From: Cellulosimicrobium terreum
GTDB taxonomy: Bacteria > Actinomycetota > Actinomycetes > Actinomycetales > Cellulomonadaceae
Direction of reading: 5' to 3'
DNA: 64,000 nucleotides
Assembly (NCBI GenBank): GCA_014803435.1
Contig: JACYFD010000003.1
Coordinates: 310,001-374,000, forward strand
Made by a program: the position numbers and the translations under genes. A model generated the notes under the pieces. The model was given only the letters and a program-made list of their open reading frames with translations. It did no database searches and was not told the DNA's origin. This document shows positions 1-64,000 of the stretch, piece after piece (the first letter of the stretch is position 1; every line of letters starts with the position of its first letter).

Positions 1-1495
1 CGAGCCAGCGCAGCGGCTCGCCGTGCAGCGCCGGCTCGGCGCGACGGACCGCGAGCACGCGCCGGTAGAGCGCGAGCATCGACGCGTCGTCCCCGGCCTG
101 CGCCTCGACGGACTGCTCGCCCCACCCGGCCGGCTGGGGCAGCCAGGGTGCGGCACCGTCGTCGGGTCCGAACCCGAACGTCGCGCCGGTGCGCGACCAC
201 GGGAGCGGGACGCGACAGCCGTCGCGCCCTGGGTCGACACCGCCCGAGCGGAAGTGCATGGGGTCCTGGATGGCGCCCGCCGGCAGGTCCTCGACCTCGG
301 GCAGGCCGAGCTCGTCGCCCTGGTAGAGGTAGAGCGAGCCGGGCAGCGCGGCCGTGAGCAGCGCCGCGGCACGCGCACGACGCCGGCCGGTGGCCAGGTT
401 CGTCGGCGTGCCGAAGCGCTTGCTGAGGAAGGCGAAGGAGCTGTCCTCGCGCCCGTAGCGCGTCACCGGGCGCGTGACGTCGTGGTTCGAGAGCACCCAG
501 GTGGCAGGGGCGGAGACGGGTGCGTGCGCGTCGAGCGTCGTCTGGATCGACTCGCGGAGCGACTTCGCGTCCCACGGCCTGGCCATGAAGTCGAAGTTGA
601 ACGCCGTGTGCATCTCGTCCGGACGGAGGTACTGGGCGAAGCGCGCGCGGTCGGCGAGCCAGACCTCCCCGACGAGCACGCGTGGCTCGTCGTACGACTC
701 GGCGACGGCACGCCACGAGCGGTAGATGTCGTGGATCTCGTCGCGGTCGACGTGCGGGTGGTCCCCTGGGCCCGGGTGCGCGGGCACCTCGGGGAGCTCC
801 GGGTCCTTGACGAGCAGGGCGGCGGAGTCGATCCGGATGCCGGCGGCACCGCGGTCGAACCAGAACCGCAGGATCTCCTCGTGCTCGCGCCGCACGTCGG
901 GGTGGGTCCAGTTGAGGTCCGGCTGCTCCGGCGTGAACAGGTGCAGGTACCACTCGCCGGGCGTGCCGTCGGGGTCCGTCGTGCGGGTCCACGTGGTGCC
1001 CTGGAAGTCGGAGACCCAGCCGGTCGGCATCTCGGCGCCGTCCGTCCCCCGGCCGGGGTGGAACCAGAAGCGCTCGCGCTCGGGCGAGCCGGCACCGGCG
1101 GCGAGGGCGGCGCGGAACCACTCGTGCTCCGCCGACACGTGGTTGGGGACGACGTCGATGATGGTGCGGATCCCCAGGTCACGGGCCTCCGCGATGAGCG
1201 CCTCGGCCTCCGCGAGGGTGCCGAACTGCGGGTCGATCGCGCGGTAGTCGGCGACGTCGTACCCGCCGTCGGCCAGCGGGGAGAGGTACCACGGCGTGAA
1301 CCAGATGGCGTCGATCCCGAGGTCGCGCAGGTAGGGCAGACGCGCGCGCACCCCGGCCAGGTCGCCGGTCCCGTCGCCGTCGCCGTCGGCGAAGCTGCGG
1401 ACGTAGACCTGGTAGATCACCGCGTCGCGCCACCACTCGGGCCCGGCCGGGGGCGTCGCCGCACCAGCGGCGGTCTCGGGGCGATCGTTGCTCAC
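1..1495 (-). CDS. GH13 alpha-glucosidase (3' end cut by window edge)
   Basis: Cytosolic GH13 alpha-glucosidase of the oligo-1,6/alpha-1,4-glucosidase type, cutting glucose from malto- or isomalto-oligosaccharides. In the 498 codons present the four GH13 regions are readable: DVVPNH (about residues 114-119), GIRIDSAAL with the nucleophile Asp at about 223, GEVWL with the acid/base Glu at about 277, and SNHDV with the transition-state Asp at about 339. No signal peptide is visible. The GTG start follows a GAGGAAGAGG ribosome site and is set just before the typical EWWRDAVIYQVY beginning. The stop codon lies outside the window. It sits downstream of a LacI-family gene on the same strand, the usual arrangement for alpha-glucoside use. 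Exact substrate specificity cannot be read. Confidence 0.93.
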   Translation of the reverse strand, partial: MSNDRPETAAGAATPPAGPEWWRDAVIYQVYVRSFADGDGDGTGDLAGVRARLPYLRDLGIDAIWFTPWYLSPLADGGYDVADYRAIDPQFGTLAEAEALIAEARDLGIRTIIDVVPNHVSAEHEWFRAALAAGAGSPERERFWFHPGRGTDGAEMPTGWVSDFQGTTWTRTTDPDGTPGEWYLHLFTPEQPDLNWTHPDVRREHEEILRFWFDRGAAGIRIDSAALLVKDPELPEVPAHPGPGDHPHVDRDEIHDIYRSWRAVAESYDEPRVLVGEVWLADRARFAQYLRPDEMHTAFNFDFMARPWDAKSLRESIQTTLDAHAPVSAPATWVLSNHDVTRPVTRYGREDSSFAFLSKRFGTPTNLATGRRRARAAALLTAALPGSLYLYQGDELGLPEVEDLPAGAIQDPMHFRSGGVDPGRDGCRVPLPWSRTGATFGFGPDDGAAPWLPQPAGWGEQSVEAQAGDDASMLALYRRVLAVRRAEPALHGEPLRWL

Positions 1496-1668
1496 CGCGT
1501 CCTCTTCCTCGTGGACGACTCGCCCGCTGCGTCGCGGGTGTCGCGTTCGTCTGTCGCCGACGCCGGTCCCCCGGCGCCGGGGACGACCGTCGTCCGCGGG
1601 GCGGGGACTGCGTCGTCGAGCACGACAGTAACTAGGCGACAGGATTCGCGCAAGAACCTGACATGGAT

Positions 1669-1681
1669 GTTATCGAAACGC
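1669..1681. promoter_or_regulatory. Candidate LacI-family operator before the alpha-glucosidase
   Basis: TATCGAAACGCTA is an imperfect 13-bp palindrome (TA.CG...CG.TA) about 175 bp upstream of the glucosidase start. LacI-family operators are typically short palindromes with a central CG or AACG core, and a LacI-family gene is adjacent. Assignment is inference. Confidence 0.35.
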
Positions 1682-1723
1682 TATCTCTTGATGTCGAGAG
1701 CCCCACCGGCCCTTGCGCGAACG

Positions 1724-1785
1724 CGCCGAACCCCGGGTCGCCGCCCGTTCGACGTCGCGAACGGGCGGCTACCCGGGGTTCGGCG
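1724..1785. terminator. 62-nt near-perfect hairpin between lacI-type gene and glucosidase gene
   Basis: Arms 1724-1751 and 1758-1785 pair over about 28 bp with one mismatch around a 6-nt loop (acgtcg). It begins about 33 bp past the LacI-family stop codon on the minus strand, so it can act as a terminator for that gene. There is no T-run on either side, as is common for GC-rich actinobacterial terminators. Confidence 0.6.
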
Positions 1786-1817
1786 GGTGCGGCAGGTGTG
1801 GGGCGGGCGGGTGCCGC

Positions 1818-2849
1818 CTACGGGGCGATCGGCTCGCGACCCGTGGAGCGCGCAGCGGCGGTCGAGCGGCGCACCACGAGCTCGGGCTCGAACAGGAGCT
1901 CGTCGTGCGAGACGTCGACGCCCGCGATCATCCCCGCGAGGAGGTCGACCGCAGCGCGCCCCATGGGCTCGATGGGCTGGCGCACGGTCGTCAGGGCCGG
2001 GTCGGTGAGGTTCATGAGGTTCGAGTCGTCGTAGCCGACGACGGACACGTCCCCCGGGACGTCGAGGCCGGCTCTACGCACGGCGCGGACGGCCCCGAGC
2101 GCGAGCGGGTCGCTCGCGCACACGATCGCGGTAGCACCCGACTCGAGCAACCTGTTCGCCGCGGCCTGCCCGCTCTCGAGCGAGTACTGGCTGTGCGCGA
2201 CGAGGTCCGGGTCCACGACCAGTCCGTTGCGGGTCGCGAAGGCCTCCGCCGCCGCCAGCTTGCGCTCGGACGGCACGTGGTCGGCGGGGCCGAGCAGCAG
2301 TCCGACGCGCTCGTGCCCGAGCGAGAACACGTGGCCGAGGGCCTGGTTCATCGCGACCATGTCGTCGCACGAGACGCGCGGGAAGTCGAGCTCCTCGATC
2401 GAGGCGTTCATGAGGACGACCGGCAGGCCCAGGGTCGCGAGGCGCCGGAAGTGCGCGTGGTCGGCGCGGCGCTCGGCATAGAAGCCGCCCGCGAAGATCA
2501 CGCCGGAGACGTGCTGGCCCAGCAGCAGGTCGATGTACTCGGCCTCCGTCACGCCGCCGGCCGTGCGCGTGCACAGCACCGGGGTGAAACCCTGCTGCGC
2601 CAGCGCTCCGCCGATGACCTCGGCGAACGCCGGGAAGATCGGGTTCACGAGCTCCGGCAGGACCAGGCCGACCAGGCGGCCGCGCTCACCGCGCAGCTTG
2701 GTCGGACGCTCGTAGCCGAGCACGTCGAGCGCCGTGAGCACGGCGTCGCGCGTCGTCTGCGAGACCCCCGGCTTGCCGTTGAGCACTCGGCTCACCGTCG
2801 CTTCACTGACCCCGACCTTGGTGGCGACCTCCGCCAGACGTCTCGACAT
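1818..2849 (-). CDS. LacI-family transcriptional regulator
   Basis: 343-aa LacI/GalR-family repressor. The N-terminal helix-turn-helix reads LAEVATKVGVSEATVSRVLNG (residues about 5-25 with hinge after). It is followed by a periplasmic-binding-protein-like effector domain (about 60-330) with the usual segments LVGLVLPELVNPIF, SVVGYDDSNLMNLTDPALTTV-type and a final LFEPELVVRRST. Normal length for the family. The ATG start is the only one that includes the complete HTH. It lies directly upstream of a GH13 glucosidase on the same strand, so local control of alpha-glucoside metabolism is likely. Candidate operators occur just upstream (2872-2916) and before the glucosidase (1669-1681), which suggests autoregulation. 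Confidence 0.93.
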   Translation of the reverse strand: MSRRLAEVATKVGVSEATVSRVLNGKPGVSQTTRDAVLTALDVLGYERPTKLRGERGRLVGLVLPELVNPIFPAFAEVIGGALAQQGFTPVLCTRTAGGVTEAEYIDLLLGQHVSGVIFAGGFYAERRADHAHFRRLATLGLPVVLMNASIEELDFPRVSCDDMVAMNQALGHVFSLGHERVGLLLGPADHVPSERKLAAAEAFATRNGLVVDPDLVAHSQYSLESGQAAANRLLESGATAIVCASDPLALGAVRAVRRAGLDVPGDVSVVGYDDSNLMNLTDPALTTVRQPIEPMGRAAVDLLAGMIAGVDVSHDELLFEPELVVRRSTAAARSTGREPIAP

Positions 2850-2871
2850 GTCGCCGACTATACGCCGCGCT

Positions 2872-2916
2872 GCAAGTCGCTTGCGTGGATTCGCGGGTCT
2901 GAACGAATACTTGCGT
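2872..2916. promoter_or_regulatory. Candidate operator region of the LacI-family gene
   Basis: GCAAGTCGCTTGC (2872-2884) is a perfect 5-bp inverted repeat with a 3-nt centre, and CTTGCGT occurs twice in direct orientation (2880-2886 and 2910-2916). Related CTTGCA-type repeats are known for MalR-like LacI-family regulators of Streptomyces. It lies 22-67 bp upstream of the regulator start, so autoregulation is plausible. Confidence 0.4.
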
Positions 2917-3017
2917 CCGACGCGGGGCGGCGCTCCTGCCGAACCCCGGCTTGCCTACCGATCGGCACGCTGATCGGGGTCCAGACCGGGGCTCGGCACG
3001 GGAGGGAGTGTGGGCGC

Positions 3018-3023
3018 TAGGGT
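3018..3023 (+). promoter_or_regulatory. -10 element of a leaderless GH20 transcript
   Basis: TAGGGT ends 6 nt before the GTG at 3030, with no Shine-Dalgarno sequence between. That spacing places transcription start at or next to the start codon. Confidence 0.5.
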
Positions 3024-3029
3024 TGTTCG

Positions 3030-4775
3030 GTGTCCTTCCAAAACTCGTCCGGGCTGGTCCCCGCACCCGCCGCTGCGAGCACGACGCCCGGCACCGTCGT
3101 CCTGGCGTCCGGGTCGTGGGTCGCGTACGACCCCGCGCTACGACCTGCCGCGCGCTGGTGGCGCCGCGTCGTCGAGGACGCGGCCGGCGTCGACCTCGCC
3201 CTCCTGCCCGACGACGTCCCCGCGGCCCTCGGCGACGGTGCCGGCGCCCGCGCCAGCGCCGGGGTCCGGTTCGCGGTCGACACCGACCTGCCCCCGTCGG
3301 GCTACCGCCTCACCGTCGACGGCACGGGCGTCCGCGTCGACGCCGCCGACCTCGACGGCGCTCACGCCGCCGCGCAGACGCTCCGCCAGCTCGCCGGCCC
3401 GCCCGCCTTCCGCCGCGCGCCACTCACCGCAGCGCCGGACGAGGAGAGCACGCGGGTCGTCGAGCTGCCCCACGTCACGGTCACCGACCACCCCCGCTTC
3501 GCCTGGCGCGGGGTCCTGCTCGACGTCGCGCGCCACTTCCTGCCGAAGGCGGACGTGCTGCGGTTCGTCGACCTGGCGGCGGCGCACAAGCTCAACGTCC
3601 TGCAGCTCCACCTCACGGACGACCAGGGTTGGCGGGTCGAGATCGCCCGCTACCCGCGGCTCACGGAGGTCGGATCCTGGCGACGCGAGTCCGGGGTGGG
3701 GACGTGGCGCGCGGGCGTGCTCGACGGTCGCCCGCACGGCGGTTCCTACACGCAGGACGACCTGCGCGAGGTCGTCGCGTACGCGCACGAGCGGGGCGTG
3801 ACGGTCGTCCCCGAGATCGACGTGCCCGGCCATGTCGAGGCGGCGGTCGCGGCGTACCCGTGGCTCGGCACGCGCAAACGGCCGCACGAGGTGCGCACGA
3901 CGTGGGGCGTCAGCACCGAGGTGCTGGACCCGTCGGAGGGGTCGCTGGCGTTCTTCCGCGACGTGCTCGACGAGGTGATGGACGTCTTCGACGCACCGTT
4001 CGTCGCGCTCGGGGGCGACGAGGTCCCGACGACCCTGTGGCGCGAGAGCCCGGGGATCGTCGCGCGCGCGGCGGCGCTCGGGCTGGACGACGTCGGCGAT
4101 CTGCACGGCTGGTTCCTGGCCCGTCTCGCGGAGCACGTGACGTCACGCGGGCGTCGTGCGGTCGTGTGGGACGAGGCAGCCGGGCCGATGCTGCCCCGGG
4201 ACGTCGTCGTGACGTCCTGGCGCGGCTGGGCGGCGGGCGCCGACGCGCTCGCGGCCGGGCACGACGTCGTGATGGCTCCGGAGCAGGTCGTCTACCTCGA
4301 CCACCGCGAGGGCGACGGCCCGGACGAGCCCGTCCCGGTGGGCTTCCTGCGCACGCTGGAGGACGTGTACGCGTTCGAACCGCTGCCCGCCGCGCTGACC
4401 GAGCCGGCGGCGCCAGGCACCCTGCTGGGCGGGCAGGCTCAGGTCTGGTCCGAGCACCTCGACTCCGTCCGGCGCGTCGACTACGCGACGTTCCCGCGCC
4501 TCGCCGCGTTCGCGGAGGTCATGTGGTCGCCGACCGCGGACCGCTCGCCCGGCTCCCCCGCCTCCCAGGAGTTCCGCGAACGCCTCGTGGACCACCACCT
4601 GCCGCGGCTGGACGCCTACGGCGTCGAGCACCGCCCGCTCGCCGGGCCGCACCCGTGGCAGACGCGGCCCGGGGTCCAGGGCTGGCCGCGCGACCTCGAC
4701 ACCGAGCTGGCCGTGGGTGGGCTGCGGGGCGTGGGCGGGTGGGTCGAGGACCTCGACGGGGACTCCCGGCCGTAG
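3030..4775 (+). CDS. GH20 beta-N-acetylhexosaminidase
   Basis: Removes terminal beta-linked GlcNAc (or GalNAc) by substrate-assisted catalysis. The 581-aa protein has an N-terminal GH20b-like domain (about 25-150) and a GH20 barrel (about 155-500). It shows the GVLLDVARHF opening, HLTDDQGWR, EIDVPGH and the catalytic pair in ALGGDEVP (Asp330-Glu331). The His that usually precedes GGDE by two residues is Ala here. No signal peptide is visible, so it is probably cytosolic. The next gene is convergent (10 bp away) and encodes NamZ. Here the GH20 enzyme probably takes the place of NagZ, releasing GlcNAc from imported GlcNAc-MurNAc fragments. A role in chitobiose use is the alternative. Confidence 0.92.
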   Translation: MSFQNSSGLVPAPAAASTTPGTVVLASGSWVAYDPALRPAARWWRRVVEDAAGVDLALLPDDVPAALGDGAGARASAGVRFAVDTDLPPSGYRLTVDGTGVRVDAADLDGAHAAAQTLRQLAGPPAFRRAPLTAAPDEESTRVVELPHVTVTDHPRFAWRGVLLDVARHFLPKADVLRFVDLAAAHKLNVLQLHLTDDQGWRVEIARYPRLTEVGSWRRESGVGTWRAGVLDGRPHGGSYTQDDLREVVAYAHERGVTVVPEIDVPGHVEAAVAAYPWLGTRKRPHEVRTTWGVSTEVLDPSEGSLAFFRDVLDEVMDVFDAPFVALGGDEVPTTLWRESPGIVARAAALGLDDVGDLHGWFLARLAEHVTSRGRRAVVWDEAAGPMLPRDVVVTSWRGWAAGADALAAGHDVVMAPEQVVYLDHREGDGPDEPVPVGFLRTLEDVYAFEPLPAALTEPAAPGTLLGGQAQVWSEHLDSVRRVDYATFPRLAAFAEVMWSPTADRSPGSPASQEFRERLVDHHLPRLDAYGVEHRPLAGPHPWQTRPGVQGWPRDLDTELAVGGLRGVGGWVEDLDGDSRP

Positions 4776-4784
4776 TCGCGGACC

Positions 4785-5960
4785 TCAGCCGTAGAGGAGG
4801 TCGTCCGCGGTCTCCTCGCGCCACCCCGGGACGTCGAGCGTGGCGGGGTCGTCCCACTCCCCCGACGTCAGCGACGCGAACGCGCCGCGCCGCCCGAACA
4901 GGCGCTCGAGCGGGGTGGCGTCGGACTCGCCGGGCTGGAGACCGCGCTGCTCGGTCTCGGCGAGCAGGTCGGGGTAGAGGCGCGCGACGGACCGGACGAG
5001 CGCGACGCCGGTCCGCACCGGGCGGAACTCCTCGACGTCCGTGACGTGCAGCAGCACGCCCTCGCACGCCTCGCCGGCCCAGTCGCGCACGAGCGGCGTG
5101 AACCCGTAGGGCACCGCGCGCACGCCGGGCAGTCCGGCCGCGCGGAGCTCGCGGGCCAGCTCCTCGCCGTCGATCCAGGGTGCTCCGAGGACGCGGAACG
5201 GGACCGCTGTGCTCCGCCCCTCGGACAGGTTGACGCCCTCGATCAGGCAGGTCCCGGGGTAGAGGAGCGCGGTCGTCGGGCTCGGCATGTTCGGCGACGG
5301 CGGCACCCAGGGCCAGGTGGGCGACTCGAGCGCGGTCGTGGCGCGGTCCCAGCCGTCGACGCGCACCACGCGGAGGTCGACGTCGATCGCCCGCGTGCGG
5401 ACCCAGTGCCGCGCGAGCTCGCCGATCGTGAGCGAGTGCCGCAGGGGCATGGCCCACCGCCCGACGAGCGAGTGGCACGCCTCGTCGAGGACGGGGCCCT
5501 CGACCACGTCCAGGTCACCCCCGAGCGGGTTGGGGCGGTCGAGGACGACGACGGCCACGCCGTGCTCGGCGCAGGCCTCGAGGACGTGGCTGAGGGTCCA
5601 GACGTAGGTGTAGAAGCGGGCGCCCACGTCCTGCAGGTCGACGACGACGGCGTCCAGGCCGCGCAGGTCGTCCGCGGTCGGTCGCACGTGCTCGCCGTAG
5701 AGGCTCACGACGGGGATCCCGGTCGCCGGGTCGACGACGCCGGCGACGTGCTCCCCCTCGCGAGCGCGGCCGCTCAGCCCGTGCTCGGGGCCGAGGTAGC
5801 GCACGACGGGGACGCCCGCCCGCCGGAGCGCGACACGGGACACCTCCAGGTCGCTGGTCGTCGCGAGGTCGTTCGTGAGCAGGCCGAGCCGACCGTGGCG
5901 GAGCAGTGCGTCCGCGGCCCGGAGGTCTCCTGCGGCCACCTTGTCGATACCGATCCTCAT
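4785..5960 (-). CDS. namZ: NamZ-type exo-beta-N-acetylmuramidase (DUF1343, GH171)
   Basis: 391-aa member of the DUF1343 family, whose Bacillus subtilis member NamZ (YbzC/YbbC) releases MurNAc from the non-reducing end of peptidoglycan fragments. Family hallmarks visible are LGLLTN (about 25-30), GPEHG (57-61), LQDVGARFYTYVWTL and DRPNPLGG. The ATG at 5960 follows an AGAGG site; in-frame starts further upstream would add an unconserved stretch through the intergenic region. Known Bacillus NamZ is secreted, but this protein begins directly with the catalytic domain and has no signal sequence, which argues for action in the cytosol. It is divergent from murQ and convergent with the GH20 gene. 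Confidence 0.9.
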   Translation of the reverse strand: MRIGIDKVAAGDLRAADALLRHGRLGLLTNDLATTSDLEVSRVALRRAGVPVVRYLGPEHGLSGRAREGEHVAGVVDPATGIPVVSLYGEHVRPTADDLRGLDAVVVDLQDVGARFYTYVWTLSHVLEACAEHGVAVVVLDRPNPLGGDLDVVEGPVLDEACHSLVGRWAMPLRHSLTIGELARHWVRTRAIDVDLRVVRVDGWDRATTALESPTWPWVPPSPNMPSPTTALLYPGTCLIEGVNLSEGRSTAVPFRVLGAPWIDGEELARELRAAGLPGVRAVPYGFTPLVRDWAGEACEGVLLHVTDVEEFRPVRTGVALVRSVARLYPDLLAETEQRGLQPGESDATPLERLFGRRGAFASLTSGEWDDPATLDVPGWREETADDLLYG

Positions 5961-6040
5961 GCCGGACCTCTCGCCAGACCTGTCGCCGAGCATCATCGTC
6001 TTCGTCGTTCCTCTCCGTACGGGGGTGCCTGCGAAACCGT

Positions 6041-6057
6041 GTGGAAATATTTGCCAC
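6041..6057. promoter_or_regulatory. Candidate operator in the namZ-murQ divergent promoter
   Basis: GTGGAAATATTTGCCAC has outer GTGG/CCAC and inner AA/TT pairs in a 17-nt near-palindrome. It lies between the presumed -35 and -10 of the murQ promoter, so a bound repressor could block it. AT-rich sites of this kind are seen for RpiR/MurR-type regulators, but no such regulator gene is in the window. Confidence 0.45.
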
Positions 6058-6062
6058 GAGGC

Positions 6063-6068
6063 TAACCT
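6063..6068 (+). promoter_or_regulatory. -10 element of the murQ operon
   Basis: TAACCT, 17 nt downstream of a weak -35-like TGTGGA (6040-6045), about 60 bp before the murQ start. It is the best sigma70-like hexamer in the divergent region. Confidence 0.4.
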
Positions 6069-6127
6069 GTCGTGTAGACATTCGCCAGAAGATGTCGACG
6101 ACGACCCCGGACGGATGGAGGCCGCGA

Positions 6128-7144
6128 GTGCAGCCACGACCAGCACTGCCCCGCACCGAGCTCAGGAACCCACTCTCGAGCGGGCTGGACACGCGCCGGA
6201 CCATCGAGATCCTCACGACGCTCAACGACGCCGACGCGGAGGTCGCGACAGCGGTCCGGGCCACCCTGCCCGAGCTCGCACGCCTCGTCGACCTGGCCGT
6301 GGACGCCCTCGACGTCGGCGGCAGGATCGTGTACTTCGGCGCCGGGACCTCCGGTCGCCTCGCCGTCCTCGACGCCGCCGAGCTCATCCCCACCTACGCG
6401 CTCGAGCAGGGGCGCTTCGTCGCCCGCATCGCCGGCGGCCCCACCGCCGTCGTCGACGCCGTCGAGGGCGCGGAGGACAGCGTCGACGAGGGGGCGCTCG
6501 ACGCGATCGACCTGACCGCGCAGGACATCGCGGTCGGGATCGCCGCCTCGGGCACGACGCCGTACGTCCGGGGAGCCCTGGAGGCGGCCCGGCGCGTCGG
6601 CGCGACGACGGCGCTGGTCACCAGCAACCCCGAGTCGCCGCTCGCCGGGCTCGCCGACGTCGTCGTCGCCCCGGACACCGGCCCCGAGGTGGTCACCGGG
6701 TCGACGCGCCTCAAGGCCGGCACGGCCGCGAAGCTCGTGCTGAACGGCTTCTCGACCGCCGTCATGGTCCGGCGCGGGCGTGTCTACGACAACCTCATGG
6801 TCGCCCTCGTGGCGACGAACGAGAAGCTCCACCAGCGCTCGGTCCGTATCCTCGGTGCGGTCGGCGGCCTCGAGGAGCAGGCTGCCGAGGCCGCGCTGCG
6901 CGACGCCGGCGGAGACCTGAAGACCGCCATCGTCGCCCAGCTCGCCGGCCTGCCCCCCGCGGAGGCCCGCGCCCGCCTGGACAGCACGGATCAGCACGTC
7001 CGGGCAGCGATCGACGCACCGGCGGCCGACCCGCGCTCGCGGGACGGCCGACCCCACGACCCCGAACCGGAGCGCGACGCACCGACGCGACGCCCCACTG
7101 TGCGACACGCGCACACTGCCCCTCTCGGAAAGGACGATCGATGA
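6128..7144 (+). CDS. murQ: N-acetylmuramic acid 6-phosphate etherase MurQ
   Basis: Cleaves the D-lactyl ether of MurNAc-6-phosphate to give GlcNAc-6-phosphate and D-lactate. The SIS-domain protein shows TELRNP near the N-terminus, GAGTSGR (about 71-77) and LDAAELIPT with the catalytic Glu at about 85. The GTG at 6128 is preferred: GGAGG lies 6 nt before it and the protein then begins 8 residues before TELRNP, as in E. coli. An in-frame ATG at 6092 has no good ribosome site. The core is about 298 aa, the family length. It is followed by a 40-aa Pro/Arg/Asp-rich tail not expected in MurQ. The stop overlaps the next ATG (ATGA), so the operon is translationally coupled to the transporter. Confidence 0.92.
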   Translation: MQPRPALPRTELRNPLSSGLDTRRTIEILTTLNDADAEVATAVRATLPELARLVDLAVDALDVGGRIVYFGAGTSGRLAVLDAAELIPTYALEQGRFVARIAGGPTAVVDAVEGAEDSVDEGALDAIDLTAQDIAVGIAASGTTPYVRGALEAARRVGATTALVTSNPESPLAGLADVVVAPDTGPEVVTGSTRLKAGTAAKLVLNGFSTAVMVRRGRVYDNLMVALVATNEKLHQRSVRILGAVGGLEEQAAEAALRDAGGDLKTAIVAQLAGLPPAEARARLDSTDQHVRAAIDAPAADPRSRDGRPHDPEPERDAPTRRPTVRHAHTAPLGKDDR

Positions 7145-8436
7145 AGAAGCTCATCCCGGTCGCCGCGGCGACCCTCGCCACGGCTCTCGCAATCACGGCC
7201 TGCGCCCCCGGCGGCGGCTCGGCCTCGCAGGACGGCGGTGGTGGTGGCGCCGACGGCGACGTCACGCTCACGGTGTGGTCCTGGCAGGCGCAGAGCTCGT
7301 CCGACTGGGACAAGATCTTCGACGTCTACGAGGAGTCGCACCCCGGCGTCACGATCGACTTCGAGGGCTATCAGCCCACCGAGTACAACCAGATCCTCGC
7401 CACCGGGCTCGCGGGCCGCGACGGCCCGGACGTCGCGATGCTGCGTGCGTACGGCGGTGCCCAGGCGCCGATCGAGGCGGGCCAGCTCGTCCCGATCGAC
7501 GACAGCGTCGACGGGCTCGACGCCTTCGAGCCGACCATCCTCCAGGCGGCGCAGGGTCGCACCGACGGCAAGACCTACGGTGTCCCCTTCGCCTACCAGA
7601 CGATGGCGATGTACTACGACAAGGACGTCTTCGACGACCTCGGGCTCTCCGAGCCCGAGACGTGGGAGGACTTCGTCTCCGTGCAGGAGACCCTCCTCGA
7701 CAACGACATCACCCCCATGGCGCTCGGCGCGCGCGAGGACTGGGTGCTGCCCATGTTCCACGACCTCGTCGGCGCGGCGCGGTACGGCGGCTCGGACTTC
7801 GCCGCGGCCGTGCAGGACGGCTCGAAGGACTTCACCGACCCCGACTACGTCGCCTCCCTCCAGGTGGTCGAGGACATGAAGAAGTATCTGGACAAGGACG
7901 TGAACGCCGTGGCCGTCGCCGACGCGACGCTCCAGTTCACCTCCGGCCAGGCGGCGCAGTGGCCCGGCGGCTCGTTCGACCTCAAGACGTTCCGCGACAC
8001 CGCGCCCGACAAGAACCTCGGCGTGTACCAGGTGCCGCCGCCGCCCGGGTCCCCGGTCGAGGGCGCCGTGACGCCGTCGTACGCGGACGGGAGCTTCGGC
8101 ATCAACAAGGCCGGCGAGCACCAGGACGAGGCCACGGAGCTGCTCAACTGGATGACGACGACGGAGTTCGGCCAGCTGGTCGCCGACGACGTCCTCCAGT
8201 TCTCGCCGCTCGAGGGCGTCTCCTACGAGGACCCGCTCATGCAGGAGATGAACGACGGGTACCTGGCGAACCCGGTGCCCTACCTGCTGCTCGTCGACTT
8301 CCGCTACGGCGACCCTGCGGGCACCGCGGTGCTCGGCCCGGACATCCAGGCGATGTGGCTCGGGCAGAAGGACCCGGCGCAGCTCGCCGACGACCTGCAG
8401 ACCGGGGTGTCCACCTGGTTCACGCCGGGTTCCTGA
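7141..8436 (+). CDS. Sugar ABC transporter solute-binding lipoprotein (CUT1 type)
   Basis: 431-aa extracellular binding protein of family 1 (MalE/UgpB-like). It begins MKKLIPVAAATLATALAITAC, a lipoprotein signal with lipobox ITAC and Cys21 as the lipidation site. A Gly/Asp-rich linker and then TLTVWSWQAQSS lead into the binding domain, which is typical of CUT1 proteins. GGAAAGG precedes the ATG. It overlaps murQ by 4 nt and is followed by two permease genes. From the company it keeps, the ligand is probably MurNAc, GlcNAc-MurNAc or another muropeptide fragment. That is inference, since family members bind many oligosaccharides and specificity cannot be read from sequence. Confidence 0.9.
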   Translation: MKKLIPVAAATLATALAITACAPGGGSASQDGGGGGADGDVTLTVWSWQAQSSSDWDKIFDVYEESHPGVTIDFEGYQPTEYNQILATGLAGRDGPDVAMLRAYGGAQAPIEAGQLVPIDDSVDGLDAFEPTILQAAQGRTDGKTYGVPFAYQTMAMYYDKDVFDDLGLSEPETWEDFVSVQETLLDNDITPMALGAREDWVLPMFHDLVGAARYGGSDFAAAVQDGSKDFTDPDYVASLQVVEDMKKYLDKDVNAVAVADATLQFTSGQAAQWPGGSFDLKTFRDTAPDKNLGVYQVPPPPGSPVEGAVTPSYADGSFGINKAGEHQDEATELLNWMTTTEFGQLVADDVLQFSPLEGVSYEDPLMQEMNDGYLANPVPYLLLVDFRYGDPAGTAVLGPDIQAMWLGQKDPAQLADDLQTGVSTWFTPGS

Positions 8437-8455
8437 CCCGCCTGACCTCACCCGC

Positions 8456-8485
8456 CCCCGGGCGGCCCGCACGGGCCGCCCGGGG
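8456..8485 (+). terminator. Perfect GC hairpin between binding-protein and permease genes
   Basis: 14-bp perfect stem (arms 8456-8469 and 8472-8485) with a 2-nt loop and no T-run. Such hairpins after binding-protein genes (as in malE-malF) usually trim or partly terminate the transcript, so that more binding protein than permease is made. Confidence 0.6.
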
Positions 8486-8507
8486 CCCCTACCCGGACGG
8501 AGCTGAG

Positions 8508-9464
8508 ATGGCCCTCACGGTCCCGCGCCTTCGTCGACGCGCCACCCCGAGCAACACGGGAATCCAGCTCGGGCTCGCGCCGTCGCTCGCCTTCATCCTG
8601 CCCGCGCTCGTGCTGTTCGTGGTCCTCATCCTGTACCCGATGGCGGCCGCGCTGAGCTACTCGTTCTTCGGCTGGCAGGGCACCCTCCGCGGGGACTTCG
8701 CGGGGGTCCAGAACTACGTGACCCTGCTGACCCAGGAGCCCTACGCCTCCGAGCTGTGGCGCGGGTTCTCGCACAACCTCCTGCTCTTCGTCGGCGCGTT
8801 CGTCTTCCAGAACTCCCTCGGCCTCGGCATCGCGCTGCTGCTCCACCGTCGCGGCCGGACGAAGAGGCTGTTCCAGACCCTGTTCACGCTGCCCTACCTG
8901 GTGAGCCCGATGGTGATCGGCTACCTCTGGTCGCTGATGCTCTCCCCGCTGTTCGGGCCGGTGAACACCATCCTGCGCAACGTCGGGCTCGAGAGCCTCG
9001 CCCTGCCCTGGCTCGGCGACCCCGCGTACGCGATCTGGATCGTCGTCCTCGTGTCCGCGTGGCAGTGGCTCGGCTTCCCGATCCTGCTCTACGGCGCGGC
9101 GATCGGCGGGATCCCTCCCGAGCTCGACGAGGCGGCCTCGCTCGACGGCGCCACCGGGTTCGCACGGGTGCGTCACATCACGCTGCCGCTGCTCGTGCCC
9201 ACGATGGGCATCGTCACCGTGCTGACGTTCATCGGGGCCATGGAGGCCATGGCCATCCCGTTCGCGCTGGGCGGCTCGAGCGGCAGCCCGGCAGGTTCCA
9301 CCGACGTGATGATGCTGCTCTTCTACCGCACGGCGTTCGAGTCCGGGAACCCGAACTCGATCGGGATCTCGTCCGCCCTCGCGACCGTGCTCTTCCTGTT
9401 CATCCTCGGCATCTCCATCGGGATCACCCGGGTGATGCGACGCGCCGAGAGGAGGCTGTCCTGA
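8508..9464 (+). CDS. ABC transporter permease, MalF type
   Basis: 318-aa inner-membrane subunit of a CUT1 sugar importer with about six membrane segments (first at roughly 25-50: PSLAFILPALVLFVVLILYP). The cytoplasmic EAA loop reads ELDEAASLDGATGFARVRHITLP-like at about 205-225, the docking site for the ATPase. ATG at 8508 has GGAG about 6 nt upstream. The stop codon overlaps the next ATG (TGATG), coupling it to the second permease. No ATP-binding subunit is encoded nearby, so it probably uses a shared MsmX/MsiK-type ATPase encoded elsewhere, as is usual for actinobacterial CUT1 systems. Confidence 0.92.
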   Translation: MALTVPRLRRRATPSNTGIQLGLAPSLAFILPALVLFVVLILYPMAAALSYSFFGWQGTLRGDFAGVQNYVTLLTQEPYASELWRGFSHNLLLFVGAFVFQNSLGLGIALLLHRRGRTKRLFQTLFTLPYLVSPMVIGYLWSLMLSPLFGPVNTILRNVGLESLALPWLGDPAYAIWIVVLVSAWQWLGFPILLYGAAIGGIPPELDEAASLDGATGFARVRHITLPLLVPTMGIVTVLTFIGAMEAMAIPFALGGSSGSPAGSTDVMMLLFYRTAFESGNPNSIGISSALATVLFLFILGISIGITRVMRRAERRLS

Positions 9465-10378
9465 TGGCAGTGCTCGACACCGAACCGACCGCCGTCGCAC
9501 CGAGCGCGGACCGCCCGTCGGCGGGCGAGGCGCGACGCCGCCCGCGACCCCGCCACGAGGGCAGCCGGCTGGGGCGCCTGCTGATCAACGTCTTCCTCTG
9601 GGGCTACGCTGCCGTCGCCGTCGGCCCGCTCCTGCTGATGGTCAACAACTCGCTGCGCACCCAGCAGCAGATCGCGACCGAGCCGCTGGGGCTTCCGGTC
9701 CCGGCCAGCCTCACGTCGTTCCAGGAGGCCTGGGTCACCGCGTCGTTCCAGACCTACTTCGTGAACTCGATCGTCGTGACCGTGACGTCCGTGGCGCTCT
9801 CGACGTTCGTCTCGCTGCTCGCCGCGTACGCGTTCGCACGCACCCGGGTGCGGGGCATCCGCTCGATCGAGTCGGTGTTCCTCGCCGGCCTCATGCTGCC
9901 CGTCCACCTCGCGGTGCTCCCGCTGTTCTTCATGCTCGACCAGCTCCGGATGACCTCGAACCTCGCGAGCCTCGTCCTCGTCTACACGGCGCTGGGGATC
10001 CCGTTCTGCACGTTCGTGCTCACCGTGTTCTTCCGCCAGCTGCCCGCCGAGCTGGAGGAGGCCGCGCGGCTCGACGGGGCGGGCCCGTTCCGGGCGTTCT
10101 GGTCGGTCATGCTGCCCCTCGTCAAGCCGGCGATCGCGACGGTCGTCGTGTTCCGGTTCGTGCCCGTGTGGAACGACTTCTTCTACCCCCTCATCCTCAT
10201 GCGGGACCCGGACAGCTACACGCTCCCGGTCGGCCTGACCCGGTTCTTCGGCGAGTACTCGACCGACTGGCCCCAGCTGTTCGCGGGACTGACCATCGCG
10301 ACGCTGCCGCTCGTGATCGTGTTCCTCGTCGCGACGCGCCAGATCATCTCGGGTCTGACGTCCGGCATGAGCAAGTGA
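9464..10378 (+). CDS. ABC transporter permease, MalG type
   Basis: 304-aa partner permease of the same CUT1 importer. After a charged, disordered 40-residue N-terminus come about six membrane segments. The EAA motif reads ELEEAARLDGAGPFRAFW in the C-terminal half. The start overlaps the preceding permease stop (TGATG), and its own stop overlaps the next gene's GTG (GTGA). The whole set from murQ through the serine hydrolase is therefore a tightly coupled translational unit. Confidence 0.92.
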   Translation: MAVLDTEPTAVAPSADRPSAGEARRRPRPRHEGSRLGRLLINVFLWGYAAVAVGPLLLMVNNSLRTQQQIATEPLGLPVPASLTSFQEAWVTASFQTYFVNSIVVTVTSVALSTFVSLLAAYAFARTRVRGIRSIESVFLAGLMLPVHLAVLPLFFMLDQLRMTSNLASLVLVYTALGIPFCTFVLTVFFRQLPAELEEAARLDGAGPFRAFWSVMLPLVKPAIATVVVFRFVPVWNDFFYPLILMRDPDSYTLPVGLTRFFGEYSTDWPQLFAGLTIATLPLVIVFLVATRQIISGLTSGMSK

Positions 10379-11379
10379 CCCGAGGCGGACCGCGCCCGGA
10401 CGACCTGCTCGCACGTCCGGGCGCGGACGAGGGCTGGTCCGTCGCGGCCGCGCTGGTCCGCACCCAGGATGCGAGCGTCCGGGCCGCGACGCCCGCCGCG
10501 GGGCCGTCGTGGTGGTTCGACCTCGCGTCCCTCACGAAGGTGTTCGTCGCGGTCGCTGCGCTCCGCCTCGTCGACGACGGCCTGCTCGACCTCGACGCCC
10601 CCGTGCGGGAGCACCTCGACGTCGGCGCGGTCTGCGGCGGTGCCACGACGCGCCACCTGCTCACGCACACGTCCGGGCTGCGTGCGACGTCCAGCGTGTG
10701 GCGCTCGACGGACGACGCCGGGGCCGTGCTCGACGACGTCGTGGAGCGCCCGCCGCTCGAGGCGCCGGGGGACGTCCACCGGTACTCGTGCCTGGGATTC
10801 GTCGTGCTCGGCAGGCTGCTCGAGGTGATCTCCGGCACACCGCTCGACCGCCTCGTCGCGACCCGGGTCGCAGGGCTGCTGGGCGCGCACGACCTGCGGT
10901 GGGGGTCGGCGCCGATCGACCGGACCGCCCCCACGGAGCCCGGGACACCGCGCGGGCGCGTGCACGACGAGCTCGCCGCGGCGACCCGTCGTCCGGTGGG
11001 GAACGCCGGCCTCTTCGGCACCCTCGACGACGTCGCGCGCCTCGCCCAGATGGTGGCCGGTCGGGGCGCCGTCGACGGCCGGCAGGTCGTGAGCGAGGAG
11101 CGGTGGCGCGAGCTCGTCGTCCCGGACCCGGCGGCGCAGCAGGCCGGTGCACCGTACGGCCAGGCGCTCGCCCTGCGGCGCGGCGACCTCGCCGTCACCG
11201 TGTCCGACGCCCAGGTGGGCCACACCGGGTTCACGGGGACGTCGTTCGTCGTGGACCTGGAATCGGGCGCCCACGCGGTCCTGCTGACCAACCGCGTGCA
11301 CGGCGGGAGGGCGACGTCGGTCGACGCCCGGCGGCGTGCGCTCGCGGGACGGCTGGTGCCGGAGCGGCACGGAGGGTGA
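10375..11379 (+). CDS. Beta-lactamase-family serine hydrolase, AmiE-like
   Basis: 334-aa class C beta-lactamase/penicillin-binding-protein-like hydrolase. Visible catalytic motifs are SLTK (Ser52, Lys55), YSC (Tyr137, where YSN or YSx is usual) and HTG (283-285). No signal peptide, so cytosolic. In Bacillus subtilis the AmiE (YbbE) protein of this superfamily is a MurNAc-L-Ala amidase encoded beside murQ, nagZ and namZ. The identical gene company here makes removal of the stem peptide from MurNAc the most likely job. The GTG start overlaps the permease stop by 4 nt. An esterase or D-peptidase function is the alternative. Homology to AmiE specifically was not computed. Confidence 0.8.
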   Translation: MTRGGPRPDDLLARPGADEGWSVAAALVRTQDASVRAATPAAGPSWWFDLASLTKVFVAVAALRLVDDGLLDLDAPVREHLDVGAVCGGATTRHLLTHTSGLRATSSVWRSTDDAGAVLDDVVERPPLEAPGDVHRYSCLGFVVLGRLLEVISGTPLDRLVATRVAGLLGAHDLRWGSAPIDRTAPTEPGTPRGRVHDELAAATRRPVGNAGLFGTLDDVARLAQMVAGRGAVDGRQVVSEERWRELVVPDPAAQQAGAPYGQALALRRGDLAVTVSDAQVGHTGFTGTSFVVDLESGAHAVLLTNRVHGGRATSVDARRRALAGRLVPERHGG

Positions 11380-11485
11380 TCCGCCGCGCCGAGGATGGCA
11401 AGATCGGGAAGGGTCCGTACCAATTCGCCGCGCGCGCCCGTCGCGCCGGCCGGACCAGCCAGCCGAGACCAGGAGCACCCACGCC

Positions 11486-13165
11486 GTGACGCATCCGTCC
11501 GACCCCGCGGGCCGGCTCGTGGTGCGCGGCGCGCGCCTGCCGGTTCCCGACGGCGGCCTGTCCGACCCGGTCGACGTCACGATCACGGACGGGCACGTCG
11601 CATCGCTCACCCCCGCGGCCGGGACCGCGGGCCACCGGGCCTCGGGGCACGACGACGCGCGCGTCCTCGACGCCGACGGTCGGCTCGCGCTGCCAGGGTT
11701 CCTCGACGCGCACGTGCACGGCGAGGCGGCCGTGCTCGACGACGACGTGCAGCTCGCGATGCTGCGCCAGGGGGTCACGGGGATCGTCGTCGGGCAGGAC
11801 GGCGTGTCCTACGCGCCCTCCCCCGCGGACGCGCCCCACGACGCGCACCGCTGGGCATCCGGCTACTTCGCCGCGATCAACGGCGAGCACCCGACGTTCC
11901 ACGGCGGCACGGTCGCCGACCTGCTCGCCACGTACGACCGCACGACGCGCGTGAACGTCGGGACCCTGGCCCCGCACGGCACGATCCGCTACGCGGTCCT
12001 CGGCGCGCAGGCACGCGCCGCGAGCACCCACGAGCGCGGCCTCATGGTCGCCCTCCTCACCGCGGCGCTCGACGACGGCGCGCTCGGCCTGTCCACCGGG
12101 CTGGAGTACGTCCCCGCCGCGTACGCGGACGAGGCGGAGCTCGTCGCGCTGGCAGGCGTCGCGGCGGCGCGCGGCCTGCCGCACGTCTCGCACATGCGGG
12201 GCTACGAGGACAGGGCCGGCCCGGCGTTCGCGGAGCTCGTGCGGATCGCGCGCGCGTCCGGCGTCGCGACGCACGTGTCCCACTACCACGGCCCCGCGGA
12301 CGAGCTCCTGGGCTACGTCGACGACGCCCGCGCCACCGGCCTGGACGTCACGTTCGACTCCTACCCCTATCTGCGCGGCTGCTCGATCCTGTCGATGGTG
12401 ACCCTGCCGACGTGGCTGCCGATCGCCGACCCCGACGCGACCGTCGCCGCCCTGGCCGACCCCGCCGTGCTCGACCGCCTGCACCGCGAGCACCTCCCGG
12501 GCCTGGCAGACCTGTGGCCCCGCGTGACCCTGGCCGCCGTCCCGACCGACGGGTCGGGCGGCGCACCCGCGCCCGACCTCGCCTGGACGGAGGGCATGGC
12601 GCTGCCCGACGTCGCGGCCCGGCTCGGCCTCTCCGCCGCGGACGCGGCGCTGCACCTCCTCGTCGCGACGCGCCTGCGCGCGTCGTGCGTGTTCGCCCAG
12701 CCTCCGACGAGCTCGCCCGCGTCGGTGCGCGCGCTCCTGCGGCACCCGGCCCACATGGGCGGGTCGGACGCCATCTACGCGCCCGTCGGTGGCGGCGGGC
12801 GACCGCACCCGCGCGGGTGGGGGGCGTTCGCGCGCTTCTGCTCCGAGCACGTGCGCGGGCTCGGGGACTGGACCTGGCACGACGCGGTGGAGCACCTGTC
12901 GGCCGCGCCGGCGCGGCGCTTCGGGCTCGCCGGCCGCGGGTCGCTCGCCGCGGGATCGGTCGCGGACGTCGTGCTCGTCGACCCGCACCGGGTCCGCGAC
13001 GAGGCCACGTACGAGCGGCCGCGCGTCCCGGCGTCGGGCATCGAGGACGTCCTCGTCGCGGGCGTGCCCGTCCTCGCGGACGGGAGGCTCACCGACGCCA
13101 CCCCCGGACGCCCGCTGCGTCCGGCCCGACCCGACCCTGCCGGAGGATGGACGCATGACAGCTGA
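11486..13165 (+). CDS. N-acyl-D-amino-acid deacylase (D-aminoacylase)
   Basis: 559-aa amidohydrolase of the D-aminoacylase family, which hydrolyses N-acyl-D-amino acids to D-amino acids. The metal-binding DAHVHGE (His76, His78), the family segment GLSTGLEYVPAAYA, SHMRGYED, the later VSHYHGP histidines and the catalytic-Asp region GGSDAIYAP are visible. Length is slightly above the usual 480-530. GTG at 11486 is chosen because the conserved beta-sandwich start LVVRGARLPVPDGG follows at once. A 106-bp gap separates it from the serine hydrolase, so a secondary promoter is possible. It overlaps the next gene by 11 nt, and the two encode successive steps in D-amino-acid breakdown. Confidence 0.88.
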   Translation: MTHPSDPAGRLVVRGARLPVPDGGLSDPVDVTITDGHVASLTPAAGTAGHRASGHDDARVLDADGRLALPGFLDAHVHGEAAVLDDDVQLAMLRQGVTGIVVGQDGVSYAPSPADAPHDAHRWASGYFAAINGEHPTFHGGTVADLLATYDRTTRVNVGTLAPHGTIRYAVLGAQARAASTHERGLMVALLTAALDDGALGLSTGLEYVPAAYADEAELVALAGVAAARGLPHVSHMRGYEDRAGPAFAELVRIARASGVATHVSHYHGPADELLGYVDDARATGLDVTFDSYPYLRGCSILSMVTLPTWLPIADPDATVAALADPAVLDRLHREHLPGLADLWPRVTLAAVPTDGSGGAPAPDLAWTEGMALPDVAARLGLSAADAALHLLVATRLRASCVFAQPPTSSPASVRALLRHPAHMGGSDAIYAPVGGGGRPHPRGWGAFARFCSEHVRGLGDWTWHDAVEHLSAAPARRFGLAGRGSLAAGSVADVVLVDPHRVRDEATYERPRVPASGIEDVLVAGVPVLADGRLTDATPGRPLRPARPDPAGGWTHDS

Positions 13166-14528
13166 CCACGCACCCGACCCGGGAGACGCACGGGCCTGGG
13201 CCCGCGACGTCGTCGGGCCGCGGACCAAGGGCCTGCGCCTCGCGCGCACGACGACCGTCGCCGACGTCCTTGCCCCAGGCACCGGCACGGACGACGACCC
13301 CGAGCGGCCGCCCCGCATCACGGACGACCGCTTCTCCTGGCCGCTCCTCACGCTCGACGACGCGGCGCTCGACCACAACGTCGGACTCATGGCGCGGCTG
13401 TGCGCCGAGCGGGGCGTCGAGCACGCCCCGCACGTGAAGACCGCGATGTCGCGCGGGCTGTACGCCCGCCAGGTCGCGGCCGGTGCGTGGGGCGCGACCG
13501 TCGCGACGCCCGGCCAGCTCCGCACGGTCCTCGACTGGGGCGGCCAGCGGGTCTTCCTCGCGAACGAGCTCGTGGACCCGCGCGACCTCGCGTGGCTGCG
13601 GCGCGAGCTCGACGGTTCCGGGACGGGCGGGGGGTCGCGCGAGGTCTGGCTGTACGTCGACTCGACCCGCGGCGTGGACCTGCTCGCGCGCGCGTTCGCG
13701 GGCGCCGACGTCGAGGTGGTCTCGCGGCTCGGCGTGCTCGTCGAGGTCGGTGTGCCGGGCGGGCGCACGGGCGTGCGCAGCGAGGCCGAGGCGCTCGACC
13801 TCGCTCGCGCGGTCCGGGCCGCCGGGCTCCGTCTGCTCGGCGTCGCGGGCTACGAGGGGTCGGTCGCGGGCGGGACGGACCCGGAGCAGCTGGACGCGGT
13901 CCACGCGTGGTGCCGCCACCTGCGCGAGGTCGGGGCCGCGCTCGTGCGGGCCGGGCTCGCGGGGGTCGACGAGCCGCTCGTGCTGTCGGCAGGCGGGAGC
14001 TCGTTCCTCGACGCCGTGCTCGCGGAGCTCCCCGGACCGCTCGCGGACGCGGACGTGCGCGTCGTCGTGCGCTCGGGCGCGTACCTCACGCACGACCACG
14101 GCTTCTGCGCACGCATGGACCCCTGGGACCGCATCCCCGGCGCGGAGCCCATGCACGCCGCGGCGACCGTCTGGGGCCAGGTCCTGTCCGTGCCCGAGCC
14201 CGGGCTGGTGATCTGCGGCGTCGGGCGGCGCGACGTGTCGTTCGACATCGACCTGCCCGTCGCGCTCGCGCTGCGACCGCTGGACGACGACGGCGCGCTG
14301 CGGCCGGCCCGTGAGCTGGCCGGGGCGAGCGTCACCGCGCTCAACGACCAGCACCTGTACCTCACGCTCGGACCGGGCGCCGGCCGTGGTCCCGCGACCG
14401 CGCAGGTGCGGCCCGGCGACGTGATCGGGTTCGGGATCTCCCACCCGTGCACGACGCTCGACCGCTGGCACGTCGCCGCCGTCGTGCGTGGCGACGAGGT
14501 CGTCGACCTCGTCACGACCGACTTCTGA
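13155..14528 (+). CDS. PLP-dependent D-threonine aldolase/D-serine dehydratase-like enzyme
   Basis: 457-aa fold-type III PLP enzyme with an alanine-racemase-like N-terminal barrel and the D-serine dehydratase-like C-terminal domain. HVKTAMS carries the presumed PLP Lys95. SHPC near the C-terminus (His430, Cys432) matches the zinc site of eukaryotic-type D-serine dehydratase and D-threonine aldolase. Members convert D-Ser or D-Thr to oxo acids plus ammonia, or cleave beta-hydroxy-D-amino acids. ATG at 13155 lies inside the 3' end of the D-aminoacylase gene. With the following RidA, the order suggests deacylation, elimination, then hydrolysis of the enamine. The exact D-amino acid is not readable. 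Confidence 0.82.
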   Translation: MTADHAPDPGDARAWARDVVGPRTKGLRLARTTTVADVLAPGTGTDDDPERPPRITDDRFSWPLLTLDDAALDHNVGLMARLCAERGVEHAPHVKTAMSRGLYARQVAAGAWGATVATPGQLRTVLDWGGQRVFLANELVDPRDLAWLRRELDGSGTGGGSREVWLYVDSTRGVDLLARAFAGADVEVVSRLGVLVEVGVPGGRTGVRSEAEALDLARAVRAAGLRLLGVAGYEGSVAGGTDPEQLDAVHAWCRHLREVGAALVRAGLAGVDEPLVLSAGGSSFLDAVLAELPGPLADADVRVVVRSGAYLTHDHGFCARMDPWDRIPGAEPMHAAATVWGQVLSVPEPGLVICGVGRRDVSFDIDLPVALALRPLDDDGALRPARELAGASVTALNDQHLYLTLGPGAGRGPATAQVRPGDVIGFGISHPCTTLDRWHVAAVVRGDEVVDLVTTDF

Positions 14529-14549
14529 CCCCTCTCCGGAAGGACACCC

Positions 14550-14957
14550 ATGAGCACCCAGAAGACCGCAGTCTCCACCACCGACGCCCCCGCGCCGGCG
14601 CACACGTTCCACCAGGGCGTGCGCAAGGGACCCTTCGTCCAGATCTCGGGCCAGGGTCCCGTGGACCCCGCGACGAACGAGTACCTGTTCCCGGGCGACG
14701 TCGCGGCCCAGACCACGCGCACGCTCGAGAACGTCCGCGCGATCGTCGAGGCGGCGGGCGCGACGTTCGACGACGTCGTCATGCTGCGCGTGTACCTGAC
14801 CAAGCGCGAGGACTTCTCCGTCATGAACGACGCCTACGGCGCGTTCGTCTCCGCGCACACCACGAACGGCGTCCTGCCGAGCCGCACCACGGTGTTCACC
14901 GGCCTCCCCCGCGAGGAGATGCTCGTCGAGATCGACGCGTTCGCCGTCACGGACTGA
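14550..14957 (+). CDS. RidA-family enamine/imine deaminase
   Basis: 135-aa YjgF/YER057c/UK114 protein that hydrolyses reactive enamines and imines released by PLP dehydratases. Family positions are present: SGQGPVDP, the substrate-binding Arg in LPSRTTV and the Glu in LVEIDAFA at the C-terminus. The ATG follows CGGAAGGACACCC, a good ribosome site. It lies 21 bp after a PLP dehydratase-like gene, which is the functional partner expected for RidA. The order supports a D-amino-acid deamination module. Confidence 0.9.
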   Translation: MSTQKTAVSTTDAPAPAHTFHQGVRKGPFVQISGQGPVDPATNEYLFPGDVAAQTTRTLENVRAIVEAAGATFDDVVMLRVYLTKREDFSVMNDAYGAFVSAHTTNGVLPSRTTVFTGLPREEMLVEIDAFAVTD

Positions 14958-14980
14958 CACCCACCCACCGGAGCAGCTCC

Positions 14981-16198
14981 ATGATCGGGACGATCGCCGT
15001 CGAGGGGTACCGCTCGCTGCGGCGCCTCGTGCTGCCGCTCGGGCGCCTCACCGTCGTCACGGGCGCCAACGGGACCGGCAAGTCGAACCTCTACCGCTCG
15101 CTGCGGCTCCTGCAGCAGTGCGCGCTGGACGGGGCCGTCGGGGCGCTGGCCCGCGAGGGCGGGCTCCGGTCGACCCTGTGGGCGGGACCGGAGCACGGGG
15201 TACGCGCGACCCGGGGCGGCGCGGACGCACGCAGCCGCCTGCGCACGGCGCCGGTCGCGGTGCGCCTCGGCTTCGCCGGCACGGGGGCGGGAGACCTCGG
15301 GTACGCGGTCGACCTCGGCCTCCCGCAGGACGGGGGCTCGCCGTTCGCGCTCGACCCGGAGATCAAGGTCGAGGCCGTGTGGACGGGCCCCGTGCTGCGT
15401 CCGGGGACCCTCCAGGCGGAGCGGCGCGGCCCCGCCGTGCGGCTGCGCGACGACGACGGCGCGTGGTCCACCTCGCCGGTGCGGCTGCGCACGTTCGACA
15501 GCATGCTCACCGAGCACGTCGACCCGGTGGGTGCGCCGGAGGTGGTCGCGGTGCGCGAGCGGCTGCGCTCCTGGCGCTTCTACGACCAGTTCCGCACCGA
15601 CCCGCTCGCGCCTGCACGGGCGGTGCGGGTGGGCACGCGCACACCCGTCCTCGCGCACGACGGCGCCGACCTCGCCGCCGCTCTCGCGACCGTCCAGGAC
15701 CTCGGCCGGGCCGACGAGCTGGACGCGGCCGTCTCGGCCGCGTTCCCGGGCGCCCGGGTCGAGGTCCGGGCGGACGACGGCCGCTTCGAGGTCGACTTCC
15801 ACCAGCAGGGCCTCCTGCGACCCCTCAGCGGCGCGGAGCTGTCCGACGGCACGCTGCGCTACCTCCTGTGGGTCGCCGCGCTGCTCAGCCCACGACCACC
15901 CGCGCTCCTCGTCCTCAACGAGCCGGAGACGAGCCTGCACCCGGACCTTCTGCCCGCGCTCGGCGCGCTCGTGCACGCCGCGGCCCGTGACACCCAGGTC
16001 GTCGTGGTCACGCACTCGAGCCTGCTCGTCGACGCGCTCCGCCGGACCGCCTCGTCGGTCACGGCGACGGGAGCAGACGAGCTCCCCGGCGAGGACGACG
16101 TCGCCGAGGTCGCGCTCGAGAAGGCGGACGGCGAGACCGTGGTGACCGGGCGCCATGGCCTGCTCGACCAGCCGCTGTTCCCCTGGCCGAGGCGCTGA
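14981..16198 (+). CDS. AAA-family ATPase of RecF/ABC-like type
   Basis: 405-aa predicted ATPase with Walker A GANGTGKSNL (about residues 28-37), the signature-like LSGAELSDGTLRYL (about 275-290), Walker B LLVLNEPETSLHPDL and the switch histidine in VVVVTHSSLL. This is the head-domain architecture of the AAA_15/AAA_21 predicted ATPases, with a short middle insertion instead of a long coiled coil. ATG at 14981 follows GGAGCAG. It starts 23 bp after ridA on the same strand and so may be cotranscribed. No known role in amino-sugar use; such stand-alone ATPases are sometimes parts of defence or repair systems, but no nuclease partner is adjacent. Confidence 0.8.
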   Translation: MIGTIAVEGYRSLRRLVLPLGRLTVVTGANGTGKSNLYRSLRLLQQCALDGAVGALAREGGLRSTLWAGPEHGVRATRGGADARSRLRTAPVAVRLGFAGTGAGDLGYAVDLGLPQDGGSPFALDPEIKVEAVWTGPVLRPGTLQAERRGPAVRLRDDDGAWSTSPVRLRTFDSMLTEHVDPVGAPEVVAVRERLRSWRFYDQFRTDPLAPARAVRVGTRTPVLAHDGADLAAALATVQDLGRADELDAAVSAAFPGARVEVRADDGRFEVDFHQQGLLRPLSGAELSDGTLRYLLWVAALLSPRPPALLVLNEPETSLHPDLLPALGALVHAAARDTQVVVVTHSSLLVDALRRTASSVTATGADELPGEDDVAEVALEKADGETVVTGRHGLLDQPLFPWPRR

Positions 16199-16207
16199 CC
16201 CGTCCGC

Positions 16208-17062
16208 TCAGGCCGGCACCATGCGTTCGGTGCCCACGACGCGCAGCAGGGCGAGCGCGTCGGCCTCCGGGGTCCCGGGGGCCGCGGAGTAGATGACCAC
16301 CATCTGGTCCGTGTCCGGGACGTGCAGCGTGTCGCAGTCCAGCGCGAGGGTGCCCAGCGTGTCGTGGTCGATCGTCTTGCGGTGGGAGGACCAGTGGCCC
16401 GCCGTGCGCTCGCCCCACAGCCGCTCGAAGTCGTCGCTCGCGGACCGGAGCTCGTCGACCAGTGCCGAGAGCGCTCGGTCGCGCGGGTAGCGCGCCGTGG
16501 CCGCGCGCAGGCTCGCGACGGACTGCTCCGAGGTCGCGGCCCGCTCGTCCTCGGTCATCGCGACCTGGCCGCGGCGCGGGACGCTGCACCCGAGGAACCG
16601 CATCCGGACGATGTTGCGCTCCCGGTCGGGCAGCTCGGACCAGTCGCCGAGCAGCGCCGAGCTCATCGCGTTCCAGGCGAGGACGTCGCCCTTGGCGCTG
16701 AGGACCAGGGTGGGCAGGTCCGCGAGCCGGTCGAGGAGACGCTGGACGCTCGGGCGCACGGCCATGTCGATCTCGCCCGGTCCCGGCGGCTCGCTCCCGG
16801 CGAGGCGGAAGACGGCGGTGCGCTCGTCGTCGTCCAGGCGCAGGGCGCGGGTCAGAGCCCCGAGGACCTGCGCCGACGGCCGGCTGCCGCGCCCCTGCTC
16901 GAGACGGACCACGTAGTCGACGCTCACCCCCGCGAGCTGCGCGACCTCCTCGCGCCGCAGCCCGGGCGTCCGCCGCCTGGTCCCCGCGGGCAGGCCCACG
17001 TCCTGCGGGGTCAGGCGCTCGCGCGCCCGACGCAAGGTCGTGGCCAGCTCGTCCCGGTCCAT
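16208..17062 (-). CDS. XRE-family regulator with MmyB-like ligand-binding domain
   Basis: 284-aa DNA-binding regulator. The N-terminal HTH (about 10-85) contains GLRREEVAQLAGVSVDYVVR and LEQGRGSRPS, the pattern of this actinobacterial family. The C-terminal half (about 110-270) matches the MmyB-like PAS-type ligand domain, with VLAWNAMSSALLGDW and ERNIVRMRFL. It is divergent from a short-chain dehydrogenase gene across 121 bp. Regulators of this class very often repress the adjacent dehydrogenase or reductase gene. Convergent with the ATPase gene, with 9 bp between the stops. Confidence 0.9.
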   Translation of the reverse strand: MDRDELATTLRRARERLTPQDVGLPAGTRRRTPGLRREEVAQLAGVSVDYVVRLEQGRGSRPSAQVLGALTRALRLDDDERTAVFRLAGSEPPGPGEIDMAVRPSVQRLLDRLADLPTLVLSAKGDVLAWNAMSSALLGDWSELPDRERNIVRMRFLGCSVPRRGQVAMTEDERAATSEQSVASLRAATARYPRDRALSALVDELRSASDDFERLWGERTAGHWSSHRKTIDHDTLGTLALDCDTLHVPDTDQMVVIYSAAPGTPEADALALLRVVGTERMVPA

Positions 17063-17183
17063 CACCCCATCGTGCCCGACGGCGCGGGGCCCGGCACCGG
17101 CCGACGCCGTCCCAGCGTGGTACGGCCGCTCCCAGGCTCGACGCTCCCTGGAGGCCTGGCCCGGCGGCGGGGACGCTGGCGAC

Positions 17184-17975
17184 ATGGACACCGACCAGAG
17201 CACCGACCTGACCATCGACACCGACAGCACCACGATCGCGCTCGTCACCGGCGCCACCCGCGGCATCGGCCGGGAGACGGTCCGACGCCTGGCCGGGCTC
17301 GGCTGGACCGTCTGGCTGGGGGCGCGCGACGTCGAGCAGGGTGGCGTCGTCGCCGCGGAGATCATGTCCGAGACCGCCGCCGAGACGGCAGGCTCCGCGG
17401 GCACCGCACCCGCCGACGTGCGCGCGATCGCCCTCGACGTCACCGACGACGCGTCCGTGGGCCTCGCGGTCCGGCGGATCGAGCAGGAGTGCGGCCGCCT
17501 CGACGTCCTCGTGAACAACGCCGGCATCGCGGGGACGCGGAGCGCGCCCCGGGACACCTCGCCGACGGACTTCATCCCCGTCTTCGGCGTGAACGTCCTC
17601 GGCCCGGTGCGCACCACCGGCGCGTTCCTCCCCCTCCTCGACCGGTCGGCCCGGCCGCGCGTCGTCATGGTCTCGAGCGGCATGGGGTCGTTCGGGGTGA
17701 CCAGCGACCCCGACCGTATCGAGTCGACCATCGCCGGCCTCGTCTACCCGTCGTCGAAGGCCGCCCTCAACATGATCGCGAGCCACTACGCGAAGTCGTT
17801 GCCCGGTTACCAGGTGCTCGCGGTCGACCCCGGGTACACCTCGACCGGGCTCAACGGGTTCTCGGGCCCGCAGACCGTGCAGGAGGGGGCCGAGTCGACG
17901 GTCCTCGCGGCGACCGTCGGGCCAGGCGCCCCGAGCGGCACCTTCACCCACCGGGGCGAGCCGCTCCCCTGGTGA
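17184..17975 (+). CDS. Short-chain dehydrogenase/reductase (SDR)
   Basis: 263-aa classical SDR. Residues about 22-36 hold the NAD(P) fold motif VTGATRGIG, then VLVNNAGIAG, the catalytic Ser in VMVSSGMGS and the YPSSK active site. Cofactor choice cannot be settled: the residues after beta2 read LGARD, where Arg would favour NADPH. ATG at 17184 is chosen because the fold begins shortly after; a frame extending further upstream would run through the promoter region. Probably under control of the divergent XRE regulator. Substrate unknown. Confidence 0.88.
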   Translation: MDTDQSTDLTIDTDSTTIALVTGATRGIGRETVRRLAGLGWTVWLGARDVEQGGVVAAEIMSETAAETAGSAGTAPADVRAIALDVTDDASVGLAVRRIEQECGRLDVLVNNAGIAGTRSAPRDTSPTDFIPVFGVNVLGPVRTTGAFLPLLDRSARPRVVMVSSGMGSFGVTSDPDRIESTIAGLVYPSSKAALNMIASHYAKSLPGYQVLAVDPGYTSTGLNGFSGPQTVQEGAESTVLAATVGPGAPSGTFTHRGEPLPW

Positions 17976-17993
17976 CGCGGAGCCCGCAGCCCG

Positions 17994-19217
17994 TCAGCGT
18001 CGCGACGCGAGGACGAGGCTCGTCACGGTCGCCGCGAGGTCGGTCAGCCGCGACGCGGTCCGGTCGAGGAGGTCGTCGAGAGCGATCGGGCCGGGCGCGA
18101 TGCTGAAGGCCGCGGCGATGCCCGCGGTGCGCGCCTGGTCCGCGGGCAGCAGGACGCGGCCCGCGAGCACGACGACGGGCGGGCGGCCGGGCGCGACGGC
18201 CGCGAGCGCACCGATGGCGTCCGCGACCTTGCCGTTGACCGACTGCGAGTCGAAGGAGCCCTCCCCGGTGACGACGAGGTCGGCCCGGCCGATCTCGTCC
18301 GGCAGGCCGACCGCCTCCGCGACCAGGCGCGCGCCCGGCTCGAGCTCCGCACCCACCACGGCGACCAGGCCGGCGGGCACCCCGCCGGCCGCTCCCGCAC
18401 CGGACAGGTCGCCCACCGCGACCCCGGTCTCCCGCTCGAGCACGGCCTCCCAGCGGCGCAGCGCGTCGTCGAGGAAGGCGACGTCGGCGTCGTGCGCACC
18501 CTTCTGCGGGCCGAACACGTGCGCCGCGCCACGCTCGCCGTGCAACGGGTTGGTGACGTCCACGGCCAGGCGCCAGCGCACCGACCGCGCGCGCGGGTGC
18601 AGGCCGGCGAGGTCGAGGCGGGCGACCAGCGCGAGCCCTTCCCCGCCGTCGGGCACCGGCTCGCCCGCGTCGTCGAGCAGCCGCACGCCCAGGCCTGTGA
18701 GGATGCCGGCGCCGCCGTCGGTCGACGCGGAACCGCCGAGGCACACGATCACCTCCTCGACCCCGTCGTCGAGGACGGCGGCGGCCGCCGCCCCGGTGCC
18801 CCGGGTGTGCGCGTGCAAGGGCTGGAGGGCGACGTCGGCGACCTGGGGCAGCCCGCTCGCCTCGGCGAGCTCGACGACGCCGACCCGCCCGTCGGCGGAC
18901 ACGCCGTAGCGCGCGACCCGCGGGCGGCCGATCGCGTCGACCGTGCTCACCTCGCGCGCCGGGACTCCCCACACGGCGAGCAGGGTCTCGAGCGTGCCCT
19001 CCCCACCGTCGGCCATGGGCAGCTCGACGACCTGCGCGTCCGCGACGACGTCGCGCACGCCCGTCGCGACCGCGTGCGCAACCTCGGCGGCGCTCAGGCT
19101 TCCCTTGAAGGAGTCCGGCGCGACGACGACGCGCAACGGGCGTGCCGCAGGTGCGCTGCGGTCGGCGTCGGTGCTGTCGGACGGGCTGTCGGGTGCGGTG
19201 CTCGGCGTTGAGGACAC
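17994..19217 (-). CDS. Glycerate 2-kinase
   Basis: 407-aa glycerate kinase of the GlxK/GarK family, phosphorylating D-glycerate to 2-phosphoglycerate and so feeding glyoxylate or serine carbon into glycolysis. Visible family segments: VVVAPDSFKGSLSAAEVA near residue 30, PMADGGEGTLETL, CLGGSASTDGGAG and GEGSFDSQS. It has a Ser/Asp-rich N-terminal extension of about 28 residues. The GTG start is preceded by TAGACT at a 6-nt distance (19224-19229), indicating a leaderless transcript. Convergent with the SDR gene. Confidence 0.9.
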   Translation of the reverse strand: MSSTPSTAPDSPSDSTDADRSAPAARPLRVVVAPDSFKGSLSAAEVAHAVATGVRDVVADAQVVELPMADGGEGTLETLLAVWGVPAREVSTVDAIGRPRVARYGVSADGRVGVVELAEASGLPQVADVALQPLHAHTRGTGAAAAAVLDDGVEEVIVCLGGSASTDGGAGILTGLGVRLLDDAGEPVPDGGEGLALVARLDLAGLHPRARSVRWRLAVDVTNPLHGERGAAHVFGPQKGAHDADVAFLDDALRRWEAVLERETGVAVGDLSGAGAAGGVPAGLVAVVGAELEPGARLVAEAVGLPDEIGRADLVVTGEGSFDSQSVNGKVADAIGALAAVAPGRPPVVVLAGRVLLPADQARTAGIAAAFSIAPGPIALDDLLDRTASRLTDLAATVTSLVLASRR

Positions 19218-19223
19218 GTCGCG

Positions 19224-19229
19224 AGTCTA
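19224..19229 (-). promoter_or_regulatory. -10 element of leaderless glycerate kinase mRNA
   Basis: TAGACT on the minus strand ends 6 nt before the GTG at 19217, with no Shine-Dalgarno sequence between. Confidence 0.5.
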
Positions 19230-19310
19230 GGCGGGGCGCCACGGCGTCGTCCCGGGGTGGAGCGCCCTGCGCGCCGTGTTTCCCGCCACACCCGCATGGT
19301 CCTCTCCGGT

Positions 19311-19334
19311 CCTCGCCGGTCGCGGCCGGCGAGG
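19311..19334 (-). terminator. Hairpin after the MarR gene
   Basis: Perfect 9-bp stem (19311-19319 with 19326-19334) and 6-nt loop, starting 2 nt past the MarR stop codon. No T-run. Confidence 0.45.
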
Positions 19335-19336
19335 TG

Positions 19337-19816
19337 TCAGCCCTCGACCGGCGGGATCGCTGTCTGCCCCGCCCGCAACCGTTCGAGCAGGGCGCCGAGC
19401 ACCTCGAGCTCGTCGTCCTCCAGCGCCCCGCCCACATAGGTCGCGATCGCGTGCGCGTGCGCGCGACCGATGACGCGCTGGCGGTCGGCTCCCGCCGAGG
19501 TGAGCCGCACGAGGGTGCCCCGCGCGTCCGCGGGGTCGGACGCGCGGGCGACGAGCCCGCGTCGTTCGAGCCGCTCGATCATCCGGCTCAGCGACGGCTG
19601 GCTCAGCAGGATGAGCTCGTTGAGGTCCCGCAGCCGCATCCCGCCGCCCGGGCCCTTGGTCAGCGAGAAGAGCACGTCGTACTCGCGCATCGTCAGGTCG
19701 TCCCAGACGGGGTCGCCCTGCAGGCGGCGCATGAGCGCGACCTGGGCGCGAAACAGCGACTCCCACGTCTCGACGGCGAGTCGGGCGCTGTGCGGGGTCC
19801 GGTCCGACGAGCTCAT
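19337..19816 (-). CDS. MarR-family transcriptional regulator
   Basis: 159-aa winged-helix regulator. Typical MarR segments are LTMREYDVLFSL, LRDLNELILLSQPSLSRMIERLERRGLV (recognition helix and wing entry) and a DPADARGTLVRLTSAG wing. The ATG at 19816 is preceded by GGAGGTGTC. A TACCTGCGTGG-type AT-rich patch upstream (about 19845-19855) may hold the promoter, but no clear palindrome was seen. Neighbouring genes are not an obvious target, so the regulated function is unknown. Confidence 0.88.
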   Translation of the reverse strand: MSSSDRTPHSARLAVETWESLFRAQVALMRRLQGDPVWDDLTMREYDVLFSLTKGPGGGMRLRDLNELILLSQPSLSRMIERLERRGLVARASDPADARGTLVRLTSAGADRQRVIGRAHAHAIATYVGGALEDDELEVLGALLERLRAGQTAIPPVEG

Positions 19817-19884
19817 GACACCTCCGGTCGATGCGTTCGCATCGACCATACCTGCGTGGGCTCCTCGCGCACCGGTCCTGCGGC

Positions 19885-20655
19885 TCAGCGACCGAGGCGG
19901 CGTTCTCGCTGGGAGTAGGCCCGCAGCGCGCGCAGGTAGTCGACGCGGCGGAAGTCGGGCCAGTACGCCTCGCAGAAGTAGAACTCCGAGTGGGCGCTCT
20001 GCCACAGCAGGAAGCCCCCGAGCCGCTGCTCGCCCGACGTGCGGATCACGAGCTCCGGGTCGGGCTGGCCCTTCGTGTACAGGTGCTCCTCGATGTGCTC
20101 GACGTCGAGGTTCTCCGCGAGGTCCTCCAGCCGGGAGCCGGCGTCGGCCTGCTCGCGCAGGTAGGCGCGGACGGCGTCGGCGATCTCGTGGCGCCCCCCG
20201 TACCCGATCGCGACGTTCACCTGGAGCCCGTCGACCGTGGCGGTGTGCTCCTGCGCCTGGCGCAGGGTCCCGGCGAGCCGGTCCGGGAGGAGGTCGAGGC
20301 GCCCCATCACGCGCAGCCGCCAACGACCGGACCCCGCGAGGTTCGTCACCGAGTCCTCGATGATGTCGAGGAGCGCGGACAGCTCCTCGGGCGGACGCGA
20401 CAGGTTGTCCGTGGACAGCATCCACAGCGTCACGACCTCGATGCCCAGGTCCTCGCTCCAGCCGAGGAAGTCCGCGATCTTGTCCGCGCCCCGCCGATGA
20501 CCGGTCGCCGCGGTCTCGCCGAACGAGCGCGCCCAGCGCCGGTTGCCGTCCAGGATGACGCCGACGTGACGCGGGAGCGCCCCCTGCGGGAGTGACGCGG
20601 CCAGCCGTCGCTCGTAGAGTCCGTAGACAGGGTGGGGCAGGCGCACGTGCCACAC
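19885..20655 (-). CDS. uppS: Cis-prenyltransferase (polyprenyl diphosphate synthase, UppS family)
   Basis: 256-aa Z-isoprenyl diphosphate synthase adding isopentenyl units to a short allylic diphosphate; products carry cell-wall precursors. The catalytic Asp36 in VILDGNRRWA, GHRRGADKI, TLWMLSTDNLSRP and the C-terminal PDPELVIRTSGEQRLGGFLLWQSAHSEFYF-type region are visible. GTG at 20655 has GGGGAG 7 nt upstream, while a second GTG at 20646 would be spaced badly. It is divergent from a hemolysin III gene, as are Rv1086 and Rv1085c in Mycobacterium tuberculosis. Rv1086 makes Z,E-farnesyl diphosphate, so a short-chain product is as possible as undecaprenyl diphosphate. Confidence 0.9.
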   Translation of the reverse strand: MWHVRLPHPVYGLYERRLAASLPQGALPRHVGVILDGNRRWARSFGETAATGHRRGADKIADFLGWSEDLGIEVVTLWMLSTDNLSRPPEELSALLDIIEDSVTNLAGSGRWRLRVMGRLDLLPDRLAGTLRQAQEHTATVDGLQVNVAIGYGGRHEIADAVRAYLREQADAGSRLEDLAENLDVEHIEEHLYTKGQPDPELVIRTSGEQRLGGFLLWQSAHSEFYFCEAYWPDFRRVDYLRALRAYSQRERRLGR

Positions 20656-20749
20656 GGTATCGCTCCCCGCAACCGGAGCCGCTCGCCGGATCGGCACCCG
20701 GGGCGCTCTGTGCAGGATCTTCACACCGGTGTCCCCGGCGCCGGACATG

Positions 20750-20784
20750 AACCTACGCTTGCGTAACTTACGATGGCGTAGGTT
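20750..20784. promoter_or_regulatory. Two overlapping TetR-like operators in the uppS-hemolysin III intergenic region
   Basis: Two 20-bp units of the form AACYTACG-N4-CGTARGTT overlap by 5 bp: 20750-20769 (imperfect, AACCTACG...CGTAACTT) and 20765-20784 (AACTTACG...CGTAGGTT, one mismatch). The outer arms AACCTACGC and GCGTAGGTT form a perfect 9-bp inverted repeat. This spacing and dyad style is typical of TetR-family operators. It lies 35 bp before the hemolysin III start and 95 bp before uppS, so one regulator could control both. Confidence 0.6.
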
Positions 20785-20818
20785 ATTTTCCCGGCACGAC
20801 GAGACACGAGGAGACGCT

Positions 20819-21520
20819 GTGGCACGAGCGCACGACGAGCCCGGATCCCCGGTGCAGGACGCCGTCGCCCAGGTCGCGGAGGCCGTCAAGCCGCACCTGC
20901 GTGGGTGGATCCACGCGGGCACGTTCCCGCTCGTGCTCGTCGCGAGCATCGTGCTCGTGGCCGTCGCCCCGCCCGTCGCCGGCACGGTGTCGTGCGCGGT
21001 CTTCGGGCTCAGCGCGTGCCTACTGTTCGGCACGAGCGCCGTCTATCACCGGGGGACGTGGTCCCCGCGCGTCGCCGGCGTCCTCCGCCGCGCCGACCAC
21101 TCGAACATCTTCCTCATCATCGCGGGCACGTACACGCCGCTCGCCGTCCTGCTCCTGCCCCAGCGCACGGCGACGATCCTGCTGGTCGTCGTGTGGAGCG
21201 GTGCGCTCCTCGGGCTCCTCGCCCGGATCCTGTGGCTCGACGCGCCCCGCTGGGTCTACGTCCCGATCTACGTCGCGCTCGGCTGGGTCGCCGTCGGCTA
21301 CATGCCGCAGTTCTGGACCACGACCAACGGGCCCGCGATCGTCTGGCTCGTCGCGATCGGTGGTCTCGCGTACACGCTGGGCGCCGTCGTCTACGGCACC
21401 AAGCGTCCCAACCCGAGCCCGCGGTGGTTCGGGTTCCACGAGATCTTCCATGCGCTGACCGTCGTCGGGTTCGCGTGCCACTACGCCGCGATCATGATCG
21501 CGGCCGTCGCCGCCGGCTAG
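20819..21520 (+). CDS. Hemolysin III family (PAQR/YqfA) membrane protein
   Basis: 233-aa seven-segment membrane protein of the hemolysin III/PAQR family. Conserved polar signatures are GTSAVYHRG, the RRADHSNIFLIIAGTYTP segment and the C-terminal GFHEIFHALTVVGFACHY, whose His residues (with Asp and Ser in the first motifs) form the metal site of the family. GTG at 20819 follows GAGGAG at 5 nt. An upstream in-frame GTG at 20729 would translate through the operator region, so it is rejected. Physiological role in bacteria is poorly known; membrane lipid homeostasis or hydrolase activity is proposed. Confidence 0.9.
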   Translation: MARAHDEPGSPVQDAVAQVAEAVKPHLRGWIHAGTFPLVLVASIVLVAVAPPVAGTVSCAVFGLSACLLFGTSAVYHRGTWSPRVAGVLRRADHSNIFLIIAGTYTPLAVLLLPQRTATILLVVVWSGALLGLLARILWLDAPRWVYVPIYVALGWVAVGYMPQFWTTTNGPAIVWLVAIGGLAYTLGAVVYGTKRPNPSPRWFGFHEIFHALTVVGFACHYAAIMIAAVAAG

Positions 21521-21569
21521 CGGCAGCAAGCCGCGGCGAGCGGCAGCTCGCTGCAGCCAGGCCGCGAAG

Positions 21570-22412
21570 TCAGACCGCCGAGCCGGGTGCTCGGTCGTCC
21601 AGCGGGACGACGCCGTAGCGCCGGTTCGCGAGCGACGGGTTGGCCTCGCGCGCGGCGACCAGGCCCTGCGGGTCGAGATCGACGCTGCGCAGCTCCGGTC
21701 CGTCACCCAGCTCGAGCCCGACCTGCCCGTCGGGGCCGACGAGCACCGACCGGCCGACGACTCCCCGGCCCGCCTGCCCGACGGCCAGCACGATCGCCGT
21801 GTTCTCGATCGCGCGCGCCCGTGCCAGCGTGCGCCAGTGGTCCGCCTTGAGCTCGCCCGCAGCCCAGGCCGCCGGCACCACGAGCACCTGCGCGCCCGCG
21901 TCCACGAGGCGGCGCGCGCTCTCCGGGAACCGCAGGTCGTAGCACGTCATGACGCCGAACATCAGGTCACCGACGCGGACGACGAGCGGCGGCGCGGACG
22001 GGTCGCCGGCCTCGAGCCGGTCGGACTCGCGGTGTCCGAACGCGTCGTACAGGTGCACCTTGCGGTACACCCCCTCGAGCTCACCCGTGCGGTCGACGAA
22101 GACGACGGCGTTGACGGCTCGCACCGGCTCGCGGTCCGACGGAGCTGCGCCGGGAAGCATGGTGCCCGCGACGACCGCGACGTCGTGCTCGCGCGCGAGC
22201 CGGCGCAGCCCCGTGACGAACGGGCCGTCGAGCGGCTCCGCGTGCTCGGGTCCCGTACCGCGGGGGTCGAACGCGGACGCGTACTCGGGCAGCAGCAGCA
22301 GGTCCGCGCGTACCCGTCCCGCCTCCCGGAACGCCGACCCGATCGCGACGAGGTTCGCCCCCCGGTCGTCGGAGATCTCGAGCTGGCCGATGGTGACACG
22401 CACGCCCGTCAT
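21570..22412 (-). CDS. Nitrilase-superfamily carbon-nitrogen hydrolase
   Basis: 280-aa cytosolic omega-amidase/deaminated glutathione amidase-like hydrolase. The catalytic triad is complete: Glu43 in LLLPEYA, Lys118 in YRKVHLYD and Cys157 in MTCYDLRFPE. Family length. It starts 1 nt after the stop of the preceding membrane-protein gene, which in turn overlaps mca, so the three form an operon. This suggests a role in thiol-adduct or amide clean-up next to mycothiol conjugate hydrolysis. That link is inference. In mycobacteria this position holds other genes. Confidence 0.88.
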   Translation of the reverse strand: MTGVRVTIGQLEISDDRGANLVAIGSAFREAGRVRADLLLLPEYASAFDPRGTGPEHAEPLDGPFVTGLRRLAREHDVAVVAGTMLPGAAPSDREPVRAVNAVVFVDRTGELEGVYRKVHLYDAFGHRESDRLEAGDPSAPPLVVRVGDLMFGVMTCYDLRFPESARRLVDAGAQVLVVPAAWAAGELKADHWRTLARARAIENTAIVLAVGQAGRGVVGRSVLVGPDGQVGLELGDGPELRSVDLDPQGLVAAREANPSLANRRYGVVPLDDRAPGSAV

Positions 22413-22413
22413 G

Positions 22414-22878
22414 TCACGCGCCCCGGCCGCTCTGACCGGTCGGTCCGCCCCGCGTCTCTCCGTCGGCAGGTCCGGTCCCGTCAGCCGGCCCGGTCTGGCC
22501 GCTCGGGCCGCTCGGGTCGCTCGGGTCGCTCGGGGAGGTCGGCTCGTCGCCGGCGCCCGACGCCTGGTCGAGGGGACCGTCCCGCCCGATGCCCTGGCGC
22601 TCCGCGTTGCGGTTCATCCGCCGCAGCTGGCGCGACAGGCCGAAGAACAGCCCGATCGCCGCGAGCGCGACGGCAAAGATGGCCAGGAATCCCGGCAGCC
22701 CGGGAGTCACGTCGGTCGGGTCGAGCTCCGGCCGCAAGGGGTCGTCTGACGGGCTGGGGGCCGGCGTGGCGGTCTCCGCAACGACGTCCGCGGCCCACCC
22801 GGGACCGCCGGGGACCGAACCGGTCCCGAGAAGGTGCTCCAGGTGCTCGAGGTGCGCGGCCGTCGGCGCCGGGCTCAC
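22414..22878 (-). CDS. Small single-pass membrane protein downstream of mca
   Basis: 154-aa protein with one hydrophobic segment (LPGFLAIFAVALAAIGLFFGL, about 65-85), a basic stop-transfer stretch and a long low-complexity C-terminal tail rich in Ser, Pro, Gly and Asp with SDPSDPSGPSG-type repeats. The GTG overlaps the mca stop (GTGA). M. tuberculosis has a comparable small membrane protein gene (Rv1083) beside mca. No enzymatic motif is visible; it may tether or assist Mca, but that is speculation. Confidence 0.78.
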   Translation of the reverse strand: MSPAPTAAHLEHLEHLLGTGSVPGGPGWAADVVAETATPAPSPSDDPLRPELDPTDVTPGLPGFLAIFAVALAAIGLFFGLSRQLRRMNRNAERQGIGRDGPLDQASGAGDEPTSPSDPSDPSGPSGQTGPADGTGPADGETRGGPTGQSGRGA

Positions 22879-23840
22879 GCGGCGCCCCCGGCCGTGTCGT
22901 GGTCGCCACCGTGGCTGCTGCGGACACCAGCGAAGAGGTCGTCCTCGGGCAGCGTCGTCGGCACGCGCGACTCGGCGAGCTCGTACTCCTCGTACGGCCA
23001 GACGTCGACCTCGAGGTCGCGCGGGATCGCGAAGAAGAATCCGTCGGGGTCGATCTGCGTCGCGTGCGCGACCAGGGCGGCGTCCCGCTGAGGGTAGAAG
23101 TCGGCGACACGGATGCGCGTCGTGACCTCCCGCTCCGGGATCTCGCGCGCCGACCGGGACTCGACCCAGTCGCCGAACGGGGACTCCAGCCCGGCTCCCT
23201 GCATCGCCTCGTGCAACGTGCGGATCCGGTTCATCGAGAAGTCGTGGTTGTAGTACAGCTTGAGCGGCGACCAGGGTGCGGCCCCGTCCGCGCGGCGGTA
23301 GCGGTCGGCGTCGCCGGCGGCGTGGAAGGCCTCGACCGCGACGCGATGGCACATCACGTGGTCGGGGTGCGGGTACCCGCCCGACGGGTCGTACGTCGTG
23401 ATGACGTGCGGGCGGAACTCGCGCACGAGCTCGACGAGCGGCGCAGCAGCCTCCTCGAGCGGGACGAGCCCGAAGCAGCCCTCGGGCAGCGGGGGCAGCG
23501 GGTCGCCCTCGGGCAGCCCGGAGTCGACGAACCCCAGCCAGCGCTGACGCACCCCGAGAGCCCTGGCGGCGGCCGCCATCTCCTCGCGGCGCAGCGCGTG
23601 CATGGCCTCGGCGCCCTCGGGCGCCGCACCGAAGCTCGGGTTGAGGATGTCGCCCCGCTCACCTCCGGTGCAGGTGGCGACGAGCACGTCGACGCCCTCC
23701 GCCGCGTAGCGGGCCGTGGTGGCGGCGCCCTTGCTCGACTCGTCGTCAGGGTGGGCGTGCACCGCGAGGAGCCGCAGGGGCTCGCCGTGATCGCTGCTCG
23801 TCCGCCCGCTCGGCGCCGTCCGTCCGGCCGGTTCGGCCAC
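22875..23840 (-). CDS. mca: Mycothiol S-conjugate amidase Mca
   Basis: 321-aa zinc amidase that cuts mycothiol S-conjugates of electrophiles into GlcN-Ins and an N-acetylcysteine conjugate (mercapturate) for export. LL-type zinc motifs are clear: AHPDDE (His30, Asp33) and HPDH (about 160-163). Mca signatures SKGAATTARYAAEG, TGGERGDILNP and GFVDSGLPEGD distinguish it from MshB. The GTG at 23840 is chosen for its GGGAGG site and because it leaves a short leader of about 20 residues before the fold; an ATG 135 bp upstream would add a tail unlike the family. Heads a three-gene operon and is divergent from DUF4307-greA. It implies the organism makes mycothiol. Confidence 0.93.
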   Translation of the reverse strand: MAEPAGRTAPSGRTSSDHGEPLRLLAVHAHPDDESSKGAATTARYAAEGVDVLVATCTGGERGDILNPSFGAAPEGAEAMHALRREEMAAAARALGVRQRWLGFVDSGLPEGDPLPPLPEGCFGLVPLEEAAAPLVELVREFRPHVITTYDPSGGYPHPDHVMCHRVAVEAFHAAGDADRYRRADGAAPWSPLKLYYNHDFSMNRIRTLHEAMQGAGLESPFGDWVESRSAREIPEREVTTRIRVADFYPQRDAALVAHATQIDPDGFFFAIPRDLEVDVWPYEEYELAESRVPTTLPEDDLFAGVRSSHGGDHDTAGGAA

Positions 23841-23891
23841 TGGTCCTCCCGAACACTCTGCTCGTCGGCTGCCCTCCGGCAGCCGATCGAC

Positions 23892-23960
23892 TGTGCATCT
23901 CGTGTGCATCTCGACTGCACCGACCCCCGCCGATGCTCTGCGAGGATGGTCGTCGACCAT
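23892..23960. promoter_or_regulatory. Repeats and perfect palindrome in the mca-DUF4307 divergent region
   Basis: TGTGCATCTCG is repeated twice in tandem (23892-23902 and 23903-23913). Farther on, ATGGTCGTCGACCAT (23946-23960) is a perfect 7+1+7 palindrome 54 bp before the DUF4307 start. Both look like protein-binding sites. No regulator can be assigned. Confidence 0.4.
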
Positions 23961-24013
23961 GATCCCCCACCCCACCCACGGCTGACCAACCGGTAGAGCA
24001 CCAGGAACATCAC

Positions 24014-24442
24014 ATGACGCACGAGAGCACGACGCCGCAGGCCGACGGTCCTCTCCGCCCTCCCGCGGGACGCTACGGCCCGGAACCCACCGTGCGCCGT
24101 CGGCGACTGGCGATCGTCGGGATCGTCCTCGCCGCCGTGGTCGGGCTCGTCGTCGCCGTGCTGATCGGTCTGCGCAGCGCGAGCACGCCCGTCCGCTTCC
24201 AGGACGTGGGCTTCACGGTCGTGAGCTCCGAGCAGGTGGACGTCACCTTCGACGTCTTCATGGAGCCCGGCGACGTCGCGCGGTGCACGATCGACGCGCT
24301 CGCGGAGAGCTACGCCCAGGTGGGTACGGTGGACGTGACCGTCGGGCCGGTCGACACGGGCGAGTCCCGCTGGACCGTGGAGGTCGCGACGTCCGAGCTC
24401 GCGACGACCGGCGTGGTGGACTCCTGCACGCCCGTCGAGTGA
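24014..24442 (+). CDS. DUF4307 membrane protein
   Basis: 142-aa protein of the actinobacterial DUF4307 family (Rv1081c-like), always found next to greA and mca. After a Pro-rich cytosolic stretch there is one membrane segment (LAIVGIVLAAVVGLVVAVLIGL, about 33-54), then an exported beta-rich domain with FQDVGFTVVSSEQVDVTFDV and two Cys (Cys92 in VARCTIDAL and Cys138 near the C-terminus) that could form a disulfide. ATG at 24014 follows AGGAA. Function unknown. Confidence 0.85.
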   Translation: MTHESTTPQADGPLRPPAGRYGPEPTVRRRRLAIVGIVLAAVVGLVVAVLIGLRSASTPVRFQDVGFTVVSSEQVDVTFDVFMEPGDVARCTIDALAESYAQVGTVDVTVGPVDTGESRWTVEVATSELATTGVVDSCTPVE

Positions 24443-24454
24443 GACCTCCTTTGC

Positions 24455-24460
24455 TATCCT
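24455..24460 (+). promoter_or_regulatory. Extended -10 promoter of greA
   Basis: TGC-TATCCT (24452-24460) is an extended -10 element located just after the DUF4307 stop codon. It would give greA an mRNA leader of about 230 nt. Confidence 0.45.
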
Positions 24461-24696
24461 GAGGGATTCCTGCGCTCGCCTCGTACGACCGCCGAGCCCG
24501 GAGCACCCGGGCTCACCCCGGCCTCCCGGACGGGCACACGGGCGAGCAGGATGACCAGACCAGCCGCATGCGCTGCCACCCGGGCAGCGTCACCGACCCG
24601 GGCAGGCAGGCGCATCGATCCGGCGCGCCCCACCTGCCCGTACCTCAACGGCCGCGCCCCGCGCGGCCGTCGACCTTGGAAAGGAAGGAGCGAATC
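24461..24696 (+). other. Long structured 5' leader of greA
   Basis: Between the presumed start site and greA lie two GC hairpins: 24494-24514 (8-bp stem, 5-nt loop) and 24650-24668 (7-bp stem, 5-nt loop). The second ends 28 nt before the GTG. No convincing small ORF or riboswitch core is recognised. It could be an attenuating leader or simply an untranslated spacer. Confidence 0.35.
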
Positions 24697-25179
24697 GTGA
24701 CCGACACCACCGTCACCTGGCTGACCCAGGAGGCGCACGACAGGCTGCAGGCCGAGCTCGCCCACCTGTCCGGCGAGGGCCGTACCGAGATCGCCGAGCG
24801 CATCGCCGCCGCGCGCGACGAGGGCGACCTCAAGGAGAACGGCGGCTACCACGCCGCCCGCGAGGAGCAGGCCAAGAACGAGGCCCGCATCCGTGAGCTC
24901 ACCGAGAAGCTGCGCAACGTGCAGATCGGCACGCCGCCCGACGACGGCACCGTCGAGCCGGGGATGGTGGTGACCGCGCTCGTCGCCGGCGACGAGATGA
25001 CGTTCCTCCTGGGCTCACGCGAGATCGCCGGGACCACGGACATGGACGTGTACTCCCCCACGTCTCCGCTCGGCGCCGCGATCGACGGCAAGTCCGTCGG
25101 GGACGAGTCCAGCTACACCGCGCCGAACGGCAACGAGATCGCCGTGAAGATCACCGCGGCCACGCCCTTCTCGGGCTGA
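24697..25179 (+). CDS. greA: Transcription elongation factor GreA
   Basis: 160-aa RNA polymerase cleavage factor that rescues backtracked complexes through the secondary channel. The N-terminal coiled coil (about 10-78) has the acidic tip RDEGDLKENGGY, with Asp44 and Glu47 expected to bind the catalytic magnesium. The C-terminal FKBP-like domain (about 80-158) includes GMVVTALVAGDEMTFLLGS and SSYTAPNGNEIAVKI. GTG at 24697 follows AAGGAAGGAG, a strong site. Followed by a strong terminator. The neighbourhood mca-DUF4307-greA-ilvA is conserved among actinobacteria. Confidence 0.96.
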   Translation: MTDTTVTWLTQEAHDRLQAELAHLSGEGRTEIAERIAAARDEGDLKENGGYHAAREEQAKNEARIRELTEKLRNVQIGTPPDDGTVEPGMVVTALVAGDEMTFLLGSREIAGTTDMDVYSPTSPLGAAIDGKSVGDESSYTAPNGNEIAVKITAATPFSG

Positions 25180-25186
25180 CCCGCCA

Positions 25187-25229
25187 GACGACGGCCCGGC
25201 TACCCGCTCACGGGTGCCGGGCCGTCGTC
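25187..25229 (+). terminator. Terminator of greA
   Basis: A near-perfect hairpin (about 19 paired bases, one bulged T, 4-nt loop ctca) starting 7 nt after the greA stop codon, followed by gtcc rather than a T-run. Confidence 0.75.
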
Positions 25230-25242
25230 GTCCCCGCACGAG

Positions 25243-26002
25243 ATGGCGGAAGGTTCTGCGGACGAGGCTCGCCGACGACCTCGACGCCGTCGGCCGGTCC
25301 GCACCGGGTTGATCACGTCGCACAGCGGCCTCGTCCCGGCGGACGCCACCTCGCTGCGCGGGCTGCGGGTCACGGGTCCCGGACCGCACGTGGGCCGATC
25401 TCGGCACGCTCGCGGCTGCACCCGAGGCGCGCGCGGACGGCCGGCCAGGCATGACCGAGCTCGTCGTCGACGGACGCCGTGCTGCGCGGCGTCGGGGGCG
25501 CTCGGCCTACCCGCGCGAGCGGCTCGAGTCCCGGCTCGCCTTGTGCGCCGGTCGTCGTGGCACCGAGGTGCTGCGCCGTGCGCTCGCGGCGTCCCGCCAT
25601 CGTGTCGACTCGCCGATGGAGACCCGGCTACGGCTGCGGCTGGTCGCCTCCGGGTTCTCGTGCCCCGTCGTGGGAGCGGACGTCCACGACGACACCGGCC
25701 GCTGGTTGGCGCGACCGGACCTCAGCCGGCCTGACCTGCGGATCGCGATCGAGTACGGCGGGCGCCACCACCTGGTGTCGCCGTCCCAGCGGCTGAACGA
25801 CGTCGCGCGCCAGGAAGAGCTCGAGCGCCTGGGGTGGCGGGTCGTGGTCCTGCTCGCCCACGACGTGCTGCCGCGGTGGCCGGCGACGGAGGGACGCGTG
25901 CTCCAGGCGTTCTACGACCGCGGCGTCCGTCCGTCCGACGTCGCGCCGGCCCCCGACGCTCCGGTACGCCGGGTCGTCGTGACGTCGACCCGCCTTCGAT
26001 GA
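25243..26002 (+). pseudogene. Frameshifted, N-truncated DUF559-type endonuclease-domain protein
   Basis: The C-terminal part (ATG-like frame from 25451) encodes a DUF559/Vsr-like nuclease fold: DSPMETRLRLRLVASGF, the core RPDLRIAIEYGGRHH, and LGWRVVVLLAHDVL. The expected upstream segment is split over two frames: TGLITSHSGLVPADATSLRGLRVTGP in one and DRTWADLGTLAAAPEARADGRPG in the frame of the nuclease part. The break is near 25375-25390 and a single base would join them. The usual N-terminal HTH is missing, since the greA terminator lies there. I read this as a decayed gene. A sequencing error could explain the frameshift but not the missing N-terminus. The 183-codon frame 25451-26002 could still be translated alone. 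Confidence 0.6.
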
Positions 26003-26017
26003 TCGACGAGACCAGGA

Positions 26018-27301
26018 TCAGTGCAATGGCGGCGTACGACCCGAGAGCTCGACGTGGTAGCCGTCGGCGCGCAGTCGCGCCACGAGCTCGTCGCAGTGCT
26101 CAGGCCCCTTGGTCTCCACCTGCATCCGCACCCAGGCCTCGCCGATCGCCAGGCCCACGTCGGTGCGGTCGTGGTCGATGTGCATGATGTTGCCGCGCGT
26201 CGACGCGATGGTCTCGAGCATGCCCGCGAGCGCACCCGGCCGGTCGTCCAGCAGGACCTGCAGCTGCACATAGCGGCCCGCGGCCGCGAGGCCGTGACGC
26301 ACGACGCGCAGCAGCACCAGCGGGTCGACGTTGCCGCCCGACAGCACGACGACGACCGGTCCCTCCAGCGGACGCGCGGACACGTCCGCGGGGTCCGCGA
26401 CGTCGAGCGCTCCCGCCGCCGCCAGCAGTGCCGCGACGCCCGTGGCCGCGGCGGGCTCCACGAGCAGCTTGGCGCGCTCCGCCACCATGAGCAGCGCCCG
26501 GGAGATCTCGCCCTCGCTGACGGTCCGTACCTCGACACCGTGCCGCGCGAGGATAGCGAACGGCACCACCCCCGGGGTGCCGACCGCGATGCCGTCGGCC
26601 ATCGTCCCCCGGAGCCGGACGGGCGTCGGCTCCCCCGCAGCGAGCGAGACCGGGTACGCCGCGGCACGCGCCGCCTGCACCCCGACCACCCGCACGTCCG
26701 GGGCCGCCTCCGCGAACGCCGCGGCCAGCCCCGCGACCAGCCCGCCGCCCCCGAGCGGGGCGACGACGGTCCGCACGTCCGGGACCTGCTCGAGGATCTC
26801 GAGCGCGATCGTCCCCTGGCCCGCGACGACGTCCGGGTGGTCGAACGGGTGGATGAGCACCGCCCCCGACCGCTCGCTCTCGGCGCGTGCGGCGGCGAGC
26901 GTCGCGTCGACGTCCTCGCCCACGAGCCGGACCTCGGCCCCGTACTGACGCGTCGCCGCGACCTTCGGCAGGGCGGCGTCGACCGGCATGTACACGACCG
27001 CGTGGATCCCGAGGAGTCCCGCCGCGAGGGCGACACCCTGCGCGTGGTTGCCGGCGCTCGCGGCGACGACGCCGCCCGCCTTCTCCGCGTCGGTCAGCCG
27101 GGCCATGCGCACGTAGGCACCGCGCACCTTGAACGACCCGGCGCGCTGCAGGTTCTCGCACTTCAGCAGCACCCGGACGCCGGCGGCGTCGCTGATCGCA
27201 CGCGTGGTCTGCACGGGGGTGACGGGGGCGACGCCGTCGAGCAGGCGGGCGGCCGCACGCACGTCCGCGAGGGTGACGTCCGCGGGATCGCCCGAGGTCA
27301 C
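26018..27301 (-). CDS. ilvA: Threonine ammonia-lyase (threonine dehydratase)
   Basis: 427-aa PLP enzyme turning L-threonine into 2-oxobutanoate and ammonia, first step to isoleucine or a catabolic route. PLP-binding Lys58 in GSFKVRGA, SAGNHAQGV, the glycine loop GGGGLVAG and the C-terminal LSGGNVDP are visible. A single ACT domain (about 345-420: YVQLQVLLDDRPGALAGML) is present, as in the catabolic/short form rather than the two-ACT biosynthetic enzyme. The GTG overlaps the stop of the upstream AI-2E-family gene by 3 bp (GTGA), so the two are coupled. Convergent with the broken DUF559 gene. Confidence 0.93.
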   Translation of the reverse strand: MTSGDPADVTLADVRAAARLLDGVAPVTPVQTTRAISDAAGVRVLLKCENLQRAGSFKVRGAYVRMARLTDAEKAGGVVAASAGNHAQGVALAAGLLGIHAVVYMPVDAALPKVAATRQYGAEVRLVGEDVDATLAAARAESERSGAVLIHPFDHPDVVAGQGTIALEILEQVPDVRTVVAPLGGGGLVAGLAAAFAEAAPDVRVVGVQAARAAAYPVSLAAGEPTPVRLRGTMADGIAVGTPGVVPFAILARHGVEVRTVSEGEISRALLMVAERAKLLVEPAAATGVAALLAAAGALDVADPADVSARPLEGPVVVVLSGGNVDPLVLLRVVRHGLAAAGRYVQLQVLLDDRPGALAGMLETIASTRGNIMHIDHDRTDVGLAIGEAWVRMQVETKGPEHCDELVARLRADGYHVELSGRTPPLH

Positions 27302-28599
27302 GACTCGGCGTCGCGGACGCTCCGGGCGGTGCCGGCGTCGTCCGGTCCTGCCACGGGCGAGTCGTCACCGTGCGCGGCTCGCCCGGGTGCGTCCTCGCTG
27401 AGGTCGCCCTCGGCGCGCCGGATCACGGGGGGTTGCGGTCTGCCCCGCACGACGACGCGTTCGTCCGTCCCGAGCTCGGGGAACTTGTCGTGCCCGTGCA
27501 GGTAGAGGATCACGGTGTTGAGGACGGCGGCGATCGGGACGGCGAACAGCGCCCCGACGATCCCGGCGGCGAAGCTGCCGGCGGCGACGACCAGCAGCAC
27601 GGCGACCGGGTGCAGCGAGACCGCGTGGCCCATGAGGAACGGCTGGAGGATGTGGCCCTCGATCTGCTGCACGAGCAGGACGATCCCGAGCATGATGAGC
27701 GCCGCGGGCCAGCCGTTCGCGACCAGCACGACGAGCACGGCGATCGAGCCGGTGACGATCGCACCGACGATCGGGATGAACGAGCCGATGAACACGAGGA
27801 TCGCGAGCGGCAGCGCGAGGCTCGGCACGAAGAACGCCGCCCCGATGCCGATGCCGACGGCGTCGACCGCCGCCACGAGGATCTGCGTCCGCGTGTACGC
27901 AGAGAGGGTGACGATGCCGCGTCGCCCGGCCTGGTGCACCCGGTCCCGGGAGCGCAGCGGCAGCAGGCCGACGACCCAGGACCAGATCGTGCGGCCGTCG
28001 AGGAGGAAGAAGAACGTGCAGAACAGCGCGATGAGCGCGCCGGCGAGGACGTGGCCGATCGTCGTGGCCGCCCCGAGCGCGCCGGAGACGATGCTGCTCT
28101 GGTTCTCGGAGATCGCGGACTGCGCCTGATCGAGGTAGGAGCTCAGGGTCGCGGAGTCCAGCCCGAGAGGACCGTCGGCGAGCCACGACATGAACTGGTC
28201 GAAGCCCTCGACCGCCTGGTCGCGCAGCTCCTGGAAGCCGCTGACGATCTGCTGCCCCGCGAGCGTCGCGAGACCCGCGACCACGAGGAGCAGCCCGACG
28301 AGCGCCGCGGCCGACGCCCAGACGCGGGACATGTGCAGGCGCCGCTGGAAGAACCGCTGGACGGGCGTCAGCAGCACCGTCAGCAGCAGCGCGACCGCGA
28401 TCGGGACGACGATGACCTTGAGCTCGGTCATGATCCACAGCGCCGCCGCGACAGCGGCGGCGATGAGCAGGAGCCGCCAGGACCAGGACGCGGCCCCGCG
28501 GACCGAGTCGGGGACGGCGTTCCCGGGCCGCCCCGGCGGGATCGGTGCGGTGGCCACCTGCTGGTCGGGCCGGTCGGAATGCTCCGTCTGCGCGCTCAC
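27298..28599 (-). CDS. AI-2E-family (TqsA/PerM-like) transporter
   Basis: 433-aa multi-pass protein with about eight membrane segments. Two open the protein after a 35-residue polar N-terminus (LLLIAAAVAAALWIM and VIVVPIAVALLLTVLLTPV); the rest follow an extracytoplasmic helical region (about 135-190). The PerM family signature VFIGSFIPIVGAIVTG is clear. A charged C-terminal tail follows. The GTG start lies 6 nt after TAGGGT (28606-28611), so the mRNA is probably leaderless. Substrate unknown; despite the family name, autoinducer export is proven only for some members. Confidence 0.9.
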   Translation of the reverse strand: MSAQTEHSDRPDQQVATAPIPPGRPGNAVPDSVRGAASWSWRLLLIAAAVAAALWIMTELKVIVVPIAVALLLTVLLTPVQRFFQRRLHMSRVWASAAALVGLLLVVAGLATLAGQQIVSGFQELRDQAVEGFDQFMSWLADGPLGLDSATLSSYLDQAQSAISENQSSIVSGALGAATTIGHVLAGALIALFCTFFFLLDGRTIWSWVVGLLPLRSRDRVHQAGRRGIVTLSAYTRTQILVAAVDAVGIGIGAAFFVPSLALPLAILVFIGSFIPIVGAIVTGSIAVLVVLVANGWPAALIMLGIVLLVQQIEGHILQPFLMGHAVSLHPVAVLLVVAAGSFAAGIVGALFAVPIAAVLNTVILYLHGHDKFPELGTDERVVVRGRPQPPVIRRAEGDLSEDAPGRAAHGDDSPVAGPDDAGTARSVRDAES

Positions 28600-28605
28600 A
28601 GCGCA

Positions 28606-28611
28606 ACCCTA
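28606..28611 (-). promoter_or_regulatory. -10 element of leaderless AI-2E-family/ilvA operon
   Basis: TAGGGT on the minus strand ends 6 nt before the GTG at 28599. There is no Shine-Dalgarno sequence. Confidence 0.5.
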
Positions 28612-28676
28612 GGGGAGCGGGCGCGACGACGCCCGTGACCGGGCGGCACCTGCGCACGATCTCCCCGTGACGGACG

Positions 28677-29933
28677 TCACGACAGCGCGCGCCCGAGGTC
28701 GGCGAGGAGGTCGTCCACGTCCTCGATGCCGACCGAGAGGCGCACGAGGTCGTCCGGCACCTCGAGCGCCGTACCGGCGACGGACCCGTGCGTCATGCGG
28801 CCGGGGTGCTCGATGAGCGACTCGACCCCGCCGAGCGACTCGGCGAGAGTGAACACCTGCGTGCGCGCGCACACGTCGAGCGCCTTCGCCTCGCTCCCGG
28901 CCCGGAACGACACCATGCCGCCGAACCCGCTCATCTGCCGGGCGGCCAGCTCGTGCCCCGGGTGCGACGCGAGGCCGGGGTAGATCACCTGCGTCACCGC
29001 CGGGTGCTCCTCGAGGAACGCCGCGACCACCGCGGCGTTGGCGCCGTGCCGGTCCATCCGCACGGCGAGGGTCTTGAGCCCGCGCAGCGTGAGCCACGCG
29101 TCGAACGGTCCGGCGACCGCCCCCGAGGCGTTCTGGTGGAAGCCGACCGCGCCCGCGACGTCGGTCCCCCCGGCCGGCGAGGCGAGGCTTCCGGGCAGCT
29201 GCGCGCCCGTCGCGACGACGAGGGCTCCCCCGACGACGTCGGAGTGCCCGCCGACGTACTTGGTCGTCGAGTGCACGACGACGTCCGCGCCCAGCGCGAG
29301 GGGCTGCTGCAGGTACGGCGTGGCGAACGTGTTGTCGACGACGAGCAGCGCCCCGGCCGCGTGCGCGACGTCCGCGAGCGCCGCGATGTCGGACACCCCG
29401 AGGAGCGGGTTCGTGGGCGTCTCGACCCACACGACCTTCGTCGCACCCGGCCGGGCGGCTGCCCTGACGGCGTCGACGTCCGTGAGGTCGACGGGCGTGT
29501 GCTCGATCCCCCAGGGACCGAAGACGCGGGCCACCAGCCGGTACGTGCCGCCGTACGCGTCGTCGGGGAGCACGACGTGGTCGCCCGGGCGCAGCACGGC
29601 CCGCAGGAGCGTGTCCTCGGCGGCGAGCCCCGACGCGAACGCGTACCCGCGCGCGGCGGGCCCGTCCGTCGTCGGGCCGAGCCCTCCCGACTCCGCGGCC
29701 GCGAGCGCCTCCTCGAGCGCGGTGCGCGTCGGGTTGGCCGAGCGCGAGTACTCGTACCCGCCGCGCAGCCCACCGACGCCGTCCTGCTTGTACGTCGACA
29801 CCTGATGGATGGGCGGCACGACGGCGCCCGTCGTGGGGTCCGGGTCCTGGCCCGCGTGGATGGCGCGGGTGGAGAAGCCGGTCGTGGTCCAGTCGGGGTG
29901 CTCGCCGCTGTGCTCGCTCGATGAGGTGCTCAC
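28677..29933 (-). CDS. metB: Cys/Met-metabolism PLP enzyme, cystathionine gamma-synthase/lyase type
   Basis: 418-aa fold-type I PLP enzyme of transsulfuration. Family blocks: TRAIHAGQDPDP and YEYSRSANPTR at the N-terminus, FASGLAAEDTLL, DDAYGGTYRL, VETPTNPLLGV, VVDNTFATPYLQQPL and HSTTKYVGGHSD, with the PLP Lys after STT, then SLGGVESLIEHPGRMTH. The GTG start is preceded at 7 nt by TAGGCT (29941-29946), indicating a leaderless mRNA. Gamma-synthase versus gamma-lyase activity cannot be settled by eye. A cystathionine beta-synthase gene at 43586-44992 would provide cystathionine for a lyase, which supports the reverse pathway. Confidence 0.9.
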   Translation of the reverse strand: MSTSSSEHSGEHPDWTTTGFSTRAIHAGQDPDPTTGAVVPPIHQVSTYKQDGVGGLRGGYEYSRSANPTRTALEEALAAAESGGLGPTTDGPAARGYAFASGLAAEDTLLRAVLRPGDHVVLPDDAYGGTYRLVARVFGPWGIEHTPVDLTDVDAVRAAARPGATKVVWVETPTNPLLGVSDIAALADVAHAAGALLVVDNTFATPYLQQPLALGADVVVHSTTKYVGGHSDVVGGALVVATGAQLPGSLASPAGGTDVAGAVGFHQNASGAVAGPFDAWLTLRGLKTLAVRMDRHGANAAVVAAFLEEHPAVTQVIYPGLASHPGHELAARQMSGFGGMVSFRAGSEAKALDVCARTQVFTLAESLGGVESLIEHPGRMTHGSVAGTALEVPDDLVRLSVGIEDVDDLLADLGRALS

Positions 29934-29940
29934 CCTGCCC

Positions 29941-29946
29941 AGCCTA
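29941..29946 (-). promoter_or_regulatory. -10 element of leaderless metB-like mRNA
   Basis: TAGGCT on the minus strand, 7 nt before the GTG at 29933. Confidence 0.45.
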
Positions 29947-30053
29947 CGAGTCGTGGCGTGCGCCGCGCGGTGGCGGGGCCCGACGTCGCACGGCACGGTG
30001 GGGCGGAGCGGCCCCGACCGCGGGGCAGGGTCTCGGACCGACGGAGGAGAAGC

Positions 30054-30848
30054 ATGAGGATCGACCTGGACGGCAGGACGGCGCTGGTCACGGGGTCGGC
30101 GCAGGGCATCGGGCTGGCGATCGCGCGGACCCTGGCGGCGTGCGGTGCGAGCGTCGTGGTGAACGGACGGTCGGAGGAGACGGCGCAGCGCGCGGCCGCG
30201 GACGTGCGCGAGCACGTGCCCGGCGCCGATGTCCTCGGCGTCGCCGCGGACCTCGCGACCGACGACGGCACCGCGACGATGCTGGCGGCCGTGCCCCGGG
30301 TCGACGTGCTCGTCAACAACCTCGGCATCTTCTCCAGCGCGGACCCGCTGGAGATCGACGACGACACCTGGCGCCGGTACTTCGAGGTCAACGTCCTCGT
30401 GGGTGTCCGTCTGACGCGTGCCTACCTGCCCGGGATGACGGAGCGCGGCTGGGGTCGCGTGCAGTTCATCGGGAGCGACTCGGCCGTCGTGATCCCGGCC
30501 GAGATGATCCACTACGGCGTGACGAAGACCGCGCTGCTCGGGGTCTCGCGCGGGTTCGCGAAGGCCGCCGCCGGCACGGGCGTGACGGTGAACAGCGTGC
30601 TGGCCGGGCCGACGCACACGGGCGGCGTCGAGGCGTTCGCGCGCGAGCTCGTCGGCGACGAGCTGCCGTGGGACGAGGCGCAGCGGGTCTTCATGCGCGA
30701 GCACCGGCCGCAGTCGCTGCTCCAGCGCCTCATCGAGCCGGAGGAGATCGCGCACATGGTGGCGTACCTCGCCTCGCCGCTCGCGTCCGCGACGACGGGT
30801 GCGGCGGTCCGCGTCGACGGAGGCTACGTCGACGCGATCGTCCCGTGA
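30054..30848 (+). CDS. Short-chain dehydrogenase/reductase
   Basis: 264-aa classical SDR. Visible motifs are VTGSAQGIG (about 12-20), VLVNNLGIF (NNxG), the catalytic Ser in IGSDSAV, YGVTK (active site Tyr and Lys) and a C-terminal TTGAAVRVDGGYVD that is typical of 3-oxoacyl-ACP reductase-like SDRs. ATG at 30054 follows GGAGGAGAAGC, a strong ribosome site. Divergent from the PLP enzyme gene. Substrate unknown. Confidence 0.9.
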   Translation: MRIDLDGRTALVTGSAQGIGLAIARTLAACGASVVVNGRSEETAQRAAADVREHVPGADVLGVAADLATDDGTATMLAAVPRVDVLVNNLGIFSSADPLEIDDDTWRRYFEVNVLVGVRLTRAYLPGMTERGWGRVQFIGSDSAVVIPAEMIHYGVTKTALLGVSRGFAKAAAGTGVTVNSVLAGPTHTGGVEAFARELVGDELPWDEAQRVFMREHRPQSLLQRLIEPEEIAHMVAYLASPLASATTGAAVRVDGGYVDAIVP

Positions 30849-30977
30849 GAGGCTCGCCGGAACACCCGGCGCCCCGGCCGCGTTCTACCCCGTGCCTGGA
30901 CGATGCGTCGTGGGCCCGGGACCGCTGGTCGGTCCCTCGCAGCGCCCCGGTCGTCCGGCACCTTCAGGAGGTAAGCG

Positions 30978-31658
30978 ATGAACTCGATCTTCGACGCGAT
31001 CTTCGGCTCGTCCGCCAAGACGGCCATGGTCGCCCCGGAGGACACGCTCCCCGGGCGTCAGTCCCCCGTCCTGCAGACCCCGCGCCCGCACACCGTGCTC
31101 GGCACGTCCGTCACGGGCCCCTGGCCCGAGGGCACCCGCGTGCTCTACGTCGCGATGGGCTGCTTCTGGGGTGCCGAGGAGATCTACTGGCAGGTCCCCG
31201 GCGTGGTGAGCACCGCCGTCGGGTACATGGGCGGCACGACGCCGAACCCCACCTACGAGGAGGCGTGCTCCGCGCGCACGGGCCACACCGAGACGGCGCT
31301 CGTCGCGTACGACCCCGCGAAGGTCTCGGAGGAGGAGCTGCTCAAGATCTTCTGGGAGCGGCACGACCCCACGCAGGGCTACCGGCAGGGCAACGACGTC
31401 GGCACGCAGTACCGCTCCGCGGTGTACTGGACCACGCCCGAGCAGGAGCGGGCGGTCCGCGAGACGGCCGAGCGCTACGGCAAGGTCCTCGAGGCCAAGG
31501 GGTACGACCCCATCACCACCGAGATGCGCCCCGCGTCCGAGGCCGGCCCGTTCTACTACGCCGAGGACTACCACCAGCAGTACCTGAGCGCCGCCAAGAA
31601 CCCGCACGGCTACCGCTGCCACTCGACCACGGGCGTCCCGTTCCCCGACGCCGCCTGA
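30978..31658 (+). CDS. msrA: Peptide methionine sulfoxide reductase MsrA
   Basis: 226-aa MsrA reducing methionine-S-sulfoxide in proteins and free methionine. The active-site motif GCFWGAEE carries the catalytic Cys62. [47 protein letters not shown] and the C-terminal [12 protein letters not shown] with the presumed recycling Cys follow. It has the roughly 50-residue N-terminal extension common to the long form found in actinobacteria and E. coli. The ATG is preceded by AGGAGGT, the strongest Shine-Dalgarno in the window. Confidence 0.96.
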
Positions 31659-31670
31659 GCCGACTGACAG

Positions 31671-31730
31671 CCGAGAAGTGAGCATCCGCCCCTGATCACG
31701 GCCGACCAGGGGCGGATACTTACTTCTCGG
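31671..31730. repeat. 60-nt palindromic element / bidirectional terminator after msrA
   Basis: Arms 31671-31694 and 31707-31730 form a 24-bp stem with two G-T wobbles around a 12-nt loop. It begins 12 nt after the msrA stop and lies between msrA and a truncated opposite-strand reading frame. It may be a terminator, or a copy of a mobile palindromic (REP-like) element. The style matches the two elements at 42927-42982 and 43523-43583, though the sequence differs. Confidence 0.6.
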
Positions 31731-31930
31731 TGGGATTCTCGGCAGGTTCGGTACACCTCGCGCGTGGTGAGCTCGGCGTAGGTCCAGACCTCGGGGCGCC
31801 CGGCCTCGGCACTCAGGTGCAGGACGGCGTCGTCCCCGACGTGGACGCCGACGTGGGCGCCGAACGCGTACGCCCGAGACGGCTGCACGTGCAGGTCCGG
31901 GGTCGTCGTGGCTGGATAGAGGGATGACAC
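31731..31930 (-). pseudogene. Possible gene remnant, codon-biased frame ending at the palindrome
   Basis: From an ATG at 31930 the minus strand encodes a plausible protein start, MSSLYPATTTPDLHVQPS, then AFGAHVGVHVGDDAVLHLS and RPEVWTYAELTTREVYRT. The repeated GAHVGVHVGDD pattern and strong third-position GC suggest real coding history. The frame then runs into the 31671-31730 palindrome and antisense of msrA, to a stop at 31610. It could be a small live gene or a gene cut off by insertion of the palindromic element. The family is not recognised. Its start overlaps the AKR start by 7 bp on the opposite strand. Confidence 0.35.
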
Positions 31931-32763
31931 TCATCCCCACCCTCACGGCTCAGGACGGCACGGCGATCCCCGCGGTCGGGTTCGGTACGTACAAGCTCCG
32001 CGGCTCGGACGGCGCGGACACGATCGCGCGCGCGATCGACGCCGGGTACCGGCTGGTCGACTCGGCGTTCAGCTACGAGAACGAGGGTGCCGTCGGCGCC
32101 GCCGTCCGGCGTACAAGCGTCCCGCGCGACGACGTGCTCGTGACGTCCAAGCTCCCGGGCCGCTACCAGGAGCACGACGCCGCGGTGCGGGCGGTCGAGG
32201 AGTCGCTGTTCCGGACGGGGCTCGACCACATCGACCTGTACCTCATCCACTGGCCCAACCCGGGACGTGGGACGTACGTCGAGGCGTACCAGGCGCTCGT
32301 CGAGTGCCGCGAGCGTGGTCTGATCCGCCACGTGGGCGTGTCGAACTTCCTGCCGGAGCACCTGGACGCGGTGATCGAGGCGACAGGCGTCACGCCGGTG
32401 GTCAACCAGGTCGAGCTGCACCCGTACTTCCCGCAGGCGGACCAGCGCGCGGCGGACGCGGCACGCGGGATCGTGACGGAGGCGTGGAGCCCCATCGGGC
32501 GGGCGAACGACCTGCTCGGCGACGCGGTGGTCGCCGAGGTCGCCCGCGCCCACGACGTCTCGCCCGTGCAGGCGATCCTGCGCTGGCACGTCCAGCTCGG
32601 GGTCGTGCCGATCCCCAAGGCCTCCTCGCCCGAGCGCCAGCGCGAGAACCTCGACGTCTTCTCCTTCGAGCTGAGCGACGCCGAGATGGCCGCGATCACC
32701 GGGCTCGGGCGCCCGGACGGCCGGACGAACGACCAGGACCCCGCGATCTACGAGGAGCTCTGA
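31924..32763 (+). CDS. Aldo/keto reductase
   Basis: 279-aa NADPH-dependent AKR of the 2,5-diketo-D-gluconate reductase/prostaglandin F-synthase type. The catalytic tetrad is complete: Asp46 and Tyr51 in VDSAFSYENE, Lys76 in VTSKL and His109 in YLIHWP. Cofactor-binding IPKASSPERQREN is near the C-terminus. GAGGG directly precedes the ATG. Usual length. Substrate not predictable. The adjacent phosphoesterase gene on the other strand overlaps its 3' end by 16 bp. Confidence 0.93.
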   Translation: MTLIPTLTAQDGTAIPAVGFGTYKLRGSDGADTIARAIDAGYRLVDSAFSYENEGAVGAAVRRTSVPRDDVLVTSKLPGRYQEHDAAVRAVEESLFRTGLDHIDLYLIHWPNPGRGTYVEAYQALVECRERGLIRHVGVSNFLPEHLDAVIEATGVTPVVNQVELHPYFPQADQRAADAARGIVTEAWSPIGRANDLLGDAVVAEVARAHDVSPVQAILRWHVQLGVVPIPKASSPERQRENLDVFSFELSDAEMAAITGLGRPDGRTNDQDPAIYEEL

Positions 32764-33548
32764 TCCGGGCTCGGCGGGCGCCCGTCGCGAGGCCCGAAGA
32801 TCCGCAGCGCCTCGGCGTCGCTCGCCGCGGACCGCAGGAAATAGTCCGCCCACGCACGGGCGTCCGGGTAGTCGCTGCCTGCGACGACGGCCGCGACCGC
32901 CGCGTCGACGTCGATCTCCGTGTGCCGCAACGACACCTGCCCGTCGCGCAGCAGCGCCCACGAGCCGCCCGCTCGCCCGTACGGCATCCCGACGCTGCCG
33001 GGGTTCACGACGAGCCGCCGGTCCACGAGCCGCACGAACGGCATGTGCGTGTGCCCGCAGACGACGGTCCGTACGTCGTCGTCGAGGCCGCCGAGGACCT
33101 CGGCCCAGCGCTCGAGCGACGAGTCGACCAGGACCACCTCCTCGTCGTCGCGTGGTGTGCCGTGGCAGCAGACGACGCGCCCGAACCCGCGCACCGCGAT
33201 CTCGAACGGGTGCGGCAGGCCCGCGAGCAGCTCGACCTGGTCCGGCCGAAGCTGCGCCGCGGCCCACGGCACGACCGGGTCGGGCACCGCGCCGGCGCCG
33301 TCGTGCACCCACGCGACGAGCTCGCGGTCCGCGTTGCCGCGCACGAGCAGGACACGGTCACCGAGCGCGGTCAGCCGGTCGAGCACCTCGACGGGCTCCG
33401 GTCCGGCCGCGTGGTCCCCGGTGACGACGACGAGGTCGGCACCACGGACGTCAGGCTCCGCCAGCACGGCGTCGAGCACGGGCAGCACGCCGTGCACGTC
33501 GGACAACACGGCGACGGTGCTGTGCTCGGGTGTCGGACGTCGCTCCAT
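32748..33548 (-). CDS. Metallophosphoesterase (YfcE/MJ0936-like)
   Basis: 266-aa calcineurin-like phosphoesterase. The metal-binding motifs are in order: LSDVHG (Asp, His), VTGDHAAGP (GDxx), VRGNADRE (GNxD), CCHGTP and CGHTHMPF (GHTH). The ATG at 33548 (MERRPTP) was chosen; an ATG 9 bp upstream (33557) is equally possible and neither has a good ribosome site. The start is only 26 bp from the divergent CPBP gene. Its 3' end overlaps the end of the AKR gene. Likely a phosphodiesterase or nucleotidase of unknown substrate. Confidence 0.88.
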   Translation of the reverse strand: MERRPTPEHSTVAVLSDVHGVLPVLDAVLAEPDVRGADLVVVTGDHAAGPEPVEVLDRLTALGDRVLLVRGNADRELVAWVHDGAGAVPDPVVPWAAAQLRPDQVELLAGLPHPFEIAVRGFGRVVCCHGTPRDDEEVVLVDSSLERWAEVLGGLDDDVRTVVCGHTHMPFVRLVDRRLVVNPGSVGMPYGRAGGSWALLRDGQVSLRHTEIDVDAAVAAVVAGSDYPDARAWADYFLRSAASDAEALRIFGPRDGRPPSPDQSSS

Positions 33549-33574
33549 ACGTCGCATCGTGGCACCGTGTGCGG

Positions 33575-34444
33575 GTGACGTCATCCCCCGTGCCCGGCCC
33601 GTCCACCAGCGCTGCCGTGCCCGACGCCGCGCTCCCTCCCTGGGCGACCGGCTCCCCCGCGCGGCTGCTCGCCGCCGTGCTCGTGTCCGCGTCGGCCGTG
33701 CTGCTCTTCGCCGTCCACGTGCGCCCCCTGGGCTACGTGCCGCTCGTCCTCGGCGTGGCGCTCGGGTGGGCCGTCGACCGGGTGCTCGGCCGCGACCTCG
33801 CGCTGATCGCGACGGGCATGGCGATCATCTCGGCGATCTCGCTGGAGGCGGACCTGTCGGACGGTGGCATGGCCCGGTTCACGGCCGCCCTGTCGCTCGC
33901 CGTGCTCGTGCCGTGGGCCTTGTCGCGGTTCGTCTTCCGGGACCGGACGATCACGTTCCCGGTGTCGACGGGGAGGCGGTGGACGCGCGGTCAGATCGTG
34001 TACCTCGCGGTCGTCGTCGTCGCGGGGTACCTGATCCTGCCGTTCTACTTCATCGGCTCCGGTGCCTACCAGAACTGGCCGGACGTCACGGGCGGGCAGG
34101 AGATCGCGCGCCTGTTCGTCGGGGTCAACGCGGTGGGCATCTGGGACGAGCTGTTCTTCGTGTGCGTCGTCTTCGCGCTGTACCGCAAGCACTTCGGCCT
34201 GTGGACGGCGAACCTCCTGCAGGCGACGGTGTTCGTGTCATTCCTGTGGGAGCTCGGGTACCGCGAGTGGGGGCCGCTGCTCACGATCCCGTTCGCGCTG
34301 GTGCAGGGCTGGATCTTCTCGTGGAGCAAGTCCCTGACGTACGTCGTCGCGGTCCACCTGCTGTTCGACCTCGTGGTGTTCGGCGTGCTCGTGCACGCCC
34401 ACCACCCCGAGCTGCTCGACGTGTTCGTCACGGCCCCCCGCTGA
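33575..34444 (+). CDS. CPBP-family (CAAX-protease-like) membrane protein
   Basis: 289-aa protein with about eight membrane segments. Three polar motifs in the C-terminal half resemble the CPBP/Rce1 site: WDELFFVCVVFALYRK (where EExxxR is standard, here a single Glu after Asp), SFLWELGYREW and VHLLFDLVV (His plus Asp). Because the first motif is incomplete, proteolytic activity is uncertain. GTG at 33575 is the last start before the Ser/Pro-rich N-terminus, and no Shine-Dalgarno is evident. Divergent from the phosphoesterase gene. Confidence 0.72.
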   Translation: MTSSPVPGPSTSAAVPDAALPPWATGSPARLLAAVLVSASAVLLFAVHVRPLGYVPLVLGVALGWAVDRVLGRDLALIATGMAIISAISLEADLSDGGMARFTAALSLAVLVPWALSRFVFRDRTITFPVSTGRRWTRGQIVYLAVVVVAGYLILPFYFIGSGAYQNWPDVTGGQEIARLFVGVNAVGIWDELFFVCVVFALYRKHFGLWTANLLQATVFVSFLWELGYREWGPLLTIPFALVQGWIFSWSKSLTYVVAVHLLFDLVVFGVLVHAHHPELLDVFVTAPR

Positions 34445-34457
34445 CGTACGGGTCCGC

Positions 34458-35183
34458 TCAGTACGGTCGGGCCAGCAGGGTCCGCCGCACGACGTCGACC
34501 CGGCACAGCGCGTGGACCCCGGTCGTCGCGGCCTCGCCGAGCGCGAGCACGCACGCGACCACGACGCCCACCCCGACGGCCGCACCCGCGACCACGTCGT
34601 GGGGGAAGTGGGCGCCCTGCGCGACCCGGGCGAACCCGACCAGGAGCGCAAGGACGGCCGGGAGCACGACCCGCCACGCGACGTCGGGCACGCGCGGGCC
34701 GACGCCGTGGCGCGGGCTCACCCCTCCGCGCGGCCGGAGGGCAGGACCGCCCGCGACGACGACGGCCGCGGCCAGCGCGAACGCGATCGCCGTGTGGTTG
34801 CTGGGGAACGACCAGTCGCCGGCCGGCGGGCAGTGCGCGACCTCGACCAGGTCCCAGCACCCCCGTGGCTCACGGGCGAACGACTTCACGACCTCGCTGG
34901 TGCCGTAGGCGAGGACGGCGGCCAGGCCGGCGGTGAGCGTCGTCGCGACAGCGGCCGGGCCTGCGGCTCGCGAGCGCCACGCGACGGCGGCGCAGAGCGC
35001 GACGAGCGCGAGGACGCCGCCCTCGGCGACGAGGTCGAGACCGGGGAGGGCGGCGGTCCTCGCGGTGATCGCGACGTAGAGCGCCTCGCTCGGTCCGTGC
35101 AGGCCGTAGGCGGCGAGCACGACGAGAGCGGTGGCCCCGAGCCAGACGATCGCGCGGAGGAAGGACGAACGGGACGAAGTCAC
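34458..35183 (-). CDS. PAP2-family phosphatase
   Basis: 241-aa membrane phosphatase of the PAP2/BcrC class with about five to six membrane segments. The three catalytic motifs are KSFAREPRG (KxxxxxxRP-like), PSNHT (PSxH) and ARVAQGAHFPHDV (SRxxxxxHxxxD-like, with Ala in place of Ser). Likely substrates are phosphatidic acid or undecaprenyl diphosphate, with the active site facing outside. Convergent with the CPBP gene. Usual length. Confidence 0.88.
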   Translation of the reverse strand: MTSSRSSFLRAIVWLGATALVVLAAYGLHGPSEALYVAITARTAALPGLDLVAEGGVLALVALCAAVAWRSRAAGPAAVATTLTAGLAAVLAYGTSEVVKSFAREPRGCWDLVEVAHCPPAGDWSFPSNHTAIAFALAAAVVVAGGPALRPRGGVSPRHGVGPRVPDVAWRVVLPAVLALLVGFARVAQGAHFPHDVVAGAAVGVGVVVACVLALGEAATTGVHALCRVDVVRRTLLARPY

Positions 35184-35240
35184 CCGGACGAGGCTAGCCG
35201 GATGAACAGTCGGTGAACATCAGCCCTCGGTCGGACCGGC

Positions 35241-35891
35241 CTACGCCGGAGGGCTGAGCGGGGGCACGTAGAACGCCGTCGTGGCGGCCACCCGTGTCGC
35301 GACCGCGTCGGCGTCGAGACCGTCGGCCTCCGCGAGCGCGACCCCCCAGGCCTCGCTGCTCGCGGTGTTGAACGCCCGGACCGCGGGGTCCGTGGCGAGC
35401 GTCTCCGGGTCGATCACGCCCTCGACCCCGGACAGGTGGAGCCCGAGCCCGAGCAGCGCACCGTCCCAGCCGACGCCGACCGCCCCGGGCCCGTACTCGT
35501 CCCAGAACTCCGGCGGCGTCACCGCGGTGTGCTCCAGGGTCAGGCGGGTCCCGCCCTCGACGGGCTCCAGCCGCACGTCGACGAGCGACGAGTCCTCCGG
35601 CGTCGGCGGCCCCATGACCCACGTGATGCGCAGGTGCCGCGGCGCCTCGCACACGCGGATCTCCCCGCCCGCGTTGCCCTCCGTCTGGTAGGTGCCCCCG
35701 ACGCGCAGGTCGCCGCTCACCGGCAGGAACCAGCGAGGGATGCGCTCGGGGTCGGTCACGGCGCTCCACACGTCGTGGACGTCCGCGGGGTAGGTCCGGG
35801 AGAGCGAGACGACGTGCGCCTCGCCCGCGGGGAGCACGTCGCTCCCGACGGTGCGTCGCACCGCCTCCATCTCGGCGATGAGGTCCTTCAT
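35241..35891 (-). CDS. SRPBCC/AHSA1-like protein
   Basis: 216-aa START-like protein. The conserved block VSLSRTYPADVHDVWSAVTDPERIPRWFLPV and GGEIRVCEAPRHLRITW identify the AHSA1 type. The fold covers about residues 28-170, with a helical C-terminal extension. The ATG overlaps the stop of the upstream ArsR gene by 4 nt (ATGA). ArsR-AHSA1 pairs are a common actinobacterial and proteobacterial unit in which the regulator controls the operon; ligand unknown. Confidence 0.88.
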   Translation of the reverse strand: MKDLIAEMEAVRRTVGSDVLPAGEAHVVSLSRTYPADVHDVWSAVTDPERIPRWFLPVSGDLRVGGTYQTEGNAGGEIRVCEAPRHLRITWVMGPPTPEDSSLVDVRLEPVEGGTRLTLEHTAVTPPEFWDEYGPGAVGVGWDGALLGLGLHLSGVEGVIDPETLATDPAVRAFNTASSEAWGVALAEADGLDADAVATRVAATTAFYVPPLSPPA

Positions 35892-36271
35892 CCTGTCCTC
35901 CGTGTGGTGTCGGTGGTGGTGGTCGTCGACGCCGCACCCGCGGCCCGACGACGTTCCCGTGCCCCGCGGGCCAGCTCGGTGCCGAGGGCGTCGAGCCGCT
36001 GCTCCCAGAACTGTCGGAGCCCTGCGGCCCAGTCCTCGACCTCGCCCAGGGGTGCGGGGTCGAGCGCGTAGAGGCGCCGTGTCCCCTCGGCCCGCACGGT
36101 CGCGAACCCGCTCGTGCGCAGGACCCGCAGGTGCTGGGAGACCGCCGGCTGGCTGATCGAGAACTCGTCGCCGACGAGCGCGGCGATCTCCCCCGCCGGC
36201 TTCTCGCCCTCGGCGAGGAGCTCCAGGATCCGGCGTCGGACCGGGTCCCCCAGGACGTCGAACGCTTCCAT
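35888..36271 (-). CDS. ArsR-family transcriptional regulator
   Basis: 127-aa winged-helix repressor. It begins MEAFDVLGDPVRRRILELLAEG, with the recognition region FSISQPAVSQHLRVLRTSGF and an RAEGTRRLYALDP wing, and lacks the Cys metal-site motif of metal sensors. The C-terminus is Thr/Arg-rich. Two palindromes lie directly upstream, and the gene is translationally coupled to the AHSA1-like gene. Likely autoregulated. Confidence 0.92.
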   Translation of the reverse strand: MEAFDVLGDPVRRRILELLAEGEKPAGEIAALVGDEFSISQPAVSQHLRVLRTSGFATVRAEGTRRLYALDPAPLGEVEDWAAGLRQFWEQRLDALGTELARGARERRRAAGAASTTTTTDTTRRTG

Positions 36272-36291
36272 CACTCCATGTTGCAGCACAC

Positions 36292-36321
36292 ACTTATATA
36301 AGTCAATGCCTATGTGCATAG
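36292..36321. promoter_or_regulatory. Two palindromes upstream of the ArsR gene
   Basis: ACTTATATAAGT (36292-36303) is a perfect 12-bp palindrome in an unusually AT-rich island, and CTATGTGCATAG (36310-36321) is a second perfect inverted repeat. They start 21 bp before the ArsR start. ArsR-family repressors bind such dyads, so autoregulation is likely. Confidence 0.6.
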
Positions 36322-36399
36322 CCTCCGCGGCGTCGAGCGCCGAGCTGCCGTCGGCGGTCAGCGCCTGCGGATGATCCCGCACGCCCCGGACGTGGCAGG

Positions 36400-37299
36400 T
36401 CAGCGACCACCGCGCCCGCCCGAGCCGCGCCCCTTGCGCCCGCCGTCCCGACCCGACCGGCCCCCGGCACCCTTGCCGGACCGCCCGGCGCTGCCCTTGC
36501 CCGACCGGCCGGTGCCACCGGCCGCCCCGGACCTGCTCGCCCCGCCGCGCTTGCCGGCCCGGTCCGGCGACGGGGCGCGCTCTGCTGCTCCTGGGCCTGC
36601 GGCCCGCCCGCGCGAGCTGTTGACCGTACGCCCGCGCACGATGCCGATCATCTCCTCCACGAGCTCGTCCTCGCGCTCGGTGACCCACGCCAGCGCGACG
36701 GGAACAGGTGGCGCCCCGTCGAGGTGGCGGTAGGTCACGTCCTTGCGCTGGTGCAGGCGTGCGAGGGACTGCGGCACGACGACGACGCCCACCCCCGCCG
36801 CGACGAGCACGACCGCGTCGCGCGTGGTCGCCGGGCGCTCGACGGCCGGCTGCCCCGGGATCCCGGCCGCGTCCTCGGGGGCGCCGGGCTCGCCCGCCCA
36901 CGGCACGACGTCGTCGAGCGGGCGCAGCACGACGTCGTCGGCGAGGTCCGCCGGCGCGACGGTCTCGTCCGGCTCGAGCGCGGCGAGGAGGTGGTCGCGC
37001 GACACGACCACGACCACCGACTCCTCGTAGACACCGATCGCACCGAGCACGTCGCGGTCGACGGGCGGGCGCAGGAGGGCGGCCTCCGCCCGGTGGTCGA
37101 GCAGCGCACGCTCCGCGTCCTCGGCCTCGACGGCGACGAGGTCGAGCGGGACGTCGGGGTGCCGCTCGCGCCAGGTCCGCACCCACTTCGCCGGAGTGGC
37201 GCCCGGGACGAACGCGAGCCGGAAGCGCCGGCCCTCGTCGGAACCGGACCCGTGGGGGTCGGCCTGCGCCTCGGGAACCGTGCCTGCGTCGTCGTCCAC
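36400..37299 (-). CDS. LysR-type effector-binding domain protein without HTH
   Basis: 299-aa protein consisting of a LysR substrate-binding domain (FRLAFVPGATPAKWVRTW at about 22-39 through ALAWVTEREDELVEEMIGIV). It has no N-terminal DNA-binding helix-turn-helix. A low-complexity basic tail of about 65 residues follows, with repeated RSGK/GGRSG units rich in Arg, Lys, Gly and Ser. The tail could bind nucleic acid non-specifically. GTG at 37299 was chosen; further upstream the frame would run antisense through the DUF5997 gene. Divergent from DUF5997, a pairing I believe recurs in actinobacteria. Role unknown. Confidence 0.75.
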   Translation of the reverse strand: MDDDAGTVPEAQADPHGSGSDEGRRFRLAFVPGATPAKWVRTWRERHPDVPLDLVAVEAEDAERALLDHRAEAALLRPPVDRDVLGAIGVYEESVVVVVSRDHLLAALEPDETVAPADLADDVVLRPLDDVVPWAGEPGAPEDAAGIPGQPAVERPATTRDAVVLVAAGVGVVVVPQSLARLHQRKDVTYRHLDGAPPVPVALAWVTEREDELVEEMIGIVRGRTVNSSRGRAAGPGAAERAPSPDRAGKRGGASRSGAAGGTGRSGKGSAGRSGKGAGGRSGRDGGRKGRGSGGRGGR

Positions 37300-37332
37300 G
37301 GGCTCCAGCCTAGGCGCCCCGGCTCGCCGGGA

Positions 37333-37338
37333 TACCCT
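37333..37338 (+). promoter_or_regulatory. -10 element of leaderless DUF5997 mRNA
   Basis: TACCCT ends 7 nt before the ATG at 37346, with no Shine-Dalgarno sequence. Confidence 0.5.
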
Positions 37339-37345
37339 GGAACCC

Positions 37346-37735
37346 ATGATCCCCAAGCAGTCCGCGCAGACCATGAAGCCCGCCACCGCGGCGAAGAAGC
37401 TCGGGGTGTACCTGCCCGCCACTCCCCCGGAGTTCCAGGAGGGCACGATCACGCGCGCACAGCTCGAGGAGCTGGAGAAGAACCCGCCCGAGTGGCTCAG
37501 CGAGCTGCGTCGCAACGGACCCCACCCGCGACCGGTCGTCGCCGGCAGGCTCGGCGTCTCGATCTCGGGCCTGACGCGCGGCGGGCTGACGGAGCCCCTG
37601 ACGACGGATCAGATCGACGAGCTCCGTCAGGACCCGCCGAGCTGGCTCGCCGCGGAGCGCGAGGTCCTGAAGAAGGTGCGCGCCGAGGAGGAGCGCCTCG
37701 CCGCTGCCGCCGCTGCACGCCCCAAGAAGGACTGA
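37346..37735 (+). CDS. DUF5997 family protein
   Basis: 129-aa actinobacterial protein. Recognisable family text: MKPATAAKKLGVYLPATPPEFQ, an LEELEKNPPEWLSELRRNGPHPRPVVAGRLGVS-type middle and LTTDQIDELRQDPPSWLAAER. NPPEWLxELR and DPPSWLAAER look like an internal duplication. The C-terminus is a charged helix. KLGVYLPATP and RLGVSISGLTR resemble helix-turn-helix edges, but no DNA-binding domain can be asserted. The transcript is probably leaderless. Function unknown. Confidence 0.82.
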   Translation: MIPKQSAQTMKPATAAKKLGVYLPATPPEFQEGTITRAQLEELEKNPPEWLSELRRNGPHPRPVVAGRLGVSISGLTRGGLTEPLTTDQIDELRQDPPSWLAAEREVLKKVRAEEERLAAAAAARPKKD

Positions 37736-37745
37736 CCCGCTCGAC

Positions 37746-38135
37746 TCAGCCCGCCTCGGGGGACCCGGCCGGGCTCGCGGGACCCGCCGCACGGTCCGTG
37801 TGACCGAGCGACAGGTCCGGCGCGACGGCGTCGCGTACGCGTCGCTTGAGGTCCGGGACCTCGGGGAAACCCCCGTCGGTCGTGCGGTCCCACAGCAGCA
37901 CCGGACCGTCCCCCGCGTCGAGCGTGACCCGGAAGACGCCGTCCGTCCCGGGGACCAGCGCGACCTCCCCGAGCCGGGTGCGGAACGTCTGCAGCAGCTC
38001 CTGCGCGACCCACGCCGCGCGCAGCAGCCAGCGGCACTGCGTGCAGTACTCGACCGTGACCCGCGCCGTCCCGCGCGGCAGCACCGTCCCCACGGGGTCC
38101 GCGGTCGCTCCGGCCTGCGGGGTGTCGTCCGTCAT
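37746..38135 (-). CDS. SelT/SelW/SelH-family (Rdx) protein
   Basis: 129-aa thioredoxin-like protein. VTVEYCTQCRWLLRAAWVAQELLQTF (about 27-52) carries the CxxC redox motif in the place of the selenocysteine motif; FPEVPDLKRRVRD is the conserved C-terminal family segment. The ATG is preceded at 7 nt by TAGGCT (38143-38148), indicating a leaderless mRNA. Presumed redox function, partner unknown. Convergent with DUF5997. Confidence 0.85.
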   Translation of the reverse strand: MTDDTPQAGATADPVGTVLPRGTARVTVEYCTQCRWLLRAAWVAQELLQTFRTRLGEVALVPGTDGVFRVTLDAGDGPVLLWDRTTDGGFPEVPDLKRRVRDAVAPDLSLGHTDRAAGPASPAGSPEAG

Positions 38136-38164
38136 GGCGCCCAGCCTACGGTCGCGACCGTCCG

Positions 38165-39559
38165 TCAGGTTCCGCGCTCGGCGGGCAGCCGTCCGGACGC
38201 GACCGCCGCCTCGAGCGCCGCGTAGTCCTGCTCGACGACGTCCGCGTACCCCCGCGCCCACCGGGCCATGGCGTGGTCGAACATGTCGGAGCGACCCAGG
38301 TAGCCGTACGCCAGGCGCGCGCCCGGGGACTGGCTGTGCGCCCGCGCGAGGACACGCCCGCACAGCTCGCCGTACCGCGTGAACTGGGCGGCGGTGAGCC
38401 GGTCCAGCTCGACAGAGCCCTTCATGTCCCGGAACTGGCGCCAGAAGAAGTCGACGCGCGGGCGCCCCGTCCTCTCCGGGACCTCGATCGTGAGCCAGCC
38501 GAGGAACGGGTCGGAGTGCGCCTGGAGGATCCGTTGGGCTGCGACGACCCGCCGCCCCTGCGAGGGGACCGACGAGACCGGCGCGAGCCCCGCCGGCAGG
38601 GCGTCCGCCATCCCCCCGTACGTCGCGAGGACGGACGACACGGCCTCCTTCGCCTGCAGGACGAGGGACTCGCCCGCCGGCCCCTCGAGCAGGGCGATGT
38701 AGCAGCGCGTGCCGACGCTGCCGACACCCACGACCCGCAGGACGTGGTCGACGGCCGTGAACTGGCCGAGCAGCAGCCGCACGTCCGCGCGCAGCGGCTC
38801 GCGATATTGCTCGAAGAGCATCGTCACCTCGTCCCTCGTCGCGAGGTCGAGGTGCTGCGTGACCGGCGGCTGGTCGACGATCCGCTGCCTGCCCTCCGCC
38901 GTGCGCGTCGTGATCTTCTGCACCACCTGCTCCGAGGTCCGCCGCCGCGCCTTGCGCACGGTGCGGCGGAGCTCGTCGCGGCCCTCCTTGCGAAGGAGCG
39001 GCTCGATGCTGTCGGCGTCCATCCGGTACGTGAACCTCTCGAGGGCGCTGCGGGCGAACAGGTCCGGGAGCAGCTCCCGGTAGCCGCGGGCCGCGTGACG
39101 CGCCGCGTCGCCGCACGCCTCCTCCGACATGCCCTTGTCCCGCCCGCCGACGTACATGCTCGCGGCGAGCCGCTTGACGTCCCACTCCCACGGGGCGTCG
39201 CACGCCTCGTCGAAGTCGTTCAGGTCGAACACGACCTGCCGCTCGGGCGAGGCGAAGAGGCCGAAGTTGGACACGTGCGCGTCCCCGCAGGCGACGACGT
39301 GAGCCCCGGTCCGGGGGCCGTCGCGCAGGTCGTGCGCCATCGTCGCGGCCGTTCCCCGGTAGAACGCGAACGGGGACTCGAGCATGCGCCCGATCCGCAA
39401 GGGCACGAGCTCCTGGATCCGGTCGCGGTTCTGCTCCTCGATGATCGCGACGGGGTCGCGCTCCGGGAGCACGAGCGCGCCCTGGGTGCGACGCGGCGCT
39501 CGGTCGCGCAGCGCGCGGCCGGCGGCACGCGACTCGGCCAGCGTCCTGGGGACGTCCAT
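38165..39559 (-). CDS. DUF2252 family protein
   Basis: 464-aa protein of the DUF2252 family, distantly kinase-like. Recognised from FYRGTAATMAHDL, VACGDAHVSNFGLFASPERQVVFDLNDFDEA (the HxxNF and DxxDFD pair resemble the catalytic and metal loops of aminoglycoside phosphotransferases) and WEWDVKRLAAS. The ATG at 39559 has GGAGG 6-7 nt upstream. Function is not established; phosphotransfer to a small molecule is plausible from the fold. Confidence 0.88.
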   Translation of the reverse strand: MDVPRTLAESRAAGRALRDRAPRRTQGALVLPERDPVAIIEEQNRDRIQELVPLRIGRMLESPFAFYRGTAATMAHDLRDGPRTGAHVVACGDAHVSNFGLFASPERQVVFDLNDFDEACDAPWEWDVKRLAASMYVGGRDKGMSEEACGDAARHAARGYRELLPDLFARSALERFTYRMDADSIEPLLRKEGRDELRRTVRKARRRTSEQVVQKITTRTAEGRQRIVDQPPVTQHLDLATRDEVTMLFEQYREPLRADVRLLLGQFTAVDHVLRVVGVGSVGTRCYIALLEGPAGESLVLQAKEAVSSVLATYGGMADALPAGLAPVSSVPSQGRRVVAAQRILQAHSDPFLGWLTIEVPERTGRPRVDFFWRQFRDMKGSVELDRLTAAQFTRYGELCGRVLARAHSQSPGARLAYGYLGRSDMFDHAMARWARGYADVVEQDYAALEAAVASGRLPAERGT

Positions 39560-39659
39560 GGATCGCCTCCTCACGAGAACCTGGGACGCAGGCTAGCGCG
39601 GGATCGACCGCACCGCGCTGCGTGGCCCGAGCGGCGCGGTCGTGCGCGAGACTGGGGTC

Positions 39660-40862
39660 GTGACGCCTACCTCTCCCGCGGAGCTCGCCGACCTGCTCTC
39701 CCGGCTGGGCACCGACGACCCGGGCCCGCGTCGCGAGGACTCCCCCGTCGCCGTCGACGCCGCCGACCGCCTGCTCCTCGACGAGGCCGCGCCGCTGCTC
39801 GCCGACCTCGGCCCCGACGCGGTCGCGGTCGTCGACGACCGGTACGGCGCGCTCACCCTCGGGTCCGCGGTGCTCGCGCGCGGCGCCGTGCGCGTGCACC
39901 AGGACGCATGCACCGCCGAGGCGGCGCTGGACGCGAACGCCGCGACCGTCGGGATGCGCGGCGCGTTCGAGCGCCACGCGCTCGACGCCGGTCTCCTCGC
40001 CGGGGCTCGGGTCGTCCTCCTCCGCCTTCCCCGCGGGCTGAGCGCCCTGCGCGACGTCGCCGAGCACGTCGCGCGCGAGGCCGACCCCGGCGTCGTCCTG
40101 CTCGCCGGCAGCCGCGTCAAGCACATGACGCCCGCGATGAACGACGTCCTCGGCGAGTCGTTCGCCGACGTGCGCGCGAGCCTCGCGCGAGGCAAGTCCC
40201 GCGTCCTCGTCGCGCGCACGCCCCGGGCGCCCGGCGCCGGAGCGCCGTTCACGTACCCGGTCTCCGTCGACCTGCCCGACGTCGGTCTCACCGTCGCGGC
40301 GTTCGGCGCGGCGTACGCCGGTGCGAGCCTGGACCTCGGGACACGGTTCCTGCTCGAGCGGCTCGAGGCCACGCTCCTGGGCGGGACAGCGTCGGTCGGG
40401 GTCGACGAGGCGAGGGTCGCCGACGAGCCGGCCGACGTCGTCGACCTGGGGTGCGGGACGGGGATCCTCGCGGCGTGGGCCGCCCGGCGCTGGCCGGACG
40501 CGCGCGTCGTCGCGACGGACCGTTCGGAGGCGGCGGTGCGCTCCGCGGCGCTCACGGCGCGGGCCGACGGGGTGGACGGTCGCGTGCGTGTCGTCCGGGA
40601 CGACGCCGGCGCCTCGCTCGCGGACGCGAGCGCCGACGTCGTGCTCCTGAACCCACCGTTCCACGAGGGTGCGGCGGTGCGCACCGACACCGCGCACCGG
40701 ATGTTCGCGGCGGCGGGCCGCCTGCTACGGCCGGGCGGCGAGCTGTGGTGCGTGTGGAACTCGCACCTGCGCTACCGCCGGGCGCTGGAGCGAGCGGTGG
40801 GACCGACGACCCAGGAGGGTCGTGACCGCCGGTTCACGGTGACGCGCAGCGCGCGACGCTGA
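39660..40862 (+). CDS. RsmC/RlmG-like class I methyltransferase
   Basis: 400-aa SAM-dependent methyltransferase with two tandem domains, the second catalytic. VVDLGCGTGILAAWAA (about 260-275) is motif I, VVATDRSEAAV holds the acidic loop and VVLLNPPFHEGA is the NPPF motif of N2-guanine methyltransferases. Its arrangement matches RsmC/RlmG, which methylate guanine in 16S or 23S rRNA. GTG at 39660 was chosen because the conserved N-terminal domain starts shortly after. Convergent with the FKBP gene, 9 bp apart. Confidence 0.88.
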   Translation: MTPTSPAELADLLSRLGTDDPGPRREDSPVAVDAADRLLLDEAAPLLADLGPDAVAVVDDRYGALTLGSAVLARGAVRVHQDACTAEAALDANAATVGMRGAFERHALDAGLLAGARVVLLRLPRGLSALRDVAEHVAREADPGVVLLAGSRVKHMTPAMNDVLGESFADVRASLARGKSRVLVARTPRAPGAGAPFTYPVSVDLPDVGLTVAAFGAAYAGASLDLGTRFLLERLEATLLGGTASVGVDEARVADEPADVVDLGCGTGILAAWAARRWPDARVVATDRSEAAVRSAALTARADGVDGRVRVVRDDAGASLADASADVVLLNPPFHEGAAVRTDTAHRMFAAAGRLLRPGGELWCVWNSHLRYRRALERAVGPTTQEGRDRRFTVTRSARR

Positions 40863-40871
40863 CCGTCCAGC

Positions 40872-41282
40872 TCACTGGACGTCGACGACGTCCACGACGA
40901 AGACGAGTGTGTCCGTGCCGCCGATGCCGGCCTGCGGGACCCCGCGCTGGCCGTAGCCGTGCTCCGGCGGCACGGACAGCAGCACGCGCGAGCCGATGCT
41001 CTGACCCACGAGCCCCTTGTCCCACCCGCCGATGACGGCGCCCACGCCGATCGGGAACGCGATGGTGTCGCCGCGGTCGTAGGAGTTGTCGAACACCTCG
41101 CCCTCCCACGTCTGACCGAGGTAGTGCACGACGATGTTGCGGCCCGACGTCACGGCGGGGCCGTCGCCCTCGGACAGCACGACGACCTGCAGGCCGTCCG
41201 GTGCACCTCCCTCGGGGAAGGCCAGGGTCGGCTTGTCGCCGAAGGAGCCGGAGACGGTGGGGAGGGCGGGTGGTTCGGTCAC
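40872..41282 (-). CDS. FKBP-type peptidyl-prolyl isomerase
   Basis: 136-aa cytosolic FKBP. Active-site positions are visible in NIVVHYLGQTWEGEVFDNSYDRG, FPIGVGAVIGGWDKGLVGQ, SRVLLSVPPEHGYG and TLVFVVDVVDV. No signal peptide. GTG start with GAGAGG 7 nt upstream. Catalyses cis-trans proline isomerisation during folding. Normal length for the single-domain actinobacterial form. Confidence 0.94.
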   Translation of the reverse strand: MTEPPALPTVSGSFGDKPTLAFPEGGAPDGLQVVVLSEGDGPAVTSGRNIVVHYLGQTWEGEVFDNSYDRGDTIAFPIGVGAVIGGWDKGLVGQSIGSRVLLSVPPEHGYGQRGVPQAGIGGTDTLVFVVDVVDVQ

Positions 41283-41386
41283 GAGGATGCCTCTCGTCGG
41301 GAGCAGGGGGAGCCCGTGCGGAACCGGGCGTTCCTACCCTACGCGGGCGCTCCCCACCCGCTCTCGGAAGACCCCTTGCGCACCGT

Positions 41387-41403
41387 GGCTAATGCTATTA
41401 GCC
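41387..41403. promoter_or_regulatory. TetR-type operator over the alpha/beta hydrolase promoter
   Basis: GGCTAATGCTATTAGCC is a perfect 7-bp inverted repeat with a 3-nt centre. It overlaps TAGCCT (41399-41404), the -10 of a leaderless mRNA starting at the ATG 41412. The second gene of the operon encodes a TetR-family regulator, its probable ligand. Confidence 0.7.
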
Positions 41404-41411
41404 TCGTGGTT

Positions 41412-42302
41412 ATGAACAGCAGCCGAGGTTCCGTCCACCTCCTCCTCCGCCCCGAGGGCCGCCTCGCGTACACCGTCGAGGGCAGCGGTCCGCTCGTCGT
41501 CGCCGTCCCCGGCATGGGCGACCTGCGCGCCACCTACGACGACGTCGTCCCCCACGTCGTGGCGGCGGGCTTCCGGGTCGCGGTCATGGACCTGCGTGGT
41601 CACGGCGACAGCGACACGACGTTCACCACGCACGGCGACGAGGCGACCGCGAGCGACTACGTCGCGCTGGTCGAGCACCTCGACGCCGGCCCCGCCGTGC
41701 TGATCGGAAGCTCGATGGCCGGCTCCGCCGCGGTGGTCGCCGCCGCCGAGCGCCCCGACCTCGTCCGTGGGCTCGTCCTGCTCGACGGGTTCCTGCGCGA
41801 GCCGTCGTCGCCGGCGAAGCTGCGCGCGATGCGCGCGCTGTACGGCGTGGCGTTCGTCCGCCCGTGGGGCGCGGCGCTCTGGGCCTCGTTCTTCGGCTCC
41901 CTGCACAAGGGCCGCCGCCCGGCGAGGCTCGCGGAGCACCAGGCCGCGATCCGCGCGAACCTCTCCGAGCCCGGCCGCCTGCGCTCGTTCCGGCACCTGT
42001 GCCTCCAGCTCGACCACCGCGTCGTCGAGCCGCGCGTCGCGCACGTGCAGGCGCCCGTGCTCGCCGTGTTCGGCGCGCTCGATCCCGACTTCGCCGACCC
42101 GGCCGCCGAGGCCGCGTGGGCCCGCGAGTCGCTGGGCGCGACGACGCTCCTGCTGCCGAAGGTCGGGCACTACCCCCAGACGCAGGCGCCGCAGGAGGTC
42201 ACCGCGGCCGTCCTCGAGCACCTCGCCTCCCTGCCCGACGACGCGCCGTCCGTTCCCGCGACGCTGGGCGACGAGCGGGCGGCCGGGGACGACCGTGGCT
42301 AG
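41412..42302 (+). CDS. Alpha/beta hydrolase
   Basis: 296-aa alpha/beta-fold hydrolase. The oxyanion region VVAVPGMGD, nucleophile elbow GSSMAGS, acid in FGALDPDF and final catalytic His in VGHYPQ are in canonical order. ATG at 41412 follows the leaderless TAGCCT promoter overlapped by a palindromic operator. Its end overlaps the following TetR gene by 8 bp. Expression is therefore likely induced by a ligand of that TetR regulator. Substrate unknown (ester or epoxide). Confidence 0.9.
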   Translation: MNSSRGSVHLLLRPEGRLAYTVEGSGPLVVAVPGMGDLRATYDDVVPHVVAAGFRVAVMDLRGHGDSDTTFTTHGDEATASDYVALVEHLDAGPAVLIGSSMAGSAAVVAAAERPDLVRGLVLLDGFLREPSSPAKLRAMRALYGVAFVRPWGAALWASFFGSLHKGRRPARLAEHQAAIRANLSEPGRLRSFRHLCLQLDHRVVEPRVAHVQAPVLAVFGALDPDFADPAAEAAWARESLGATTLLLPKVGHYPQTQAPQEVTAAVLEHLASLPDDAPSVPATLGDERAAGDDRG

Positions 42303-42894
42303 GGCCGGGCTGTCGCGCGGCGCCGTCGTCGCGATCGCGCTCGACCTCGTCGACGCGGGCGGCCCGACCGGGTTCGCCGACCTCACGCTCGCCAAGGTCG
42401 CCGCGCAGGCGGGCGTCGCGCCGCCGAGCCTCTACAAGCACGTCGGCTCGCTCGCCGCGCTGCGGCGCGAGGTCGCACGGGTCTCCGTCGAGGACTTCAC
42501 GCGGACGGTCACCGACGCGACCGTCGGCCTCGCCGGGCCCGACGCCGTCGCCGCCCTGGCGCACGCGACGCGCGGGTTCGCGCGTGCCCGGCCCGGCCGG
42601 TACGCGGCGGTGCAGGTTGCGCCGGACCCTGATGACCCGACCGACGCGGCGCTCTCCGCCGCGGCCGGTCGCAGCGTCCAGGTCGTCGCCGCGGTCCTGC
42701 GCGGGTTCGACCTGCCGCCCGACCGCACGATCGATGCGATCCGGTCCGTGCGCGCGAGCCTGCACGGGTTCGTCGCGCTCGAGCTCGGGGGCGGCTACCG
42801 GCTCCCGGACGATCTCGACGAGAGCTTCGACACCCACGTCCGGATGCTGCTCGCAGGTCTCGCGTCGCTCTCGTCCCGCGCCGACCCGGCCTGA
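42295..42894 (+). CDS. TetR-family transcriptional regulator
   Basis: 199-aa repressor. HTH at about 24-45: LAKVAAQAGVAPPSLYKHVGSL. The C-terminal domain resembles the TetR_C_33/WHG type, with DRTIDAIRSVRASLHGFVALE. It starts within the hydrolase gene (GTG at 42295). Expected to bind the operator at 41387-41403 and so repress its own operon. Confidence 0.9.
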   Translation: MARAGLSRGAVVAIALDLVDAGGPTGFADLTLAKVAAQAGVAPPSLYKHVGSLAALRREVARVSVEDFTRTVTDATVGLAGPDAVAALAHATRGFARARPGRYAAVQVAPDPDDPTDAALSAAAGRSVQVVAAVLRGFDLPPDRTIDAIRSVRASLHGFVALELGGGYRLPDDLDESFDTHVRMLLAGLASLSSRADPA

Positions 42895-42926
42895 CGCGCG
42901 CGGTCGAGCACGACCTCGCTCGCTGT

Positions 42927-42982
42927 CGAGCACGACATGAGGGCCGCCCCGGGGCGGAGAACGACCCCCATGTCGTGTTCGG
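42927..42982. repeat. Palindromic intergenic repeat, copy A
   Basis: Arms 42927-42943 and 42965-42982 pair as CGA(G/A)CACGACATG(A)GGG-type with few mismatches. Its right half GGAGAACGACCCCCATGTCG and onwards (42955-42984) is repeated in copy B with one difference. A partial extra GTCGAGCACGAC lies at about 42904-42915. It occupies the gap between the TetR gene and the orphan gene at 43010. Confidence 0.7.
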
Positions 42983-42997
42983 CGACTGCCGGTGCGC

Positions 42998-43003
42998 CAT
43001 ACT
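42998..43003 (+). promoter_or_regulatory. -10 element of leaderless orphan-gene mRNA
   Basis: CATACT ends 6 nt before the GTG at 43010, with no Shine-Dalgarno. Confidence 0.4.
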
Positions 43004-43009
43004 GCGCTC

Positions 43010-43522
43010 GTGATCGAGCTCTTCGCACGCGACATCGACGTCCACTACGGGTTCGTGCACCTGCGGGAGGAGGACGGCGAGCTGCCGGAACCCGGTCGCG
43101 AGGGTCAGGAGAACGGCCTGCTGGGGGCAAGGAGCCCGCACGCATTGACCATGACCACCGGACTGCACACCGGAGGCGTCCCGTTCCGGGTCGAGTGGCA
43201 CGAGATGGAGCCGCCCCTCGACGACGCCTGGCAGGACGTCGTGGAGGCGTCCGTCGAGCTCGTCGTCCGGGAGCTCGTGCTCGCCACCTTCGACGACGGC
43301 AGCTCGGTGCGAGCACCGCGGCTCGGGTGGCACCGAGCGCGGTACTCCGGGACGGAGATGGACGCCGGACGCGAGATGGACTGCCCGACACCCGGCGAGT
43401 CGGCGCCCGACAGCTACCTCCTCCAGCTGTGGCCCGCGCCGCCCGCACCGGACAGGGTCGTGAAGGTCACGAGCGAGATCGCCGCCTACTGGCACGACGT
43501 CGCACGCGGCGTCGTGCCTTGA
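43010..43522 (+). CDS. Orphan protein of unknown function between two palindromic repeats
   Basis: 170-aa soluble acidic protein. Recognisable only as a mixed alpha/beta fold: the N-terminus VIELFARDIDVHYGFVHLREEDGE, a run of Trp and Glu (FRVEWHEMEPPLDDAWQDVVEASVELVVRELVL-type segment), and a YLLQLWPAPPAPDRVVKV strand near the end, followed by a helix. The shape resembles small immunity-type proteins, but I cannot name a family. GTG at 43010 fits a leaderless start. Flanked on both sides by copies of the same palindromic repeat, with no other gene in its unit. Confidence 0.7.
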   Translation: MIELFARDIDVHYGFVHLREEDGELPEPGREGQENGLLGARSPHALTMTTGLHTGGVPFRVEWHEMEPPLDDAWQDVVEASVELVVRELVLATFDDGSSVRAPRLGWHRARYSGTEMDAGREMDCPTPGESAPDSYLLQLWPAPPAPDRVVKVTSEIAAYWHDVARGVVP

Positions 43523-43583
43523 CGCCGAGCACGACATGGGGGTCGCGATCGGACGGAGAACGACCCCGATGTCGTGTTCGGCG
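43523..43583. repeat. Palindromic intergenic repeat, copy B
   Basis: Arms 43523-43545 and 43561-43583 form a 23-bp stem with two mismatches around a 15-nt spacer. The element begins right after the orphan gene stop codon and ends 2 nt before the cystathionine beta-synthase stop, so it probably serves as a bidirectional terminator. It shares about 30 nt with copy A. Confidence 0.75.
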
Positions 43584-43585
43584 GG

Positions 43586-44992
<1,407 letters not shown>

Positions 44993-45121
44993 CCCCCGAT
45001 CATCGCCGATCCGTGGCGACGGCACAGATCGCGCACGCAACCCGTCCACCGAGCCGACCGGGGAATTTCCGTACACCGTAGAACGTTGGACGTCTCGACC
45101 GCCCCGACCGAGAGGTGCTCC

Positions 45122-45844
45122 GTGCCCCAGACCACCACCGTGCCCCCCACTTCCGAGAATGCCGCCGTGCCCGCCGTGCCGGCCGACGCACCGCCGCTGC
45201 CGACCCTCGCCGATCAGGCCGAGCGCCTCGTCGCGCTCGGCGTCCACACCGTCGCCGGGCTGGCCGAGGACACGCTCCGTGCCGCCACGGTCGAGCTCGC
45301 CACGGTCGCACCGCCCGGTTCGCTGCTCGTCGTCGACCCGAGGCTCGCGCCGCCGTCGGCCCTCGCCCCGCTGCTGCGCCTGCCCGCCCGCGACGGTGAG
45401 AAGGAGGGGTTCGTCGTCGTGGACATGGAGGACGTCGACAGGTTCACCCCGATCGACGGCCTCGACGTCCCGGCGAGCCCGCTCTACGTGATCGCCGACC
45501 CCGGCCGCGGGGACGACATGGCGAACTGGTCCCCCGACGAGGCGCTCCCGGAGATCACAGCCCGGGGCCGCACGCCCCTGCTGCTGGCCGAGGGGATCCA
45601 CTGGGCGCTGCAGGCACCCGAGGTCGTGGCGCGCAACCACTGCTACATGACCATCGGGTCGCGCCTGCGCAAGCCCGACGGGCGCCTGGACACCCGCACC
45701 CCGGCCGTCTGGATCTCGAACGGCACCGGACGTGACGGACGCGAGCGTCGAGGCGCGCCGAAGGTCGGCTGGTGCTGGGCCGGCAACCGGCACACGTGGC
45801 TGGGATTCGCGTCAGCCACGAAGCGCCTCGGCCCACCGGCCTGA
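45122..45844 (+). CDS. DUF5701 family protein
   Basis: 240-aa protein recognised by its conserved C-terminal block HWALQAPEVVARNHCYMTIGS, PAVWISNGTGRDGRERRGAPK and VGWCWAGNRHTWLGFASA. The N-terminal 40 residues are Pro/Thr-rich. GTG at 45122 has GAGAGG at a 6-nt distance. Function unknown; the near-invariant C-terminus suggests an enzymatic or binding site. Divergent from cbs across 129 bp. Confidence 0.85.
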   Translation: MPQTTTVPPTSENAAVPAVPADAPPLPTLADQAERLVALGVHTVAGLAEDTLRAATVELATVAPPGSLLVVDPRLAPPSALAPLLRLPARDGEKEGFVVVDMEDVDRFTPIDGLDVPASPLYVIADPGRGDDMANWSPDEALPEITARGRTPLLLAEGIHWALQAPEVVARNHCYMTIGSRLRKPDGRLDTRTPAVWISNGTGRDGRERRGAPKVGWCWAGNRHTWLGFASATKRLGPPA

Positions 45845-45848
45845 CCCG

Positions 45849-46364
45849 TCAGCCCAGCAGGCCGAGGATCGCGACGAGCACGACGGCCGTGCCCAGCACG
45901 ACCACGAGCAGCGGGCGGTCCGACGCCTCGCGCGCCGTGAGCCGACCGATGCCTGCCCCGACAGCGGCCGTGAGACCCACGACGATCGCGGCACCGACGA
46001 CGAGCGACCCGGTCGCGCCCGCGGACTCGAGCTGCGCGGCGAGGCCGCCGGCGAGCAACGAGCCCCAGAGGGCACCGGCGACGAGGGCGATGCCGGCGAA
46101 GACGAGCGCGGCCCGACCCTCGGTCGCGTCCTTGGTCACCCGCGAGGCGAGCCACGCGACCGCGGAGCCTGCCGTCGGGACGCTGATGACGATGAGCAGG
46201 GCCGCGAACGGGAGCCACGCGGGCGGCGCGCCGGACACGACCATGTAGAGGACCTGGACGCCGAGCATCGTCGCCGCGGCGACGGCGAGCCCGGCGGCAA
46301 AGACGGGCACCCGCGGCTGGACGTCGTCCGCCGCGGGTGCCTGTTCGCGTGAGCTGCGTGCCAC
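45849..46364 (-). CDS. Membrane protein of unknown function
   Basis: 171-aa protein with about five hydrophobic segments, from VFAAGLAVAAATMLGVQVLYMVV to the C-terminal PLLVVVLGTAVVLVAILGLLG. The N-terminus is short and polar. The GTG start lies 3 bp after the stop codon of the upstream Bax-inhibitor-1 gene, so it is very likely cotranslated with it. No family recognised. Confidence 0.8.
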   Translation of the reverse strand: MARSSREQAPAADDVQPRVPVFAAGLAVAAATMLGVQVLYMVVSGAPPAWLPFAALLIVISVPTAGSAVAWLASRVTKDATEGRAALVFAGIALVAGALWGSLLAGGLAAQLESAGATGSLVVGAAIVVGLTAAVGAGIGRLTAREASDRPLLVVVLGTAVVLVAILGLLG

Positions 46365-46366
46365 CG

Positions 46367-47266
46367 TCAGTCGCTCTGCAGGATGGCGAAGAGACGCAGG
46401 AACTCGAGGTAGAGCCAGATCAGGGTCACGAGGAGGCCGAACGCGGCCGACCACGCGAACTTGGCGGGCACCCCGCCCTCGACACCACGCTTGATGGAGT
46501 CGAAGTCGACGATGAGCGACGCGGCCGCGAGGCCGACCGCGACCAGGCTGACGACGATGCCGATGGTGCCGCCGCGCAGGCCCCAGCCGTCGAGCGCGCC
46601 GAACATGAGGAGCACGACGTTGACGAGCGAGAACGCGAGGTAGCCGACCATCGCGATGAGCAGCCAGCGTGTGAACTTGGGTGTGACGCGCACCTTGCCG
46701 GACTTGAAGAGGAACAGCGCCGCGGCGAACGTCGCGATCGTCGCGACGACGGCCGACGGCACGACCCCGCTCCACTGCGCCTCGTAGAAGCGGCTGATGC
46801 CACCGAGGAACACGCCCTGGGCGACGGTGTAGAGCATGATGAGCGCCGGGCTCGGGCTGCGCTTGAACGCGTTGACGAGGCCGAGCACGAGACCGACGAT
46901 CGCGCCGCCGATCCACAGGCCCGGCATCTGGGGCGTGAGGTACCAGGAGCCCGCGGCGACGACGACGAGCAGGGCGAGCAGCCCGCCGGTCTTCATGATC
47001 ACGTCGTCGTAGGTGAGGCGCTTGGTGTCCGCCGTGGTGGCGGCCGGTGCGTCGTACATCTGGTTCAGCGTCGCGGCGTCGGCGCCCTGGGCGCCCGACT
47101 GCCCGTACTGGCCCCACTGCCCGCCCTGCTGGGGCGTGCCGTAGGCGGGGTTCTGCCCCTGCGCCGGCGGGGTGCCGTACGCGGGCCCCGCCTGCGTGGC
47201 GGCCCCTCCGCGCTGGTTCTTCGGCTCACCGAAGACCGCGCTGTTGTTGAAGACGGGGTTGCTCAT
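46367..47266 (-). CDS. Bax inhibitor-1/YccA-family membrane protein
   Basis: 299-aa protein with an 85-residue cytosolic N-terminus rich in Gly, Gln, Tyr and Pro (repeated AYGTPP/QNPAYGTPQQGG units). About seven membrane segments follow, with the BI-1 markers MLYTVAQGVFLGGISRFYE, FKSGKVRVTPKFTRW and LIVDFDSIKRGVEGG. ATG at 47266 follows GGAGGAGCTC. Its promoter is clear (47355-47382). BI-1 proteins act as pH-dependent ion leak channels; the bacterial role is uncertain. Confidence 0.92.
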   Translation of the reverse strand: MSNPVFNNSAVFGEPKNQRGGAATQAGPAYGTPPAQGQNPAYGTPQQGGQWGQYGQSGAQGADAATLNQMYDAPAATTADTKRLTYDDVIMKTGGLLALLVVVAAGSWYLTPQMPGLWIGGAIVGLVLGLVNAFKRSPSPALIMLYTVAQGVFLGGISRFYEAQWSGVVPSAVVATIATFAAALFLFKSGKVRVTPKFTRWLLIAMVGYLAFSLVNVVLLMFGALDGWGLRGGTIGIVVSLVAVGLAAASLIVDFDSIKRGVEGGVPAKFAWSAAFGLLVTLIWLYLEFLRLFAILQSD

Positions 47267-47354
47267 GAGCTCCTCCTGGTCGCGGCGTCCACTGCATCTC
47301 AGCGGCCGATCATCGGCGGGTCGCCTCGAGTCGGGTGTCGCTGGCCTGACGGTC

Positions 47355-47382
47355 ATCCTACGGAACGTGCGAGGGTCGGTCA
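47355..47382 (-). promoter_or_regulatory. Sigma70-like promoter of the BI-1 gene
   Basis: On the minus strand TGACCG (47377-47382) and TAGGAT (47355-47360) are 16 nt apart, about 90 bp before the ATG. Confidence 0.5.
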
Positions 47383-47413
47383 CTGTTCCCGAGGACGACG
47401 TGGACGTGCACGA

Positions 47414-47433
47414 CGTACGCCGCGCGGCGTACG
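47414..47433. promoter_or_regulatory. 20-bp perfect palindrome between BI-1 and ABC genes
   Basis: CGTACGCCGCGCGGCGTACG is a perfect palindrome between the divergent promoters at 47355-47382 and 47475-47503. A candidate regulator site for one or both operons. Confidence 0.4.
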
Positions 47434-47474
47434 ACCCGGTCCGACGGCGCGGGCAAGATACGCCGGAAGGTGGC

Positions 47475-47503
47475 TGTCCGACGTCGGGCCGGGTGCCTAG
47501 GCT
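47475..47503 (+). promoter_or_regulatory. Sigma70-like promoter of the ABC exporter operon
   Basis: TGTCCG (47475-47480) and TAGGCT (47498-47503) are spaced by 17 nt, about 70 bp before the ATP-binding gene. The rest of the 308-bp gap (47267-47574) holds only the BI-1 promoter and the palindrome. Confidence 0.45.
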
Positions 47504-47574
47504 CGGGACGACCCGCGAACGGGTGCCTACCCGTCCGGCACGAGACCACCTCACCACCCGAGAGGGAACGAGCC

Positions 47575-48576
47575 ATGATCGAAGCACGCGGCCTGACCAA
47601 GCGGTACGGGCCCAAGACCGCGGTGGACGGCGTCACGTTCACCGTCCGGCCCGGGACCGTCACCGGCTTCCTCGGCCCCAACGGCGCCGGCAAGTCCACG
47701 ACCATGCGCATGATCATGGGACTGGACCGCCCCACCGCCGGGACCGTCACCGTCAACGGACGTCCCTACGCGCAGCACCGTTCGCCCCTCACCGAGGTGG
47801 GCGCGCTGCTCGACGCGAAGGCCGTCCACACCGGACGCTCCGCCTACAACCACCTGCGCGCGATGGCGGCGACGCACGGCATCCCCACCAAGCGGGTCGA
47901 CGAGGTCATCGACATGACCGGCCTGCAGTCGGTCGCCAAGAAGCGCGTCGGCGGCTTCTCGCTCGGCATGGGGCAGCGCCTCGGCATCGCGTCCGCCCTG
48001 CTGGGCGACCCGAAGACGCTCATCCTCGACGAGCCCGTGAACGGGCTCGACCCCGAGGGTGTGCTGTGGGTCCGCAACCTTGCCCGCTACCTCGCGTCCG
48101 AGGGCCGCACGGTCTTCTTGTCGAGCCACCTCATGAGCGAGGTCGCGCTCACCGCGGACCACATCGTCGTCATCGGCAAGGGCCGCATCATCGCGGACGC
48201 CCCCGTGAGCGACATCGTGAACGGCGCCCAGCAGCGCACCGTCAAGGTCCGCACGCCGCACGCCACGCAGCTCGCCGAGCTCCTCACGCGCGACGGCTCG
48301 ACCGTCACGAGCGACGAGCCGAGCCTGCTCGTCGTCACGGGCGCCGACGCCGCCGGCATCGGCGAGCTCGCCGCGGCGCAGGGGTTCGTGCTGCACGAGC
48401 TCACGCCCGTCACGTCCACCCTCGAGGACGCCTACATGGCCCTGACCGCCGACTCCGTCGAGTACCACACCGGTGCTGCGGCGGACCACATCGGTCACGG
48501 CGCGTCCGGCACGGCACCGCCCGCGGGCACCGCGCAGGACGCACCCGCCCAGATCCACGAAGGAGCGCAGCGATGA
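47575..48576 (+). CDS. ABC exporter ATP-binding protein
   Basis: 333-aa ATPase of the drug/antibiotic resistance type (DrrA/CcmA-like). Walker A GPNGAGKST (about 38-46), signature FSLGMGQR, Walker B LILDEPVNGLDPEG and switch FLSSH are present. The C-terminal domain of about 110 residues follows, ending in a His/Ala/Gly-rich tail. ATG at 47575 has GAGAGGGAACG upstream. The stop overlaps the permease ATG (ATGA). First gene of a four-gene coupled operon. Confidence 0.94.
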   Translation: MIEARGLTKRYGPKTAVDGVTFTVRPGTVTGFLGPNGAGKSTTMRMIMGLDRPTAGTVTVNGRPYAQHRSPLTEVGALLDAKAVHTGRSAYNHLRAMAATHGIPTKRVDEVIDMTGLQSVAKKRVGGFSLGMGQRLGIASALLGDPKTLILDEPVNGLDPEGVLWVRNLARYLASEGRTVFLSSHLMSEVALTADHIVVIGKGRIIADAPVSDIVNGAQQRTVKVRTPHATQLAELLTRDGSTVTSDEPSLLVVTGADAAGIGELAAAQGFVLHELTPVTSTLEDAYMALTADSVEYHTGAAADHIGHGASGTAPPAGTAQDAPAQIHEGAQR

Positions 48577-49427
48577 CCACCGCGACCCTGGCCGCCGGCG
48601 CCACCGGCCCGACCGCGACCCGCACCTCGCCCTACCGCATCAGCTTCGGCCACGTGCTGCGCTCGGAGTGGATCAAGTTCCGCACCCTGCGCTCCACGTG
48701 GTGGACCATCGGGACGACGATCGTCGTCATGGTGCTGTTCAGCATGCCGATGGCGGCGTCGTTCAACTTCGCCGCCAGCGAGCCGGAGATAGCCGCCGAG
48801 ATGGGCAACGTGTCGACCGTGCAGGCGGTCGTGCTCGGCTACATCTTCGCCCAGCTCGCGGTCGCCGTCCTCGGTGCGCTCGTCGTCACCGGCGAGTACT
48901 CGACCGGGATGATCCGCTCCACGCTCAGCGCCGTGCCGACCCGACTGCCCGCGCTGTGGGCCAAGGCCGGGATCATCGGCGTCGTGACGTTCGTCGTGAG
49001 CCTCGTCGGCATCGCGCTGTCCTACCTCGTGACCGCACCGATGCTCTCCGGGAACGACCTCGTCCCCGACCTCGGCGACTCCGTCGTCCAGCGCGTGATC
49101 CTCGCGTGCGCCGGCTACCTCGCCCTCGTCGCCCTCCTCGCGGTCGGTGTCGGCACGATCATGCGGCACTCCGCCGGGTCGATCTTCACCCTCGTCGCGT
49201 TCCTGTTCGTCCTGCCGCTCGTCGCGGGCTTCCTCAGCCAGGACTGGGTCCAGGACATCGCGAAGTTCCTCCCGATGAACCTCGCGACCGCGATGATGGC
49301 GGTCACCGAGGCGGACGCGGGCGGGGTCGAGATCCTCTCGCCCGGTGCGGCGACCCTCGCGATGGCCGCCTGGGCCGTCGTGTCGCTGGGCGTCGCAGCC
49401 GTCGTGCTCAAGCGCCGGGACGCGTGA
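48573..49427 (+). CDS. ABC-2-type permease
   Basis: 284-aa exporter membrane subunit with six predicted segments. The N-terminal LRSEWIKFRTLRSTWW coupling motif and VVTGEYSTGMIRSTLSAVPTR are typical of this ABC-2 subfamily. Its stop overlaps the GTG of the histidine kinase gene. Cargo unknown; in homologous operons antibiotics or lipids are suspected. Confidence 0.92.
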   Translation: MTTATLAAGATGPTATRTSPYRISFGHVLRSEWIKFRTLRSTWWTIGTTIVVMVLFSMPMAASFNFAASEPEIAAEMGNVSTVQAVVLGYIFAQLAVAVLGALVVTGEYSTGMIRSTLSAVPTRLPALWAKAGIIGVVTFVVSLVGIALSYLVTAPMLSGNDLVPDLGDSVVQRVILACAGYLALVALLAVGVGTIMRHSAGSIFTLVAFLFVLPLVAGFLSQDWVQDIAKFLPMNLATAMMAVTEADAGGVEILSPGAATLAMAAWAVVSLGVAAVVLKRRDA

Positions 49428-50881
49428 GCGACCCGCACCCCCCGCAGCCGACGCCGGACGAGCCGACCGCTCGTCCGGCGTCGGTCTCGTCACGCCCGCC
49501 CGCGGACGTGGCACCCCTGGCCATGAGGCCGGCGCCGGAGCCGTTCACCGAGCTCGACGCACGCCGCCTCGGACCTGTCCGACGCTACTTCGCGCGGCGC
49601 CCGCGAGCCATGGACTGGCTCGTCGTCGCGATCTTCGTCGTGCCGGGCGCGTTCTACTCCCTGTCGTCGCCCGCGGGACGGGCGCACGACGTCGCCGTGC
49701 TCGCGTTCGTCGTCGCAGGCGGCGCGGCGCTGCTGTACCGCCGTCGACGCCCTGTCGTCGTCGCCCTCGTGATCGCCGTCCTCGGCTTCACCGCGATCGC
49801 CACGACCGGCGACACCGCGGGCTTCGAGATCGCCGCCATGTTCGCGGTGTACTCCGTCGCCGCCGCCCGGTCGCCGAAGGTCGCGTGGCCCGTCCTCGCC
49901 GCGCTGGTCGTGCCGTTCTCGACCGCCGTCATGCTCTGGTACGACATCGTCAGCACCTCGGACGGCGAGATCCTGCGAGGGGAGCTCGAACCCGGTGAGG
50001 TCACGAGCGACCGCGTCGCGAGCATCCTCGTGGCGACGATCCTGTGCCTCGTCGCGATGGCGATCGGCTCCAACGTCCGGGCGCGGCGTCAGCACGTCGG
50101 CGACCTCGTCGAGCGGGCCAACTCCATCGCGCGCGACCGCGACCAGCAGGCGCAGCTCGCCGCGGCCGCGGAGCGCACCCGCATCGCGCGCGAGATGCAC
50201 GACGTCGTCGCGCACTCCCTCACCGTCATGATCGCCCTCGCCGACGGCGCCCGGGCCGCTGGCGCGAAGGACCCCGACCTCGCCGCGCACGCGCTCGACG
50301 AGCTCACGGCGACCGGCCGCGCCGCGCTCACGGACATGCGCCGCGTGCTCGGCGTCCTGCGCGAGCCCGGTCAGTCCGGGACGCCGGCCCCGCTCACGCC
50401 CGCCGACGACGTCGGGCAGCTGGAGGACGTCGTCGAGCGGTTCCGCACGGCGGGCCTGCCCGTCCGGCTCGTCCGGCGAGGGCCGCAGCCGACGCTCGAG
50501 CCGGCCCTGCGCCAGGCCGTCCTCCGGATCGTCCAGGAGTCGCTGACCAACGTGCTGCGGTACGCGCCGCTGGCACCCATCGTGCTCGTCGAGGTGGTGC
50601 GCTGGGACCGCTCGGCCTGGGGCGAGGGCGACTGGCTCGAGCTGCGCGTGGTCAACCGCGCAGGTCGCCGACCCGGCGAGGGCACCGGCGTGGACGCGCG
50701 CGCCCTGCCACCGTCGGTCGCCGCGGCCCACCCCGAAGGTCTGCCGCTCGGCACCGGGCGCGGCATCATCGGGATGCAGGAACGTGCCGCGGTCCACGGC
50801 GGCACGGTCGTCGCCCGGTCCGTCGGCGACGGGTGGGAGGTCGTGGCACGGCTGCGGATCGACGCCGCCGGACACCGATGA
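49424..50881 (+). CDS. NarL-type sensor histidine kinase
   Basis: 485-aa membrane kinase. A Pro-rich N-terminus and six membrane segments (about 60-225) are followed by a HisKA_3 dimerisation domain with REMHDVVAHSL (phospho-acceptor His259) and an HATPase domain (about 355-480) ending in GRGIIGMQERAAVHGG. The membrane domain lacks a large external loop, as in intramembrane-sensing kinases next to ABC exporters. GTG at 49424 overlaps the permease stop. Signals to the downstream response regulator. Confidence 0.93.
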   Translation: MSDPHPPQPTPDEPTARPASVSSRPPADVAPLAMRPAPEPFTELDARRLGPVRRYFARRPRAMDWLVVAIFVVPGAFYSLSSPAGRAHDVAVLAFVVAGGAALLYRRRRPVVVALVIAVLGFTAIATTGDTAGFEIAAMFAVYSVAAARSPKVAWPVLAALVVPFSTAVMLWYDIVSTSDGEILRGELEPGEVTSDRVASILVATILCLVAMAIGSNVRARRQHVGDLVERANSIARDRDQQAQLAAAAERTRIAREMHDVVAHSLTVMIALADGARAAGAKDPDLAAHALDELTATGRAALTDMRRVLGVLREPGQSGTPAPLTPADDVGQLEDVVERFRTAGLPVRLVRRGPQPTLEPALRQAVLRIVQESLTNVLRYAPLAPIVLVEVVRWDRSAWGEGDWLELRVVNRAGRRPGEGTGVDARALPPSVAAAHPEGLPLGTGRGIIGMQERAAVHGGTVVARSVGDGWEVVARLRIDAAGHR

Positions 50882-51648
50882 CACGTGGCGAGGACAGGGA
50901 CACGAGAGGAACGGGAGGGGCTGTGGCCCACGAGGACCGAGAAGACGGGACGGCGCCGCGCGAGGTGATCCGCGTGCTGCTCGTCGACGACCAGGCGCTC
51001 CTGCGCATGGGGTTCCGCATGATCCTCGCCGCGGAGGACGACATCGAGGTCGTCGGCGAGGCCGGTGACGGGGCGACCGGGGCCGCACAGGCGGCGGCCC
51101 TGCGGCCCGACGTCGTGCTCATGGACGTCCGCATGCCCGGGACCAACGGCATCGAGGCGACGGAGCGCATCGTCACCGAGACACCCGAGTCACGGGTCAT
51201 CATCCTCACGACGTTCGACCTCGACGAGTACGCGTTCGCGGCCCTGCACGCCGGGGCCAGCGGGTTCCTGCTGAAGGACGCCAAGCCGGGCGAGCTGGTC
51301 GCCGCGATCCGCGCCGTCGCCAGCGGCGACGCCGCCGTCTCCCCCCGCGTCACCCGCCGCATGCTCGAGATGTTCTCCGGCCAGCTCCCGCCGGACGGCG
51401 CGGCCGCGGAAGCACCCGCGACCGGGCGCGACGACCCACGGCTCGCCGAGCTCACGGCCCGCGAGCTCGAGGTGTTCGAGGCTCTCGGCGAGGGCCTGAC
51501 GAACGCCGAGATCGCCCACCGGTTCGTGCTCTCGGAGGCGACGGTCAAGACGCACGTGGGTCGCGTGCTCGGCAAGCTCGGCCTGCGCGACCGGGTGCGG
51601 GCCGTGGTCCTCGCCTACGAGACGGGCGTCGCGCGCCCCCCGGCGTAG
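50878..51648 (+). CDS. LuxR/NarL-family response regulator
   Basis: 256-aa two-component regulator. The receiver domain (about 30-155) has the LLVDDQALLR acidic pocket, phospho-acceptor Asp83 in VVLMDVRMPG and LKDAKPGEL. The LuxR HTH is at about 195-250 (LTARELEVFEALGEGLTNAEIA and ATVKTHVGRVLGKLGL). ATG at 50878 overlaps the kinase stop; a GTG 45 bp later is an alternative, since the first 25 residues are variable. Probably activates the upstream ABC exporter operon. The receiver-HTH linker is long and Ala/Pro-rich. Confidence 0.94.
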   Translation: MTRGEDRDTRGTGGAVAHEDREDGTAPREVIRVLLVDDQALLRMGFRMILAAEDDIEVVGEAGDGATGAAQAAALRPDVVLMDVRMPGTNGIEATERIVTETPESRVIILTTFDLDEYAFAALHAGASGFLLKDAKPGELVAAIRAVASGDAAVSPRVTRRMLEMFSGQLPPDGAAAEAPATGRDDPRLAELTARELEVFEALGEGLTNAEIAHRFVLSEATVKTHVGRVLGKLGLRDRVRAVVLAYETGVARPPA

Positions 51649-51665
51649 GACCACGGCCGGCGGGC

Positions 51666-54600
51666 CTACCTCGCCGCGCGGCGTGCGGCCCGACGCTCCT
51701 TGCGCCGCTCCACCAGGGTGTACAGCACCGGCACCACGACCAACGTGAGCACCGTCGAGGACACCAGGCCACCGATCACGACGAGGGCGAGCGGCTGCGA
51801 GATGAAGGCCCCTCCCCCGGTGATCCCGAACGCCATCGGCGTGAGCGCGAAGATCGTCGCCGCTGCCGTCATGACGATGGGCCGCAGCCGCTTGCGCGAG
51901 CCCTCCATGACGGCGTCGGCGAGCGTGTCCCCGCGCTCGCGGTACTGGTTGATGAGGTCGATGAGCACGATCGCGTTCGACACCACGATCCCGACCAGCA
52001 TGAGCAGGCCGATGAGCGCGGGCACGCCGAGCGGCGTGGACGTCGCCAGCAGCAGGAGCAGCGCGCCGGTCGCGGCGAACGGCACCGAGACGAGCAGGAT
52101 GAGCGGCTGCACGAGGCTGCGGAACGTCCCCACCATGACGAGGTAGACGATCGCGATGGCGGCCAGCAGCGCGAGGCCGAGGTCCGCGAACGCGTCCGCC
52201 TGGTCGGCGGCGACGCCGCCCACCTCGACCGTCGCTCCGGCGGGCAGGTCGAGCTCGTCCACCGCGGTCGTGAGCTCCGTCGTCAGCGTGCCCAGGTCCT
52301 GGCCCTCCGGCGTGACGGACACGGTGGCGCTGCGCTCGCCGTCGACCCGCGTGATCGAGGTCGGCACGTCGACCTGCTCGACCTTCGCGACGTCCGTGAG
52401 CGGGACGGGTCCGGCTGCCGTCGGCAGCACGATCGCCTCGACCTCCTCCACCGTCGCGGGCGCCTCGCCCTGCGCGACCCGCACCTCGACCGGCCCGTCA
52501 CCGAGGTCGACGTCGCCGATCGGGGCCGGGGACATGGTGCCGGCGACGATGCCCGAGACCTGGGTCTCGGTCAGCCCGACGGCGGCCGCGGCCTCCCGGT
52601 CGACCGTGACCTGGACCGTGGCCTGGGCCGCGGACAGGTTGTTCGTGACGTCGGTCGCCCCCTCGGTGGCCGTCGCGGCCTCCTGTACCTGGGTCGCGGC
52701 GTCGGTCAGCGTGTCGAGGTCGGGCGCGCGGACGACGAGGTCGACCGTCGTGCTGCCGAACCCGGCGTCGCCGCCGGAGACGGTCACACCCGTGCTCGGC
52801 CCGTCGCCGAGGTCGGCGACGGCGTCGCGGATCTCGGTCTGGGCCGCCACGCCGTCGGCGTCGGCGTCCAGCGTGACCGCGAACGTGGCTTCCGGGGCAC
52901 CGCCGCCACCGAAGAACGCGGCCTCGGGGCCGCCGGCGCTGCCGACGGTCGCCTGGACGGTGTCCACGACGTCGAGGTCGGCCAGCGCGGACTCGACCTG
53001 CTGCGCGGCGTCGTCCTGCGCGGAGAGCGACGTGCCGGGCTGGAACTCCTGGGTCACGGTGATCGTGTCCTGGCCCGAGTCGCCGAGGAAGTTGGTCTCC
53101 AGGCGCGGGACGAGCGCGAGGGTGGCGACGAACACGACGACGGCCACGACCACGGTGATCGCGGGGTGGCGCAGCGCGCCGCGCAGGGTGGGCAGGTATC
53201 CACGCTGCCAGGGGCTGCGACGCTCCTTCGCCTCCGCGGCGGCGCGCACGGGGTCGGGCTCGTCCCCGGTGCCGGCCGTGGCCGCGCCCTCGGTCTGACC
53301 CGACGCGTCGGTCGCGACGTCGTCGGTCGTCGCGACCTGGGCGTGCGCCGCGAGGCGCGGGGTGCGGATGAACCAGTACGCGAGGACGGGCACGATCGTC
53401 AGCGCGACGAACAGCGACGCGAGCATCGCGATCGTCACCGTCATGGCGAACGGGCGGAAGAGCTCGCCGACCATGCCGCCGACGAACGCGATCGGGAGGA
53501 AGACCGCGACGGTCGCCACCGTCGAGGAGGTGATCGCGCCGCCCACCTCCTTGACGGCGGTGAGGATCGCGCCCCGCTTCTCCTCGCCGTACGACAGGTG
53601 CCTCTTGATGTTCTCGATGACGACGATCGAGTCGTCGACCACGCGACCGATCGCGACCGTCATCGCCCCGAGCGTGAGGATGTTGAGCGTGTAGCCGGTC
53701 GCCCCCATGACGAGGAAGGTCACGCACAGCGACAGCGGGATCGAGATCGCGGACACGAGCGTCGAGCGCACCGACCCGAGGAAGAGCAGGATCACGACGA
53801 CGGCGAACAGCAGGCCGAGACCGCCCTCGGTCGCAAGACCCTCGATGGACTCCTCGATGAAGGGGGCCTGGTCGAACACGACCTCGACGCGCACGCCCTG
53901 GGCCTCGAGGGTGTCGGTGAGGTCGTCGACCGCGTCCTGCACCTCGTGGGAGACGTCGACGGTGTTGCCGTCCGGGGTCTTGGTGATCGCGACCGCGAGC
54001 GCGGGCTCGCCGTCGAGCCGGGAGAACGACGTGGCGGGCGCCTCGCCGGCCGTGACCTCGGCGACGTCGCCCAAGGTCACGACGTCGCCCGTGGGGGTGA
54101 TGAGCGGGAGCGCGGTGAGGGCGTCGACGGAGGTGATCTGGGAGCCGACCTGGACGCTGAGCGTCGTGTCGCCGTCGGTCACGGTGCCGGCGGGCAGCAC
54201 GGCACCGTTGTCCTGCAGGACCCCGGTCACCTCCGCGGGCGAGAGCCCGGCTGCGCCGAGCGCCTCGACGTCGAGGTCGATCGTGACCTGCTGGTCGGCG
54301 ACGCCGCTCACCGTGGCGCTGCGGACGTCGGGGATCTCCTCCAGGCGCGGCACGAGCGCGGACTCGACGGTGTCGGCGAGCGCCGCGGAGTCGGTGTCGG
54401 ACCCCTCGGCCCCGGAGACCGCGAGCTGCACGACCGGCAGGTCGTCGACGGAGCCGGTGATCACCTGGGGCTCGACGTCGGACGGCAGCTGGCCCTGCGC
54501 GCGCGTCACCGCGGTCTGCAGCTGTTGCGCCGCGGCGTCCATGTCCGTGCCGTAGGTGAGCTGGACGGTCGTGACGGACAGCCCGGTGGAGGAGGTGGAC

Positions 54601-54875
54601 GAGACGTCCTCGACGCCGTCCACGCCCTGGACGGCGCTCTCGACCTGCTGGGTGACCTGGTCCTCGACGACCTCCGGGGAGGAGCCCGGGTAGGCCGCGA
54701 CGACGGCTGCCGTCGGGATCTGGAGCGACGGGATGAGCTCCTGCTTGAGCGAGCCGAGACTGAGGACGCCGAAGACGGCGATCGCGATCGTCGCGAGCGC
54801 GACGACGGCACGGTTCGCCAGCGACAGCCGGGCAAGACGGAACACGGAGCCTCCAGGGCTGTCCAGTTTCGGCAC
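51666..54875 (-). CDS. RND-superfamily efflux transporter (AcrB/HAE1-like)
   Basis: 1069-aa proton-driven pump with twelve membrane segments and two large external loops in the classical duplicated layout. The N-terminus VVALATIAIAVFGVLSLGSLKQELIPSLQIPTAAV, the TM4 proton-relay motif GRVVDDSIVVIENIKRH (Asp-Asp), and the C-terminal LIGLLMLVGIVVSNAIVLIDLINQYRERG mark the HAE-1/ACR3-like branch. A Thr/Asp/Glu-rich cytoplasmic insert lies between halves (about 515-560). No membrane-fusion protein or outer-membrane gene is adjacent, as expected in a monoderm. Convergent with the response regulator gene (17 bp). Substrate unknown. Confidence 0.93.
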   Translation of the reverse strand: MPKLDSPGGSVFRLARLSLANRAVVALATIAIAVFGVLSLGSLKQELIPSLQIPTAAVVAAYPGSSPEVVEDQVTQQVESAVQGVDGVEDVSSTSSTGLSVTTVQLTYGTDMDAAAQQLQTAVTRAQGQLPSDVEPQVITGSVDDLPVVQLAVSGAEGSDTDSAALADTVESALVPRLEEIPDVRSATVSGVADQQVTIDLDVEALGAAGLSPAEVTGVLQDNGAVLPAGTVTDGDTTLSVQVGSQITSVDALTALPLITPTGDVVTLGDVAEVTAGEAPATSFSRLDGEPALAVAITKTPDGNTVDVSHEVQDAVDDLTDTLEAQGVRVEVVFDQAPFIEESIEGLATEGGLGLLFAVVVILLFLGSVRSTLVSAISIPLSLCVTFLVMGATGYTLNILTLGAMTVAIGRVVDDSIVVIENIKRHLSYGEEKRGAILTAVKEVGGAITSSTVATVAVFLPIAFVGGMVGELFRPFAMTVTIAMLASLFVALTIVPVLAYWFIRTPRLAAHAQVATTDDVATDASGQTEGAATAGTGDEPDPVRAAAEAKERRSPWQRGYLPTLRGALRHPAITVVVAVVVFVATLALVPRLETNFLGDSGQDTITVTQEFQPGTSLSAQDDAAQQVESALADLDVVDTVQATVGSAGGPEAAFFGGGGAPEATFAVTLDADADGVAAQTEIRDAVADLGDGPSTGVTVSGGDAGFGSTTVDLVVRAPDLDTLTDAATQVQEAATATEGATDVTNNLSAAQATVQVTVDREAAAAVGLTETQVSGIVAGTMSPAPIGDVDLGDGPVEVRVAQGEAPATVEEVEAIVLPTAAGPVPLTDVAKVEQVDVPTSITRVDGERSATVSVTPEGQDLGTLTTELTTAVDELDLPAGATVEVGGVAADQADAFADLGLALLAAIAIVYLVMVGTFRSLVQPLILLVSVPFAATGALLLLLATSTPLGVPALIGLLMLVGIVVSNAIVLIDLINQYRERGDTLADAVMEGSRKRLRPIVMTAAATIFALTPMAFGITGGGAFISQPLALVVIGGLVSSTVLTLVVVPVLYTLVERRKERRAARRAAR

Positions 54876-54968
54876 GACGCGGCTTCATCGACTGTCGCGG
54901 GATTCGGTGAGCCTAACGCGACAGCACGGTGAAGGGTTCCCGCCGCCCACAGCGGGTCGGGCAGAGGC

Positions 54969-56201
54969 TCAGGCCTCTCCGAGCGCCTCCTCCGGCGTCC
55001 CCTCGACGGCGCGGGCGCGACGGTTCCAGCGCGACCACAGGACGCGCTCGCCGATGTCGCCGGCCATGCGGTGCGCGAACGCGACGAACACGGCCACGCC
55101 CACGACGAGCACCCCGGCCCCGACCCAGAACGGCAGGGTCGTGGAGACGGGGGCGAGCAGCCCGGCGATGACCGGCGCGGGCGCGGCGAAGCCCCAGCGC
55201 ACGAGGTTGAAGGCGCCTGTGGTGACGCGACGGTCGGGGTCGCCGAGGGCGAGCGAGAGGTCGGTCAGGTTGGCGTTCGCGATGCCCATGCAGACGCCCG
55301 CGAGGACGAGCACGACGACGGACCACGCGGTGCCGAGGTCGAGCGCGAGCAGGACGAGCGCGACGAGCACGCCGACGATAGCGATGCCGAGCGTCTGCAC
55401 GGCGCCGACGCGGTGCGCGAGGCGGTGGCCGACGACGAGGATCCCGAACGCGAGCCCGACGCCCCACGCGGTGAAGACGAGGCCGAGCGGGATGACGTCG
55501 AGGCCGAGGAACACCGGCGTGTAGCCGAGGACGATGAAGAAGCAGAAGTTGTAGGCCGCGGTGACGACCGCGAGCGCGAGGAACCCGGGCTTGCGGAAGA
55601 GCCGGAACACCTGGCCGACGTGCAGCTGCGAGGGCTTCTCGGCGGGGTCCTTGAGCCGGGTCACCGAGACGAGCAGCGCGACCAGCATGAACAGCCCGCA
55701 CGCGACGAACGGCACGCGCCAGCTGATGCCACCGAGCAGCCCGCCGATCAGCGGGCCGACGGCGAAGCCGAGGCCGACGCACGTCTCGAACAGCTCGACG
55801 ACCCACTCGCGGTCGTGGGCGAGGGACACGAGCAGCACCATGGCGGTGGCGAAGAACATCGCGTTGCCGAGGCCCCACAGGCCGCGCAGCGCGGCGAGCT
55901 GGCCGATGGTCGTGCTGAGCGCGGCGAGCACGGCCGCGACGGCGACGAGCGAGACGCCGGTGACGAGGATCTTCTTGTAGCCGAAGCGACCGGTGGCCAT
56001 CACGGCAGGGATCATGCCGAGCGCCATGACGGCGATGTAGGCGGTGAAGAGGAGCTCGATCTGCCACGTGGTGGCGCCGATCTCCTCGCCGATCACGGGC
56101 AGGATCGGATCCACCACCGCGATGCCGGCGATCGCGAAGAACGCGGTGAGCGCGGTGGCGTAGATGGCGGTCTTGTTGGGTTCGTTGCGTGTGGAGGCCA
56201 C
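54969..56201 (-). CDS. MFS drug-efflux-type transporter
   Basis: 410-aa major facilitator with twelve segments. DPILPVIGEEIGATTWQIELLFTAYIA (TM1-2) and the motif A-like GRFGYKKILVTG are typical of DHA1 antiporters; GLGFAVGPLIGGLLGG is the motif C glycine-proline signature. GTG at 56201 has GAGGAGCG upstream. Divergent from a MarR regulator, which likely represses it. Confidence 0.93.
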   Translation of the reverse strand: MASTRNEPNKTAIYATALTAFFAIAGIAVVDPILPVIGEEIGATTWQIELLFTAYIAVMALGMIPAVMATGRFGYKKILVTGVSLVAVAAVLAALSTTIGQLAALRGLWGLGNAMFFATAMVLLVSLAHDREWVVELFETCVGLGFAVGPLIGGLLGGISWRVPFVACGLFMLVALLVSVTRLKDPAEKPSQLHVGQVFRLFRKPGFLALAVVTAAYNFCFFIVLGYTPVFLGLDVIPLGLVFTAWGVGLAFGILVVGHRLAHRVGAVQTLGIAIVGVLVALVLLALDLGTAWSVVVLVLAGVCMGIANANLTDLSLALGDPDRRVTTGAFNLVRWGFAAPAPVIAGLLAPVSTTLPFWVGAGVLVVGVAVFVAFAHRMAGDIGERVLWSRWNRRARAVEGTPEEALGEA

Positions 56202-56258
56202 AGCGGTCGTTCGCTCCTCGGTCGGTCAGTTTATCTGTATGGCACAGGTACTTCGATG

Positions 56259-56264
56259 TAGGAT
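56259..56264 (+). promoter_or_regulatory. -10 element of leaderless MarR mRNA
   Basis: TAGGAT ends 6 nt before the ATG at 56271. The surrounding AT-rich 69-bp gap to the MFS gene must hold both promoters and any MarR operator; no clean palindrome was found there. Confidence 0.45.
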
Positions 56265-56270
56265 ACCTCC

Positions 56271-56783
56271 ATGACGGTTGCTTCGGGAAACGACAGTCGC
56301 GCGGCACGTGAGGACGACGCCGCCCTGGCGACTCTCGCCGACGTCGAGCTCGAGGTCGCCCAGCTCCTGCGGCGCGCGGAACGCACCCGGGCGTCGGGCG
56401 AGCCACACCGGGCCGACCGGCGCGGGCTCGACCGGTCCGGCTACCTCCTGCTCCACGCGCTCGACACCCGCGGACCCCAGAACGTCAACGCGCTCGCCGA
56501 TCACCTCGGCATCGACGCGTCGACGGTGACCCGCCAGGTCGTGAGCCTCGACAAGGCCGGGCACGTCCGCCGCACCCGGGACCCGCGCGACGGGCGCGCC
56601 GTCGTCGTCGAGGCGACGGACACCGGGATCGAACGGCTGCGCCGGCACCGCGAGGCGCGCGCCGCGCTCTACGCGGACGTCCTGCGCGACTGGTCACGGC
56701 TCGACCGGGCCCTCCTCGCCGAGCTCCTCGAACGGCTCAACGACGGCCTCGACGACTATCGACGCCGCCGCGACGACGACTGA
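56271..56783 (+). CDS. MarR-family transcriptional regulator
   Basis: 170-aa winged-helix regulator. LDRSGYLLLHALDTRGPQNVNALADHL, the recognition helix IDASTVTRQVVSLDKAGHVRR and the wing DPRDGRAVVVEATDTG are canonical. The ATG at 56271 is probably leaderless. Divergent from the MFS gene by 69 bp, so control of drug efflux is the expected role. Confidence 0.92.
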   Translation: MTVASGNDSRAAREDDAALATLADVELEVAQLLRRAERTRASGEPHRADRRGLDRSGYLLLHALDTRGPQNVNALADHLGIDASTVTRQVVSLDKAGHVRRTRDPRDGRAVVVEATDTGIERLRRHREARAALYADVLRDWSRLDRALLAELLERLNDGLDDYRRRRDDD

Positions 56784-56806
56784 CCACCCACCCGCGAGCG
56801 CCGGGC

Positions 56807-57652
56807 TCAGGGAGCCGGCAGGGCCCAGCGGATCAGCCGCGTCACGACGCCTCCCGCGGGCACCGCGAGCGCCGCGGGGACGGGCCGGACGCTCGGCAGC
56901 CCGACGCGCGCCCACGGCTGCAGCGACGCCCGCGCGGCGGCGGCCAGTCCGGCGTACAGCGGGCGGACAGGGAGCGGCAGGGGCGGCTCCACGAGGAGGA
57001 ACCGCGCGGCGTCGTGCGCGGCCGAGGTCAGGGCGAGTTCGCCCCGGTACCCCTCGATCGCGGCGTCGAGGTCGGCCCGCGTCCGCGGGACGTCGACGAC
57101 CCCGAGCCGCTGCCCGACGTCGCCCGCCTGGGCGACGTACTCGTCGCACCCCGCGGGGTCGAGCGGTCGCGCACCGAACCTCTGGTGCGCGACGAGGAAG
57201 CTCTGCGTCTCGGTGACGTGCACCCAGCGGAGCAGGTCGGGGTCGTTCGCGGCGTAGGGCCGCCCGTCCGGCGCCCGCCCCCGGACGCGCTCGTGCACCG
57301 ACCGGACGACGTCGACCGCGCGCTGCGCGTCCTCGTCGGTCGCGAACGTCGTCGTGGCGATGAACGTGGACGTCCGCTGGAGCCGACCCCACGGGTCACC
57401 CCGGTACCCCGAGTGCGCGGCGACCCCCGCCATCGCGAGCGGGTGCCAGCTCTGCAGCAGGAGCGCCCGCAGCCCGCCGACGAACATGGAGGCGTCACCG
57501 TGGACGCGCCCGATCGCGGCGTCCGGGGCGAACCATCGCGGCCCCGGTGCGTGGTGGATCCGGGTGCGCACGGCCGCGGCGTCGGGGCCGGCGACGCGCG
57601 CGAGGATCGCGCGCCCGGCGGCGCCACGGGCTCGCGTGAGGACCGACGTCAT
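56807..57652 (-). CDS. MpaB-like oxygenase (DUF2236)
   Basis: 281-aa protein of the DUF2236/MpaB family (latex-clearing and mycophenolic-acid MpaB relatives). Family residues: GDASMFVGGLRALLLQSWHPLAMAGV, DPWGRLQRTSTFIATTTFA, LLRWVHVTETQSFLVAHQRFG. The His and Arg in these blocks are proposed haem ligands in characterised relatives. ATG at 57652 lacks a strong Shine-Dalgarno. Convergent with the MarR gene. Substrate unknown. Confidence 0.87.
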   Translation of the reverse strand: MTSVLTRARGAAGRAILARVAGPDAAAVRTRIHHAPGPRWFAPDAAIGRVHGDASMFVGGLRALLLQSWHPLAMAGVAAHSGYRGDPWGRLQRTSTFIATTTFATDEDAQRAVDVVRSVHERVRGRAPDGRPYAANDPDLLRWVHVTETQSFLVAHQRFGARPLDPAGCDEYVAQAGDVGQRLGVVDVPRTRADLDAAIEGYRGELALTSAAHDAARFLLVEPPLPLPVRPLYAGLAAAARASLQPWARVGLPSVRPVPAALAVPAGGVVTRLIRWALPAP

Positions 57653-57734
57653 GGGCCGATCGTGCCACCACCCTCGCACCTCGCACCCCCGGCCCGCCCT
57701 CGACCCGAGCCGCCCTGACTCCGCCCACCGAGAT

Positions 57735-57780
57735 CGCAAAGAACCTTCTGCAAAGAATCCCTTGCAAACTTCTCTTTGCA
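57735..57780. promoter_or_regulatory. Operator array with GCAAAG/CTTTGC repeats
   Basis: GCAAAGAA occurs at about 57736 and 57751. TGCAAACTTCTCTTTGCA (57763-57780) is a 6-bp inverted repeat, and TTGCA also lies at 57762-57766. It sits 5 bp before the -10 TAAGGT (57785-57790), which itself is 7 nt before the ATG at 57798. Likely binding site of the downstream ArsR-type regulator. Confidence 0.55.
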
Positions 57781-57797
57781 TGCGTAAGGTCGTCGCC

Positions 57798-58415
57798 ATG
57801 AGCACGGAGAGCACGGACACCCCGACCGGCGAGCGGCCGCCTGAGCGAGACCTCGGTCCCGCCCAGCTGAAGGCGCTCGCGCACCCGCTGCGCATCGAGA
57901 TCCTCGAACAGCTGACGGTCCACAGCGCGCTCACCGCGAGCGGGCTCGCCGACCTCGTCGGAGAGTCCAGCGGCTCGACCAGCTACCACCTGCGCCAGCT
58001 CGCGAAGCACGGCTTCGTCCGCGAGGTCGCCGGACGCGGGACGGCGCGCGAGCGCTGGTGGGAGCGCAACCCGGGCGGGTTCACCGTGAGCCTGCCCGAC
58101 GACCCGGACGACGTCGCGGCCATCGCCACGACCCGGACCGTGAACCGCGAGTTCGAGCAGGCCCGCGCACGGCGGATCCTCGCCCTGATCGACCACCCGA
58201 CCACGGTCGGCCGGAACTGGCTCGAGGCGACGCGGTTCCAGACCACGAACCTCTGGCTGACCTCGGACCAGGCGAGCGAGGTCCTCGGTGCGTGGGACCG
58301 GTTCGCGGTCCTCCTCGACCACTACGCGAACCAGCAGGAGACCCCGGGCGCACGTCCCGTCCAGGTCCACTTCAACCTCTTCCCCCTCGTCGACGGCAAG
58401 GAGAACCCCTCATGA
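57798..58415 (+). CDS. ArsR-like winged-helix regulator
   Basis: 205-aa regulator. The HTH is at about 22-95: LKALAHPLRIEILEQLTVHS, SGSTSYHLRQLAKHGFV and the RGTARERWWERNPGGF wing. The C-terminal half (about 110-200) is a helical effector domain without metal-site Cys. Leaderless start. The stop overlaps the next ATG (ATGA), coupling it to a 74-aa orphan. In similar loci an MFS gene often follows, which is not the case here. Confidence 0.9.
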   Translation: MSTESTDTPTGERPPERDLGPAQLKALAHPLRIEILEQLTVHSALTASGLADLVGESSGSTSYHLRQLAKHGFVREVAGRGTARERWWERNPGGFTVSLPDDPDDVAAIATTRTVNREFEQARARRILALIDHPTTVGRNWLEATRFQTTNLWLTSDQASEVLGAWDRFAVLLDHYANQQETPGARPVQVHFNLFPLVDGKENPS

Positions 58416-58636
58416 GCGCCTACGCCCCCTCCCTCCCCCGCACCGCCGAGCTGCGCGGGCTCGACCGTCTGCTCGTCCGCGCCGGTGCCACCCTGACCGA
58501 GCTCGGCCGGCAGCGCGCCGCGGCCCGCTCCAGGATGCTCGCCGCCCGTACGGCCGACGCGTCCGTGGCCCGCCACGGCCACCTCGAGCGCCACGTCGAC
58601 AACGCCGCGCAGTCGCACCCGCTCCTCCTGCGCTGA
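58412..58636 (+). CDS. 74-aa orphan protein coupled to the ArsR-like gene
   Basis: Small basic, helix-prone protein (MSAYAPSLPRTAELRGLDRLL... ending QSHPLLLR) without membrane segment or recognised family. Its ATG overlaps the ArsR-like stop by 4 nt, and codon usage matches its neighbours, which supports expression. TAELRGLDRLLVRAGATLTELGRQRAAARS would form one amphipathic helix. Confidence 0.65.
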   Translation: MSAYAPSLPRTAELRGLDRLLVRAGATLTELGRQRAAARSRMLAARTADASVARHGHLERHVDNAAQSHPLLLR

Positions 58637-58699
58637 CGCGCGGGCGGCGCCCGGCACAGTTCACCCCGTCCCGGCTGCGGTGGGGGACGTGGCGCAGCC

Positions 58700-58705
58700 T
58701 ATGCT
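58700..58705 (+). promoter_or_regulatory. -10 element of the giant surface-protein gene
   Basis: TATGCT (58700-58705) about 93 bp before the GTG at 58798, the only AT-rich hexamer of this shape in the 161-bp gap. Confidence 0.4.
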
Positions 58706-58797
58706 TCTCCCTGTCGACCTTTCGCGGCCGCCCCACCACGGCTCGCCGCCCAGCCCGGCCGGTGCGACACCGACGCACGGCCGCACCGGGGAGTTCC

Positions 58798-61700
58798 GTG
58801 CGCCTTCTGACCCGCCTGAGCGAGAACAGGCGCTCCGTCGCGTCCGTGAGCACCGTGACCGCGTTCGCGGTGGCGATCGTCGGCCTCTCGGTCCTCTACG
58901 AGGGCGAGGCGACCGCGGACGTCGACCTCAACGACTCGGGCGTGTGGGTGACCAAGACGTCCACCGGTCAGCTGGGGCGGTTCAACCACGAGTCGCAGGC
59001 GATCGACGGCACCCTGCTCGCCGGCTCCGCCTCGTTCGACGTCCAGCAGCAGGCCGGTCGCGTGCTGCTCGACGACACGGGGGCGTCCTCGGCGTCCCCG
59101 ATCGACGTCGCGCACCTGAGCCTCGACGGCCAGGTGCGCCTGCCCGCCGGGGCGCAGGTCGCGTCGGGCGGTGCGACGACGGCGGTCCTCGACGGCGAGG
59201 AGGGCCTCCTGTGGGTGCTGCCGTTCGACGGCGCGACGGCATTCGACGCCGAGGCGATGGACCCGACGGCCGAGGTCGGGGGCGACGGTGCGCTCACCGT
59301 GTCCCGGAACGGGACGGTCTTCGTCGCCGTCCCGTCGACCGGGACGCTCTGGACCGTCCCGACCACGGTCCGGGGCACGACCTCGGGCGAGCCCTCGACA
59401 TCGGCCCTCCCCGTGGCGAAGGGCGCAGAGCTCCAGGTGACGGCGGTGGGCGACGAACCCGTCGTGCTGGACGGCTCGGCGTCGCAGCTCATCCTCCCGG
59501 GCGGCAAGGTCGCCGCCATCCCCGGTGGTGACCAAGCACGCTTGCAGCAGCCGTCCACGCAGGCGGACGCCGTCGCAGTCGCCACGACCGACGCGCTGGT
59601 CCACCAGCCCCTGGCCGGCGGGGACGCCGTGCGCCGCGCTGCGCAGGGCACCCCTGCCGCACCGGCACAGCTGGACGGGTGCACCTACGGAGCGTGGGGG
59701 TCCACCGGTCAGGTGATCCGCGACTGCGAGGGCACGGACCGCGACGTCGACAAGCGGCTCGAGGGGCTGGACCCGCAGGCCCGGCTCGAGTACCGGGTGA
59801 ACCGGCACGTGGTCGTGCTCAACGACCTGTCCGCCGGCACGCTGTGGATGGCCGCGGACGAGTTCGAGAAGGTCGACGACTGGGACCTGCAGATCCCCGA
59901 GGAGGCCGAGGGCGAGGAGGCGGACGCCGAGCTCACGAACCCGGAGCAGGTGGACCAGTTCGTCGCCGACCGGGACCAGCCCAACCGCGCGCCCAAGCCC
60001 GAGGACGACTCGTTCGGGGTGCGTCCCGGCCGCACGACGATCCTTCCGGTGCTCGCCAACGACATCGACCCCGACGGCGACGTCCTGACGGCCATGATCG
60101 CCGGTGACCAGCCCGCCAACGCGGCCGTCCAGCAGATCATGGGCGGCGCCGCGCTGCAGGCGGTCGTCGCGGACGACGCCGAGGGCGTGGGGACGTTCCG
60201 CTACTCCGTCGACGACGGCCGCGGCGGGGTCGCCGAGGCCGGTGTGACGGTCCGGGTGTCGCCCTGGGGCGAGAACGCGGCGCCGGAGCAGAGCGGCGAC
60301 CCCGTGCTCAAGATCGCGCAGGGCGGCACCGCGACCATCAAGGTCCTGCCCTACTTCCAGGACCCCGACGGGGACGACCTCTACCTCGCGTCGGCCACCT
60401 CCACGGTCAAGGGCGACACCGTCCGCTCCCGACCGGACGGCACGGTCGAGCTCCGCGACGGCGGCGGGTCCACCGGCCGCAAGATCGTCAACCTGCTCGT
60501 CTCGGACGGCAGCGCATCGTTCGAGGGACGGCTCCTCGTGGACGTCGTCCCGGCGAAGCAGCCCCCGATCGCCGTGAACGACCACGTCGTCGTGCCCGCC
60601 GGGCAGCCGGTGACCGTCGAGCCGCTGCGCAACGACGCCGACCCGGACGGTGATGCCCTGCGCCTGGCGTCGGTGGCCGAGTCCGCGCCGGCGACGATCA
60701 CGCCGAACTACGACGCCGGCACGTTCACGTTCCTGTCGGACGAGCCGCGGTCCTACGACCTGACGTACCAGGTCACCGACGGCCCGCACGCCACGACGGG
60801 CCTCGTCCGGGTCGACGTCGTGGCGCCGTCCGAGGCCGGCGGCGCACCGGTCGTCGTCGCGGACACGGCGCTCCTGCCCGCGGGCGGCTCCACGCTCGTG
60901 GACGTCCTCGCGAACGACTCCGACCCCGCGGGCGGCGTCCTGGTCGTGCAGTCCGTGCGTGTGCCGGACGACGCGGGCGTGACGGTCGCGGTCCTCGGCC
61001 ACCAGGTGCTGCGCGTCACGGAGATCCGGCGCGTGGACGAGCCGGTCACCGTCGAGTACACGGTCTCCAACGGGACCGAGACCGCCTCGGGCGAGGTCCG
61101 CGTGATCCCCGTGCCCGCACCGACGCGTCTCCAACCGCCCGACGCCGCCGCGGACGAGGTGACCGTGCACGCGGGCGACGTCGTGACCGTCCCGGTCCTG
61201 CGCAACGACACCCACCCGGACGGCCTCGAGCTGTTCCTCCAGACCGACCTCGAGCAGGACGTCGACCCTGCCCTCGGCGAGGCGTTCGTCTCCGAGGACA
61301 CGCTGCGGTTCAAGGCCGGGTCGCAGGCCGGGACGACGTACGCGATCTACCGGGTGCGCGACGTCAACGGCCAGGAGGACTCCGCGCAGGTCACCATCCG
61401 CGTCCGCGACGGCGAGGACAACACGCCGCCCCAGCCGCGCGAGGTCGAGGCCAGGGTCCTCGCGGGCTCGAGCGTGCGGGTCGACGTCCCGCTCGAGGGG
61501 ATCGACCCCGACGGCGACTCGGTGCAGGTCACGTCCGTCGCGTCGGCCCCGTCGAAGGGCACGGCGGCGATCGTCGACGGGTTCCTCGAGTACACGGCGT
61601 CCAAGAACGCCAGCGGTCTCGACACGTTCACCTACACGGTGCTCGACGCCCGTGGCGCGACCGCGACCGGCACCGTGCGCGTGGGCATCGCGCGCCCGGC

Positions 61701-64000
61701 GGACACGAACCAGCCGCCCGTCGCGGTCGACGACACGGTCACCGTCCGACCCGAGCGCACGGTCGCCGTCGCCGCCCTCAGCAACGACACCGACCCGGAC
61801 GGTGACAAGGTCGGGCTGGTCGGGTCGGCCATCGAGGACCTGCACGACATGGACGCCGAGGTGGTCGCCGACCGCGTGGTCGTCACGAGCCCGTCGAAGG
61901 ACGGCGCGTACACGTTCTACTACGGCGTCCAGGACACCTACGGCGCCCGTGCGACCGGCGCGATCACGGTGGAGGTCGCCGCGGACGCCCCGCTGCTGCC
62001 CCCGGTGGCACGCGACGACGCGGTGACGTTGGAGGAGGTCCTCGGCCAGACGGACGTTCCCGTCGACGTCCTGGCGAACGACGAGGACCCCGACGGTGTC
62101 GCGTCCGAGCTCGCGGTCAGCACCGACGCCCCGACGGCGGTGGTCGACGACGGCGGGCTGCTCGTCGTCACGCCCACACCGTCCCGCCAGGTGATCACCT
62201 ACACCGTCACCGACGTCGACGGGCTCACCGCCAAGGCGTTCGTCACGGTCCCCGCCGTCCCCCTCGACGAGGACGACGAGGTACGGCCGCCGCCGATGCT
62301 CCGACCGGGTACCGGGCCGCTCGAGGTCGTCTCGGGAGAGCCGCTCGAGATCGACATCACCGATCACGTGCTCGTGATGGAAGGACGCACCCCGCGCCTG
62401 ACCGTCGAGGACAAGGTCACCGCGATCGAGGGATCGCGCGACGTGTCCTCGGTCACCACGATCGTCTACACCTCCACCCCGGACTACGCCGGACCTGCCG
62501 CGGTGACGTTCGAGGTCACGGACGGCAGCGGACCGGACGACCCGGACGGCAGGACGGCGCTGCTGACCATCCCGATCACGGTCCTGCCCCCGGAGAACCT
62601 GCCCCCCGAGCTGCGCGACGCGACCCTCGACGTCGCCGCCGGGGAGGATGCCTCGATCGACCTCGCTCGGTTCGCGGAGGATCCCGACGGGGACACCCTC
62701 ACCTTCAGCTCAGGGACCGCGCGAGAGGGCGTCACGGTGTCGCTCGAGAGCAGCACCCTCCACGCCCAGGCCACGCCCGACCTGCCCAAGGGCACGGTCG
62801 TTCAGGTCCCGATCTCGGTGACCGACGGCGAGAACCCGCCCGTCGAGGCCACCGCGACCCTCACCGTCGTGGCCTCCACACGCCCCCTCGCGCGTGCGAA
62901 CACCGACACCGTCGACGACGCGCACCAGGGCAAGGAGACGACCGTCCCCGTCCTCACCAACGACTCCAACCCGTTCCCCGAGACGCCGCTCGAGGTCGTC
63001 GGTGCCGGCGTGGAGACGGGTTCCGGGGACGTGACCGTCTCCGGCGACGCGGTCGTGGTGACCCCGGCGGACGACTTCGTCGGCGTCATGGTCGTCAGCT
63101 ACCGGGTCCAGGATGCGACGAAGGACACCGACCGCATCGTCGACGGCCGCATCCGGCTCACGGTGCTCGGCAAGCCCGAGGCCCCGGCGACGCCGCAGGT
63201 CGTGGAGGTCCGGTCCAGGACGGTCGTGCTGTCCTGGGACCCGCCGAACAACAACGGCGCAGACATCACCGGCTACACCGTCCGCTCGCAGAACGGCTAC
63301 GAGAAGGCGTGCGGCACCACCACCTGCACGCTCGACGGCCTGACCAACGACGTCGAGTACACGTTCACCGTGTTCGCGACCAACGCCGTCGACGACGGGC
63401 CCGCGTCCGCGCCGTCGGAGGTCGCGCGTCCCGACGAGAAGCCCGACCCGCCCACCGCCCCCGCGCTCGAGTTCGGCGACCAGTCCCTCACGGTGAGCTG
63501 GACCAACGCGACCTACACCGACCGCTCCCCGATCGAGACGGTCAACCTCGAGATCTCGCCGGCCCCGCCGGCAGGCGCGGTCCAGAAGACGTCGCTCGCG
63601 GGCAACCAGGTGGTGTGGGACGGCCTCAGGAACGGGGTTGCGTACAAGGTGCGCGTCCAAGCCGTCAACGACGCCCCCGACCCGTCGGAGTGGGGCGACT
63701 ACTCGGCGACCGAGGTGCCGGCCGGCAAGCCCGCGGCCCCGGCCCAGCCGTCCGCGTCCCGGACGTCGATCGGCGACGTGTCGCAGATGAAGGTCACGTG
63801 GGTGGCGCCGGACTCCAACGGCGCCGACATCACGCAGTACACGGTCCAGGCGCTCCGTGGGGGCAGCGTCGCGAAGACGGTCACGGTCGGTGGGGGCACG
63901 ACGAGCGCGACCCTGGACGTCGACGCCTCGACGACGAGCTACACGTTCCGGGTCCGCGCGCACAACAAGGCGACCGACAAGCTCGGCGACGCCGAGTTCT
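58798..64000 (+). CDS. Giant Ig/cadherin-like and fibronectin type III repeat protein (3' end beyond window)
   Basis: 1734 codons are present and open at the window end. A signal-anchor helix (STVTAFAVAIVGLSVLY, about residues 18-34) places the rest outside the cell. Residues about 35-330 look like a beta-propeller-type domain. At least ten bacterial Ig/cadherin-like repeats follow, marked by NDxDPDGD (for example near 60058, 60628, 61780 and 62068). From about 63170 to the end come at least three FnIII domains (VLSWDPPNNNGADITGYTV; VTWVAPDSNGADITQYTV). GTG at 58798 has GGGGAG 4 nt upstream. Similar actinobacterial proteins precede a MoxR-DUF58-transglutaminase locus; that would lie just outside. 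Confidence 0.85.
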   Translation, partial: MRLLTRLSENRRSVASVSTVTAFAVAIVGLSVLYEGEATADVDLNDSGVWVTKTSTGQLGRFNHESQAIDGTLLAGSASFDVQQQAGRVLLDDTGASSASPIDVAHLSLDGQVRLPAGAQVASGGATTAVLDGEEGLLWVLPFDGATAFDAEAMDPTAEVGGDGALTVSRNGTVFVAVPSTGTLWTVPTTVRGTTSGEPSTSALPVAKGAELQVTAVGDEPVVLDGSASQLILPGGKVAAIPGGDQARLQQPSTQADAVAVATTDALVHQPLAGGDAVRRAAQGTPAAPAQLDGCTYGAWGSTGQVIRDCEGTDRDVDKRLEGLDPQARLEYRVNRHVVVLNDLSAGTLWMAADEFEKVDDWDLQIPEEAEGEEADAELTNPEQVDQFVADRDQPNRAPKPEDDSFGVRPGRTTILPVLANDIDPDGDVLTAMIAGDQPANAAVQQIMGGAALQAVVADDAEGVGTFRYSVDDGRGGVAEAGVTVRVSPWGENAAPEQSGDPVLKIAQGGTATIKVLPYFQDPDGDDLYLASATSTVKGDTVRSRPDGTVELRDGGGSTGRKIVNLLVSDGSASFEGRLLVDVVPAKQPPIAVNDHVVVPAGQPVTVEPLRNDADPDGDALRLASVAESAPATITPNYDAGTFTFLSDEPRSYDLTYQVTDGPHATTGLVRVDVVAPSEAGGAPVVVADTALLPAGGSTLVDVLANDSDPAGGVLVVQSVRVPDDAGVTVAVLGHQVLRVTEIRRVDEPVTVEYTVSNGTETASGEVRVIPVPAPTRLQPPDAAADEVTVHAGDVVTVPVLRNDTHPDGLELFLQTDLEQDVDPALGEAFVSEDTLRFKAGSQAGTTYAIYRVRDVNGQEDSAQVTIRVRDGEDNTPPQPREVEARVLAGSSVRVDVPLEGIDPDGDSVQVTSVASAPSKGTAAIVDGFLEYTASKNASGLDTFTYTVLDARGATATGTVRVGIARPADTNQPPVAVDDTVTVRPERTVAVAALSNDTDPDGDKVGLVGSAIEDLHDMDAEVVADRVVVTSPSKDGAYTFYYGVQDTYGARATGAITVEVAADAPLLPPVARDDAVTLEEVLGQTDVPVDVLANDEDPDGVASELAVSTDAPTAVVDDGGLLVVTPTPSRQVITYTVTDVDGLTAKAFVTVPAVPLDEDDEVRPPPMLRPGTGPLEVVSGEPLEIDITDHVLVMEGRTPRLTVEDKVTAIEGSRDVSSVTTIVYTSTPDYAGPAAVTFEVTDGSGPDDPDGRTALLTIPITVLPPENLPPELRDATLDVAAGEDASIDLARFAEDPDGDTLTFSSGTAREGVTVSLESSTLHAQATPDLPKGTVVQVPISVTDGENPPVEATATLTVVASTRPLARANTDTVDDAHQGKETTVPVLTNDSNPFPETPLEVVGAGVETGSGDVTVSGDAVVVTPADDFVGVMVVSYRVQDATKDTDRIVDGRIRLTVLGKPEAPATPQVVEVRSRTVVLSWDPPNNNGADITGYTVRSQNGYEKACGTTTCTLDGLTNDVEYTFTVFATNAVDDGPASAPSEVARPDEKPDPPTAPALEFGDQSLTVSWTNATYTDRSPIETVNLEISPAPPAGAVQKTSLAGNQVVWDGLRNGVAYKVRVQAVNDAPDPSEWGDYSATEVPAGKPAAPAQPSASRTSIGDVSQMKVTWVAPDSNGADITQYTVQALRGGSVAKTVTVGGGTTSATLDVDASTTSYTFRVRAHNKATDKLGDAEF

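Follow-up and report, generated by a model that had tools for sequence, protein, structure and literature searches.

How N-acetylmuramic acid (MurNAc) from the cell wall enters an actinobacterial cell is the question raised by this locus. Actinobacteria such as Streptomyces coelicolor and mycobacteria recycle MurNAc, yet do so without the phosphotransferase (PTS) transporter MurP in the species studied. In excerpts of a 2026 preprint, the mycobacterial MurNAc transporter is still called unknown (PMC13041923). Within a 64-kb stretch of Cellulosimicrobium terreum DNA (the window), murQ lies beside the genes of an ABC importer, and the initial annotation read the surroundings as a MurNAc/muropeptide scavenging cluster. 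This reading is supported by a tie between the solute-binding protein (SBP) and MurQ and by recurrence of the cassette. The locus is very probably, judging from its sequence, a catabolic and recycling cluster for peptidoglycan sugar, in which ABC import would be followed by intracellular breakdown. A candidate is thereby supplied for the missing MurNAc importer, from a family statistically tied to MurQ across one order, along with a kinase candidate and an enzyme that likely oxidises D-lactate.

All ten genes named by the initial annotation (for GH20, NamZ, MurQ, SBP, two permeases, AmiE-like hydrolase, amidohydrolase, PLP enzyme and RidA) were recovered by family in profile searches of the predicted proteins of the 64-kb window. 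The features are as follows.

1818..2849, minus strand: LacI-family regulator, adjoining the GH20 gene (Pfam and neighbour tables)
3030..4775, plus strand: GH20 beta-N-acetylhexosaminidase (PF00728, E 2.2e-104; nearest solved structure 3rcn, 596 bits)
4785..5996, minus strand: NamZ-type exo-beta-N-acetylmuramidase (PF07075, 1.5e-68, and PF20732, 7.2e-35, over cut-off; solved relatives 4k05 and 4jja)
6040..6056, plus strand: operator-like site TGTGGAAATATTTGCCA between namZ and murQ; its gapped pattern recurs once, ahead of the kinase locus (contig C1)
6073..6087, plus strand: weaker second operator-like site TGTAGACATTCGCCA, read from the sequence (compare L042 and L044)
6128..7144, plus strand: MurQ, MurNAc-6-phosphate etherase (TIGR00274 equivalog, 306.7 bits, cut-off 302; PRK05441, 362 bits)
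7141..8436, plus strand: CUT1-type solute-binding lipoprotein, the SBP (PF01547; lipobox in the sequence)
8508..9464, plus strand: ABC permease of MalF/UgpA type (PF00528)
9470..10378, plus strand: ABC permease of MalG/UgpE type (PF00528; ATG at 9464 a possible start)
10375..11379, plus strand: beta-lactamase-fold serine hydrolase, AmiE-like (PF00144)
11486..13165, plus strand: amidohydrolase, DAA (PF07969; nearest solved structure the N-acyl-D-glutamate deacylase 3gip)
13155..14528, plus strand: PLP enzyme of D-serine dehydratase type, DTA (PF14031, PF01168)
14550..14957, plus strand: RidA family enamine/imine deaminase (PF01042)

The ten genes lie side by side as described, except that namZ is on the minus strand and divergent from murQ, so that the set comprises at least two transcription units. 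With gene starts called by a composition script in 74% G+C DNA, the claim that 4-nt overlaps couple most genes between murQ and the hydrolase did not hold: only two of the four junctions are such overlaps (murQ/SBP and second permease/AmiE-like), the SBP and first permease genes are separated by 71 nt, and, with the ATG at 9464 as start of the second permease gene, the junction between the permeases measures 1 nt. The proposed cluster end at 16198 had to be moved, as this position is the end of an AAA_21 ATPase gene (14981-16198) that Cellulosimicrobium marinum (L042) lacks at this place, between its RidA and glycerate kinase genes; the cluster therefore ends near 14957. No ABC ATPase, sugar kinase or PTS protein, MurP EIIBC included, is encoded among the cluster genes. 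An Rfam scan of positions 1-25000 gave no match over threshold, a promoter scan found 0 promoters, and a terminator scan found 1 terminator-like site against 1.1 in shuffled sequences.

The transport genes encode a CUT1 importer, made up of the lipoprotein SBP and a pair of permeases of the BPD_transp_1 family. Importers in this bacterial group usually share an ATPase of MsiK type. A simple hydropathy rule detects a signal-peptide-like stretch on the SBP in 43 of 43 loci. The SBP has weak sequence matches to a mixed set of proteins, which are not used here to assign a ligand; the protein is proposed to bind MurNAc-containing fragments.

The gene set recurs in relatives, one of the two points on which the initial annotation had staked its reading: a cassette of murQ, SBP and the two permeases is found in five families within the order. 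Among 396 genomes of the order, 20 have the SBP family; every one of these also has MurQ, which is present in 146 of the 396 overall (hypergeometric 9e-10, uncorrected for kinship; as the genomes are related, these counts do not represent independent events). In 17 of these 20 genomes murQ is no more than 500 bp from the SBP gene, and in 18 a BadF-type kinase gene lies within 5 kb of it. Every named genome carrying the SBP family has MurQ (41/41). Recurring partners are RpiR, the BadF-type kinase, NamZ and the AmiE-like hydrolase. The neighbourhoods of 43 loci were tabulated by six-frame homology, because gene calling based on GC content had overlooked genes in several of them. RpiR is near the SBP in 35, AmiE-like in 38, NamZ in 26 and MurQ in 25; the 18 cassettes with murQ not nearby comprise 14 from Microbacterium, one from another member of the Microbacteriaceae, two from Promicromonospora and one from a spirochaete. 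In the two Promicromonospora loci (L076 and L077, 51-52% identity) all the partners are missing from the surroundings, so that these proteins may be paralogues with another ligand. GH20 is near the SBP in three loci, the window counted, with a weak homologue in a fourth. The proposal that GH20 replaces NagZ thus describes a local feature, and GH20 was rejected as a general NagZ substitute. A single Actinotalea locus (L061) unites dehydrogenase, RidA, DAA, DTA, NamZ, RpiR, MurQ, SBP, permeases, kinase and AmiE-like genes.

As uptake by an ABC importer takes the place of the PTS transporter MurP, a separate kinase is needed. AnmK was discarded for this role, with 0 matches in the window genome (14 of the 59 genomes searched had one over the cut-off). 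The candidate is a BadF-type protein encoded in the same genome on a contig other than that of the cluster (G000, C1:305890-306876), next to the genes of an RpiR/MurR-type regulator and of an FAD D-2-hydroxyacid dehydrogenase. Among solved structures the BadF-type protein is closest to the MurNAc/GlcNAc kinase 8zo3 (E 3.6e-11); it reaches 43.9 bits of 370 with the NCBIfam NagK model. At E below 1e-56 the kinase family is found in 55 of the 396 order genomes, 54 of them with MurQ; at 1e-40, 66 of 74 genomes have MurQ. Within the genus, 9 of 17 genomes have a full MurQ, the same 9 have a BadF kinase above 50 bits, and the other 8 have neither. The BadF-type protein is a candidate for the missing MurNAc kinase step, and the neighbouring dehydrogenase is likely a D-lactate oxidase.

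The operator-like pattern has exactly two sites in the 4.49-Mb genome, before murQ and before the kinase, and 0 in the reversed control; it was composed after both sites had been seen. An earlier pattern with the wrong spacing gave 11 sites at 3 mismatches versus 5 in the control, and matched neither site. The arrangement suggests that the RpiR/MurR-type regulator encoded with the kinase may control both loci via the common site.

The amidohydrolase had been called a D-aminoacylase. Its family is as stated, but it is closer to the N-acyl-D-glutamate deacylase 3gip (184.5 bits) than to the best D-aminoacylase (142.2 bits); with PRK09061 (N-acyl-D-Glu deacylase) it scores 156 bits, below the cut-off of 340. 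The assignment of a D-Ser/D-Thr PLP enzyme was borne out (PF14031, 58.5 bits, cut-off 22): the nearest solved structure is the D-serine deaminase 3gwq (184 bits), the best D-Thr aldolase scoring 45 bits. It appears to be of D-serine dehydratase type, with D-Ser as predicted substrate, and RidA is proposed to clear the 2-aminoacrylate formed from D-Ser.

Less probably, these genes (11486-14957) belong to a neighbouring operon that has nothing to do with the cluster and serves free or N-acylated D-amino acids. A gap of 106 nt follows the AmiE-like gene, few of the 43 loci have D-amino-acid genes near the SBP (amidohydrolase 4, DTA 5, RidA 3, window counted), and in two Cryobacterium loci the DTA homologue is 6 kb away, beside another transporter. 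Against a separate operon, the DAA-DTA-RidA trio is found again inside the Actinotalea cluster, on the other strand, and is kept in C. marinum. The contig of Oerskovia L044 ends after DAA. In excerpts of PMC8878594, the interpeptide bridge of Actinotalea has D-Ser and then D-Glu, D-Asp or L-Asp; the description is at genus level, from a source that does not cover strain K2 (L061). No statement of D-Ser in Cellulosimicrobium peptidoglycan was found in the literature searched, and the link to wall chemistry therefore rests on Actinotalea; Xylanimonas, from the same family as the window organism, has L-Lys-D-Asp peptidoglycan according to an excerpt (PMC3035249). The proposed D-amino-acid extension thus recurs, most tellingly in Actinotalea, but is near the SBP in few loci only.

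The cellular location of the cutting enzymes bears on the cargo of the importer. The NamZ_N and NamZ_C domains score 230.6 and 121.4 bits (cut-offs 26.9 and 25), and the window protein is predicted to be an exo-muramidase. The AmiE-like protein, which had no match among solved structures at 1e-15, is proposed to be a cytoplasmic MurNAc-peptide amidase. A simple hydropathy rule, which is not SignalP, found no signal-peptide-like start on the NamZ, GH20 and AmiE-like proteins of the window. Across loci, with NamZ start codons sought on both sides of the homology match, all 26 loci have one beside the conserved N-terminus, and 25 show no signal-peptide-like stretch by the same rule. The rule flags 12 of 37 AmiE-like proteins (10 in an earlier run), three at the catalytic SxxK region and eight by a stretch after three to five acidic residues; neither explains the flag on that of L075. 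The lack of a signal peptide on NamZ and GH20 suggests that wall fragments are probably dismantled in the cytoplasm, where GH20 is predicted to take GlcNAc off the imported fragments, and together with that on the AmiE-like protein it argues that the cargo is probably larger than free MurNAc.

It is unlikely that the importer takes free MurNAc only, with all cutting done outside and the NamZ, GH20 and AmiE-like proteins secreted by an unseen route or acting on other targets. Free MurNAc is indeed the cargo of MurP in Escherichia coli and Bacillus subtilis and of MurT in Tannerella, according to excerpts (PMC5061867, PMC5790795), and NamZ is not nearby in 17 of the 43 cassettes, those of Agromyces included. 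However, a cytoplasmic exo-muramidase requires an oligosaccharide inside the cell, and the leaderless NamZ of the cassettes differs from a stand-alone NamZ (G046), which has a twin-arginine-like leader and adjoins a glycosidase-like protein with such a leader. A chitin or GlcNAc oligosaccharide system of NgcE/chitobiose type, placed beside murQ by chance, is very improbable: chitooligosaccharides are GH20 substrates and the SBP weakly matches GlcNAc/chitobiose and chitin-oligosaccharide binding proteins, but it scores 43 with the NgcE model (cut-off 399.65), MurQ accompanies the SBP family in all 41 named genomes, and GH20 is near in 4 loci, one weak, versus 25 to 38 for the other partners.

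In the favoured reading of import followed by intracellular breakdown, wall hydrolases outside would free disaccharides or oligosaccharides that contain MurNAc and may or may not carry peptide, to be imported by the lipoprotein and two permeases, presumably powered by an ATPase encoded elsewhere. Inside, judging from their families, the AmiE-like hydrolase would strip the peptide, and NamZ and GH20 would remove MurNAc and GlcNAc, respectively, from non-reducing ends. The BadF-type kinase would form MurNAc-6-phosphate and the dehydrogenase beside it would oxidise D-lactate. In the weakest step, D-amino acids that come from the peptide or from the interpeptide bridge may be processed by the amidohydrolase, the enzyme of D-Ser dehydratase type and RidA. 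A broader proposal is put forward tentatively: a Gram-positive equivalent of the muropeptide route of Gram-negative bacteria, importing intact di- or oligosaccharides with peptide and even bridge amino acids, with NamZ, GH20, amidase and a wall-matched D-Ser/D-Glu arm in the cytoplasm, two unlinked loci forming one MurR-type regulon, and a cassette moved as a unit between actinobacterial families. The prediction is that a Gram-positive cell cuts wall fragments inside, unlike Bacillus, which cuts outside. Wall recycling is relevant to antibiotic tolerance, soil competition and the use of cell-wall waste.

For cell-wall sugar recovery, B. subtilis clusters murQ, murR, murP (PTS), amiE, nagZ and namZ (ybbI-ybbC). 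Shared with the present system are MurQ, the NamZ family, an AmiE-type PF00144 protein, a MurR/RpiR-type regulator and a beta-N-acetylglucosaminidase, which is GH3 NagZ in B. subtilis and GH20 in the window; import is by MurP in the former and by an ABC importer in the latter. The B. subtilis NamZ is reportedly a secreted exo-muramidase. AmiE and NagZ act outside the B. subtilis cell according to an excerpt (PMC5061867), whereas the window hydrolases have no visible signal peptides. Uptake by the murTKQ system of Tannerella forsythia is likewise independent of the PTS, and according to excerpts (PMC5790795, PMC10465942) its MurNAc kinase is encoded along with MurQ, but its MurT is an MFS transporter; the window has an ABC SBP with permeases plus fragment-cutting enzymes, and the candidate kinase of the window genome is unlinked. 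S. coelicolor SCO4305-SCO4308 includes an actinobacterial MurQ (SCO4307) with a MurR-like regulator and without MurP; the excerpt names no importer and gives SCO4305 and SCO4306 as of unknown function (PMC5061867). The Mycobacterium tuberculosis ABC importer UspABC is implicated in amino-sugar recognition and as a possible recycling route in an excerpt (PMC12617635). No described actinobacterial ABC importer of MurNAc or muropeptides was found in literature listings whose coverage leaves out most subscription journals.

Relatives (L013-L016, L018 and others) carry an AnmK-NagZ-MurQ-ABC cluster that likewise has an ABC importer, MurQ and a hexosaminidase without visible leader. It differs in its SBP (24-28% identity to that of the window) and in having GH3 NagZ and AnmK, the latter absent from the window genome. 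In a tree that leaves out five SBP-linked MurQ (L045, L067, L068, L075 and L080), the MurQ of this cluster in the window's genus forms a clade separate from the window type. The LacI-family gene adjoining GH20, not seen in Oerskovia L044 in the neighbour tables, is kept in C. marinum L042, and its product is likely a local regulator.

All ten genes that the initial annotation had named as a scavenging cluster were recovered by reading-frame analysis and by Pfam and NCBIfam scans. The gene order, with a LacI regulator in front, is LacI (minus strand), GH20 (plus), NamZ (minus), MurQ, the CUT1-type solute-binding lipoprotein (SBP, 7141-8436), permease, permease, AmiE-like hydrolase, amidohydrolase, D-Ser dehydratase-type enzyme and RidA, with MurQ to RidA all on the plus strand and murQ and namZ divergently oriented.

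Recurrence in relatives was examined in 396 genomes of the order, with the SBP family defined by alignment A1 (E ≤ 1e-60) and MurQ by E ≤ 1e-40. The SBP family was present in 20 genomes and MurQ in 146, including all 20 SBP genomes (hypergeometric 9e-10, treating related genomes as independent). MurQ lay within 500 bp of the SBP in 17 of the 20 and on other contigs in one; two had no recorded position. In a separate scan of named genomes, 41 SBP loci were found, and MurQ was encoded in 41/41 of those genomes (35 + 6). The expected recurrence of the gene set was thus borne out.

Homologues within the fetched flank of 43 loci (the 41 named-genome loci, locus L035 and the window itself)
AmiE-like: 38/43
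RpiR: 35/43
NamZ: 26/43
MurQ: 25/43
BadF kinase: 17/43
D-Ser dehydratase/D-Thr aldolase type: 5/43
Amidohydrolase: 4/43
Dehydrogenase: 4/43
GH20: 4/43, one weak
RidA: 3/43

Two results count against the cluster reading. In 18 of the 43 loci (14 from Microbacterium, two from Promicromonospora, one from another member of the Microbacteriaceae, and the spirochaete) no murQ was found near the SBP; these genomes carry MurQ at another place. Around the SBP of the two Promicromonospora loci, every partner gene is missing. In the Microbacterium-type loci (L046-L059, L063), the SBP, permeases, NamZ and AmiE-like genes stand together, most with RpiR, while murQ is elsewhere in the genome; the module order is therefore flexible. 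The spirochaete metagenome-assembled genome (L081), one of the 41 loci, has genes for an SBP (36% identical), two permeases and NamZ side by side at 8530-12441, with MurQ elsewhere, so that the link between transporter and NamZ extends beyond actinobacteria.

ABC importers deliver sugar unphosphorylated, and MurQ therefore requires a kinase. No sugar kinase is present among the window cluster genes, and no AnmK was found by searching the window genome. Another contig of this genome (C1) encodes a BadF-family protein at 305890-306876; after it come genes for an RpiR/MurR-type regulator and for a D-2-hydroxyacid dehydrogenase-like FAD/Fe-S protein of 983 aa, and all three other genomes fetched for this locus (L037, L038, L039) have the same row of three. 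Among solved proteins, the best relative of the BadF protein is 8zo3 (E 3.6e-11), a kinase for N-acetylmuramic acid/N-acetylglucosamine. The BadF protein shares 42-51% identity with six murQ-neighbouring kinases of other genomes. Within the genus, full-length MurQ is found in 9 of 17 genomes, and a BadF kinase above 50 bits in exactly those nine. Across the order, MurQ is present in 54 of 55 genomes with the BadF kinase at E below 1e-56, and in 66 of 74 at the looser 1e-40. Of the 20 SBP genomes, 18 have this kinase within 5 kb of the SBP; the exceptions are the window genome, where it is unlinked, and genome G130, which has none at this threshold. The C1 protein is a candidate for the kinase missing from the window cluster.

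As MurQ releases D-lactate, a dehydrogenase beside the kinase fits the pathway, and D-lactate may be its substrate. Its NCBIfam scores are far under the curated cut-offs. A dehydrogenase directly follows the kinase in loci L035, L068 and L082. Lactate accumulation during growth of engineered C. glutamicum on MurNAc is described in passages of PMC6165865.

The namZ-murQ gap carries TGTGGAAATATTTGCCA at 6040-6056 and the kinase promoter on C1 carries TGTGAAACTTTGTGCCA; related sites precede murQ in Cellulosimicrobium marinum, Oerskovia and Actinotalea. Across 4.49 Mb, the pattern TGTGRAAN{1,3}TTTGN{0,2}CCA has just two matches, which are the window site and the C1 site (reversed control, 0). A looser pattern applied to 1.48 Mb of collected sequence, in which overlapping stretches are counted repeatedly, matched only promoters of murQ and of the kinase, apart from a single site in the spirochaete locus, and missed the L037 kinase site and the Actinotalea sites. 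Because both patterns were composed after inspection of the sites, the matches are only suggestive of a site common to murQ and kinase promoters.

The location of the hydrolases was assessed with a simple hydropathy rule for signal-peptide-like starts. Such a start was found in the SBP of 43/43 loci and in one of 26 NamZ (L081, where the flagged stretch is within the conserved domain); the NamZ start codon adjoins the conserved N-terminus in 26/26. The rule found none in the GH20 of the window, C. marinum (L042) and Oerskovia (L044), and flagged a weak GH20 homologue in locus L064. Among AmiE-like proteins 12/37 were flagged, mostly for stretches within the fold (L075 is ambiguous), the window protein being unflagged. 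A stand-alone NamZ of genome G046 has a twin-arginine-like leader, as does the adjoining glycosidase-like protein. Judged from their N-termini, the cluster hydrolases are apparently inside the cell, whereas AmiE and NagZ of B. subtilis act outside, according to sections of PMC5061867. Import of oligosaccharides would be the only setting in which a cytoplasmic exo-muramidase makes sense.

Every enzyme family of the cluster is already known. Its way of working resembles those of murTKQ and of the Bacillus set, but it belongs to neither, as it has no MurT and no MurP and its hydrolases are apparently inside. Actinobacterial MurQ is known, its importer being reported as missing or unknown in the portions consulted of PMC5061867 and PMC13041923. 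No described ABC importer of MurNAc or muropeptides from actinobacteria was found in full-text searches of papers mostly from outside subscription journals; amino sugars are a proposed substrate of UspABC of M. tuberculosis (PMC12617635, in part).

Actinotalea sp. K2 (L061) has a single stretch with genes for the dehydrogenase, RidA, the amidohydrolase, the D-Ser dehydratase-type enzyme, NamZ and RpiR; next come those for MurQ, the SBP, the two permeases, the kinase and the AmiE-like protein (six assigned by Pfam scan). The two loci of the window genome and the D-amino-acid arm are united here. Interpeptide bridges with D-Ser, then D-Glu, D-Asp or L-Asp, are listed for Actinotalea species other than strain K2 in an extract of PMC8878594. 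Among solved proteins, the window amidohydrolase is closest to an N-acyl-D-glutamate deacylase and the D-Ser dehydratase-type enzyme to a D-serine deaminase. Given these relatives and the Actinotalea bridge chemistry, it is plausible that the arm acts on amino acids of the bridge, and RidA would remove reactive aminoacrylate. The bridge evidence is that of Actinotalea, a literature search having found no source on bridge composition in Cellulosimicrobium.

A tree built from 40 MurQ proteins, which leaves out five further SBP-linked MurQ overlooked by the gene caller, places the window MurQ with those of Oerskovia, C. marinum, Isoptericola, Frigoribacterium and Actinotalea (99/87), nested in a 20-row clade (100/98) of mostly SBP-linked, mostly Microbacteriaceae MurQ. 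It is separate from the AnmK-linked MurQ carried by 8 of 17 genomes of its genus; NamZ is found in only two of the 17. Transfer of the genes as a unit would account for the tree and the NamZ distribution, and so would repeated loss.

A second type of MurQ cluster in relatives (L013-L016, L018, L029 and others) comprises a different SBP, two permeases, a GH3 NagZ without visible leader, AnmK and MurQ. Of 59 genomes searched, 14 have AnmK above the cut-off, and each of these also has MurQ. These findings suggest ABC-fed recycling of anhydromuropeptides in Gram-positives. Upstream of the second-type SBP, L013-L016 and L018 share the conserved pair TGGCAGTAATCTTCA and GGAAGTAAGTTTCA, with small variations, perhaps another RpiR-type operator. 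Besides the ABC importer, L029 encodes at 7992-9491, between AnmK and MurQ, a protein that reads as sodium:solute symporter-like, a candidate third transporter type for muramic sugars.

Downstream of the window cluster, an AAA_21 ATPase ending at 16198 and an XRE regulator that follows were rejected as conserved members because they are absent at the matching place in C. marinum. This AAA_21 and XRE/MmyB-like stretch (14981-17731), between RidA and glycerate kinase, is perhaps an insertion, possibly defence-related; the ATPase has a weak likeness to the MADS3 defence ATPase. Further on, ARAGORN called a tRNA-Ala (cgc) at 21477-21571, the length of which (95 nt) and overlap with the 3' end of an HlyIII-like gene (20852-21520) suggest a false call.
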